Below, in pieces: positions 1-32,955 of a stretch of 32,955 nt of DNA. Source of the DNA: a virus. Both the position numbers and the translations under genes were made by a program. The notes under the pieces were generated by a model that did no database searches, was not told the DNA's origin, and saw only the letters and a program-made list of their open reading frames with translations. The stretch covers positions 1 through 32,955 of IMG/VR virus record IMGVR_UViG_3300032516_000101. One strand, 5' to 3'. Position 1 is the first letter of the stretch, and the number at the start of each line of letters is the position of its first letter.

Positions 1-90
1 AATGGTTCTTTATGGGAAACAACATCTGAAGAAATTGAAAAGGAAATTAATAACAATGGCGAAGCCCAAAATGATCCCATTCCCGACTGA
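1..90 (+). CDS. C-terminal end of an unknown protein (5' cut by window edge)
   Basis: Reading frame 1 is open from the first base to a TGA at 88-90 and gives 29 residues that are acidic and end in a proline-rich tail (IPD at the end). It overlaps the start of the following methyltransferase gene by about 35 bases, a normal arrangement in this tightly packed genome. The composition looks like a real protein tail, but there is too little to name a family. The alternative is that this is a chance open frame upstream of the methyltransferase. Confidence 0.45.
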   Translation, partial: NGSLWETTSEEIEKEINNNGEAQNDPIPD

Positions 91-613
91 CAAAAAATAT
101 AACATAATTTACGCTGATCCTGGGTGGTCTTACAACGACAAATGTCGCTCTGGTTCTCGTGGCAGCGAATTTAAATATAAATGTATGTTGTTGGATGATA
201 TTTGTTCATTGCCAGTAAAAAATATTACCGCTAACGATGCTTGGTTGTTTCTTTGGGTAACGATGCCGCAATTGCCAAACGCTTTTAAGGTGATAGAATC
301 TTGGGGATTTAAATTTAAGTGTTGTGGATTCATGTGGGCCAAAAGATGTAAAAAGAATCAAAATAAATGGCATTTTGGCATGGGAAGTTATACAAGGGCG
401 AATGGAGAACTTTGTTTATTGGCCACGAAAGGGAAGCCAAAAAGAGTATCAGCGGCGGTTAGTATGCTGATTGAGGCTCCGGTTGAAAAACATAGTCAAA
501 AACCAAGCATTGTAAGAGATAAAATTGTTGAATTGTGTGGTGATTTGCCAAGAATAGAATTATTTGCCAGGGACAAAATAAGTGGATGGGATTGTTATGG
601 TGACGAGATATAA
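56..613 (+). CDS. MT-A70 family adenine-N6 methyltransferase (variant DPGW motif)
   Basis: A protein of 185 residues with the MT-A70 layout: an N-terminal strand leading to the catalytic tetrapeptide D21-P22-G23-W24, then a WLFLWV segment and a C-terminal IELFARD segment, both typical of the family. Members transfer a methyl group from S-adenosylmethionine to the N6 of adenine, in phages usually in DNA. The usual DPPW motif is DPGW here, so activity cannot be assumed. I prefer ATG 56, which has AAAGGAAA about ten bases upstream; the frame also has an ATG at 2. A second MT-A70 gene lies at 6722. The end overlaps the GIY-YIG gene. Confidence 0.8.
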   Translation: MAKPKMIPFPTDKKYNIIYADPGWSYNDKCRSGSRGSEFKYKCMLLDDICSLPVKNITANDAWLFLWVTMPQLPNAFKVIESWGFKFKCCGFMWAKRCKKNQNKWHFGMGSYTRANGELCLLATKGKPKRVSAAVSMLIEAPVEKHSQKPSIVRDKIVELCGDLPRIELFARDKISGWDCYGDEI

Positions 614-1370
614 AACGGTTATTTCTGGAATATATAGAGTCAGAAACACAATAGATGGAAAAATGTATATTGGTTCTTCTGTTGATGTGACACGAAGATT
701 GTGGGAGCACAAAAATAGACTTGTTGGCAACAAAAATGAGAATCCACATTTACAAAATGCTTGGAATAAGTATGGGGCGGACAATTTTGAATTTGAACTA
801 TGCGATGAGATTGCTACTTCAATAAATAAAGTAACGAGAGATTACAAGAAATTACTTAAAGATAATTTATTGTTTTTTGAACAATTGTGGTTGGACAATT
901 ATTGGGATTGGGGATGTTTATACAACATATTGCCGATAGCGGGAAGCGCACTGGGCAGTGAACATTCAGAAGAAACTAAGAAGAAAATAAAACGCATAAT
1001 GAATTCAGAATCAGTAAGACGGCGCAATAGTGAAACACATAAAAACAAATTACACTCGGAAGAACACAAAGAAAGAATAAGACAGGCAGGTCTTGGTCGG
1101 CATCTTTCCGATCAACACAAGATCAACATAGGTATATCTGCCAAAGGAAGAACTTCGTGGAATAAGGGTAAAGAAGCTACCGAACACATGAAAAATATGG
1201 TAAGGGGAGAGAACAACGCTTCGGCAAAGCTAACAAAGAATAAAGTATTGGAAATACGAGCAAAACACATTACTGGTCAATACACTCATGCCCGACTAGG
1301 TGTTGAATATAATGTTAGTCGTAGAACAATTGGCAGGATTATCAATAACGAAAAGTGGAGATCGGTATAA
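597..1370 (+). CDS. GIY-YIG homing endonuclease with NUMOD repeats and C-terminal HTH
   Basis: A protein of about 257 residues. The GIY-YIG nuclease domain is at the N-terminus (G11-I12-Y13, Y24-I25-G26, then RRLWEHK with the conserved Arg). The middle carries NUMOD3-like modules (SEETKKKI, SEEHKERIRQAG, WNKGKE). The last 50 residues look like a helix-turn-helix DNA-binding module (ARLGVEYNVSRRTIGRI). Such proteins cut DNA at a long target and spread as homing genes. ATG 597 is preferred over an in-frame GTG at 582. The gene overlaps its neighbours on both sides: the methyltransferase ends at 613, and its own TAA shares one base with the polymerase ATG. This shows clean insertion between, or displacement of, genes. 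No intron is visible. Confidence 0.85.
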   Translation: MVTRYKTVISGIYRVRNTIDGKMYIGSSVDVTRRLWEHKNRLVGNKNENPHLQNAWNKYGADNFEFELCDEIATSINKVTRDYKKLLKDNLLFFEQLWLDNYWDWGCLYNILPIAGSALGSEHSEETKKKIKRIMNSESVRRRNSETHKNKLHSEEHKERIRQAGLGRHLSDQHKINIGISAKGRTSWNKGKEATEHMKNMVRGENNASAKLTKNKVLEIRAKHITGQYTHARLGVEYNVSRRTIGRIINNEKWRSV

Positions 1371-4300
1371 TGACATTTGTTCATTTACACAATCATACCC
1401 ATTACTCAATAGGGGATGGATGTTCAAGTGCCAAGGATCTTGTCACGAAAGCAAAAGAGCTTGGCCATAAAGCAATCGCTTGTTCGGATCATGGAAACGG
1501 GAATGCCCTATACGAAGCGTGGAAAGAAGGCAAGGCAATAGATATCAAAGTCCTTTGTGGCGTTGAGGTTTATCTTGGTGCTCAGTTAAAAATAGAGGAT
1601 GAAGAAGGAAAAATAAAAAGGGACACTTCATACCATAGTGTTTTACTTTGTAAAGATTATCAGGGATATCAACAACTTTGTAAATTGCTCTATAAGGCCA
1701 ATAAGGAAACCTATTATTACAAACCCGTCATATTGTTTGATGATTTTTTTGCCATTGAGCCGGGCCATTTGACAATTTCTACCGCCTGTATTGGTGGGAT
1801 AATCAATAAATATTTTTTAGAGGATCAAGATGAAGAAGCCTATAAAATGGCAATTCGCCTTAAGGAATTTTTCAAAGATGATCTTTATTTTGAATTGATC
1901 CTCAATGAGCTTAATGAACAGAAAGTATGTAATGAGAAACTTCTTAAACTTGGAAAAGATATTGGGCATGAGAAATTTATTCTTACCAATGACACACACT
2001 ATCCAAATAAAGAAGATATTAAAACGCAGGACGCACTCAAACTTATTATCCGGAAGAATACGATAAAAGAAATCGAGGAACATCCGGAAAAAAGTCCATT
2101 TGCGTCAGTAAGAAAATCATTTATTTGTTCCCGGCAAGACTTCCATGACTTTAATAAGGAATTTGGCTTTAATTACGATGATTCTCAAATAGATTCGTGG
2201 CTCGATCTTACAAATGAAGTTGCCGATAAATGTAATTTCCAATTTGACACGACCACAAAGAAATTTCCAAAAGTAAAAGTTCCCGAAAAATATAAAGATG
2301 TCAATGATTATTTTAAAAAGCTTTGCGTAAAGGGACTTACGGCGAAAATAGAATCCGGAGAAATTCCCAAAGAAAAAACAAAGGAATATGCTGATCGGCT
2401 TAAATACGAAATGAAGGTTATTTGCGCCGCTGATTATGCGGATTATTTCATAATTTATTGGGACATTTTTGAATGGGTAAGGGAACAAGAAATTTGGGTA
2501 GGACCAGCAAGAGGATCGGCCGGTGGTTGTCTAGTTTCATTTGTTCTTGGGATAACAAAAATTGATCCAATAAGACATGACCTTATGTTCGAGAGATTTT
2601 TAGCAAGCTCACAAGTAAAAATTGAGGAGGATGTTATCGAAGAACTGGGTGATGGCGAAAATGGTGATCAAATTGTTGGACCAATAAAATCAAACATTAT
2701 TAAGAAAGAAATTAAACGGGAAGAAATTAAGAATGGTAAAAAGAGGATTGTTACCAAAATTATTTTGGATCGTGTTTCAGCGCCCGATATTGATAGTGAT
2801 ATAGATTCTGACTCCAAGTCCTTTGTGGAAGATTATCTTCGTATTAAATATGGTGAGGATTCGGTAATTCATGTGCCGACTTACTCCGAATTCCATGTGA
2901 AATCGACCCTTCGAGATCTGTGTCGAGTTTATAATCGTGACGACGATGGCTTGTTTAATAAAATTTCGAAGGAATTGGAAGAAGATGTTCCGGTTCAATT
3001 TAGTGACAACATTGAGGAATATTTGAAGAGTTTGTGCGACAATAATGAAGATATGAAACAATTTGTAGACAAGAATAAAGATATATTGCCACTTGCGAAT
3101 TCACTTTATCGAAAAATTAGACATCTTGGGAAACATGCGGCTGGCGTTGTTATTTTTGACGGTCCGATTTATGATTACATTCCCGTTCAAAGGACCGGTG
3201 GTGAGGTAATTGCCTCATTTAGCGAGGGAACCACAAAGAAATTCTTGAGCGATCTGAAAATATTGAAACTCGACATTCTCGGACTTGATACCGTTTCAAT
3301 CATTAAAGATACGGTAAACATGATTAAAGAAAAGAAGAATGTTGATTTAACGGAGAAAATTTATCATCTTGATTTAGAGGATGAAAACATTTATCGGACA
3401 GTAAGAGATTATGAGAACGCCGGAATATTCCAAATGGATGGTTTCGGAATTAATAAACTTGCGCGGGATGTAAATCCACAATCTTTCGAGGATGTGGTGG
3501 CAATTTCGTGTCTTTATCGGCCAGCAGCCCTTCAAGGAGGTCTGGCTTATCAATATGCGGAATCAAAAAACGATCCAACCAAGAAAGTCGATGTTCCAAA
3601 GATATTTCAAAAGTATGTGACGAAGACCTATGGCGTAATTCTTTATCAAGAGCAAACAATGTTGTGTGTCGCGGAAGTCCTTGGAATTTCTCTAGGAGAA
3701 TCCGATAAATGGAGGAAACCATTTGAATACGGATTCAGGAATGAGTGGGTTGACGGCCTCGACCTACAGAATCTTGATCGAGAAAGAAAAGATCGACCGA
3801 AACTTGACGGATTTTTAAAGGCATATGACGAAAGAATAAAAATTACACATCCAGAACTGACGGAACAAGAAAGACAAGAAACATTACTTTACTTGCTTAA
3901 CTTTACGGGATATTCATTTAACAGAGCGCATGGTCTTTCTTATGGTTACATTACGATTATGTGTCTTTGGCTAAAATGTTACTACCCGTCTGAATTTTTT
4001 ACGAGCCTAATTAGTAGGTGTGATGATGATGATAAGCGCAAAAAATACATTATGGCAGGGAAAAAGAAAGGGCTAAATATTCTTCCCTTTAGCGTATTCA
4101 AATCGAAGTTTGCTTGTCAGCCAGAAGGCGACAATGGATTGAGACTTGGATTATCAATGTGTAAAGGTTTTGGCACTAAAGCATGGGAAGAGTTAGAACC
4201 AAGACAAAAATTAATAACTGATTTAAAAAGTTTTTACAGTCAATCATGGTCAAAGATGAATCGAAAATGTATTAAAGTATTAGCTAGCGTTGGGGCATTT

Positions 4301-4837
4301 GACGAATTTGGTTATACGCGGAAATCCATTTTAGAATTTGTCGAACAATATGCGGACAATACAAAAGCTGCGAAAAAGAATAAACGATCAAACGAAGAAA
4401 TTTGGGCCATTTTGGAGAAAGCGGATGGTAAGAATAAAGAATTAAATAAGAAAGAATTTCTGAAATTGGACAAGGAATTCCTTGGATTTTCCACACAACA
4501 GATATTGGATGATTCATTTGCGCAGATTCAGGAAGTTTTTAAACGAAATAAAATCGGAACATTTGCGGACATGTCCACAAAAAGATCTGGGACAGTTGGC
4601 GGTTTTGTTGAAAGTATTGTCGATAAGAAAACAAAAACGGGAAAATTGTATTATGAAATCGTTTTATCAGATGGTTCACAAAGTAACAGGGTAAGGATTT
4701 GGCCATGGAATCTTGATAATAGTTTCGATGGCTCACAACTTAGCGAAAATTCTGTTATTGTATTAGATTTATTATATGAAGACAAATTCGGATTTTCAAC
4801 AATGAGAAATGGAATGTTTAAAATCATCCAAAATTAA
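1370..4837 (+). CDS. dnaE: DNA polymerase III alpha subunit (DnaE-type replicase)
   Basis: A protein of 1155 residues, near the usual DnaE length. In order: a PHP domain (HLHNH near residue 5, CSDHG, CGVEVY, TNDTHY); the polymerase palm (GPARGSAGG at 378-386, FERFL at 407-411, PDIDSD at 472-477 carrying catalytic Asp residues); fingers (GKHAAGVVIF, YGVILYQEQ, FTGYSFNRAHG); a helix-hairpin-helix region (KVLASVGAFDEFGYTRKS); and a C-terminal OB fold from about 1060 to 1155. It synthesises phage DNA. ATG 1370 follows GTGGAG and overlaps the preceding stop. An insert of about 53 residues, charged and unrelated to E. coli DnaE, separates FERFL from RVSAPDIDSD. The OB fold is duplicated as a separate gene at 6027. 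Confidence 0.95.
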   Translation: MTFVHLHNHTHYSIGDGCSSAKDLVTKAKELGHKAIACSDHGNGNALYEAWKEGKAIDIKVLCGVEVYLGAQLKIEDEEGKIKRDTSYHSVLLCKDYQGYQQLCKLLYKANKETYYYKPVILFDDFFAIEPGHLTISTACIGGIINKYFLEDQDEEAYKMAIRLKEFFKDDLYFELILNELNEQKVCNEKLLKLGKDIGHEKFILTNDTHYPNKEDIKTQDALKLIIRKNTIKEIEEHPEKSPFASVRKSFICSRQDFHDFNKEFGFNYDDSQIDSWLDLTNEVADKCNFQFDTTTKKFPKVKVPEKYKDVNDYFKKLCVKGLTAKIESGEIPKEKTKEYADRLKYEMKVICAADYADYFIIYWDIFEWVREQEIWVGPARGSAGGCLVSFVLGITKIDPIRHDLMFERFLASSQVKIEEDVIEELGDGENGDQIVGPIKSNIIKKEIKREEIKNGKKRIVTKIILDRVSAPDIDSDIDSDSKSFVEDYLRIKYGEDSVIHVPTYSEFHVKSTLRDLCRVYNRDDDGLFNKISKELEEDVPVQFSDNIEEYLKSLCDNNEDMKQFVDKNKDILPLANSLYRKIRHLGKHAAGVVIFDGPIYDYIPVQRTGGEVIASFSEGTTKKFLSDLKILKLDILGLDTVSIIKDTVNMIKEKKNVDLTEKIYHLDLEDENIYRTVRDYENAGIFQMDGFGINKLARDVNPQSFEDVVAISCLYRPAALQGGLAYQYAESKNDPTKKVDVPKIFQKYVTKTYGVILYQEQTMLCVAEVLGISLGESDKWRKPFEYGFRNEWVDGLDLQNLDRERKDRPKLDGFLKAYDERIKITHPELTEQERQETLLYLLNFTGYSFNRAHGLSYGYITIMCLWLKCYYPSEFFTSLISRCDDDDKRKKYIMAGKKKGLNILPFSVFKSKFACQPEGDNGLRLGLSMCKGFGTKAWEELEPRQKLITDLKSFYSQSWSKMNRKCIKVLASVGAFDEFGYTRKSILEFVEQYADNTKAAKKNKRSNEEIWAILEKADGKNKELNKKEFLKLDKEFLGFSTQQILDDSFAQIQEVFKRNKIGTFADMSTKRSGTVGGFVESIVDKKTKTGKLYYEIVLSDGSQSNRVRIWPWNLDNSFDGSQLSENSVIVLDLLYEDKFGFSTMRNGMFKIIQN

Positions 4838-5769
4838 GTCCATTCGATAATCATCTGCTTTGTTTTCCACATTTGTGATGTTTTTCTTAATTTTTCTTTT
4901 GTTTCTTCTGATGGGTGTTTGTCAATGTGCCACAAGCTATTTTTACGGCATGATTCTTCTGACATCTTCTTGCCCTTACTCCAAGGAATTCTACCTATCA
5001 TTTTTTGACGGCGTTCTTCGGGCATTTTCTGCCCCTTATTCCATGCGATTTTATTTGCTCCACTGAGTTTATTCCTATATTCTGGTCTATCCCACATTTT
5101 CTTCGATGCTACTGACAATCTTTCTAGCGTTTCTTTCGATGGATGCTTACCATACCATGGGTTTTTATCATTCAAGTTTCTTTGTCTATCTGCTTCTTTA
5201 TATTCTGGTGTGTTGTTGATTCTTTTCGCATTTACACTTATCTTTCTCTTGTGTTCTTCGGTGAGTGGATATCCAGCATATTCTTTTCGCCAACGACCAC
5301 TATTAGATCCACCATCGTCGATGTTGACACATTTAATACCGTGTTTAAAACAATGTTTTCTTATAAAGACAATGTATTTCTTTTCATTTTTGTCGGTCTC
5401 ATCCACATCATAACATTCAAAAAATTTATTACCTATTTGTAGCCATCCGAGAAACGGTACGGGAATATTGTTTTTTAATATTACGGGAATCGGTTTCATA
5501 TTGAGCGATAATAATTTTTTAATCCAATTAACTTTGTAGCTTCTTTTTCCCATTTCGGATAGGTGTTTTGTGAATCTTCTATTTAAAAATTGTGTTGTTT
5601 GTCCTCCATATCTTATGATTCCATATCTCGGATCAACAAGACCATAAATTATCCCGATTTTATCTTTTTCTTTTGGTGGTAGCCGTTCGATTGGATCTCC
5701 TTCATCCGTTTTACACTTTTTATTATTTGTGATTTCATTTTCTTGTGACGATGTTTGTTCTTCTATCAT
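4834..5769 (-). CDS. GIY-YIG endonuclease with NUMOD3 repeats, antisense to its neighbours
   Basis: A protein of 311 residues when started at the ATG whose complement is 5767-5769. A diverged GIY-YIG core is visible (IIYGLVDPRYGIIRYGGQT followed by LNRRFTKHL). The C-terminal half holds several NUMOD3-like repeats (LTEEHKRKIS, KHPSKETLERLS, WNKGQKMPEE, WSKGKKMSEE, HPSEETKEKL), which bind DNA in homing endonucleases. The frame extends to an ATG at 5847, but the extra 26 residues overlap the next + strand gene and look like antisense translation. No strong ribosome site is seen at 5769. The gene is convergent with the polymerase: the two stop codons share TTAA. It separates the polymerase from its detached OB-domain copy, which suggests the homing gene took part in that rearrangement. 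Confidence 0.8.
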   Translation of the reverse strand: MIEEQTSSQENEITNNKKCKTDEGDPIERLPPKEKDKIGIIYGLVDPRYGIIRYGGQTTQFLNRRFTKHLSEMGKRSYKVNWIKKLLSLNMKPIPVILKNNIPVPFLGWLQIGNKFFECYDVDETDKNEKKYIVFIRKHCFKHGIKCVNIDDGGSNSGRWRKEYAGYPLTEEHKRKISVNAKRINNTPEYKEADRQRNLNDKNPWYGKHPSKETLERLSVASKKMWDRPEYRNKLSGANKIAWNKGQKMPEERRQKMIGRIPWSKGKKMSEESCRKNSLWHIDKHPSEETKEKLRKTSQMWKTKQMIIEWT

Positions 5770-5830
5770 AAAATAATTATCATTGAAATGACTCGCTGTT
5801 ATGTTGACGAGCAATGGAGTTAGTAAAAAT

Positions 5831-6019
5831 ATGAGAAAACAAAACACGGATGGAATGGTTAGGATCGCACAGGAAATTTACGACATTATCCGGCAATATT
5901 GTGCGCAGAAAAGATTAAACATTAGGGATGTAGCTAACGAATCAATGAAAGAATGGGCAAGTAAACATATTTCAAAAGAAGATTTTAAGTTGGTTAATGA
6001 AATTATAAATAGAAATTAG
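5831..6019 (+). CDS. Small basic protein, possible ribbon-helix-helix DNA-binding protein
   Basis: A protein of 62 residues from ATG 5831, with GGAG about 12 bases upstream; an in-frame ATG at 5801 exists but has no better signal. The pattern fits a ribbon-helix-helix fold: a short strand (MVRIA) followed by two helices (EIYDIIRQYCAQKRL and IRDVANESMKEWASKH). RHH proteins are small dimeric repressors or antitoxins. This is pattern matching only. It lies between a divergent homing endonuclease and the OB-domain gene, so regulation of its neighbours is a guess. Confidence 0.6.
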   Translation: MRKQNTDGMVRIAQEIYDIIRQYCAQKRLNIRDVANESMKEWASKHISKEDFKLVNEIINRN

Positions 6020-6026
6020 AGAATTA

Positions 6027-6332
6027 ATGATGAAAAACCCGATAACCGATGTTAATAGTTTTGCCGATATGGCTACGAAGCGGACGGGAACCATTGGTGG
6101 ATTTGTGGAATCAGTAACTCCTAAAAAGACCCGCACAGGTCGTGATTTCGTGGAAATCATGCTAAACGATGGGAATGAAAGTCGTCGGATCCGTATATGG
6201 CCTTGGTTCCTGGGCGACGGATTTGATGTAAATTCAATTGACGATGGAAGCGTGTTAATAGTAGATGTGATTGACGAGGATAAATGGGGGATGAGCAACA
6301 TTAGGAATGGGCAATTGCGCCTAATCCAATAA
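6027..6332 (+). CDS. Free-standing OB-fold protein, paralogue of the Pol III alpha C-terminus
   Basis: A protein of 101 residues. From FADMATKRTGT to the C-terminus it aligns without gaps to residues 1065-1154 of the polymerase at 1370-4837: FADM, TKR, GGFVES, KKT, RIWPW, EDK and RNG are shared, and by eye about half of the 90 positions are identical. The polymerase domain is an OB fold of the type that in DnaE contacts single-stranded DNA. The separate copy may bind single-stranded DNA, compete with, or assist the polymerase; this is inference. It starts at ATG 6027 (a second ATG follows) after AGAG. Duplication of only this domain is unusual. Confidence 0.85.
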   Translation: MMKNPITDVNSFADMATKRTGTIGGFVESVTPKKTRTGRDFVEIMLNDGNESRRIRIWPWFLGDGFDVNSIDDGSVLIVDVIDEDKWGMSNIRNGQLRLIQ

Positions 6333-6341
6333 AAGGTTAAA

Positions 6342-6722
6342 ATGGCTTATTTACATTGTCACACTAAAGATTGTGGTTGGTCACAAGGCGACTTTTGGGA
6401 GGATCCACGAAATCCTGGAGCAAGTAAGTATTGTTATCACCCATTTAGAAAACAGACCGTTGATGATTGGATTGACTACTTATTCAAAGATAAAATTTAT
6501 CTTGATTTGTCATGTTTCGAAGACATGGGCATGGACATAAGTAAAATTCACAAAGATGAAAAGGGAAGTTATGTTGATTCGCGTGTTTATGTCGCTTTTG
6601 AATTACGAAGAAGAGCAAGGAGTATTGAAAACATGGATGTAAAAACATGTGAAGAGTGGAACAAAACAAAAGATTCTTGGACTTGTCCAAAGTGCGGACA
6701 AAGAAATTGGGACATTGATTAG
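6342..6722 (+). CDS. Conserved-looking phage protein with a C-terminal zinc knuckle
   Basis: A protein of 126 residues that I do not recognise. The N-terminus carries Cys6, His7 and Cys11 in an aromatic context, and the C-terminus has CPKCG at 115-119, so a metal site built from both ends is possible. The middle is mixed helix and strand with DDWIDYLF and a basic helix. AAAGG sits six bases before ATG 6342. The TAG stop shares its last base with the GTG start of the next methyltransferase gene, so the two are probably translated together. Confidence 0.7.
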   Translation: MAYLHCHTKDCGWSQGDFWEDPRNPGASKYCYHPFRKQTVDDWIDYLFKDKIYLDLSCFEDMGMDISKIHKDEKGSYVDSRVYVAFELRRRARSIENMDVKTCEEWNKTKDSWTCPKCGQRNWDID

Positions 6723-7270
6723 TGATAGGCGGTCCGCACATTAAAACTGTTGTTGCCGATCCTCCATGGCCGGGACCAATAGGCGATTGGAGATCTAAGC
6801 CTTTAGTTGTTACTTCATATAGTTTAGGACGGAAGCACAGAAAGGCTCCGAGTAATGTTTATCCGTTAATGAGCTTGGAACAAATAAAAGAATGCTGTCC
6901 CACTACTGATCCAAAAGCACATTTGTGGTTATGGTCGTTGCCCCAACACGTAGATTGGGCTTGGCAAATGGCACTGGATTGGGGTTTTATACCAATGCAC
7001 CTATTGGCGTGGGCGAAACCGGGATTAGGAACCGGCGGGTTCCAAGCCAATACAGAATACATAGTATTAGCGCGCAAAGGAGGTCCGATTAAGAATTCAT
7101 TTGGCAAAATGTCAGGAACTCATTATTCTTGGCCAAAAACCATGAAGCACTCCAAGAAACCAGATGAAATGTTTGTTTTGGTAGAAAAGGTTAGTCCTAG
7201 TCCCTATTTGGAAATGTTTGCTCGCGAACGTCGCCTAAATTGGGAATCGTGGGGTAATGAAATAGATTGA
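6722..7270 (+). CDS. MT-A70 family adenine-N6 methyltransferase
   Basis: A protein of 182 residues with a canonical D13-P14-P15-W16 catalytic motif, an SLEQIKECC segment, LWLWSLPQH, LLAWAKP and the C-terminal LEMFARERR that MT-A70 proteins share. It is expected to methylate adenine N6 using S-adenosylmethionine, in phages as host mimicry or protection against restriction. The start is GTG 6722, overlapping the previous stop by one base. Unlike the copy at 56 its catalytic motif is intact, so this is the more likely active enzyme of the pair. Confidence 0.88.
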   Translation: MIGGPHIKTVVADPPWPGPIGDWRSKPLVVTSYSLGRKHRKAPSNVYPLMSLEQIKECCPTTDPKAHLWLWSLPQHVDWAWQMALDWGFIPMHLLAWAKPGLGTGGFQANTEYIVLARKGGPIKNSFGKMSGTHYSWPKTMKHSKKPDEMFVLVEKVSPSPYLEMFARERRLNWESWGNEID

Positions 7271-7280
7271 GGGGTATAAG

Positions 7281-7652
7281 ATGGGCGATTTAATAGAATT
7301 ACATAAAGAATTTAATGGGCAGCGGAGAAAACCGGGCGAATGGGACAAAGCAAAAAATTCGTTGGCCGCCATTGCTTGTGATGAAAAAGGCAATGGTTGT
7401 GTGTTGTGGTATGTTGGTTTTCACATCTCTAACGAGATACAGGAAACAGGTTTGTCATCGTTGGCCGATTTAGGACTCGATGATGCGCCTCATGGATTGT
7501 CGGTTTGGGATGGTAAATATAAGTATTTTGGGGATGGAGATGATACAGAAGCAAGACCACAAGGCACATTTAGAAATCCAACTTTTGAGGAATGGGCGGC
7601 AATCATCGCGGGAGTTAGTCCGTGGAAAGAGGAAGAGTGGAGAATCAAATGA
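7281..7652 (+). CDS. Unknown acidic phage protein
   Basis: A protein of 123 residues not assigned to a family. It looks globular, rich in Trp and Gly, with WYVGFHISNE, a DLGLDDAPHGL segment and an EEWAAIIAGVSPW C-terminal helix. The start ATG has a strong GAGGGG site seven bases upstream. The stop TGA overlaps the ATG of the next gene (ATGA), showing an operon. No catalytic motif is apparent. Confidence 0.7.
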   Translation: MGDLIELHKEFNGQRRKPGEWDKAKNSLAAIACDEKGNGCVLWYVGFHISNEIQETGLSSLADLGLDDAPHGLSVWDGKYKYFGDGDDTEARPQGTFRNPTFEEWAAIIAGVSPWKEEEWRIK

Positions 7653-8005
7653 CAATGACAAAGAAACGTATCGAAAAAATTCAGAAGCAATTTGGTAACA
7701 TGATTGAATTCGACAAAGAAAAGAATATCTTGCGCATGATATCGCCGGATTGTTGTAAAGGACGTGTTGCGTTTACTGTTGAAGCGCTAGAAGATATAGA
7801 AACGTATTATAATATCAAGCCAGAGTGGCTATTTACACGAGCAATGTTTATTTGTGATAAATTCAAAGGAGATTTTGAAGTAGATATAACAATCACCGAT
7901 CTTCAAACAGAAGGAAAATCATTTTATATTAAATTCGTCCATCGCGCGGAAAACGATAATCAAAAAGACCGCGTATTTGAACACTATGTTTTGCCACTAA
8001 TGTGA
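7649..8005 (+). CDS. Unknown small phage protein
   Basis: A protein of 118 residues. ATG 7649 overlaps the previous TGA and has GTGGAG about eight bases upstream; an upstream in-frame GTG at 7622 lies inside the previous gene and is less likely. The chain starts with a basic helix (KKRIEKIQKQF), followed by mixed strands and a segment EALEDIETYYNIKPEWLF. No known motif is seen. It sits directly before the MazG gene in the same operon. Confidence 0.68.
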   Translation: MTMTKKRIEKIQKQFGNMIEFDKEKNILRMISPDCCKGRVAFTVEALEDIETYYNIKPEWLFTRAMFICDKFKGDFEVDITITDLQTEGKSFYIKFVHRAENDNQKDRVFEHYVLPLM

Positions 8006-8018
8006 AACGGGGAATTAA

Positions 8019-8345
8019 ATGAATTTAAAAGAATATCAAGATTGGTCACAAAGTGTCTGTATTTATCCAAAAGATAAAGCCATTGAATATGTTGCCCTTG
8101 GTTTGGCTTCCGAATGTGGTGAACTTTGTGGAAAAATTAAGAAGATGTTAAGAGATGACAATTGTATAATAACCAACAAAAAGAAAGAAGAACTCATTGG
8201 GGAAGCAGGCGACTGTCTATTTTATCTTAGTAGAATTTGTCAAGAAACCGGAATATCATTACAACAAGCAATGGAGGACAACATAAAGAAATTAGAAGAT
8301 CGTAAAGAGCGCGGTGTTCTTGGTGGTAGTGGAGACAATCGATGA
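8019..8345 (+). CDS. mazG: MazG-like nucleotide pyrophosphohydrolase (candidate MazZ)
   Basis: A protein of 108 residues with the all-helical MazG fold signature: E32-C-G-E35 and E62-A-G-D65, the ExxE...ExxD acidic residues that bind Mg2+. Family members hydrolyse NTPs or dNTPs to NMP and pyrophosphate. In phages that use 2-aminoadenine a MazG-like enzyme (MazZ) turns dGTP into dGMP, the substrate of PurZ; a PurZ-like gene lies 4.5 kb downstream at 12843, so that role is possible but not proven by sequence. The start follows GGGG. Four bases overlap the next deaminase gene. Confidence 0.88.
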   Translation: MNLKEYQDWSQSVCIYPKDKAIEYVALGLASECGELCGKIKKMLRDDNCIITNKKKEELIGEAGDCLFYLSRICQETGISLQQAMEDNIKKLEDRKERGVLGGSGDNR

Positions 8346-8689
8346 CAGAAATGGTTAAAGCCGGACCTTGTGCTAAACAAGTGGTTGTTGCCACCATTAT
8401 AACACCAGACGGATCTTATTTTGTATCGACGAATTATTGTATATTAGCGCAAGAAACTTGTCCTCGTGTTGGAATGAAAACCGGGGAAGGATATGAGCTT
8501 TGTAAATCAATTTGTGACCAACCGGCTCATGCCGAAATAAATGTATTACAAGCTGCTGGCAACAAAGCAAAGGGTGGTAAATTGTATATCTTTGGACATA
8601 CTTATGCGTGCGATTCGTGTAAACAAGCAGCAAAAGAAGCTGGTATCGTCGAAATTATTATTGGTAATTCACCACCAATAACATCTTAG
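8342..8689 (+). CDS. dCMP/cytidine deaminase-like zinc enzyme
   Basis: A protein of 115 residues with the deaminase zinc signature: H63-A64-E65 (zinc ligand and proton shuttle Glu) and C90-x2-C93 (the other two ligands, as ACDSC, with the usual Pro before the first Cys replaced by Ala). Deoxycytidylate deaminases make dUMP for thymidylate synthesis. The overlap with mazG (ATGA) supports joint action in dNTP metabolism. An unusually long Cys-rich stretch lies before HAE (residues 33-58). The substrate could be another nucleobase, since the recognition loops are not classical. Confidence 0.82.
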   Translation: MTEMVKAGPCAKQVVVATIITPDGSYFVSTNYCILAQETCPRVGMKTGEGYELCKSICDQPAHAEINVLQAAGNKAKGGKLYIFGHTYACDSCKQAAKEAGIVEIIIGNSPPITS

Positions 8690-8732
8690 TTTTTGTGTGC
8701 TAGGCTTTTTAATAGAAAGAGGAGAATAATAA

Positions 8733-8990
8733 GTGAAAGTAAGACTGAAGAAACCAATTACTGTTTATAATCCAACAGATTTTATGCCACATGTTGTAGG
8801 TTCTGTCGGTGAAGAATATGAAGTTGAAGAAGTAAGTAAAATTTTGGAAATAGATGGTTCTAAAGTGACACTATTCGTCATGAAATTTGACACATTATTT
8901 GGTGCTCCTGTCGAAAAAGGGAAAGGTATCCCATTTCGGTCCAAAGAAAGTCTTTTTGAGTGTTGTGAAGAGATAAAAGAAGGGAAGTAA
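8733..8990 (+). CDS. Unknown small protein, GTG start
   Basis: A protein of 85 residues, probably a small beta-barrel: repeated strand patterns (KVRLKKPITVY, EEYEVEEVSKILEIDGSKVTLFVMKF) resemble SH3-like folds, but I do not recognise the family. The GTG start has a very good AGAGGAG site about eight bases upstream, which decides this start. It follows a 43-base gap after the deaminase gene with no clear terminator or promoter. Confidence 0.68.
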   Translation: MKVRLKKPITVYNPTDFMPHVVGSVGEEYEVEEVSKILEIDGSKVTLFVMKFDTLFGAPVEKGKGIPFRSKESLFECCEEIKEGK

Positions 8991-8994
8991 TAAA

Positions 8995-9264
8995 ATGGCA
9001 AAAGAAGAACAAAAAACAGGTGGCGATGATGAAATTAAAGATACAACAGACGCAATTAAAGAACTTGTTACTCGTTGTATAGAAATTGATGATTCCATTA
9101 CCAATCTACGTGAAGAAAAGAACGACATGAGGAAGGAATATTCCAAAAAGTATGGTCTTAATTTGAAAGCGATTTCTGTTGCTGTGTCTGCTGTAAAGAA
9201 AGATGTTACTGGCGAAGAATTGTCTAATATCATTGAGGCAATAGAACCAATAATGAAACATTAA
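8995..9264 (+). CDS. Small helical protein, faintly GapR/DUF2312-like
   Basis: A protein of 89 residues: an acidic N-terminal tail, then a helix-rich body containing IDDSITNLREEKNDMRKEY and LNLKAISVAVSAVKK. The pattern of a charged coiled helix (LxEEKxxxRxEY) followed by a Leu-Lys-Ala helix recalls DUF2312/GapR DNA-binding proteins, but the match is weak and not enough for a name. AAGGGAAG precedes the ATG. It is in line with the coiled-coil gene that follows. Confidence 0.65.
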   Translation: MAKEEQKTGGDDEIKDTTDAIKELVTRCIEIDDSITNLREEKNDMRKEYSKKYGLNLKAISVAVSAVKKDVTGEELSNIIEAIEPIMKH

Positions 9265-9269
9265 ACCAG

Positions 9270-9671
9270 ATGAATATAATAGATAATCTTCTTCCTAAAA
9301 TGGAAGAACGAATAAATAAACTAAAAGCAGATAACGCTAAAATAATTGATAACATATTTTCAAAATGCGTATTAACAGAGGTCATTTTTAATTCTTATAA
9401 AGAAAATTTTGAGAGCCTTTCAGAAGAATTAGATAGGGTATTGGAGCGTGACAATGGATCGTCCCCATATTCCCGATATAAAGCATTTCTTATGAAGGAA
9501 ATAGCGCACGCCGAGGACTTTCAATTAGAACTAAAACAACAATTAATTAAGGAACTCGACATGGAGAGATCTTTGAGCAGAGATACAAAAGAAGATAAAG
9601 AATTTCCGATATTGGCAATGGTCGAAGAATCAGTTGTTCAAGCACAGAAATTTTTGAAAGAGTTAAAATAA
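9270..9671 (+). CDS. Coiled-coil protein of unknown function
   Basis: A protein of 133 residues, almost entirely predicted helix: heptad-like MEERINKLKADNAKI, a SLSEELDRVLERD helix, a MKEIAHAEDFQLELKQQL helix and a final VVQAQKFLKELK. It probably oligomerises. No enzymatic motif is present. Only five bases separate it from the previous gene and three from the next, so it is part of the same transcript. Confidence 0.65.
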   Translation: MNIIDNLLPKMEERINKLKADNAKIIDNIFSKCVLTEVIFNSYKENFESLSEELDRVLERDNGSSPYSRYKAFLMKEIAHAEDFQLELKQQLIKELDMERSLSRDTKEDKEFPILAMVEESVVQAQKFLKELK

Positions 9672-9674
9672 AAC

Positions 9675-10061
9675 ATGCGACATACGATGAATTTACCAGA
9701 AAAGAATCTACAAATTCTTGCCAAGCCTCTTTTCCGAACTTGGTGGGATGTCATTGAAACATATCGTCGTCCAAATTATAAAATGCTTGGATTTAAAGAT
9801 GTGGCGCGATTGGTAAAATTGATTTTTAGAAAACCAATGACAATAAAAGAATTAGATAAAATTTTTTCATTTCCATACAACGAATATGGCGACAGGCAAA
9901 TACGTCTCACACTCGCCACATTGATAACAACAGGTGTGGTAGAAGCAACTCGACGATTAAAATATTGTAATGGTCGACCTCCATATCAATATGAGTCGAA
10001 ATATAAAACAATAACCGAGGCTGAATCAAACTCTTTTTGGAAAGTGACAACAAAGAAATGA
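9675..10061 (+). CDS. Probable winged-helix DNA-binding protein
   Basis: A protein of 128 residues (127 after a possible alternative start at ATG 9687 is discounted). The central part reads as a winged helix: MTIKELDKIFSFP (helix 1-2), RQIRLTLATLITTGVVEAT (recognition helix and turn) and RRLKYCNGRPPYQYE (the wing). This arrangement is common in phage transcription regulators. No effector domain is seen. The stop TGA overlaps the start of the next methyltransferase (ATGA). Confidence 0.62.
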   Translation: MRHTMNLPEKNLQILAKPLFRTWWDVIETYRRPNYKMLGFKDVARLVKLIFRKPMTIKELDKIFSFPYNEYGDRQIRLTLATLITTGVVEATRRLKYCNGRPPYQYESKYKTITEAESNSFWKVTTKK

Positions 10062-10705
10062 CAAGGAACTGGGCTTCTTTCTGGTCAGATTCGAACAATG
10101 ATACCGAAATTAAAAGGTTGGCAGAAATTTTTGATTATTTGCCGGAATGGGTCGGCAGATCGATCCTTAATCAAATTGATGCGAGGAAAGATCATTTAAT
10201 TGCGGAGTTTGGGTGCGGTAATGGTGCTTTACTTTCTTTTATTGAGGGTAAAGATTCTAAAGAAGGTCGCACCGTTGGTATAGATTTTTCAAAGAGGTGT
10301 ATAGACAATAATTTATCGTCAAAAAATTCCCTACTTCTCAATGATGACGTTTGTAATGTGGAACTCAAAAGTGAATCTGTCGATAGATCTTTTTGTTATT
10401 CATTATTCAATTATCTAACCATCGATGAAGCGACTGCGGCACTTAAAGAAATGTTGAGAGTTACAAAGGTTGGCGGCTTTGTTCTTGTGGGTAATGTGAT
10501 CAGGCGTGAATTTGCCGATGTAATGGACATGAAACTCAATGGAATTCGCTGCCCACAGTTTGACATGGATTTTAATAATAACATTCTATCGAACATGGCA
10601 GAAGAAGCTACATCGGATAAATCAAAACATATTGTTTATGACAATGATGTTCTTGGCTATGAGAATAGTAAACTGACTTCGAATCTTTTAATTTGGAAAT
10701 TGTGA
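10058..10705 (+). CDS. Class I SAM-dependent methyltransferase
   Basis: A protein of 215 residues. The glycine-rich SAM loop EFGCGNG (50-56) is followed by VGIDFS (the acidic ribose-binding position), DDVCN, a YSLFNYL segment and LKEMLRVTKVGGFVLVGN, the typical order of Rossmann methyltransferase motifs seen in UbiE/Methyltransf_11 proteins. The substrate cannot be read. ATG 10058 overlaps the previous TGA; an in-frame TTG at 10037 would add seven residues. Phage enzymes of this type often act on small molecules, sugars or caps of modified bases. Confidence 0.82.
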   Translation: MTRNWASFWSDSNNDTEIKRLAEIFDYLPEWVGRSILNQIDARKDHLIAEFGCGNGALLSFIEGKDSKEGRTVGIDFSKRCIDNNLSSKNSLLLNDDVCNVELKSESVDRSFCYSLFNYLTIDEATAALKEMLRVTKVGGFVLVGNVIRREFADVMDMKLNGIRCPQFDMDFNNNILSNMAEEATSDKSKHIVYDNDVLGYENSKLTSNLLIWKL

Positions 10706-10717
10706 GGAAACACAAAA

Positions 10718-10993
10718 ATGAAAATTGACGATCTAAGTAAGACTTTAAAATTACTCATCGAAAAAGATCCGGCGCGAATGATTGTTGCCGAGTTTATTTT
10801 TGACGCAACATCACCATTACTTGAAAATAATCTTAATCTTACATATAATCATTTTACCAAATGGAATGTTACAGTAGATTCCACGATAAGAAGCAACACA
10901 GAATATCGTGTTTTGTGTGGGAGCATACAAGCAAAAATCTGTAGTAATATAATTGAAGATTGCCTAGCCCTTAAATCAATTTTATTGAAATAG
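10718..10993 (+). CDS. Unknown small protein
   Basis: A protein of 91 residues with an N-terminal helix (LSKTLKLLIEK), a central mixed region with several Asn and Thr residues, and a C-terminal helix containing two Cys. No family is recognised. GAGGAAA lies ten bases before the ATG, a good ribosome site. It lies in the run of small early genes. Confidence 0.62.
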   Translation: MKIDDLSKTLKLLIEKDPARMIVAEFIFDATSPLLENNLNLTYNHFTKWNVTVDSTIRSNTEYRVLCGSIQAKICSNIIEDCLALKSILLK

Positions 10994-11009
10994 GATAAAA
11001 TAGCAACAA

Positions 11010-11345
11010 ATGTATCCAAAAGAAATAACTACGGAACAGGAATTTTTAGGACTTAATTATTGTATTCGGGAGATAGCGAAAGAATTGCTTCGTCAGACGG
11101 AACATGTGATAAAGCTTCACGAGAGCAGGGACAATACCTATCATGGTCCCGATACCATTGAAAAATGTATGCGTAATTGGGTTAAAAGCTCCATTATGAA
11201 ATCGGCAATGGAAATTGTTTTGTCAACACAAAATTTTGTTCGTGAGCATCTGAGCGATCACATAGACATTTATACCCAAACATATGATAGTGAAGAAAAG
11301 AAACTTTACCGACCAAAAAGAATAAAGAAAATTAGAAAGGATTAA
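11010..11345 (+). CDS. Unknown small helical protein
   Basis: A protein of 111 residues, mostly helical (IREIAKELLRQTEHVIKLHE and a helix around SSIMKSAMEIVLSTQNFV), ending in a very basic tail (YRPKRIKKIRKD) that could bind nucleic acid. No family is recognised. Two bases separate it from the next gene. Confidence 0.62.
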   Translation: MYPKEITTEQEFLGLNYCIREIAKELLRQTEHVIKLHESRDNTYHGPDTIEKCMRNWVKSSIMKSAMEIVLSTQNFVREHLSDHIDIYTQTYDSEEKKLYRPKRIKKIRKD

Positions 11346-11347
11346 AC

Positions 11348-11707
11348 ATGTCTAGCAATTTAATGAAACACGCAGTTCGTGAAATGAAATTGGCCGGATT
11401 ACACAAGAAAAATTCAAATTATGACGGAGATATTTATAAATGTGTTTTAGACCTTGTTAAAGCACATGCCGAACATGACCATAGTGGTGGGAGTCATGAT
11501 TTAACTTTGTCTGTGTTTAATAGAGTAATTAATTTTCAAAATTTGTCGCCACTTACAAATAATCCAAAAGAATGGATGAATGTCGGTGAAAAGATGTGGC
11601 AATCGACCCGATGTTCAGATGCGTTTAGTGAAGATAGTGGGCAAACGTGGTATTCGGTAGATGATAAAAAACGAAAGACCCATAAATCGGTAGATTTCGG
11701 GGAATAA
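11348..11707 (+). CDS. Phage protein with HDHSGGS and PLTNNPxEW motifs
   Basis: A protein of 119 residues. Two segments look like a conserved phage protein of unknown function: a His-rich EHDHSGGSHDLTLSVFNR, and LSPLTNNPKEWMNVG followed by WQSTRCSDAFSEDSG and a Tyr-containing strand. I recall this pattern from hypothetical proteins of large phages but cannot name a family. The His and Asp residues could bind a metal. ATG 11348 directly follows the previous gene. Confidence 0.7.
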   Translation: MSSNLMKHAVREMKLAGLHKKNSNYDGDIYKCVLDLVKAHAEHDHSGGSHDLTLSVFNRVINFQNLSPLTNNPKEWMNVGEKMWQSTRCSDAFSEDSGQTWYSVDDKKRKTHKSVDFGE

Positions 11708-11715
11708 TAGGAATA

Positions 11716-11982
11716 ATGTGGTGGCCGTTTAAGAAGAAGCCAATCACAAAAATAGAAAAGAAAGAAGAGGAGAGTGAAGGGATGACAACGCAAACCGTAG
11801 AGCAACAGGTAAAATCATTGAAAGTGGTAATTAAAGATTTGGAAAAGGACAACCAAAAACTCAATATGGATGTCGGTAATTTGCAGGAGCAAGTTACTAG
11901 ATTAACAAAAGCTGTTGAATTTCTTAGGGATGCTATGCCATCATTGACACCGAATAGACCGGCACCAACGACTCGGCGGTAA
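11716..11982 (+). CDS. Small coiled-coil protein with basic/aromatic N-terminus
   Basis: A protein of 88 residues. It opens with MWWPFKKKP, a short aromatic-basic stretch that may touch a membrane surface. Residues 30-75 form a clear coiled coil (VEQQVKSLKVVIKDLEKD and NLQEQVTRLTKAVEFL), and the C-terminus is a Pro/Thr/Arg tail. AGGAAT precedes the ATG. Function unknown; a small multimeric scaffold or membrane-associated adaptor is possible. Confidence 0.65.
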   Translation: MWWPFKKKPITKIEKKEEESEGMTTQTVEQQVKSLKVVIKDLEKDNQKLNMDVGNLQEQVTRLTKAVEFLRDAMPSLTPNRPAPTTRR

Positions 11983-11988
11983 ATCGCC

Positions 11989-12168
11989 ATGATTGTTAAG
12001 TGTCTTGATTGCGCCATTGTATATGAACGGAAGTCCGATAGTGAAAAATGTTGTGATAAGTGTGTCTGTTTGATAGAATGTCCAAATTGTGGTTGTAAAA
12101 ATTTTGAGAAGATAAATAAAACCGAAGCAAAAGAACCGGCAACTAAGAAACAGATATTACATGATTAG
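11989..12168 (+). CDS. 59-residue cysteine-rich zinc-ribbon-like protein
   Basis: A short open frame from ATG 11989 to TAG 12166-12168 gives 59 residues with nine cysteines, including CLDC (5-8), CCDKCVC (21-27) and CPNCGC (31-36). This pattern is that of a one- or two-site zinc ribbon. It fills the space between its neighbours exactly (six bases after the previous stop, nine before the next start), and codon use resembles the neighbours. No clear ribosome site is seen, so translation may be coupled to the preceding gene. Function unknown; nucleic-acid or protein binding is usual for such ribbons. Confidence 0.65.
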   Translation: MIVKCLDCAIVYERKSDSEKCCDKCVCLIECPNCGCKNFEKINKTEAKEPATKKQILHD

Positions 12169-12177
12169 GAGATAGAA

Positions 12178-12534
12178 GTGTCAACTAAAGAAACAATTAA
12201 ATTGTGTGACATGGCCCAAAAGATATATAATACAGTTAATGGTGGGTTGGAAAATAAATCATTAGAAGAGCAAGTATATCTGTGGTTTTGGATGAACGAA
12301 CAATGTCGTCATGTTGAAGATGTGGACATTATGACTAGCGATCTAAACAAGCTAGACAAAATAATAAATGATCCGGGTAGACGGGTCATTGATGTTGAAA
12401 CAGCCAAAGCCATGAGGCAGTTTTTATCAGAGGAATTAAAACGACATAAAGATGAATTAGAAAACATTAGTAGGAGAATGCTAAATTTTAATCTTGTGTC
12501 ATCGATTCCTGCGATAAGAGTCGAAGTAGAATGA
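12178..12534 (+). CDS. Unknown helical protein, GTG start
   Basis: A protein of 118 residues. GTG 12178 is chosen because AGGAGA lies seven bases upstream. It is mainly helical (LCDMAQKIYNTV, LEEQVYLWFWMNEQC, AKAMRQFLSEELKRHKDELENISRRML), so it may form a helical bundle. No known motif. Confidence 0.65.
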   Translation: MSTKETIKLCDMAQKIYNTVNGGLENKSLEEQVYLWFWMNEQCRHVEDVDIMTSDLNKLDKIINDPGRRVIDVETAKAMRQFLSEELKRHKDELENISRRMLNFNLVSSIPAIRVEVE

Positions 12535-12544
12535 CAGACGGAAA

Positions 12545-12841
12545 ATGTTGGAATTTGAAAAGCCCCGTATTAATGTTTATTCAGCCTGCGATAAAGAGGG
12601 ACATCCGATAGGCGGAAAATGTATATTATGTAATTGTTCTCCGACCGATATGCGGATTGAAGGTGAAGTTAACGGATTTCTACATACAAATTGTTGGTAC
12701 TTCGTGAGACAATATTCGCAAAATTTACAATACACATTTGGCGAGGCACTAGAACAAATAAGAAATAGATTATTTAGAGAAGAACAAAAGAAGGAAGAAA
12801 CAACAACGAAGGGGGCAACGGAAATGGTTGGTGGATGTTAA
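12545..12841 (+). CDS. Small protein with treble-clef-like zinc site
   Basis: A protein of 98 residues. C26-x2-C29 and H47-x2-C50 (GKCILC and HTNC) make a plausible CCHC zinc site of treble-clef type, followed by a helix and a charged Glu/Lys-rich tail. No family is assigned. The stop TAA overlaps the likely ribosome-site region of the PurZ-like gene; the ATG of the next gene is two bases after the stop. Confidence 0.65.
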   Translation: MLEFEKPRINVYSACDKEGHPIGGKCILCNCSPTDMRIEGEVNGFLHTNCWYFVRQYSQNLQYTFGEALEQIRNRLFREEQKKEETTTKGATEMVGGC

Positions 12842-12842
12842 T

Positions 12843-14084
12843 ATGGCGTTTGATACCGATTTCTTTTTTACGCCGGGAAAACTCTCAATAGTGGCTGATG
12901 GAACATATGGATCATCGGGGAAGGGGTCGCTTGCGTCATTTTTAACAGAACATGCTGATTATCAATTTGCTTGTAACACTTTTTCCGCCCAAGCAGGACA
13001 CTGGGTGAGACTCGACCCGACAGAGCCAAATAAGCCGGGACGAACTTATTTTTACCAATCACTTAATAGTTGTGCCTATCAAAAGGACAAATATGAGAAA
13101 TTGTATATTGGTCCAGACGCAGCTATCGAATTTCCAGCACTTATGCGCGAAATAGAGGAGAATAACATCCCAGTCAAAAAATTGGGAATCCATCCTCTCT
13201 GCACAATCTTGCAGGACAAGGACAGCGCCTACGAGAGAGGAGAAGTAGATTATGAAGGGAATCCGCTGTCAAATCGTGGTGATGGCACAATGAAATTCGG
13301 GTCAACAGCGCACGGAGTTGCTCCTTGTAGAACCAGAAAAATGCTGCGAAGGCAAGATACCATTCTGGCCAAAGATTTTGTTGCTCTTGAAGAAATGATT
13401 TGTGATGTTGAGCGGGAAATAATGGATCGACTCGACAAGGGTCAAAAGGGTCTTCTTGAAATTGCTCAAGGATTTCCGCTTAGCTTAAATTACAAGTTTT
13501 ATCCAGCCACAACATCAAGAAATGTTACCGTATCGGCAGCCCTCGACGGAATGATGCTACCACCAATTTATGCTGGAAATGTAATGTTGAACTTCAGAAC
13601 TTTTCCAATTCGCATAGCCAATGATAAATATATTGGTGACGATGGTAAATTTTTAACCTGGGCCGAAATTCAACAATACGACAAAGAGGATAAAAAATAT
13701 CAAATTTACAAAGGAACTTCTGGCGGTTGGTATGATGATCAAGAAGAAACGACTTGGGAAGAAATAACAAAAAGCAGCGGCGCAGTAGAAAAAATCCAAG
13801 AATTGACGAGCGTAACTAAGATGCCCCGTCGCGTAGCAACCTGGAGCAAACAATGTTTGATTGATGCCGTTAAATATAATAGAACACACGGAAGGATGTT
13901 TATAAGTATCAATTTTTTAAACTATGTCCAAAATGACATTCTTGGTTATCGAGGTGACAGTATCAAAGAATTCCCAAAATGTATTGAGTGGATTAATAAA
14001 AATTTGTGTGATCTGGATAAATTGAGTGCTGAACTTAAAATATTAGGCACTGGACCTAAAACAGACGATAAGATTCTTTTTTAA
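12843..14084 (+). CDS. purZ: Adenylosuccinate synthetase homologue, PurZ-like (Asp to Ser in the P-loop)
   Basis: A protein of 413 residues, slightly shorter than PurA (about 430). It aligns along its whole length: YGSSGKGS (22-29) for PurA WGDEGKGK, QAGHW for NAGHT (general acid His kept), GSTAHGVAPCRTRKMLRR for GTTGRGIGPAYEDKVARR, AQGFPLSLNYKFYPATTSRN for [20 protein letters not shown], and a C-terminal GTGPKTDD for STGPDRTE. The catalytic base Asp13 of PurA is Ser24 here. That change is a mark of PurZ, which condenses dGMP with aspartate on the way to 2-aminoadenine (Z) nucleotides; host PurB finishes the reaction. The start ATG 12843 has GGTGGA upstream; in-frame TTG 12828 is an alternative. 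MazG at 8019 could supply dGMP. No DatZ-like gene is certain in this window. Confidence 0.85.
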   Translation: MAFDTDFFFTPGKLSIVADGTYGSSGKGSLASFLTEHADYQFACNTFSAQAGHWVRLDPTEPNKPGRTYFYQSLNSCAYQKDKYEKLYIGPDAAIEFPALMREIEENNIPVKKLGIHPLCTILQDKDSAYERGEVDYEGNPLSNRGDGTMKFGSTAHGVAPCRTRKMLRRQDTILAKDFVALEEMICDVEREIMDRLDKGQKGLLEIAQGFPLSLNYKFYPATTSRNVTVSAALDGMMLPPIYAGNVMLNFRTFPIRIANDKYIGDDGKFLTWAEIQQYDKEDKKYQIYKGTSGGWYDDQEETTWEEITKSSGAVEKIQELTSVTKMPRRVATWSKQCLIDAVKYNRTHGRMFISINFLNYVQNDILGYRGDSIKEFPKCIEWINKNLCDLDKLSAELKILGTGPKTDDKILF

Positions 14085-14087
14085 TTC

Positions 14088-14102
14088 ATAATTAATTTAT
14101 GA
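14088..14102 (+). promoter_or_regulatory. Candidate late promoter / leaderless start, ATAATTAATTTATGA
   Basis: The 15 bases ATAATTAATTTATGA, including the start codon ATG 14099, are identical to 24491-24505 in front of another large tail gene. No Shine-Dalgarno sequence lies between the motif and either ATG, and no -35 hexamer is seen. ATAATTAA also precedes the genes at 20474, 22258 and 31056. This fits a -10-only late promoter as used by T4 gp55-type sigma factors, with an almost leaderless message. It is inference from position and repetition only. Confidence 0.4.
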
Positions 14103-17100
14103 CTTCTTCTCCTTCTTATCGTGGTCACGATTATCCCGTAGATTTATCTTTTCTTAGTTCATCCGCCGAGCAATCGGCAATTCTTGAAAGTTATTTAAGA
14201 TCATGCGAGGATCCCGGAGAGAAAATAAATTATTCCGATTGGTCTAATTTCAATACATTCTCCTCGTGCTACAACAGATACAATATTTTCTTGTGGCGAT
14301 TATTTAACGAGTATGATAGGACTTGGAGTTGGGATGAGTATTTGAATTGGTGGGACAAACTCAATGGTTATGAGAAATATGCTTTTAAACAATACCCATC
14401 ATATACTGGGCATTTTTATAATAGTGGATCAAATTCCTATGTAGTTGGAGTTGATTATGAAAACAAAATGTCTCTCACTTCCTCTGATAATGCTCTGTCC
14501 ATAGAATTCTGCTGCCAATTAACTTCATCTTATGCTCCTGGCTTTCCAGATCAATATATGGTTAAGCGGGGCAGAAATATCGATCAGGCGTATTATGAAG
14601 TTTTCTTATCGGCTTCGGATCATGTCCTTTGTTCTCTTTCGTCAAGCGAGATGATTTTCAGAGTTCAATCGGGTTCTGTTGTTTTTTCCGCGTCTTGCCC
14701 ATTTTCGAGTTCTTACTACAATGTCGGACATCATTTTGCTTTTTGTTACTCTTCTGCTGGTGCCGAAACGAGGGCCTATGTCGATGGCACTCTCGCTCTT
14801 GTAACTTCTTCGAGTCCAATCGGTTCTCTTGTTCTACAGACTGGATCGTCCGGTTATAGTCCGTCAGTTTATATTGGCACGCGTTGTCCTGAGCCTCCTC
14901 CTGGCCCGGCAATTGGAGAATATCTTGAGGGATCGGTTGATGAATTAAGGATTTGGAACTCTTACAGAACGGCAGATCAAATTGCCGAATACTATAATCG
15001 ACACATTCATTGGGAGCCAGAACTTATTCTTTATGCTAAATTTAATGAGCCGCACTACATAACAGCCGATGGATCACCATATAATGTCGTCTATGATTAT
15101 GCTAAGAAACCCATAGACCTTCGCATCCAAAATTACAGTATTGTAAACAAGGTATCTGGTTCATTGGTGATGGCCGATGGCTATGATCATTATGATCCGA
15201 TCATTCTCGAAGATTACCCAGATGTTATAACCCATATTAATGAGGTATGGGCGTCAGCGAAAGAGTTTGATGCCACAAACAGGTATCTTATCACAAATTT
15301 AATTCCGCAATCCTATATCGACGAAGAGGAAATTGCCAAGTCGTATAATTTGACCAATCTTCTTTATGTTTTTGCTCGTCAACTCGATGAAATGAAGGTT
15401 CATATTCAGGAAATTGGAAATTTTAATAATGCTGAATTTGTTCCATATAAACTTCTTCAAACGGCAATTAAGCTATATGGTTTTGAATCATTCGACAATT
15501 TCCCGATGGCCACGATTGGTGATTATTTAACTCGACATTCAGCAAGCAACGACATAATATATTCTGTAAGAGAAGTAAACGATATTTTCTGGAGAAATCT
15601 ATTATCAAATATTTCTTATATTTACAAAACCAAAGGAACAAAAGAATCGATTAATTCCTTCCTTCATTGTGTTGGGCTTAATGAGGAAATAGTTTCAATA
15701 AAAGATTATGACTCGACATATTCTTATCCGATTACAAGTTCATATGTAAACAAGACAAGATATTCCAAAGTCCTTAATTTTGGCGGAAGACCAGATAATG
15801 AGGACATAGAGGGAACAAATATATACTCGACGGCATCTTATTTCGCCATTTCCGCATCACAATTGTCGTATACAGCCCAACCAATATATATAAACATAGA
15901 ACAATTAATATCATTTAAACCATATATGTATTATGAGTCCGGAACTTTTTATGAAAAAATTGTAACGAGTCAGCCGAATATAGAAACCGGGTCGTTGTGG
16001 GGAATAAAATCGAACATTGTGGGCGGCTACAGTGAGTATTGTTTGTTGTTCGTGCGCGATATCACATCATCGTTTGGTCAAATAGTATTAAGGACAAGTT
16101 CTTCCATTGATGGTGATATATATAATTTGACCACTCCAATGCTGGACATTTTTAATGGTGATTATTATAATGTAGTGTGGAGGATGGATTTAAGTCCGAT
16201 TATTCCCACGCACAATGTCGATATAAGGAAACTCGGTAGTGATGGGGAACCGGAGTTGATTTATTCGGGATCTACAGCATTTGAACCCACATTTAACGAT
16301 CCCGCTATTTACATTGGTGCTTTTACAGGTAGTAGTGTCTCGACATATAGAAACACCGAAACTACACAAACAGAAGTAAGATTGTGTAACTACCCTTTGT
16401 TGGATGAGGATCTTGATGCCCACTGCAAAAATTATACGTCCGTGGGAATGAGAGATCCGGAAAGTCAATATGTGAGTTTATTTTGCCACTGGATCTTAGA
16501 TGATGGGATACAATCAACAGCGGCAGGAACAATTGATGGCATAACAAATTATAGTTCATATAAATCATCATTGGATGTAACTGGGTCGTTATTTGCTCCG
16601 TCAACTACCGGCAATTTCTATTATCATCTTTTTGAATATAATCACCTGTGTCCGGATGTTTCCCTTAAATATAACACGAACGAAATAATCTATGGGGATC
16701 ACGACAAAATAAATACTGATTTTGATCGGGTGGATATGTTATCGGTTGAATATAATGCGATAGATGCTTTAAATGAGGATCAGACAAGATTGTTTAGCAA
16801 TATGAATAAAATGAGCAATTTAATTGGTGTTCCAATTCTTGCCCACCACAACAATTATGACTTAAAAGGCATAAACGATGCTTATTTTACAAGATTATCT
16901 GGAAGCGTGTCATTTGTGAATTATTTCAACAACATCGCTGGGGTCGACAAGTTTTATATGAGAATAATTGAGAAATTGATACCGGCAAGGTCCTATTTTA
17001 TTGGCGAAGAGAAAATAATAGAGAGCCACATGTTGGAAAGAAATAAGGAAGTGACAAATCTTTCAAAAGAAACAACGGTATATAGAGACCTGGGGGCAAG

Positions 17101-17143
17101 CTTGATGAGCAGGCCGGTAATGAGAACAATGGGCAGTAGATAA
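14099..17143 (+). CDS. Giant baseplate/tail protein with LamG domains
   Basis: A protein of 1014 residues. The N-terminal 110 residues are Tyr/Ser/Trp-rich. A concanavalin/LamG-like beta-sandwich spans roughly 115-305 and ends in the typical GSVDELRIWNSYRTADQI. Residues 410-545 are helical and hold IYKTKGTKESINSFLHCVGL, a pattern found in phage baseplate and tail proteins. A second sandwich-like region runs from about 575 to 790. The C-terminus (MRIIEKLIPARSYFIG) again resembles baseplate proteins. It probably forms part of the baseplate periphery or a fibre that binds host glycans. Its serine use (TCT, TCA, TCG clusters) differs from the early genes. Confidence 0.75.
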   Translation: MTSSPSYRGHDYPVDLSFLSSSAEQSAILESYLRSCEDPGEKINYSDWSNFNTFSSCYNRYNIFLWRLFNEYDRTWSWDEYLNWWDKLNGYEKYAFKQYPSYTGHFYNSGSNSYVVGVDYENKMSLTSSDNALSIEFCCQLTSSYAPGFPDQYMVKRGRNIDQAYYEVFLSASDHVLCSLSSSEMIFRVQSGSVVFSASCPFSSSYYNVGHHFAFCYSSAGAETRAYVDGTLALVTSSSPIGSLVLQTGSSGYSPSVYIGTRCPEPPPGPAIGEYLEGSVDELRIWNSYRTADQIAEYYNRHIHWEPELILYAKFNEPHYITADGSPYNVVYDYAKKPIDLRIQNYSIVNKVSGSLVMADGYDHYDPIILEDYPDVITHINEVWASAKEFDATNRYLITNLIPQSYIDEEEIAKSYNLTNLLYVFARQLDEMKVHIQEIGNFNNAEFVPYKLLQTAIKLYGFESFDNFPMATIGDYLTRHSASNDIIYSVREVNDIFWRNLLSNISYIYKTKGTKESINSFLHCVGLNEEIVSIKDYDSTYSYPITSSYVNKTRYSKVLNFGGRPDNEDIEGTNIYSTASYFAISASQLSYTAQPIYINIEQLISFKPYMYYESGTFYEKIVTSQPNIETGSLWGIKSNIVGGYSEYCLLFVRDITSSFGQIVLRTSSSIDGDIYNLTTPMLDIFNGDYYNVVWRMDLSPIIPTHNVDIRKLGSDGEPELIYSGSTAFEPTFNDPAIYIGAFTGSSVSTYRNTETTQTEVRLCNYPLLDEDLDAHCKNYTSVGMRDPESQYVSLFCHWILDDGIQSTAAGTIDGITNYSSYKSSLDVTGSLFAPSTTGNFYYHLFEYNHLCPDVSLKYNTNEIIYGDHDKINTDFDRVDMLSVEYNAIDALNEDQTRLFSNMNKMSNLIGVPILAHHNNYDLKGINDAYFTRLSGSVSFVNYFNNIAGVDKFYMRIIEKLIPARSYFIGEEKIIESHMLERNKEVTNLSKETTVYRDLGASLMSRPVMRTMGSR

Positions 17144-17203
17144 ATTAACAAACAATTTCTTGTTTTCAATTTAAAATTAACATATAAAGGAAAACAAATA
17201 AAA

Positions 17204-17863
17204 ATGGAAAATGAAAAAAGAAAAAATCTGCCAATTTTGTCGGTGGACGCAGACGGATGCCTCAGGAATTTTATATCCTCTATTATCACAACTTTTCGTA
17301 AGCATATTCCCAATGTAAAAATTGATGTGTTGAACAATGAAAGAACAAATACTCAGGATTTCGCATTTTATAACATCACCAAGTCATTTCCAAAGATGTC
17401 TCCTGATGATGTGAATCGTTTTTGGATTTATGATCATCACGCCGATGTAATGTTAAAAGCTCCTGCTTATGAGTATGCTACCGAGGCAATAAATAGATTA
17501 AGGGCAATTGGATATCCCATCTGGATTGTAACTGATCAGGCGACCGAGGATCTGTTACGAGACACTGTTAAGTGGTTGAAAATTCACAAGATTAGATATG
17601 AAAAATTATACTGCACCGCTGAAAAAGAAAAAATTGATTGCCAAATTTATATTGAGGACAAACCATCTACGATTGAAAACATAATAAGGGCTGGCAAAAA
17701 GGTAATTGTTTTTGATCACATTTATAATCGTGATTTGCCAAAAGACATAAAAAATAAGGTTGTTCGTGTAAAAAATTGGCGTGAAATTGTTGATATTCTT
17801 GAAGATCTTGCTGGAATGAGAAGATCGGCAAAAATTTCGGCTACTCATCCATTACAAAAATAA
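17204..17863 (+). CDS. HAD-superfamily 5'(3')-nucleotidase-like protein
   Basis: A protein of 219 residues with HAD motifs in order: D15-A-D17-G18 (nucleophile and acid), IWIVTDQ (motif II Thr), and IEDKPSTIENI (motif IV acidic site). A helical cap lies between motif I and motif II (about 30-90). This is the layout of NT5C-type deoxyribonucleotidases, which remove the 5' phosphate from dNMPs. In a phage with a PurZ-like enzyme it might act on unwanted dNMPs, but that is speculation. The ATG is preceded by AAAGGAAA with a long spacing. The 60-base gap upstream is AT-rich and holds no further gene. Confidence 0.75.
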   Translation: MENEKRKNLPILSVDADGCLRNFISSIITTFRKHIPNVKIDVLNNERTNTQDFAFYNITKSFPKMSPDDVNRFWIYDHHADVMLKAPAYEYATEAINRLRAIGYPIWIVTDQATEDLLRDTVKWLKIHKIRYEKLYCTAEKEKIDCQIYIEDKPSTIENIIRAGKKVIVFDHIYNRDLPKDIKNKVVRVKNWREIVDILEDLAGMRRSAKISATHPLQK

Positions 17864-17870
17864 CAAATAC

Positions 17871-18236
17871 ATGATTGATTTAAATCAAAAAATAATTCTG
17901 TTATCGACCAAAATAAGAGGTCTCATAAATGAATTTTCACGGGAGAATTTTCCACAATTATTCAATATAAGCCCAAAAGAATTAACTGAAAAACCAGAAC
18001 TTATGAATGCTCTGTGTGACTCGGTAGAAATGACTATTTGCGCAATTGCTGTTGAAATGGGTTTCACTCGAAGAATGCTCGTTGCGCTACCAAGTAAAGA
18101 GATTGATGAAATGATTGAACATTATGAAAAGGTTGGTGCGGGAGCCTATGAAGAATTACTAAAAAAGAAATTTATCGATGCTGCGGAGGAATCGGCGGAA
18201 ATAATAGATATCGACAAAAAGAATGAGTTGAATTAA
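17871..18236 (+). CDS. Unknown helical protein
   Basis: A protein of 121 residues, mainly helical: LNQKIILLSTKIRGLINEF, MNALCDSVEMTICAIAVEMGF, EIDEMIEHYEKVG and an acidic C-terminal helix. No known motif or signal is visible. It follows the HAD gene by seven bases and its TAA shares one base with the ATG of the membrane protein gene, so the three are likely one transcript. Confidence 0.65.
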   Translation: MIDLNQKIILLSTKIRGLINEFSRENFPQLFNISPKELTEKPELMNALCDSVEMTICAIAVEMGFTRRMLVALPSKEIDEMIEHYEKVGAGAYEELLKKKFIDAAEESAEIIDIDKKNELN

Positions 18237-18517
18237 TGTTTTGGATTGTTCTATCAATTATTTTTTTCTTGTTGCTTGGTGCGAGCATCTTTTTAAATAT
18301 CAGGCTATATAAAGCGCATGTGAACTTAGTCGGATTTTTTAGTAAAGAATTTAAAATAATAGAACGAGACTATGAATTTTTTGACAAGGTTGCTCATACT
18401 AATCTACTTATCGAAGATCCTTTGATACGCAGCAACCACAAGCGTATTCAAGCAACGAGAGATCGTTATAGAGAATATGTTGAAGGCGGGAATTTTCCGA
18501 AGTCAGATGAAGAGTAG
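18236..18517 (+). CDS. Small membrane protein with one N-terminal transmembrane helix
   Basis: A protein of 93 residues. Residues 2-22 (WIVLSIIFFLLLGASIFLNI) are a single hydrophobic helix without a cleavage site. The rest is a soluble, charged helical tail. The orientation cannot be decided with certainty; the basic residue distribution after the helix suggests the tail is in the cytoplasm. A role in lysis (spanin or holin-like) cannot be supported because there are no lysis partners nearby. Confidence 0.68.
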   Translation: MFWIVLSIIFFLLLGASIFLNIRLYKAHVNLVGFFSKEFKIIERDYEFFDKVAHTNLLIEDPLIRSNHKRIQATRDRYREYVEGGNFPKSDEE

Positions 18518-18526
18518 GAAATCCGA

Positions 18527-18871
18527 TCAAGTCTTTGGAAGAAGTCCTTCCTGTCGCAGCATTTCTCGTTGATGGCGATGAATCTCCCACTCTTCGGCTT
18601 CTCTTGATACTTTTAGACAATCTGCCGTGCTGAGTCCTTCTGCCCTTGCCTTGTCATAAGCAATTTCACCAGGAGTTGGCGGATTTGTTCGAATGCCCTG
18701 GAGATAGGCGTGGACATTCATCGTATACCCCATGGCATTGAGTAAGAATGGACGAATCTTTTCGATATCTGCCTCCTGGTATGCCTGTGCTCTTTTGAGC
18801 ATCTTCACAAGGGCTTCCGCATCAGCAATCGCGAATTGAATCCGGTCCTTCTCTTCTTGTGTAAGTTTCAT
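18527..18871 (-). CDS. Unknown protein in GC-richer minus-strand cassette
   Basis: A protein of 114 residues, helical, with many Glu and Ala residues (KDRIQFAIADAEALVKMLKRA, EIAYDKARAEGLSTADCLKVSREAEEWEIHRHQREML). GGGAAGG lies about eight bases before the start. Base composition is visibly richer in G and C than in the surrounding + strand genes, pointing to separate origin. It is the last gene of a three-gene - strand unit and faces the end of the membrane-protein gene, with ten bases between the stops and no obvious terminator hairpin. Confidence 0.68.
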   Translation of the reverse strand: MKLTQEEKDRIQFAIADAEALVKMLKRAQAYQEADIEKIRPFLLNAMGYTMNVHAYLQGIRTNPPTPGEIAYDKARAEGLSTADCLKVSREAEEWEIHRHQREMLRQEGLLPKT

Positions 18872-18875
18872 CTTT

Positions 18876-19244
18876 TTAACCTTCCCTTTGCAGGATTTCC
18901 TCGGTGGTCATCGGTGTTTCAGGTCGGAAAGAACAGATTGCGTTTCTCAGTTGATCTGCCCAATCCGGTGCGCATGTCGCCAGGAATTCCTCGTCGATCA
19001 CCTTCGTTCCATCACCTGTCTCCAGAATGAATCGATTTCCTTGTGACCATCCCGCCGATTGCTTTTCGAGGATCAGGCCGTCAACAATTTTCCGATTCTT
19101 AACACACGCGGCGAATGCGTCGATGGCTTCGCGTGGATTTCGGTCCCCGATGCCCACCATTACTGCGTAACAGCGAATAGCCGTAGACCTCGGGAGTGAA
19201 TTTTGGAGCGCAAGGCAAGTGAGAATTTCGTGATAATTCGCCAT
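18876..19244 (-). CDS. Unknown protein in GC-richer minus-strand cassette
   Basis: A protein of 122 residues with no family recognised. The N-terminal half is helical (HEILTCLALQNSLPRSTAIRCYAVMV) and the second part mixed (GNRFILETGDGTKVIDEEFLATC). The start is preceded by AGGGGAAG. It lies four bases before the next cassette gene and ten bases after the 31-codon peptide gene, so the unit is an operon. Codon use with many GCG, GCC and CGG codons sets it apart from neighbouring phage genes. Confidence 0.68.
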   Translation of the reverse strand: MANYHEILTCLALQNSLPRSTAIRCYAVMVGIGDRNPREAIDAFAACVKNRKIVDGLILEKQSAGWSQGNRFILETGDGTKVIDEEFLATCAPDWADQLRNAICSFRPETPMTTEEILQREG

Positions 19245-19253
19245 TTTCTTCCC

Positions 19254-19349
19254 CTAACTCACCATGTCGCTGAAGCTCCCTTCGTCATCGTCCAGCCCCG
19301 CCTCGGCGCACAGGCACGCCTCGGCCTGCTTCGTCGTCTTGCTCGTCAT
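19254..19349 (-). CDS. 31-residue leader peptide gene at the head of the minus cassette
   Basis: A very short frame from ATG (complement of 19347-19349) to TAG (complement of 19254-19256) encodes 31 residues: a basic start, two Cys in ACLCAEAG, then an acidic DDDEGSFSD end. It has the best ribosome site of the region, GGAGGAAAG, four bases before the ATG, directly downstream of a promoter-like TTGACA. It may be a real small protein or a translated leader for the two genes behind it. The two Cys could bind metal or form a disulphide; nothing more can be read. Confidence 0.6.
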   Translation of the reverse strand: MTSKTTKQAEACLCAEAGLDDDEGSFSDMVS

Positions 19350-19374
19350 CGTCTTTCCTCCACCTCGTAACCCT

Positions 19375-19404
19375 ATTAAATCATAATTAGTGGGCTTTTG
19401 TCAA
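19375..19404 (-). promoter_or_regulatory. Sigma-70-like promoter for the minus-strand cassette
   Basis: On the - strand a perfect TTGACA -35 (complement of 19399-19404) is followed after 18 bases by TTTAAT (complement of 19375-19380), a weak -10. The start of transcription would fall near 19368, leaving a leader with the GGAGGAAAG ribosome site at 19353-19361. This would let the host polymerase express the cassette independently of the phage late programme. Confidence 0.5.
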
Positions 19405-19444
19405 TCACAAACACATCCCAGGTAACATGTAATTTTTCATGTAG

Positions 19445-19450
19445 TATAAT
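19445..19450 (+). promoter_or_regulatory. Consensus TATAAT upstream of the GIY-YIG remnant and sigma gene
   Basis: A perfect TATAAT is seen with no good -35 hexamer 16-18 bases upstream. Transcription from it would start at about 19457, at the ATG of the GIY-YIG remnant, and would read through to the sigma-factor gene at 19633 with a leader of about 175 bases. The functional target is therefore more likely the sigma gene than the remnant. Confidence 0.4.
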
Positions 19451-19457
19451 GTAAGAT

Positions 19458-19643
19458 ATGAACAAAACCGGAACTTATTTAATTCGCAACTCAATAAACA
19501 ACAAAGTTTATATTGGGTCTGCCGTGAATAAGAACCCAAATTATGGAAAGCAAACCTGGAATAGTAAGTTAAAAGGAGCACGTCAAGAATTGGTGTGTCT
19601 TCTTTTTAACAGAACAACACTAAAGGATACCAATGTGGTTTAA
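19458..19643 (+). pseudogene. Truncated GIY-YIG endonuclease remnant
   Basis: A frame of 61 residues opens with a clear GIY-YIG start (GTYLIRNSINNKVYIGSAV), but the domain breaks off after about 35 residues: the catalytic Arg and Glu helices and all DNA-binding modules are missing. The following residues have no family resemblance. It looks like a relic of a homing endonuclease left by deletion next to the sigma gene, whose start it overlaps by 11 bases. It could still act as a translated leader. Confidence 0.6.
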
Positions 19644-20445
19644 AAAGAAAGCATCGTCCTCCACTATTAAATACAAGAAAAGGATTGCCAAAAAAAGAAC
19701 TCCTGAACAGAAAAAACGAGCAAAGGAAAAAGAATATAAAAAGAGGAAACACTTCTGTACTACGAAAAGCGGAAAAAGAATCCCTTACTTCAACAAAGAT
19801 ACTGGTATATCAATATCCAAATTTATCTGTTGTAAAGATCCAACAGAAAAAAGTAAAATTTTTGAAGAAGAACTTAAAAAACCATTTATGACCCTCGCGA
19901 GTAACCTCATCTTTGTGTATAAAGCGAGTGAACTTGACGACATCACGAATTTAAGGGATGATTGTGTTCGGTTTATGTATATGAAGATGGAAACATATGA
20001 TCCTAAAAGACCAGAGAAAGCTTTCTCTTATTTCAACATCGTGGCAAGAAATTGGTTGTTCCAACAGCATAATTTGTTCAAGAGATCCGAAAAAAGATTC
20101 TCCTCTATAGACGAGACACAGACAAACAATTATTTAAGAGAGAAATCAAAATCAAATTATGATGAGGACGCGCACGCATTTTTTGATAAGGATTTTATTT
20201 TATTTTTATCGGAGAATTTTGATGTTATTAAAGATTATTGTGTAGAAAGAGATGCGAAAGTTCTTGGTGGTATTGTTTATCTCCTTCAACACATAGAAGA
20301 CATAGATATATACAATAGAAAAGCAGCCCTTCTTTATCTCCGTGACATGCTTAATATGACACCAAAACAAATATCATTATCACTCGGAAGACTAAAAAAA
20401 ATATATTTCGAACTAAAAAAGAAATGGGTAAAAGAAAATTCATAA
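19633..20445 (+). CDS. Probable late RNA polymerase sigma factor (T4 gp55-like)
   Basis: A protein of 270 residues. A very basic N-terminus of about 50 residues (KKRIAKKRTPEQKKRAKEKE) is followed by a helical core. The core holds LRDDCVRFMYMKMETYDP and KAFSYFNIVARNWLFQQHN, which match sigma-70 region 2 as it appears in T4 gp55-type late sigma factors (a pattern like DP...AFSYF..IA.N). The C-terminal part (ISLSLGRLKKIYFELKKKW) is helical. Such proteins direct host RNA polymerase to late promoters. The place, just before tail genes, is suitable. AAAGGA lies five bases before the ATG. Assignment rests on region 2 only. Confidence 0.62.
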   Translation: MWFKKKASSSTIKYKKRIAKKRTPEQKKRAKEKEYKKRKHFCTTKSGKRIPYFNKDTGISISKFICCKDPTEKSKIFEEELKKPFMTLASNLIFVYKASELDDITNLRDDCVRFMYMKMETYDPKRPEKAFSYFNIVARNWLFQQHNLFKRSEKRFSSIDETQTNNYLREKSKSNYDEDAHAFFDKDFILFLSENFDVIKDYCVERDAKVLGGIVYLLQHIEDIDIYNRKAALLYLRDMLNMTPKQISLSLGRLKKIYFELKKKWVKENS

Positions 20446-20447
20446 AG

Positions 20448-20455
20448 ATAATTAA
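20448..20455 (+). promoter_or_regulatory. ATAATTAA motif, candidate late promoter element
   Basis: The octamer ATAATTAA lies in the 28-base gap after the sigma gene, about 18 bases before ATG 20474, followed by an AGAGGTG ribosome site. No -35 hexamer is seen. The same octamer is in the gaps before 14099, 22258, 24502 and 31056. Confidence 0.35.
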
Positions 20456-20473
20456 ATTAGAGGTGTCCATAAG

Positions 20474-20803
20474 ATGGCTAAGAAAGACTTCGAACAAATA
20501 GAAGAGAAAATTTTACATGATAGACAATATTTGCTTGATTTATTGAAAAAAGTTGTCATTGCGGATAATTCTGATTTCTCAATTGTCGGTGGAACAATAA
20601 GTAAAATTTCCGAGACGTTAGCTAGGTTAAACGAACAATTGTTCAATTTGGAAAAGTCTCGTTTGGCCACCAAGAAATCAGACAATAGTTCAATTGATAA
20701 CGATTATAAAGAATTGGCAGATAGCGTTCCTACCCAATTTTCTGATCGAACTCAATCACCCTATCGCAATTTGGAGGAAGGGTCTTCGAGGAGTAGCACA
20801 TAG
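20474..20803 (+). CDS. Unknown small helical protein
   Basis: A protein of 109 residues. Residues 5-65 are two long helices (FEQIEEKILHDRQYLLDLLKK and ISETLARLNEQLFNLEKS) and the last 35 residues are a Ser/Asp/Gln-rich low-complexity tail. AGAGGTG precedes ATG 20474. It comes first in the tail cluster after the sigma gene and may be a small virion or assembly protein; the sequence does not decide. Confidence 0.62.
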   Translation: MAKKDFEQIEEKILHDRQYLLDLLKKVVIADNSDFSIVGGTISKISETLARLNEQLFNLEKSRLATKKSDNSSIDNDYKELADSVPTQFSDRTQSPYRNLEEGSSRSST

Positions 20804-20840
20804 CTAATGCGAAACGAGAAGATTAAACGGGAGATTAGAG

Positions 20841-20921
20841 TGGCCAAGATGTCACCGCAAGGTGGCGTCGTTCGAAGGCAACTGAACGGTCTGGGTGTGG
20901 CAGCCCGGAGGATGTCGCCAT
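20841..20921 (+). ncRNA. Candidate structured RNA (HEARO/omega-RNA-like) ending at an ATG
   Basis: In a GC-rich island, nested helices can be drawn by hand. H1: GATGTCACC (20848-20856) pairs all nine bases, three as G-U, with GGTGGCGTC (20861-20869) across a GCAA tetraloop. H2: GTTC (20870-20873) pairs with GAAC (20884-20887). H3: TCTGGG (20890-20895) pairs with CCCGGA (20904-20909). A closing helix TGGC (20841-20844) with GCCA (20917-20920) touches the start codon ATG 20920. The three-hairpin, closed form directly before a protein resembling the IscB C-terminus recalls HEARO, the RNA found upstream of iscB genes. The fold is not tested by covariation; a 45-codon frame (20807-20944) covers the same bases. 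Confidence 0.45.
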
Positions 20922-21105
20922 GGGATTTAAGAAAGGATCACTAGTTAAGCATCCAAAATATGGATTGGCATATGTTGGTGGGCATTGTGGAGGAAGAATA
21001 ACCATATGTGATTTAACTAATGGTAAAAGAGTAAATCACCATATCAAAAATAGCGATTGTAAATTTTTGACTTATTCTAGTTGGAGAACATATTGTGCCA
21101 ATTAA
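20920..21105 (+). CDS. 61-residue protein resembling the C-terminal (PI/target-interaction) domain of IscB
   Basis: The whole protein reads like the end of IscB-type RNA-guided nucleases: GFKKGSLVKHPKYGLAYVGG, GRITICDLTNGKR and the closing FLTYSSWRT are patterns I recall from cyanobacterial IscB C-termini, a KOW/SH3-like barrel that contacts target DNA. There is no RuvC, bridge helix or HNH domain here or in neighbouring frames, so it is a detached domain, not a full nuclease. Its start lies at the end of a structured-RNA candidate and its stop overlaps the GTG start of the spike gene, so it is embedded in the baseplate operon. It could be a decayed mobile element or a domesticated RNA-binding protein. 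Confidence 0.6.
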   Translation: MGFKKGSLVKHPKYGLAYVGGHCGGRITICDLTNGKRVNHHIKNSDCKFLTYSSWRTYCAN

Positions 21106-22225
21106 TACCGCGAGAAACCCATTCACGATTTTTCAGCGAAGTATGAAAGATTCAATGAATACCAAGGAGGAATATGTCCTCTATAGGGCTGTTGTCAAGG
21201 AAGTTGATTTGGTGGGTGGATTGTATAATAATGGTGCGAGTCCAATAAATTCAATTAAGGGTATTGTTTATAAACCACATGTGGACTCCAATGATTCTTC
21301 ATTTACAATTCTATGGCCGATAGATGATTATGATTCAAAGCCAATTGCTCCGATGGAACATGTTTTCGCAATTTTTGAAAAATCTTCTCTCGATTATGGA
21401 TTTTATTTTGGGCGGATTCCGAATAAAGATAAAAGCTATGTAAGTGCCGATGAGGATCTTATCCAAAATATGTCTGATATGTCTGCGGCGGAAGCGTTTG
21501 GGGTTAGCGAGAACCAACAGCCGATAACAATTAATGACATCGTGACATCCCAAGAGGATTTACAAAGCATCATTGACAAATATAAATCGAGTCTCAAAAA
21601 AAGAATCGCGTTTGAAAAAAGAGTTCAAGATCATTTGTTGTCATGTAAGAACACTGGAAGAATTGTGATCGGTGGTGATAGAAGAGACACACCAGCGAGT
21701 GGATATGAAGATGGAGAAGCAATTGATTGTGTCGTCGGTGTAAAAAAAGAAAATGGAGATCCGGACTTTGAAAATGACTCCTCAAGGACATATTTATCAT
21801 CAAAGAGCAATCCAATTGATGGGCTTGGGAATCAAGATAAAGAAGCCCTTTGGTATGTAAAAAGCGACAACGATGCTCTTATCGCAAGGAAAGATATTCT
21901 CATTGAATCAAAAGATGGTGGCTCAAAAATCAAATTTAATAGGGATGGTTCAATAGAGATTTTTGGGAAAATAAAAGTTACAGTTAAAGCGACGGATGGC
22001 GAGACAACTATTGGCGGAGACACGGGAAATAAAATAGTGACAACAACTAACATCAACATACCACAATTGCTTACCGAGGCCGCAAGTTTCTTAAACGGTA
22101 TTACTTTTTCCGATATCGTAATTGGTGCCGCACCCACTTCTCTAACGGCAATCCAAAATGCTGCTGGTCGCCTACAAACAATTGCTGCGGCCTTAGTTGT
22201 AGCACAAAAATCAAACGCACAATAA
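21095..22225 (+). CDS. Baseplate central spike-like protein (gp5/gpV type)
   Basis: A protein of 376 residues. The N-terminal 120 residues contain an OB-like barrel (YRAVVKEVDLVGG, GIVYKPHV, FTILWPIDDYDSKPIAPMEHVFAIFE) as in spike and hub proteins. Toward the C-terminus, LIARKDILIESKDGGSKIKFNRDGSIEIFGK leads into a repetitive beta region typical of triple-stranded spikes, followed by a helical Ala-rich tail. It would form the membrane-piercing tip of the contractile tail. The GTG start at 21095 has TGGAGA eight bases upstream and overlaps the preceding gene. The position just before the gp25-like gene fits T4-like baseplate gene order. Confidence 0.7.
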   Translation: MPINTARNPFTIFQRSMKDSMNTKEEYVLYRAVVKEVDLVGGLYNNGASPINSIKGIVYKPHVDSNDSSFTILWPIDDYDSKPIAPMEHVFAIFEKSSLDYGFYFGRIPNKDKSYVSADEDLIQNMSDMSAAEAFGVSENQQPITINDIVTSQEDLQSIIDKYKSSLKKRIAFEKRVQDHLLSCKNTGRIVIGGDRRDTPASGYEDGEAIDCVVGVKKENGDPDFENDSSRTYLSSKSNPIDGLGNQDKEALWYVKSDNDALIARKDILIESKDGGSKIKFNRDGSIEIFGKIKVTVKATDGETTIGGDTGNKIVTTTNINIPQLLTEAASFLNGITFSDIVIGAAPTSLTAIQNAAGRLQTIAAALVVAQKSNAQ

Positions 22226-22240
22226 AATTCGCCCAGTTAA

Positions 22241-22248
22241 ATAATTAA
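22241..22248 (+). promoter_or_regulatory. ATAATTAA motif, candidate late promoter element
   Basis: The octamer ATAATTAA lies in the 32-base gap between the spike gene and ATG 22258, followed by an AAGGAA ribosome site. It is one of five such gap copies seen in this window and has no -35 partner. Confidence 0.35.
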
Positions 22249-22257
22249 AATAAGGAA

Positions 22258-22698
22258 ATGTCTAGCAATCAATACAACATTGCTCGTCCTTTGTCCATTT
22301 CAGACGAAGGTATAGCTTTCGAGTCTGATCCTGATGTTCCGGCGGTTGTTAAGCAAAATTTTAAAAACTTATTATTAACCAAAAAACAGGAACGCTTCTT
22401 CAGGCGATCTTATGGATGTGATCTTCTCAACTTATTGTTTGAACCAAAAACTGATGCTCTTAAAAGATCAATTGCCGAAGAAATTGTCAAAGCAACAAAT
22501 ATTTGGTTGAAATTTATTAAGATAGACAAAATTTATGTTATTTATAGTGAAGATCAAATTCCGAGTGATTTGCCGGAAACGGTTCAAGAACCAAACGAAA
22601 CAGAAGTTCTCGTAATCATAAAATATTCATTTACTGCCGGGGTGGATAAGATATTGGATACCCTTTCGCTAACTGTGACTACATACGGAGAACAATGA
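22258..22698 (+). CDS. Baseplate wedge protein, GPW/gp25 family
   Basis: A protein of 146 residues with the gp25 signature: VKQNFKNLLLTKKQERFFRRSYGCDLLNLLFEP, with conserved Asn-Leu-Leu, Arg and Gly positions, followed by the helix IAEEIVKATNIW and C-terminal strands (VLVIIKYSF, DTLSLTVT). In T4 gp25 joins the baseplate wedge and starts sheath assembly, and contractile injection systems all carry a homologue. This gene is the strongest evidence that the phage has a contractile tail. AAGGAA precedes the ATG, and the end overlaps the next gene by four bases. Confidence 0.88.
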   Translation: MSSNQYNIARPLSISDEGIAFESDPDVPAVVKQNFKNLLLTKKQERFFRRSYGCDLLNLLFEPKTDALKRSIAEEIVKATNIWLKFIKIDKIYVIYSEDQIPSDLPETVQEPNETEVLVIIKYSFTAGVDKILDTLSLTVTTYGEQ

Positions 22699-24476
22699 TG
22701 GTAAGTGGTAATAAACAGATATCATATTTGGGACAAGATTTCGCTTCATTTAATGATGGGTTCTTAAACTTTATGCGCTCGTATTATCCTCAGTCATATT
22801 CCGACTTCAGTGCTGGTTCAAGTGGCATGATGCTTACCGATTTATTAGCTGCGTCGGGGGATATGTTATCTTTCTATTTAAGTCGTGTGTTTAATGAGTT
22901 GGATCCTGATCGTGCTGTTCAAAAAGAATCCGTTTATCGTATGGCGAGAATTCTTGGGTATAAACCACCGCTTAAGGCAGCATCCCTTGTGGATCAAACT
23001 TTTTATGTTAATGTCCCGGCAATATACACAACCGGCATTCCTCTTCCGGATTATCGATATGCTTTTCTCCTAAAAAGAGGATCAAGAATTCTCGCAAACA
23101 ATGGGACGAAATTTGAAACTTTGTATGACCTTGATTTCTCTGCGGCAACTGGTTCTGATTCTTATCGACCGTCACTTGTAAACACGGCTACGGGAATGGT
23201 TGAATATTTCGCATTACAGAGATCAGTTCTTGCCTTATCGGCGGAAACGAAGAAAAAGACCTTTAATATCAATGATTTCGTAAGATATAGAAAATTGACC
23301 GTTGATGATGCCGATTGTATCGATATTTTTGACACAATTGACACGAGCGGGAATCGATGGTATCAAGTTGACCATTTACCACAAGATACCGTTTTTGAAG
23401 CTTCTGTGAATACAAATTATGATAGTTCTCTTGTTCCATATGTTCTTAAACTTAAAAGAGTTCCGCGAAGATTCGTGACTGAGTTTGATTATAATACTGG
23501 TTATATCTCGCTTAACTTTGGTTCCGGCAAAGAAGATACAAATGATGACACAATTGTCCCAAATACCTCGGAAATGTCAATTCCACTTTATGGAAAACCT
23601 TATTTCACTGGATTTTCAATCGACCCGCAACGACTAATTAATTCAAAGACTCTCGGGCTCGCCCCATACAATACTGTTCTCGATGTCTTTTATCGTGCCG
23701 GTGGCGGGGCGTCAAGCGTCGTTCCATCAAATACAATTAAAAAAGTTGATAATGCTCTAATAGAATTCAGGTATTCTGGTCTTAATGATGCCATAAAGTC
23801 AACAGTTATCAATTCGTTACAAACAAACAATGATCAACCATCTCAGGGCGGGAGAGATGAACAAACACTATTTGAGATAAAACAATACGCCAAAGCAAAT
23901 TTCGCGGCCCAAGATAGATGTGTAACGGCGGATGATTACATTGCCCGAATTTTCTCAATGCCCAGTATTATGGGTTCAATTTGTAAGGCGCAAATAAAGA
24001 AGAATTGTAGATCGTCAAACATTATTGATATGAGTGTTCTTGCCTACGATGAAAATAAAAACTATGCTGAACCAACAGATACTCTTAAACAAAATATGAA
24101 AGTTTATTTAAAGAAATATGCGATGTTAACTGATACGGTTTATTTATCAACATCAAACGTTATCAATTTTACAATGTCATTTAAGGTTGTGGCGCAACCA
24201 AACGCCAATAGAAATTCAGTATTGGCCCTGTGTTTAAATTTCATTACTGGATACTTTGATAGAAGTGTTAGAGGGATCGGAGAGCCGATCAAGAAATCTG
24301 AAGTAGTAAAAGGTCTTCAAGGTCTTGATGGTGTTTATTCAGTTGGGTCGATAACTTATTCGTTTACGGATTCTTCAATAATAGACTCAGAGGATTCTGG
24401 CTTGATTTCGTGTCCCGACGGATCGATATTCCAATTGGCTGACCCGCTGCGAAATATATCCGGCGTCATACTTTAG
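22695..24476 (+). CDS. Baseplate wedge protein, T4 gp6 / baseplate J-like
   Basis: A protein of 593 residues. The N-terminal part (DFASFNDGFLNFMRSYYPQSYSDF followed by MLTDLLAASGDMLSFYLSRVFNE) and the next helix (SVYRMARILGYKPP) are typical of gp6/J-type wedge proteins, which dimerise to form the ring of the baseplate. The middle is beta-rich, and the C-terminal half has the CVTADDYIARIFSMPSI segment that J-like proteins share, followed by alternating helix and strand. It follows gp25 with an ATGATG overlap, the same order as in other contractile-tail clusters. Confidence 0.85.
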   Translation: MMVSGNKQISYLGQDFASFNDGFLNFMRSYYPQSYSDFSAGSSGMMLTDLLAASGDMLSFYLSRVFNELDPDRAVQKESVYRMARILGYKPPLKAASLVDQTFYVNVPAIYTTGIPLPDYRYAFLLKRGSRILANNGTKFETLYDLDFSAATGSDSYRPSLVNTATGMVEYFALQRSVLALSAETKKKTFNINDFVRYRKLTVDDADCIDIFDTIDTSGNRWYQVDHLPQDTVFEASVNTNYDSSLVPYVLKLKRVPRRFVTEFDYNTGYISLNFGSGKEDTNDDTIVPNTSEMSIPLYGKPYFTGFSIDPQRLINSKTLGLAPYNTVLDVFYRAGGGASSVVPSNTIKKVDNALIEFRYSGLNDAIKSTVINSLQTNNDQPSQGGRDEQTLFEIKQYAKANFAAQDRCVTADDYIARIFSMPSIMGSICKAQIKKNCRSSNIIDMSVLAYDENKNYAEPTDTLKQNMKVYLKKYAMLTDTVYLSTSNVINFTMSFKVVAQPNANRNSVLALCLNFITGYFDRSVRGIGEPIKKSEVVKGLQGLDGVYSVGSITYSFTDSSIIDSEDSGLISCPDGSIFQLADPLRNISGVIL

Positions 24477-24490
24477 GATATCCTTCTTAG

Positions 24491-24505
24491 ATAATTAATT
24501 TATGA
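24491..24505 (+). promoter_or_regulatory. Second copy of ATAATTAATTTATGA at a gene start
   Basis: The 15-base string including ATG 24502 is identical to 14088-14102. No Shine-Dalgarno site lies in between, so both genes would have very short or no leaders if ATAAT is a -10 element. Confidence 0.4.
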
Positions 24506-25848
24506 TCATACGCATACCCGCCTCAAAAGATACTTTTATAATTAACGATTTCGCAAATAACCATCGTTCTCAATCTCTTTCTTTTAACAATGGCGCGTCT
24601 CCAACACTTGATATCTTTAAGAGCCTTGACACAACTTCTGGTTCTCTTATGGGCGGAGATTCATATGGTCGTTCTTTACTTTATTTTGACACCTCGTCTT
24701 TTGACACTATCGCCAACTACTATGGATTGTCCACGAGTTCAATTTCTTGTTCACTTCACCTTTACAACATTGTCCATGGTGATACTGTTCCAACATCTTA
24801 TTATCTTGTGGCCCATCCGATGTCTCGAAGTTTTGATGAGGGTGTGGGAATAGATTCTTGGGATTATGGTTATTGTAATTGGCTATCCGCTTCTTCAACT
24901 GTAATTTGGACAACTACCGGTTCTGATTATGTTGGCTCCGTTGGTTGTTCGTTTAGTTTTGATTCTGGTGTTGAGGATCTTTGTGGTGACATAACTTCGA
25001 TTTGGAATTATTGGAAAAATTCAGGATCTTATGGGCTTATTGTGAAATTAACTGATACCGAGGAACAAAATAATATTGACTACTATGTAAAGAGGTTTTA
25101 CTCGCGACACTCGACAGATCGAAACAAGTGGCCATGGATTGAAATAAAAATCCCAGATACCATAAGAGATCGAAGGGGATATACGATAGTTGGTCGCAGC
25201 GGGTCAATTTATTTTTATAACCTTTATGATGGTAGTTTTGAAGATATCCCCGCTGTTGGCACTGGCTCAATGAATATTACTCTTTATGATAATGTAAGCC
25301 CAGCATCTTGCTCTTTTTCAGCGTCGTTTACTTCGTCATGGGTAAATACTGGTGTCTACGCTTCGACAATTTACATTCCGTCTTACTCGGGAAGTATTCT
25401 TTACGATGTGTGGTCTTCAGGGTCAATAAACTATATGACCGGTTCTGTCGTTATTTATCAACACACGGGATCACAAACGGCGCAGCAAGAAAAATTGCTT
25501 ATCACAATTGACAACCTTGAAAGTGAATACAAAATTGATGAATGTGTTCGATTCAATGTTTACGCAAGGGATTTTCCGACAGAAATGAATATTTGGACAA
25601 TTCCAACATATGCTGTTCCTATAAGAATATTCGATAATGCCTTTTATGAAATTTACGACTATGTTAACGATATAACGGTGATTTCGGCTTCCGATTATAC
25701 GAAACTTAGCTATGATTCTCAAGGCATGTTTTTCCAGTTTCCTATGTCGTCATTAAGCCAGCTAGAATATTATGAAATTATTCTGAAGATTAGAAGAAAT
25801 AAAACATACGAAATATTTAGAGACAACTGGAAGTTTCGAGTAATTTAA
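24502..25848 (+). CDS. Tail structural protein with DNRLRE-like N-terminal domain
   Basis: A protein of 448 residues. Residues 1-190 recall a DNRLRE-type beta domain: IPASKDTFIINDFANNHRS, then the glycine-bearing SLSFNNG, RSLLYFDTSSF and a final strand group (YVKRFYSRHS, WPWIEIKI). Residues 200-340 form further beta sandwiches rich in Ser, Tyr and Gly, and 340-448 a C-terminal beta domain. The serine-rich style is the same as in the giant LamG protein at 14099, so the two are probably parts of one baseplate or fibre assembly. Start ATG 24502 lacks a Shine-Dalgarno site. Confidence 0.68.
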   Translation: MIIRIPASKDTFIINDFANNHRSQSLSFNNGASPTLDIFKSLDTTSGSLMGGDSYGRSLLYFDTSSFDTIANYYGLSTSSISCSLHLYNIVHGDTVPTSYYLVAHPMSRSFDEGVGIDSWDYGYCNWLSASSTVIWTTTGSDYVGSVGCSFSFDSGVEDLCGDITSIWNYWKNSGSYGLIVKLTDTEEQNNIDYYVKRFYSRHSTDRNKWPWIEIKIPDTIRDRRGYTIVGRSGSIYFYNLYDGSFEDIPAVGTGSMNITLYDNVSPASCSFSASFTSSWVNTGVYASTIYIPSYSGSILYDVWSSGSINYMTGSVVIYQHTGSQTAQQEKLLITIDNLESEYKIDECVRFNVYARDFPTEMNIWTIPTYAVPIRIFDNAFYEIYDYVNDITVISASDYTKLSYDSQGMFFQFPMSSLSQLEYYEIILKIRRNKTYEIFRDNWKFRVI

Positions 25849-25850
25849 CA

Positions 25851-27005
25851 ATGCCTCGACAAGACCCCCGTTTGACAATTATCTTTAAGAACCATGAAAC
25901 AATAATTTACCTTGTCGATGGTGAAATTGTTCGACGGGACTTTAATAGAGAATTTACTAGCGGTGGAAATGTTGGTAGATACCCAAATTTTATGCCAGAA
26001 TCTGATATCTGGGTTGAATCAACACTTAATGATAAAGATAAATTGTTTAATACCGCCCATGAAATTGTTGAGCGGCATCTGATATTGTGGAATAACCTTG
26101 AATACAACAAAGCGCACTTAAAATCATCGAAATTTGAGGCCGCAATTCGAAGAACTAGCACATCAATTGAAGACCCAATAAAACTTGCCGTTGATATAAC
26201 AAATCTTTGTAAAATAAATTGGTGGTTAAGGAACCAACATGGTCATTTGTGGCCGATGTTTATCTGCTGTGAAAGTGGTGGGCGAAAAGTTGATCTTGAA
26301 CAATTTGCAAATAGATGTGTGGGAAAATGTGCGGAATCAAAAATATACTGTCCAATATGTGGTAAGGTGATGCGTCACTTAAAAAATGGCGTGGACCATA
26401 AATTTCCTGACTTTTTCGACACCCACAAAATATCAACGGATATCAAGGATTGGATTTCAGAGGAAATGGTTGAATGGTTCGAGGATAGGACAAAGCGTCA
26501 CATTAATCTTGTCCAAAAATACTGTGAGAAAATAGAGAAATATGATCCGGTTAGGTTTGCCGGATTAATAGAGAGAGGAAAAGAGCACGATTTAAGTAAA
26601 TATGGAGAGATAGAAAAAGACCCTTATATCCTCATTTCATGGAATTATAAAATCAAAAATAGTGGAAAGAAACCCCTCGAAATGCCATTATTTATTAAGA
26701 GAAAACTTAACGAAGCGACTGAGCATCATATCAAAACATCCAAGCACCATCCAGAAGCATGGAGCCCAAGAAAGGCCGCTCTTTTAAATACATCTGACAG
26801 GGATAAAGCACCCGAAAAAATAATTGACGCAACCAGAATGGATATTTTGAGCGTTGGCGAGTTGTCAGCAGATTGGCTTTCAATGGGGGTCGAATTACAT
26901 TCGGATGTAGTAAAATGGGCGAAAGATAACATAAATAAACGCTGGAAATTTACAAAAGAACAAGAAGGACTTATCTGGGAATTGATAAGCGTGGGTATCC
27001 AATGA
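25851..27005 (+). CDS. Fusion of a HExxER domain, zinc knuckle and HD-like (DUF5662-type) domain
   Basis: A protein of 384 residues. Domain 1 (about 10-105) has IIYLVDGEIVRRDF, FTSGGN, FMPESDIWVE, H70-E71-x2-E74-R75 and NKAHLKSSKFEAAIR, a pattern found in hypothetical proteins of phages and archaea and looking like a degenerate metalloprotease helix. Next come four Cys (156, 160, 167, 170) forming a zinc knuckle. Domain 2 (about 210-384) has H217, H246-D247, E291-H292-H293 and H299-H300, the spacing of HD-type metal hydrolases of the DUF5662 kind. Substrate unknown; HD enzymes of phages include dATPases (DatZ), but this is not a clear DatZ. It overlaps the ART gene (ATGA). Confidence 0.65.
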   Translation: MPRQDPRLTIIFKNHETIIYLVDGEIVRRDFNREFTSGGNVGRYPNFMPESDIWVESTLNDKDKLFNTAHEIVERHLILWNNLEYNKAHLKSSKFEAAIRRTSTSIEDPIKLAVDITNLCKINWWLRNQHGHLWPMFICCESGGRKVDLEQFANRCVGKCAESKIYCPICGKVMRHLKNGVDHKFPDFFDTHKISTDIKDWISEEMVEWFEDRTKRHINLVQKYCEKIEKYDPVRFAGLIERGKEHDLSKYGEIEKDPYILISWNYKIKNSGKKPLEMPLFIKRKLNEATEHHIKTSKHHPEAWSPRKAALLNTSDRDKAPEKIIDATRMDILSVGELSADWLSMGVELHSDVVKWAKDNINKRWKFTKEQEGLIWELISVGIQ

Positions 27006-27955
27006 TTTCTTTGAAAAAGTTAATTTTAGAAACAAAATATAATTTGGGAGGTGTGGCAAGTATTGATATAGATCCCGCAGAAAAGCATAACCTTCCATAT
27101 GAGTCAATAAAGATATATCGTGGGGAAGCTTTTGATTGGCTAGATGACTTTTTAAAGAGATTTGGTGGATTTCCACAAAAGGGTGATGAAGTTACGGTAA
27201 AAATAGATCGTTTAACTTCCTTTTCGACGGAGCAAGATACAGCAAATATTTTCGCATTTCAATATAATGATCGGGATAATGCCTTTCGTGTCGTTTATTC
27301 TTTGGTCGCCAAAAGTGATGATATTCACGATCTAAATTTTGATAACGAATACCAAAAATATAAATTTAAGGTTGAACACGAGATTCTTTTGAAACCCGGT
27401 AGATATATCGTAAAGATAGAAAAAATTGTTTATCCTTTTTTATCGGATTTGAAAGCTCCGACATGGCTCATTTCGACAGAAGATGCCACAAAAAACATAA
27501 AAAGTAAATTGTGGGCGAGAAAAGAACAAGATAAAGAAGAATACGTTCAGTTCCTGATAGCTAATAAAGCTAATTTGCGGGAACAAAAAAATTATGTTAG
27601 ATATTTCGCTTGGGTCGACCCAAAGGGTAAAATTCATCCATGTCCCACTGGAACTATTCATGATGATTGGGCAATGCGATACTTACAAAATACAGATATT
27701 GAAACTTGGACAACCATAAAAGGTAATGTTGGCGAAAGTGATTATAGACAATTTTCTGAGTATTTACTTAAACTTGGGTGGACTCGTCAGAGTGATTGTT
27801 CTTTTGAAGTCGACAGAATTACAAAAACAATTGTGTGGAATATCCACGATGCTGCTAAGGAAATTGGCTGTAGAACTGTTTTTGTGAGTTCTTTACAATC
27901 CGATTACGATTTTATTGAATTGCCGCTTGATCAATTTGTGGCAGAATATGGTTGA
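27002..27955 (+). CDS. ADP-ribosyltransferase (R-S-E class) with capsid-targeting-like leader
   Basis: A protein of 317 residues. The three R-S-E motifs are in order: Y39-R40-G41, the STS-type L71-T72-S73-F74-S75-T76, and E125-H-E127 followed by ILLKPGRYIV, as in arginine-specific mono-ADP-ribosyltransferases. Such enzymes move ADP-ribose from NAD to host proteins; T4 Alt and ModA/ModB do this to RNA polymerase. The first ten residues (MISLKKLILE) match the T4 capsid-targeting form with an (I/L)xE cleavage site at Glu10, so the enzyme may be packed in the capsid and injected. The C-terminal 140 residues form an additional, unassigned domain. Start ATG 27002 overlaps the previous stop. Confidence 0.78.
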   Translation: MISLKKLILETKYNLGGVASIDIDPAEKHNLPYESIKIYRGEAFDWLDDFLKRFGGFPQKGDEVTVKIDRLTSFSTEQDTANIFAFQYNDRDNAFRVVYSLVAKSDDIHDLNFDNEYQKYKFKVEHEILLKPGRYIVKIEKIVYPFLSDLKAPTWLISTEDATKNIKSKLWARKEQDKEEYVQFLIANKANLREQKNYVRYFAWVDPKGKIHPCPTGTIHDDWAMRYLQNTDIETWTTIKGNVGESDYRQFSEYLLKLGWTRQSDCSFEVDRITKTIVWNIHDAAKEIGCRTVFVSSLQSDYDFIELPLDQFVAEYG

Positions 27956-27958
27956 GTT

Positions 27959-28651
27959 ATGATTTTACAAGAGAAGCGTTCTTATAAATTTGATCTCCAA
28001 CAAAAATTTGATGAGTTCAACCGAGATATTTTTAACGACGAGATAACAATTGCCGTTTCTTTGTCATGGAATTCACAGATGCGGCAGAAACTTGGTGTGA
28101 CTAGGTATCAATTTGATGCTACCGGATTTTGGAATGTGCGAATTGTAATGTCTTCATTTTTTGATATGACAGATGTCACATTTCGGGAGACGCTCATACA
28201 CGAGATGGTTCATTGTCTTATGTTACAAAATGGATTGCCAGTGGATCATGGCAAAGAATTTGTCGATAAAATAAATGAAATCAATAGCAAATTTGGCACA
28301 CATATCACAGTTACGAATGATGAGCCATTAACAACGGAACCAAGATTACAAAAGAAAACGGAAAATATCATAATAAAAAAGAACAAAAGTGGAAAGAAAT
28401 CGATAGCATTACTTGGTAAGAAGATATTAACATTCATCATGAGCATTGATTGGCAGAAATATGCGAGTGACAGAAATTATCCACCAGAAGCAATTGAATC
28501 GATAAAATTGTGTATCACCACTGCCGATCAAACATGGCGATTGGCCCATAGTCTCGCAACCAAAATTCGATTTCAGCAGTTTCCCGACGATCCAAAAATA
28601 ATAGATGAGATAGAAAACAATTCGCAGTTGGTCCAACAACTCTACCCTTAG
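27959..28651 (+). CDS. SprT-like zinc metalloprotease
   Basis: A protein of 230 residues. An N-terminal SprT pattern (LQQKFDEFNRDIFNDEI) leads to the zinc site H81-E82-M-V-H85 and H97-G-K-E-F, the HExxH...HGxxF layout of SprT/Spartan proteases. These cut DNA-bound proteins in eukaryotes; in phages their role is unknown. The C-terminal zinc ribbon of classical SprT is missing; instead a basic linker (about 135-150) and helices follow. The gene follows the ADP-ribosyltransferase by three bases and was probably expressed with it. Confidence 0.82.
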   Translation: MILQEKRSYKFDLQQKFDEFNRDIFNDEITIAVSLSWNSQMRQKLGVTRYQFDATGFWNVRIVMSSFFDMTDVTFRETLIHEMVHCLMLQNGLPVDHGKEFVDKINEINSKFGTHITVTNDEPLTTEPRLQKKTENIIIKKNKSGKKSIALLGKKILTFIMSIDWQKYASDRNYPPEAIESIKLCITTADQTWRLAHSLATKIRFQQFPDDPKIIDEIENNSQLVQQLYP

Positions 28652-28668
28652 TGTGTTAAAATATTTCC

Positions 28669-29454
28669 TTGACAGAAGAAATCAGAAAAATTGGTCCATC
28701 GATACTTGTTACATTTGATGAATGTATGTATCACTATTATCTTACTTATGTAAAGAAATTATCCGTTTTTAAGCAAACAGTTGATACCGCTTTTGGAAAT
28801 GCTGCCCACGATGCGATTCAATATTCTTTTAAGAAAAGATCATTAGTGCAAGCAGAAAAGATATTTTTTGATCATTTCAACAATCATTTGTTTGGACTTG
28901 GTGGTGAAAATAAAATTCAAGAATTGATGAATGATGCTAGGAACATTTTTGATAATATCGATAACATTAACAAAGAGATAAGTCTTCAAGAAATTTCAGA
29001 TGTCGTTTGCGAAGAAGAAATAAAACAAAAAATAAACGATAATTGGTTATTTAGTGGTCGGCTCGATCTTGTTTTCAACTATAAAAAGAAATGGCGGATT
29101 ATTGACATAAAGACGGCAAAAGCGACATGGACATTTGATAAACTTCAAAATATCGCGGTAATTTCTCAGCCGTTACTATACAAATATTTTTGGGCGAAAA
29201 AACACAATGTAACCGATCTCACAAAAATAACCACTCATTATATGTTTCTCAATAAAAAGGCAAAGGGAGAGAGTGCGGTCAAAATAATCAAAATCCCAAG
29301 TGGACCGGAAACAATGAAAAAAGCTCTCGATAACCTCGAAAATACGATGAAACTAATTGAAAAGAAAAAATTCTATAAAAATTATTCGGGATGTAGATTT
29401 TGTGAGTTTAAAATGACTAAGGAATGTCCTCTTGACGCGCTACAACGAAATTAG
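28669..29454 (+). CDS. PD-(D/E)XK nuclease with Cas4/AddB-like Fe-S cysteines
   Basis: A protein of 261 residues. The N-terminus (PSILVTFDECMYHYYLTYVKKL) has the usual start of RecB/Cas4 nucleases with Cys19. Active-site residues are visible as H47 (GNAAHDAI), D133 (SGRLDLVF) and D146-x-K148 (IIDIKTAK). Three further Cys at the end (C242, C245, C253) complete a four-Cys set like the Fe-S cluster of Cas4 and AddB. It should cut or resect DNA ends. The only good start in frame is TTG 28669, as a stop lies 12 bases upstream; no ribosome site is visible, so translation may be coupled to the SprT-like gene. Confidence 0.82.
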   Translation: MTEEIRKIGPSILVTFDECMYHYYLTYVKKLSVFKQTVDTAFGNAAHDAIQYSFKKRSLVQAEKIFFDHFNNHLFGLGGENKIQELMNDARNIFDNIDNINKEISLQEISDVVCEEEIKQKINDNWLFSGRLDLVFNYKKKWRIIDIKTAKATWTFDKLQNIAVISQPLLYKYFWAKKHNVTDLTKITTHYMFLNKKAKGESAVKIIKIPSGPETMKKALDNLENTMKLIEKKKFYKNYSGCRFCEFKMTKECPLDALQRN

Positions 29455-29687
29455 AGATTGTCCACAATAATAGCAGTTTTGTCTTGGAGAGCTTTTTGGA
29501 GGATTTTTTGCCAATCGGCAGAATTATAAAGTTCAATCCGATTTCCAAACCCGACAACTACCTCTAGTCCACAGATGGGACATCCGTATTTATCCCCGTT
29601 GTAAAGAACAGAATTGTTTGAAACGATGAAATCATTCTTCTGGCAACTCATCTCTTTTTGACATTTCACGCAAATTGGTAGCGGCAT
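29451..29687 (-). CDS. Small zinc-ribbon protein
   Basis: A protein of 78 residues: CVKC (6-9) and CPIC (36-39) make a four-Cys zinc ribbon, followed by a strand and a C-terminal helix (SADWQKILQKALQDK). GAGAGG lies about seven bases upstream, and the ATG shares a base with the TAA of the previous gene. It is the last gene of a four-gene - strand unit. Function unknown. Confidence 0.68.
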   Translation of the reverse strand: MPLPICVKCQKEMSCQKNDFIVSNNSVLYNGDKYGCPICGLEVVVGFGNRIELYNSADWQKILQKALQDKTAIIVDNL

Positions 29688-30073
29688 TAATAATCCTCTC
29701 TGTCGTTATCATCCCCGAAGTAATCGCGTTCTCGTTGGGTTTCTGCTCGTGCTTCCATGGCATCTTCGTATGCCGCCTCATCTTGGCCCTCGGCATCTTC
29801 GATTGCTTTGTCCCAAAATTGTTCACAATCAACTTTATCAGTAATGTCTTCGCCGGTGTCGTCCCGAGTCACTGAGATAATATCGAAATCACCCGAATCT
29901 CCTGGGTCGCAATCATCGGGATCCATGCGAATTGTTGGCTTTGTCGGCGGCGATACATGAGCCTTGACAGTTACTTCTACATCGGCTTCCGTTTCATTGC
30001 CTTCATCGTCAGAAAGATTAACGGTTGCCGAAATTTCAACACTGGTTTGTCCACGATGTTGGCGTAGTGGCAT
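29687..30073 (-). CDS. Strongly acidic protein, unknown function
   Basis: A protein of 128 residues from the ATG at 30073, which follows an AGGAGAG site; the frame reaches 30133 but the extra 20 residues overlap the upstream gene. The first half is beta-rich (SVEISATVNLSDDEGNETEADVEVTVKAHV), the rest is very acidic, with DPDDCDPGDSGDFD and a Glu/Asp/Arg-rich helical tail. Acidic phage proteins often mimic DNA or bind basic host proteins, but that is only a possibility here. Confidence 0.62.
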   Translation of the reverse strand: MPLRQHRGQTSVEISATVNLSDDEGNETEADVEVTVKAHVSPPTKPTIRMDPDDCDPGDSGDFDIISVTRDDTGEDITDKVDCEQFWDKAIEDAEGQDEAAYEDAMEARAETQRERDYFGDDNDREDY

Positions 30074-30077
30074 TTCT

Positions 30078-30611
30078 TTATTTCTCTCCTTTCTTTTGCT
30101 TACATGCCGATAATCTTTTCTGCGCAAATTCAAGTTCCTTTTTTAGATCACCAACCTTTCGACCCCAGTAATGGACTGACCAAGCCATGTCTCGTCTTTT
30201 ACTCTCGGTATTTACGAGAAGCCGTCGTTCTTCATCTTTTTCTTTTTCGGCATTTAGTTCTTCACATCGTTTCTGACATTCTTCTTTTGTTTTGAATAAT
30301 GAGTCCTTTACATTGACATTATCTCCATAATTGTTAGTGTATCGGAAGTCATCAAATGACAAATCCGCTGTTCGACAAATAAACTCTTGTGGTTCAAAAT
30401 GGTAATAGTTTCTTTTGATCGTCCCTGTCGGCGGCTCATATCCGAGGGAACAACAAGCACAATTTATCGAAACCTTTTCTCCATTCCCCTGAATGAGTGT
30501 GAGAGCTTTATCGCCATTACATTCAGGACATGTAATCCATTCTTCGTGATGTCCACGACCGACCCACCAGACCTGTTCACCGATGTCAAAAGGAATTTGA
30601 ATGGAACCCAT
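30078..30611 (-). CDS. DnaJ-type zinc-finger protein with C-terminal coiled coil
   Basis: A protein of 177 residues from ATG at 30611; the frame extends to 30695 but that would overlap the upstream gene by 83 bases. Two CxxC pairs (C28-C31 as CPECNG and C51-C54) resemble a DnaJ-type zinc finger, placed after an SH3-like start (GEQVWWVGRG). The C-terminal third is a charged coiled coil (KTKEECQKRCEELNAEKEK and VGDLKKELEFAQKRL). It probably binds protein or nucleic acid. Five bases separate it from the next gene. Confidence 0.65.
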   Translation of the reverse strand: MGSIQIPFDIGEQVWWVGRGHHEEWITCPECNGDKALTLIQGNGEKVSINCACCSLGYEPPTGTIKRNYYHFEPQEFICRTADLSFDDFRYTNNYGDNVNVKDSLFKTKEECQKRCEELNAEKEKDEERRLLVNTESKRRDMAWSVHYWGRKVGDLKKELEFAQKRLSACKQKKGEK

Positions 30612-30612
30612 T

Positions 30613-30963
30613 TTACACCCAATTCTTGTTTGGCTCATCACCAAGCAAATTGTCGAGAACCAGTTTGCACCAGTCCTTTGCAGCAATCCTACCACAATCA
30701 GGAATGCTTTTGTGATTTGTTTTCAGATCACCCTTCAATGTGGCGCGGAGCTTCTTAAGTTTGCCCGCATCATTTATGATCTTCAACACGGAACGATTGT
30801 ATTCGCGGGCATTGTCAGTATTCGGGAAGCAATCGGGAAGTGCGGCAACTGCTACCCGTGGATCGTCAGGACCCATCATCACAAAGCCAGCAACCCATCC
30901 TGGCTTGTTAATGGACGATGCGAAATCCCTCAACCATTCTTGCTGCATTTCGGTCAACATCAT
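30613..30963 (-). CDS. Unknown protein, first gene of the second minus-strand cassette
   Basis: A protein of 116 residues with no family recognised: mixed fold with WLRDFASSINKPGWVAGFVMMGPDD and a basic helical stretch (AGKLKKLRATLKGDLKTN). ATG 30963 lies only six bases after a TATTCT -10 candidate, so the message may be leaderless; a second ATG follows immediately. Codon composition is closer to the GC-richer cassette at 18527-19349 than to the tail genes. Confidence 0.62.
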   Translation of the reverse strand: MMLTEMQQEWLRDFASSINKPGWVAGFVMMGPDDPRVAVAALPDCFPNTDNAREYNRSVLKIINDAGKLKKLRATLKGDLKTNHKSIPDCGRIAAKDWCKLVLDNLLGDEPNKNWV

Positions 30964-30969
30964 GGTTAT

Positions 30970-30999
30970 AGAATATCATATTTAGGGTATTTTTGTCAA
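30970..30999 (-). promoter_or_regulatory. Sigma-70-like promoter for the 29451-30963 cassette
   Basis: On the - strand TTGACA (complement of 30994-30999) is followed by TATTCT (complement of 30970-30975) with an 18-base spacer. It faces away from the promoter at 31018, giving a divergent promoter region. The first ATG lies six bases after the -10 element. Confidence 0.5.
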
Positions 31000-31017
31000 G
31001 TATATATGGATGGGTAA

Positions 31018-31046
31018 TTGACAGACGGGCCGTCAAGCTGTATAAT
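31018..31046 (+). promoter_or_regulatory. Perfect consensus sigma-70 promoter, TTGACA-17-TATAAT
   Basis: TTGACA (31018-31023), 17 bases, TATAAT (31041-31046): both hexamers and the spacing match the bacterial housekeeping consensus exactly. The start of transcription is expected near 31053, only about three bases before ATG 31056, with no ribosome site between. The -10 also forms part of an ATAATTAA octamer (31042-31049). Confidence 0.8.
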
Positions 31047-31055
31047 TAAAACAAG

Positions 31056-32222
31056 ATGATTAAGTTTATGGATCTATTAAAAGAAGATATTTCCGATCAA
31101 TATCCTCTCTACATTAGCGAACGAAACAAAAAGTGGATTGATCTGCTTCGTAATGCTGTTGAAAAGAAATTTATTTGGAACGTCGATTTTAAAGAAGCGA
31201 ATTTTGCCCTTAGTAGAAATTTTGATGATATTGGACGATGGGTTTCAAATGGTAAGGGTGGTTCTACTGATGACAATTTCACCGTTGCTACAGCAAAATA
31301 TGCCGGGGTAGGTGCGGATCAGGTTAGACATACACAATACAGTGTCTCGCAAGGAACATTTCAGAATTTTCAATCGATAAATAAATTGATTCGAATTTTT
31401 GAAAAAGCCGTTGTTGTGGATGATGGAACCAGCAAGGTTATTCAGAAATATCTTGAACTTTACAAATCGTGGAAAACCATTAAGGACATGCTCGACGCCG
31501 TGAAGTCATTCATAACCAAGGGACGGAGGATTGATCCGACAAAACCCTCTAAGCCGATATATCAGCCACCAACACAATCAACCAAAGTTCTTGGCGAAAT
31601 CAAGGTGTTGCTTGAGAATTTGATTGAAAAACATAAAGAAGAATTGAAGCAGGGCTATGTTGATATGGTTACCGGAATGGCCGACAGATTCATGAAGGAA
31701 CGAACTCCTGCCGCAGCTAGCCCAGGTAAATTTTTCAAATTTAATTCTTATATTGTTAGTCTTATTGATTCATTATTTGAATTCGATGAAAAGCGCGACC
31801 CATGGGAATACGAGTGGTATAAAGGTGGGCGAATAGTTAAGATTAGGTATCGAAGCGATGCGAATGAGAAAATTGAGAAATTTGCAGTGCGACAAGCTAA
31901 CGCTGCTGCCGAGGATTTCGTTGCTAGTAATATGAGGAAACTCACCTCCGTTATTGGTGAAAAAGTTAAGGGCGGGACCGAATTGGTAAATAAAACCGTA
32001 GATGGGTCATTTGGCGTTAGTTTCAGTGGTCGTATGAGTTTTAAATTTTCGGATAGCACCGGATTTATTACCAGGAACGACATAACAATGAACGTGTCTC
32101 CTCGTGGCTTGGTTTTCAATCAATTCCCAATTACTTTTCATGATGTAACTTTCAAGGATGGAACATTTAGGAAATTCGTGCCTGAAAAGGCGATGAACGA
32201 AATTTGGGCAAAGGAACAATGA
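31056..32222 (+). CDS. Large protein with capsid-targeting-like leader, candidate injected protein
   Basis: A protein of 388 residues of unknown family. It begins MIKFMDLLKE, the same ten-residue form with (L/I)xE at Glu10 as the ADP-ribosyltransferase at 27002 and the next gene. A helical region (about 105-235, including FEKAVVVDDGTSKVIQKYLEL and LENLIEKHKEELKQGYVDM) is followed by a C-terminal beta domain (about 300-388). There is no obvious catalytic motif. It is the first gene after a consensus promoter and overlaps the following gene by four bases. Confidence 0.68.
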   Translation: MIKFMDLLKEDISDQYPLYISERNKKWIDLLRNAVEKKFIWNVDFKEANFALSRNFDDIGRWVSNGKGGSTDDNFTVATAKYAGVGADQVRHTQYSVSQGTFQNFQSINKLIRIFEKAVVVDDGTSKVIQKYLELYKSWKTIKDMLDAVKSFITKGRRIDPTKPSKPIYQPPTQSTKVLGEIKVLLENLIEKHKEELKQGYVDMVTGMADRFMKERTPAAASPGKFFKFNSYIVSLIDSLFEFDEKRDPWEYEWYKGGRIVKIRYRSDANEKIEKFAVRQANAAAEDFVASNMRKLTSVIGEKVKGGTELVNKTVDGSFGVSFSGRMSFKFSDSTGFITRNDITMNVSPRGLVFNQFPITFHDVTFKDGTFRKFVPEKAMNEIWAKEQ

Positions 32223-32955
32223 TTAAATTTTCTCAGCTACTTACTGAAATTGGTGAACAACTGGCAAAAGAACTTTCTGATACTGGTGTTTCTTTGCTTT
32301 CTAAAGATGAATGGGATAAAGATGGTGGTTATTGGATCTCTACGGGTGGTCAGCACCGTTTATATACTCTTCGGCACGATTGGAACGAATCCTATCAATT
32401 TGGTGAAATTGGTGCTAGTGGACAGAGGCAAACTGGAACAACAAGAAAATCATATTGGGTTATTAATATTGCTAAGTCATGGGCGGAAACATTAAAGAAA
32501 CTTCCTGCTCTTCTTAAAAAATATGAAATAAAGAAAATTTACATTCCAGATTACGATGCCGATCTTGATCCAAATGCCACAGCAAGAGATATTGTTTTTG
32601 ATGAGAATGGTCCAATGATTGTCGGCAAGAAGCACGAGGGGAAAACGGTTGGTTGGGTAAAGGAAAATGACCCATCATATCTGGTTTATCTTGCGACACA
32701 TATTTCATCTGGGAGTTATGAAACAAAGAAATTTATTGAGTTCCTTAAAGTTTATATGGCCGAAGACATTAAAAAGCAAGAAGAATCATTGACCGGTGAT
32801 GCGGCAATTCCTTTTGGGAAATATAAAGGGCAAAAATTGTCGGATATTGCGAAGGTGAATGTCGGTTACATTAAATGGTTGGCAAACTCGGATAGTGATG
32901 ATCGAGGATATACTCCGCATGACGATCAAGGGAAATTGTTACAACAGGCTGCGAG
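32219..32955 (+). CDS. Protein with capsid-targeting-like leader and GKYKG/DUF3820-like C-terminal motif (runs off the window)
   Basis: The frame is open from ATG 32219 to the last base, giving at least 245 residues. It starts MIKFSQLLTE, the third copy of the (L/I)xE leader. Residues about 35-130 look like a small globular domain (GGYWISTGGQHRLYTLRHDW). Later, IPFGKYKGQKLSDIAKVNVG followed by YIKWLAN matches the GKYKGxxL...YLxWL motif of ExoX C-terminal/DUF3820 domains, thought to bind nucleic acid. The ATG overlaps the preceding TGA. Because it lacks a stop in the window its full length is unknown. Confidence 0.7.
   Translation, partial: MIKFSQLLTEIGEQLAKELSDTGVSLLSKDEWDKDGGYWISTGGQHRLYTLRHDWNESYQFGEIGASGQRQTGTTRKSYWVINIAKSWAETLKKLPALLKKYEIKKIYIPDYDADLDPNATARDIVFDENGPMIVGKKHEGKTVGWVKENDPSYLVYLATHISSGSYETKKFIEFLKVYMAEDIKKQEESLTGDAAIPFGKYKGQKLSDIAKVNVGYIKWLANSDSDDRGYTPHDDQGKLLQQAA

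What the first reader, a model, noticed from the sequence alone, without database searches (positions are those of the whole stretch)
27002..32248. Three proteins share a T4-like ten-residue capsid-targeting leader
The proteins at 27002, 31056 and 32219 start MISLKKLILE, MIKFMDLLKE and MIKFSQLLTE. All have hydrophobic residues at 7 and 8 and (I/L)-x-Glu ending exactly at residue 10. T4 internal proteins carry MKTYQEFIAE with cleavage after Glu10 by the prohead protease gp21, whose sites have the form (L/I)xE. The bodies of the three proteins are unrelated, so the shared start is best explained as a packaging signal. This would make the ADP-ribosyltransferase and two unknown proteins an injected set of effectors.
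Basis: partly seen in the sequence, partly recalled or inferred. Interest (0 to 1): 0.85.

Follow-up and report, generated by a model that had tools for sequence, protein, structure and literature searches.

The report
Capsid-targeting leaders on phage cargo proteins
Three unrelated proteins of an uncultured phage begin with the same kind of ten-residue tag that phage T4 uses to load proteins into its head and cut them free, and published mass spectrometry of a distant relative finds proteins with this tag in the virus particle, so they are probably cargo carried into the host cell.

Summary
ORFs at 27002, 31056 and 32219 start MISLKKLILE, MIKFMDLLKE and MIKFSQLLTE. Their bodies are unrelated, and a residue-permutation null gives 0.13 such genes in the window (P=0.0005). 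The conserved positions (4, 7, 8, Glu10) are those that mutagenesis of the T4 IPIII capsid-targeting sequence assigns to targeting (4, 7) and processing (8, 10). The window, a 33-kb fragment, holds no prohead protease. Its three nearest complete relatives all encode a gp21-family protease (Peptidase_S77) and carry the leader on several unrelated proteins, about 28 in one 484-kb phage. Over 11 S77-positive genomes I counted 46 leader genes against 8.1 expected; over three S77-negative genomes, 2 against 4.0. In cyanophage S-CREM2 all five proteins whose annotated start carries the leader were detected in purified virions by published mass spectrometry (52 of 221 proteins overall), including a SAM hydrolase, a kinase and a cytidylyltransferase. 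The capsid-targeting reading is therefore well supported. Cleavage after Glu10 and injection are inferred. The ADP-ribosyltransferase call on 27002 rests on an R-S-ExE motif only: no family hit, and a useless structure model. Register 10 is not exclusive, since Glu9 variants are real. New member of a known kind.

The parts
27002..27031 (+). Leader 1, MISLKKLILE: L4, L7, I8, E10; predicted cleavage E10|T11
27002..27955 (+). Cargo gene 1, 317 aa, putative R-S-ExE ADP-ribosyltransferase by motif (YRG at 39-41, then SFST, then EHEILLKPG)
   Evidence: motif unique among 4606 ORFs and absent from shuffles; no Pfam, PHROG, NCBIfam or PDB hit; AlphaFold pLDDT 35, uninformative
31018..31046 (+). Perfect sigma-70 consensus promoter TTGACA-N17-TATAAT ending 9 nt before the ATG at 31056; the spacer holds the palindrome GACGGGCCGTC (31024-31034)
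   Evidence: only exact match in the window, 0.05 expected
31056..31085 (+). Leader 2, MIKFMDLLKE: F4, L7, L8, E10; predicted cleavage E10|D11
31056..32222 (+). Cargo gene 2, 388 aa, no known domain, predicted largely helical (low-confidence model)
32219..32248 (+). Leader 3, MIKFSQLLTE: F4, L7, L8, E10; predicted cleavage E10|I11; ATGA overlap with the stop of cargo gene 2
32219..32953 (+). Cargo gene 3, at least 245 aa, truncated by the contig end; short ExoX-like C-terminal motif (PF20600) at residues 199-223
   Evidence: E=1.4e-12
22258..24476 (+). Context: gp25-like (PF04965) and gp6/Baseplate_J-like baseplate wedge genes; the gp6-like gene ties the window to Mel-JY01, immuto and LR756508

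Best explanation
The three N-termini are capsid-targeting propeptides of the T4 IPIII type. In the infected cell the amphipathic leader (hydrophobic at 4, 7 and 8) docks each protein onto the scaffolding core of the prohead. The gp21-family prohead protease then cuts after Glu10 at (I/L)-x-E, leaving the body free inside the head, and the bodies enter the next host with the DNA. The shared leader with unrelated bodies means a set of cargo proteins: a probable R-S-ExE ADP-ribosyltransferase, a helical protein of unknown function, and a protein with an ExoX-like C-terminal motif, the last two in one operon. Shown: the leader, its excess over chance, its restriction to S77-encoding genomes in the sample, and virion presence of proteins with this leader in S-CREM2. 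Inferred: presence of the protease in this phage, cleavage, injection, and effector function.
For: Three leaders against 0.13 expected. The positions match those of T4 IPIII CTS mutagenesis, 4 and 7 for targeting, 8 and 10 for processing (PMC9026906). In T4 the refined motif returns gp24, Alt, IPII, IPIII, the unknown gp61.1 and, on a permissive scan, one non-gene ORF. The three nearest complete relatives (LR756508, Mel-JY01, immuto) have Peptidase_S77 above the curated cut-off and leader genes on unrelated bodies. 46 observed against 8.1 expected in 11 S77+ genomes; 2 against 4.0 in three S77- genomes. S-CREM2: gp6 SAM hydrolase, gp13, gp14 kinase, gp136 and gp154 cytidylyltransferase all carry the leader at the annotated start and all are in the virion (Table 3 of PMC10665884); 5 of 6 with any of the first eight starts, Fisher P=0.0038. 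S-SCSM1 NMNAT MKSFLQFLKE is a virion protein; S-SZBM1 cytidylyltransferase MRFRQFIIE (Glu9) is too. Cargo elsewhere fits host takeover or counter-defence: SAM lyase in Mel-JY01, a Tad6 Thoeris inhibitor, an ART-PolyVal match and zeta-toxin-like kinases in IMG/VR.
Against: No protease, scaffold or capsid gene was found in the 33-kb fragment (for the protease), so the machinery is inferred from relatives that share only about 31-33% identity in a baseplate protein. No homologue of any of the three bodies was found. Two small leader proteins, in S-SZBM1 and S-SCSM1, were not detected in virions, and enrichment is weak in KVP40, RaK2 and Cr30 taken singly. Virion MS does not show where in the particle a protein lies, and the S-CREM2 authors themselves allow for carry-over (PMC10665884). 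The perfect host-type promoter before 31056 suggests early expression, which is not what a purely late packaged protein needs.
Confidence: 0.85

Rival explanations
1. The shared start is coincidence or translation-initiation bias: AT-rich codons after ATG often read M-I-K, and three matches were picked by eye.
Against: Permutation keeps each protein's own N-terminal composition and still gives P=0.0005. AT-rich S77-negative phage G (30% GC) shows no excess, 1 against 2.7 expected. L7-L8-x-E10 is not explained by initiation. Relatives carry the same pattern on many unrelated proteins.
Confidence: 0.04
2. The leader is a docking helix that brings proteins to the prohead core or another virion site but is not cleaved, or not cleaved at Glu10.
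For: Cleavage was not observable here. In T4 Asp10 blocks processing yet allows targeting (PMC9026906). Glu9 and Glu10 forms occur within one paralogous family, so exact position is loose.
Against: Glu at the last position is kept (invariant with L7 in alignment A2), and residue 8 is L or I in 37 of 42 pooled leaders, the gp21 (L/I)-x-E site. Residue 11 is most often Ser or Ala.
Confidence: 0.12
3. The leader marks proteins for another partner during infection (for example a phage polymerase or a membrane site) and has nothing to do with the virion.
For: Much of the recognisable cargo looks like host-takeover enzymes; the promoter before 31056 is of host early type.
Against: S-CREM2 virion MS finds all five leader proteins while about three quarters of that phage's proteins are absent. 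The leader tracks with S77. T4 proteins with it are head proteins.
Confidence: 0.06

Closest known systems
T4 IPII/IPIII capsid-targeting sequence (MKTYQEFIAE) and gp21 (Peptidase S77) processing
   Same: Ten residues, hydrophobic at 4, 7 and 8, Glu10, (I/L)-x-E; on unrelated accessory proteins; S77 protease in all complete relatives examined
   Different: Letters differ (I2-K/S3-F/L4, L7-L8); lineage far from Straboviridae; packaging and cleavage not yet shown here; Glu9 variants common in a relative
T4 Alt (injected ADP-ribosyltransferase, MELITELFDE)
   Same: A probable R-S-ExE ART with an N-terminal (I/L)-x-E leader; Alt is packaged, processed by gp21 and injected (PMC9026906)
   Different: Body much shorter (317 against 682 aa), no detectable sequence similarity, ART call by motif only; Alt's propeptide is 7 residues in the review read here
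Virion-associated enzymes of cyanophages S-CREM2, S-SCSM1, S-SZBM1 (SAM hydrolase, APH-like kinase, NMNAT/cytidylyltransferase)
   Same: Same leader on non-structural proteins detected in purified virions, S77 present
   Different: Different cargo; the papers read here report their presence without linking it to a leader

Membership tests
T4-type capsid-targeting sequence (CTS) | N-terminal about 10 residues with hydrophobic 4, 7, 8 and Glu10 | tested here: met
   mutagenesis positions from PMC9026906
T4-type capsid-targeting sequence (CTS) | (L/I)-x-E cleavage site at the end of the leader | tested here: met
   ILE, LKE, LTE at residues 8-10
T4-type capsid-targeting sequence (CTS) | Carried by proteins with unrelated bodies | tested here: met
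T4-type capsid-targeting sequence (CTS) | Prohead protease of the gp21/S77 family in the same genome | tested here: inconclusive
   absent from the 33-kb fragment; present in all three nearest complete relatives
T4-type capsid-targeting sequence (CTS) | Protein present inside the virion | not testable with these tools
   for the window; for same-leader proteins of S-CREM2, virion presence in 5 of 5
T4-type capsid-targeting sequence (CTS) | Propeptide removed in the mature virion | not testable with these tools
   needs semi-tryptic MS
R-S-ExE ADP-ribosyltransferases (Alt/ModA/ModB-like), gene 27002 | R-S-ExE catalytic motif in order | tested here: met
   regular expression unique among 4606 ORFs of 14 sequences, 0 in shuffles; it was written around this protein and does not find T4 Alt
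R-S-ExE ADP-ribosyltransferases (Alt/ModA/ModB-like), gene 27002 | Sequence-profile match to an ART family | tested here: not met
   no Pfam, PHROG, NCBIfam or PDB match
R-S-ExE ADP-ribosyltransferases (Alt/ModA/ModB-like), gene 27002 | ART fold | tested here: inconclusive
   single-sequence AlphaFold, mean pLDDT 35

The most novel reading that the evidence does not exclude
The leader is a general, sequence-readable address tag across the T4 superfamily, well outside Straboviridae. Any protein that acquires the roughly ten-residue tag is loaded, cut free and injected, and some phages carry very large tagged arsenals (about 28 tagged proteins in the 484-kb phage LR756508, 16 of them one paralogous 'LYRG' family). 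It would explain the puzzling enzymes found in cyanophage virions and let injected effectors be listed from sequence alone.
Probability: 0.5. Interest if true: 0.82.

Novelty: new member of a known kind. Interest (0 to 1): 0.64.

Why it matters
Which phage proteins are injected is mostly unknown and usually needs proteomics. A short leader that can be read from sequence, tracks with the S77 protease and matched virion MS in an independent phage gives a cheap predictor of injected host-takeover and counter-defence proteins for uncultured T4-superfamily phages. It also offers an explanation for SAM hydrolase, kinase and NMNAT enzymes seen in cyanophage virions.

Tried and rejected
Homologue searches for the three bodies by tblastn in phage records and by pattern in IMG/VR found nothing. 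AlphaFold models of 27002 and 31056 from single sequences have pLDDT 35 and 36 and were not taken further. A profile of the 16-member LYRG family gave only coiled-coil chance matches in the PDB and no real relation to 27002 beyond the leader, so I do not call that family ART. My first, looser motif picked up RecA (MSFLNDVVKE) and a sliding-clamp internal start in cyanophages; I then narrowed position 7 to F/L/I, so the refined counts are partly post hoc, while the permutation and register controls used the looser form. RaK2 virion data are only in a supplement that could not be read.

Full report
Observation. The window is a 32,955-base virus record. Two of the three starts overlap the upstream stop as ATGA, and the third lies 9 nt after a perfect TTGACA-N17-TATAAT, so the N-termini are credible. 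No pair of bodies is similar. With residues 2-21 permuted within each protein, 0.13 genes with hydrophobic 4, 7, 8 and Glu10 are expected in the window and 3 are seen (P=0.0005).

Relatives. The gp6-like baseplate gene links the window to Microcystis phage Mel-JY01, the Flavobacterium immuto phages and the 484-kb uncultured phage LR756508 (31-33% identity). All three complete relatives encode Peptidase_S77 above the curated cut-off, as T4 does in the same search. All three carry the leader on unrelated proteins: MIKLKSLLQE, MIKLKSLLKE, MIKLMSLVTE and MGILKQLLKE in Mel-JY01 (the first three are paralogues); MIKLIDLLTE and MISIYNILKE in immuto; 15 Glu10 and 18 Glu9 genes in LR756508, overlapping to 30 genes in all, about 28 credible. 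In LR756508 sixteen of them form one divergent paralogous family in which the second leader leucine and the final Glu are invariant while the register switches between 9 and 10.

What the positions mean. Mutagenesis of T4 IPIII places targeting mainly at residues 4 and 7 and processing at 8 and 10, and gp21 cuts after (L/I)-x-E (PMC9026906). In 42 pooled leaders position 4 is L or F in 33, position 8 is L or I in 37, and position 11 is most often Ser or Ala. In T4 the refined motif returns gp24, Alt, IPII, IPIII and the unknown gp61.1, plus one non-gene ORF on a permissive scan.

Association with the protease. In 11 genomes with S77 (the ten related or T4-like ones listed plus T4 itself) the refined motif is found in 46 genes against 8.1 expected from permutation (3311 genes). 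In three large genomes without an S77 match (phage G, SPO1, phiKZ) it is found in 2 against 3.95 (1247 genes). phiKZ has a very diverged protease of its own according to PMC9026906, but it is not matched by PF03420. Singly, KVP40, RaK2, Cr30, S-SZBM1 and S-SCSM1 are not significant.

Test against virion proteomics. S-CREM2 has a readable MS table of 52 virion proteins among about 221 (PMC10665884). The genes whose annotated start carries the leader are gp6 (SAM hydrolase, MKDFDSFLEE), gp13 (MKDLHSFLTE), gp14 (APH-like kinase, GTG start, xKRFDAFLTE), gp136 (MQTFSMFFSE) and gp154 (cytidylyltransferase, MKNFSSFLTE). All five are in the table. With any of the first eight starts allowed it is 5 of 6, P=0.0038. 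The fourth non-structural, non-lysis enzyme there, a Cas9-like nuclease, has LRFASFMAE near its N-terminus. In S-SCSM1 the NMNAT (MKSFLQFLKE) is a virion protein and the small MKTFKQFMSE protein is not. In S-SZBM1 the cytidylyltransferase (MRFRQFIIE, Glu9 form) is and the small MKSFKSFLSE protein is not. Over the strict Glu10 ATG-start cases of the three phages, 5 of 7 were detected, P=0.0044.

Cargo. In IMG/VR, MIKF..(L/F)(L/F).E begins dozens of unrelated proteins. A Pfam census of 47 distinct ones finds DUF6267 (7), HAD phosphatases, zeta-toxin-like kinases, acetyltransferase, cytidylyltransferase, an ART-PolyVal match and a Tad6 Thoeris inhibitor; no PADLOC defence model matches. The leader protein of Mel-JY01 at 52405 (MQFKQYILGE) is a SAM lyase (PF23780, E=4e-10), the same activity class as the S-CREM2 virion protein gp6. 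In the window, 27002 has an R-S-ExE pattern found in no other of 4606 ORFs but no profile support, so 'ADP-ribosyltransferase' is probable at best; 31056 is unknown; 32219 has an ExoX-like C-terminal motif.

Mechanism. The best account is the T4 one: the leader docks the protein on the prohead core, the S77 protease cuts after Glu10, and the free body is carried into the next cell. Targeting is supported by position, protease association and virion presence of same-leader proteins. Cleavage and injection are carried over from T4 and not shown here. Transcription of the 31056-32219 pair from a perfect host-type promoter suggests that the pair is also made early, which is compatible with takeover roles but not demanded by packaging.

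Novelty. Capsid-targeting sequences and their use to spot internal proteins in T-even phages are known (PMC12373910; PMC9026906). What is new here, as far as the papers searched show, is the leader in this distant lineage, its spread over many cargo families, and its match to puzzling virion enzymes of cyanophages.

Noticed in passing
window 12828-14084, with 8019-8345 and 1355-4837: The adenylosuccinate-synthetase-like gene matches the PurZ model best (NF038379, E=1e-43, below its cut-off), near a MazG-domain gene and a DnaE-type DNA polymerase III alpha: a possible 2-aminoadenine (Z) DNA pathway in a phage with DnaE.
   Followed up: partly
window 31018-31046: The only perfect TTGACA-N17-TATAAT of the window sits 9 nt before an ATG, giving a nearly leaderless mRNA, and its spacer holds a perfect palindrome GACGGGCCGTC that could be an operator.
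   Followed up: partly
LR756508 (L145-L149, L160), e.g. record positions 155070, 161027, 194332: A second recurrent N-terminus, M(K/R)(L/I)xxxKLRKI(I/V)KEE(L/I)xxVLxE, opens about 13 otherwise different small proteins; similar starts (MKKSQLRQIIKEAL) occur in immuto. It may be another targeting class.
   Followed up: no
immuto L009 1803, 25061; L010 3806, 11675, 17631, 18632: Two further repeated N-termini in immuto: FDLKKFLVENKLTxNSxLL on at least four proteins and MKKQILSEQFxRMQxLAGIITE on two.
   Followed up: no
LR756508 177-183 kb, 212-224 kb, 255-265 kb, 297-300 kb, 329-338 kb: Leader genes are clustered in islands; sixteen encode a paralogous family with LYRG, REPRDT and SxFA motifs (PHROG 11975, unknown function), possibly ART-like but without profile support.
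   Followed up: partly
T4 18966-19130 (gene 61.1): T4 gp61.1 (54 aa, unknown) begins MKTFKEFIKE, a full capsid-targeting pattern, so it may be an unrecognised internal protein.
   Followed up: no

Follow-up and report, generated by a model that had tools for sequence, protein, structure and literature searches.

An uncultured phage, known from a 32,955-base virus record that is a fragment of its genome (the window, by which the whole of this stretch of DNA is meant), probably encodes a divergent enzyme of the ADP-ribosyltransferase (ART) type which, like T4 Alt, is packed in the phage head and enters the bacterium by injection. The gene specifies a protein of 317 amino acids in which a ten-residue capsid-targeting-like leader is followed by a putative ART domain of the R-S-E clade and by a C-terminal WIDP/GWxR domain (Table 1). 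Phage ARTs delivered from the head were known already; what is new is the divergent R-S-E member, the architecture that combines leader, ART and WIDP/GWxR domain, and the WIDP/GWxR domain itself.

Table 1. Positions of the gene, its parts and related features; coordinates are those of the window except in the last two rows, which refer to Microcystis phage Mel-JY01
Feature	Position	Strand	Remarks
DUF5662 protein, upstream operon neighbour	25851..27005	+	stop overlaps ART start
Putative R-S-E ART gene (leader, ART domain, WIDP/GWxR domain)	27002..27955	+	317 aa
Leader MISLKKLILE, residues 1-10, capsid-targeting-like	27002..27031	+	predicted prohead-protease cut after E10 (I-L-E)
Putative ART domain, residues ~32-145 (approximate limits)	27095..27436	+	three ordered motif blocks
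Arg40, first ART motif (IYRG)	27119..27121	+	sequence
Ser75, second ART motif (SFST....A..F)	27224..27226	+	sequence
Glu125-His126-Glu127, third ART motif (ExE, EHEILLKPG)	27374..27382	+	sequence
C-terminal WIDP/GWxR domain, residues ~197-317	27590..27952	+	leave-query-out profile, alignment, AF2
SprT-like protein (PF10263), downstream operon neighbour	27959..28651	+	
Gene with leader MIKFMDLLKE	31056..32222	+	388 aa, unknown function
Gene with leader MIKFSQLLTE, cut by window end	32219..32955	+	ExoX-like_C domain (PF20600, E=1.5e-12)
Mel-JY01 leader-bearing paralogue	L017:10276-10923		
Mel-JY01 leader-bearing paralogue	L017:12056-12715		

The gene and its putative ART domain

The gene's ATG shares bases with the upstream stop codon (ATGA), and 3 bases separate its own stop from the start of the downstream gene, so that its start is well supported and it can be placed in a tight operon. 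Elsewhere in the window, two homing-endonuclease-like genes (582-1370 and 4834-5847; group I intron endonuclease type, PHROG homing endonuclease) flank a DNA polymerase III alpha gene (1355-4837). An adenylosuccinate synthetase homologue (12828-14084) scores higher with PurZ (149.7 bits, below the cut-off of 300) than with purA (68.6), and it carries GSSGKG at the site where PurA has GDEGKG; in combination with the MazG-like gene found at 8019-8345, the PurZ-leaning homologue hints at a 2-aminoadenine (Z) genome.

The residues Arg40, Ser75 and Glu125-x-Glu127, to which an earlier note on this DNA had drawn attention, are all present and stand in proper ART context, and the protein carries the features by which the R-S-E clade is recognized, namely an Arg on the first strand, a Ser-Thr and a Glu (ExE), in that order. 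A strict version of the three-block motif was matched by none of 300,000 shuffles, and a looser version, which recovers 10 of 12 T4-Alt-family proteins, was matched by none of 200,000 shuffles and, among 1958 ORFs of at least 100 aa outside the Alt loci, by the 317-aa ORF alone; both patterns were composed with the query known, and these figures bound chance rather than constituting a blind test. Arginine specificity is a reasonable reading of the ExE pair.

As the same note had remarked, no long-range similarity to Alt is visible: a profile of 11 Alt ART domains from Straboviridae scored the ART part at 5.2 bits, with only the ExE block aligning with weight, and hhalign of the Alt profile against the ART part returned a probability of 3.7% over 24 columns. 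Membership of the T4 Alt family, considered as a candidate, is not supported by this profile score, which is not significant, and the protein may be called Alt-like by its motifs, a description which the profile does not extend to belonging to the family. Searches for relatives gave no credible match in Pfam, PHROGs or NCBIfam with the whole protein or its halves, no match in a PDB sequence search with the 317-aa protein, no direct relatives by tblastn in phage and plasmid collections, no relative in peptide-pattern scans of viral and prokaryote contigs, and no match in the records of the nearest related phages with either the full protein or its C-terminus; nor was a homologue of the ART domain found by the tblastn and pattern searches. 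Because AF2, run on the full protein as a single sequence without homologues, reached a pLDDT of 35 and produced a useless model of the ART part, the ART fold is one that we infer.

The capsid-targeting-like leader and its counterparts

The leader matches the pattern M-x-x-h-x-x-h-h-x-E, which is shared by T4 Alt (MELITELFDE) and T4 IPII/IPIII (MKTYQEFIAE) and is matched incompletely by T4 IPI (MKTFKEFTST), and it shows the T4-type features of a ten-residue N-terminal leader with hydrophobic residues at positions 4 and 7 and an L/I-x-E processing site. The first ten residues of T4 IPIII suffice for packaging (PMC9026906; see also PMC10229621), mutation having assigned positions 4 and 7 to targeting and positions 8 and 10 to processing, and the T4 protease gp21 cleaves after L/I-x-E (PMC9026906); according to the annotation of X15811, 6 N-terminal residues are removed from T4 Alt. 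The earlier suggestion that the leader indicates an Alt-like strategy is supported by its fit to the T4 capsid-targeting sequences at positions 4, 7, 8 and 10, of which IPII/IPIII show hydrophobic residues at the first three and Glu at the last, although their mature proteins are unrelated to the present one. Among 109 candidate starts in the window, three genes bear leaders of this pattern, where shuffling yields 0.154 on average (P=0.002); the pattern was drawn up with knowledge of the query. Prohead protease and capsid genes were not seen in the window, which is a fragment. Head packaging followed by injection is the best reading of the leader.

The nearest named relatives, identified through a gp6-like baseplate protein (31-33% identity), are Microcystis phage Mel-JY01, LR756508 and Flavobacterium phage immuto, and all three encode a T4-type prohead protease; the PF03420 search, which covered four related phage records, gave a score above the family cut-off in these three. 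Mel-JY01 also has a pair of paralogues, 43% identical, with the leaders MIKLKSLLQE and MIKLMSLVTE, in which the leader is followed by W-H-[LV]-T...I...N and later by E-M-E; this arrangement suggests a resemblance to another ART type (H..T / E.E pattern), and the paralogues were recognized by none of the HMM libraries and had no significant match in a PDB profile search. A protein of phage immuto (L009:41016-41453) combines the leader MISIYNILKE with a glycine-rich kinase-like loop (LGEGDYGAVF), and a 7.9-kb IMG/VR contig (L050) contains several adjacent ORFs with leaders of the MKSFKQYITE type, apparently a cluster of internal-protein genes.

A recurrent domain at the C-terminus

The C-terminal part, which the earlier note had left unexplained and which could have been private to this protein, is instead a recurrent phage domain: a WIDP/GWxR profile built with the query left out finds the 317-aa ORF (E=1.1e-12, against 2.7 for the runner-up) in a search space of 1880 ORFs from loci that were not fetched by the DNA patterns. 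These patterns (W-I/V-D-P-x-G-K ... G-W and close variants) were used to gather copies of the domain from viral contigs, where they revealed many phage proteins with the same arrangement. The signature in residues 197-317 is W[IV]DPxGK...H..W...GWxR, with W204, P207, G209, K210, H220, G259 and R262 conserved; conservation is biased in the columns fixed by the DNA patterns (W, D or S/T, P, G, K and GW, with R in the last two scans), yet His, and Arg in the first two scans, are conserved among the copies despite their absence from the patterns.

In the structure prediction of the C-terminal part, which the earlier note had proposed, AF2 with 14 sequences of the domain gave a confident model (pLDDT 91.9, pTM 0.84). 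The model has no clear match in the PDB by Foldseek (best E 0.26) or by VIA-align (best Z 3.1), from which novelty of the fold does not follow. Its best match in BFVD is an uncharacterised Caudovirales protein, A0A6J5MAL6 (E 0.013, probability 1.00, TM 0.55/0.58). A PDB profile search with the domain found nothing significant, Pfam scans covering many copies turned up no matching model, and tblastn of two copies against named phages found no match. In L023, L054 and L058 the beginning of the domain coincides in part with the profile of phrog_1615 (111 aa, of unknown function), to which the window protein has no match.

The domain is associated with leaders and with a variety of enzymes. Capsid-targeting-like leaders occur in 7 of 26 non-redundant WIDP/GWxR ORFs as against 14 of 772 other ORFs on the same contigs (Fisher P=1.4e-6, a test in which ORFs within one contig are not independent); examples begin MKSMKQYIIE-AKFGHTLWIDPKGK (L049) and MIKLKNIVVE-TWGQFFKAWWMDPDGK (L071), the hyphen marking the end of the leader, and in L050 a leader precedes a poly(A)/tRNA nucleotidyltransferase coupled to the domain. 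Large phage proteins carry up to four copies each, some of them together with a 2H phosphoesterase (L023, L054, L058, L072 and L075) and some with weak HAD-phosphatase matches. One protein (IMG/VR locus L033) unites an ART-PolyVal domain (PF18760, E=9.6e-12) with two copies, and the C-terminal end of its domain (...STFIEEYG) aligns with that of the window protein (...DQFVAEYG). Such polyvalent proteins thus resemble the window protein in joining the domain to an ART within one polypeptide; they differ from it in being far larger and in having ARTs that are described as of the H-Y-D rather than the R-S-E type (PMC5512222).

Its occurrence in several copies per protein and with varied partners suggests that the domain serves delivered proteins in binding or in structure, and that it is less likely to be specific to a target. 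The possibility raised in the earlier note that the C-terminal part chooses the target protein is not favoured, the domain being tied to head-targeted and multi-domain proteins, and a reusable accessory module which acts at the virion or delivery stage is likelier than one which selects a single host target. More tentatively, and with a good deal less confidence, it can be proposed that WIDP/GWxR is a general, previously undescribed module of head-delivered effectors, which might for example hold cargo in the prohead core or aid passage through the tail, in many large aquatic phages that deliver ARTs, nucleotidyltransferases, 2H phosphoesterases and other enzymes. No support was obtained for a further candidate role of the C-terminal part, the binding of RNA, although the absent fold match excludes nothing in this regard.

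Proposed mechanism and competing explanations

On balance the gene probably encodes a capsid-targeted, head-packaged and injected R-S-E mono-ADP-ribosyltransferase which acts on host proteins. Guided by its leader, the protein would enter the core of the prohead, a T4-type prohead protease would cleave after Glu10, and the mature enzyme would be packed along with the DNA and then injected. With residue roles assigned from established knowledge of R-S-E ARTs, NAD would be held by Arg40 and Ser75, Glu127 would catalyse the reaction and Glu125 would orient the acceptor, so that host proteins would be ADP-ribosylated early in infection, most likely on arginine. T4 Alt, an R-S-E member of the Alt/VIP2 family which is packaged and injected, resembles the window protein in presenting the R, S-T and ExE blocks in the same order and in bearing a leader of the same pattern; the two differ in that Alt, in addition to lacking significant sequence similarity, is 682 aa long, has its catalytic part at about 427-598 rather than near the N-terminus, and bears a different accessory domain. 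Surveys find head-packaged phage ARTs to be common in myoviruses (PMC9503650, PMC5512222), with about 44% of phage ARTs in contexts that suggest head packaging (PMC9503650).

The shortness of a ten-residue pattern, and the fact that the operon partners are DUF5662 and SprT-like genes and not head genes, would suit an R-S-E ART that is made and acts in the infected cell like T4 ModA/ModB, with a leader that is coincidental or serves another purpose; this explanation is nevertheless unlikely, because a single fragment contains three leader genes against the small number expected and because leaders of this kind are enriched among proteins with the C-terminal domain. Distinctly unlikely, too, is an ART fold whose activity is that of an NADase or is directed at nucleic acid or a small molecule. 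ART acceptors are diverse and no sequence neighbour fixes the substrate in this case, but the ExE pair is typical of enzymes that modify proteins on arginine, and the characterised members of the T4Alt/VIP2 and Mod families act on macromolecules (PMC9503650).

The remaining two explanations have very little probability. We know of no sequence determinant of RNAylation, the attachment of NAD-capped RNA to host proteins, which a head-packaged ART might carry out like T4 ModB and which the earlier note had also raised. The R-S-ExE signature is the same as that of ModB, but it is common also to Alt and ModA; among these T4 enzymes only ModB RNAylates efficiently, the activity of Alt and ModA being weak (PMC10468400), so that sequence does not predict RNAylation. 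Nothing about the C-terminal domain points to RNA binding. It is equally improbable that the protein is not an ART and that the three motif blocks have arisen by coincidence in an unrelated protein: this would accord with the lack of any profile match and of a usable fold model, but the ordered motif is found in most Alt-family proteins and, outside the Alt loci, in no shuffle and in no other ORF of those searched, and it is typical both in its spacing and in its context.

ARTs delivered from the head act ahead of all phage gene expression, and to our knowledge few of them have been studied outside T4. The analysis exposes a widespread domain which, while it has neither a Pfam entry nor a clear match among solved structures, has a confident model and recurs beside leaders and effector enzymes. 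It would also extend the T4 capsid-targeting code, that is, the leader together with the prohead protease, to a distant and uncultured lineage, and with the code extended in this way other injected proteins may be found by their leaders.
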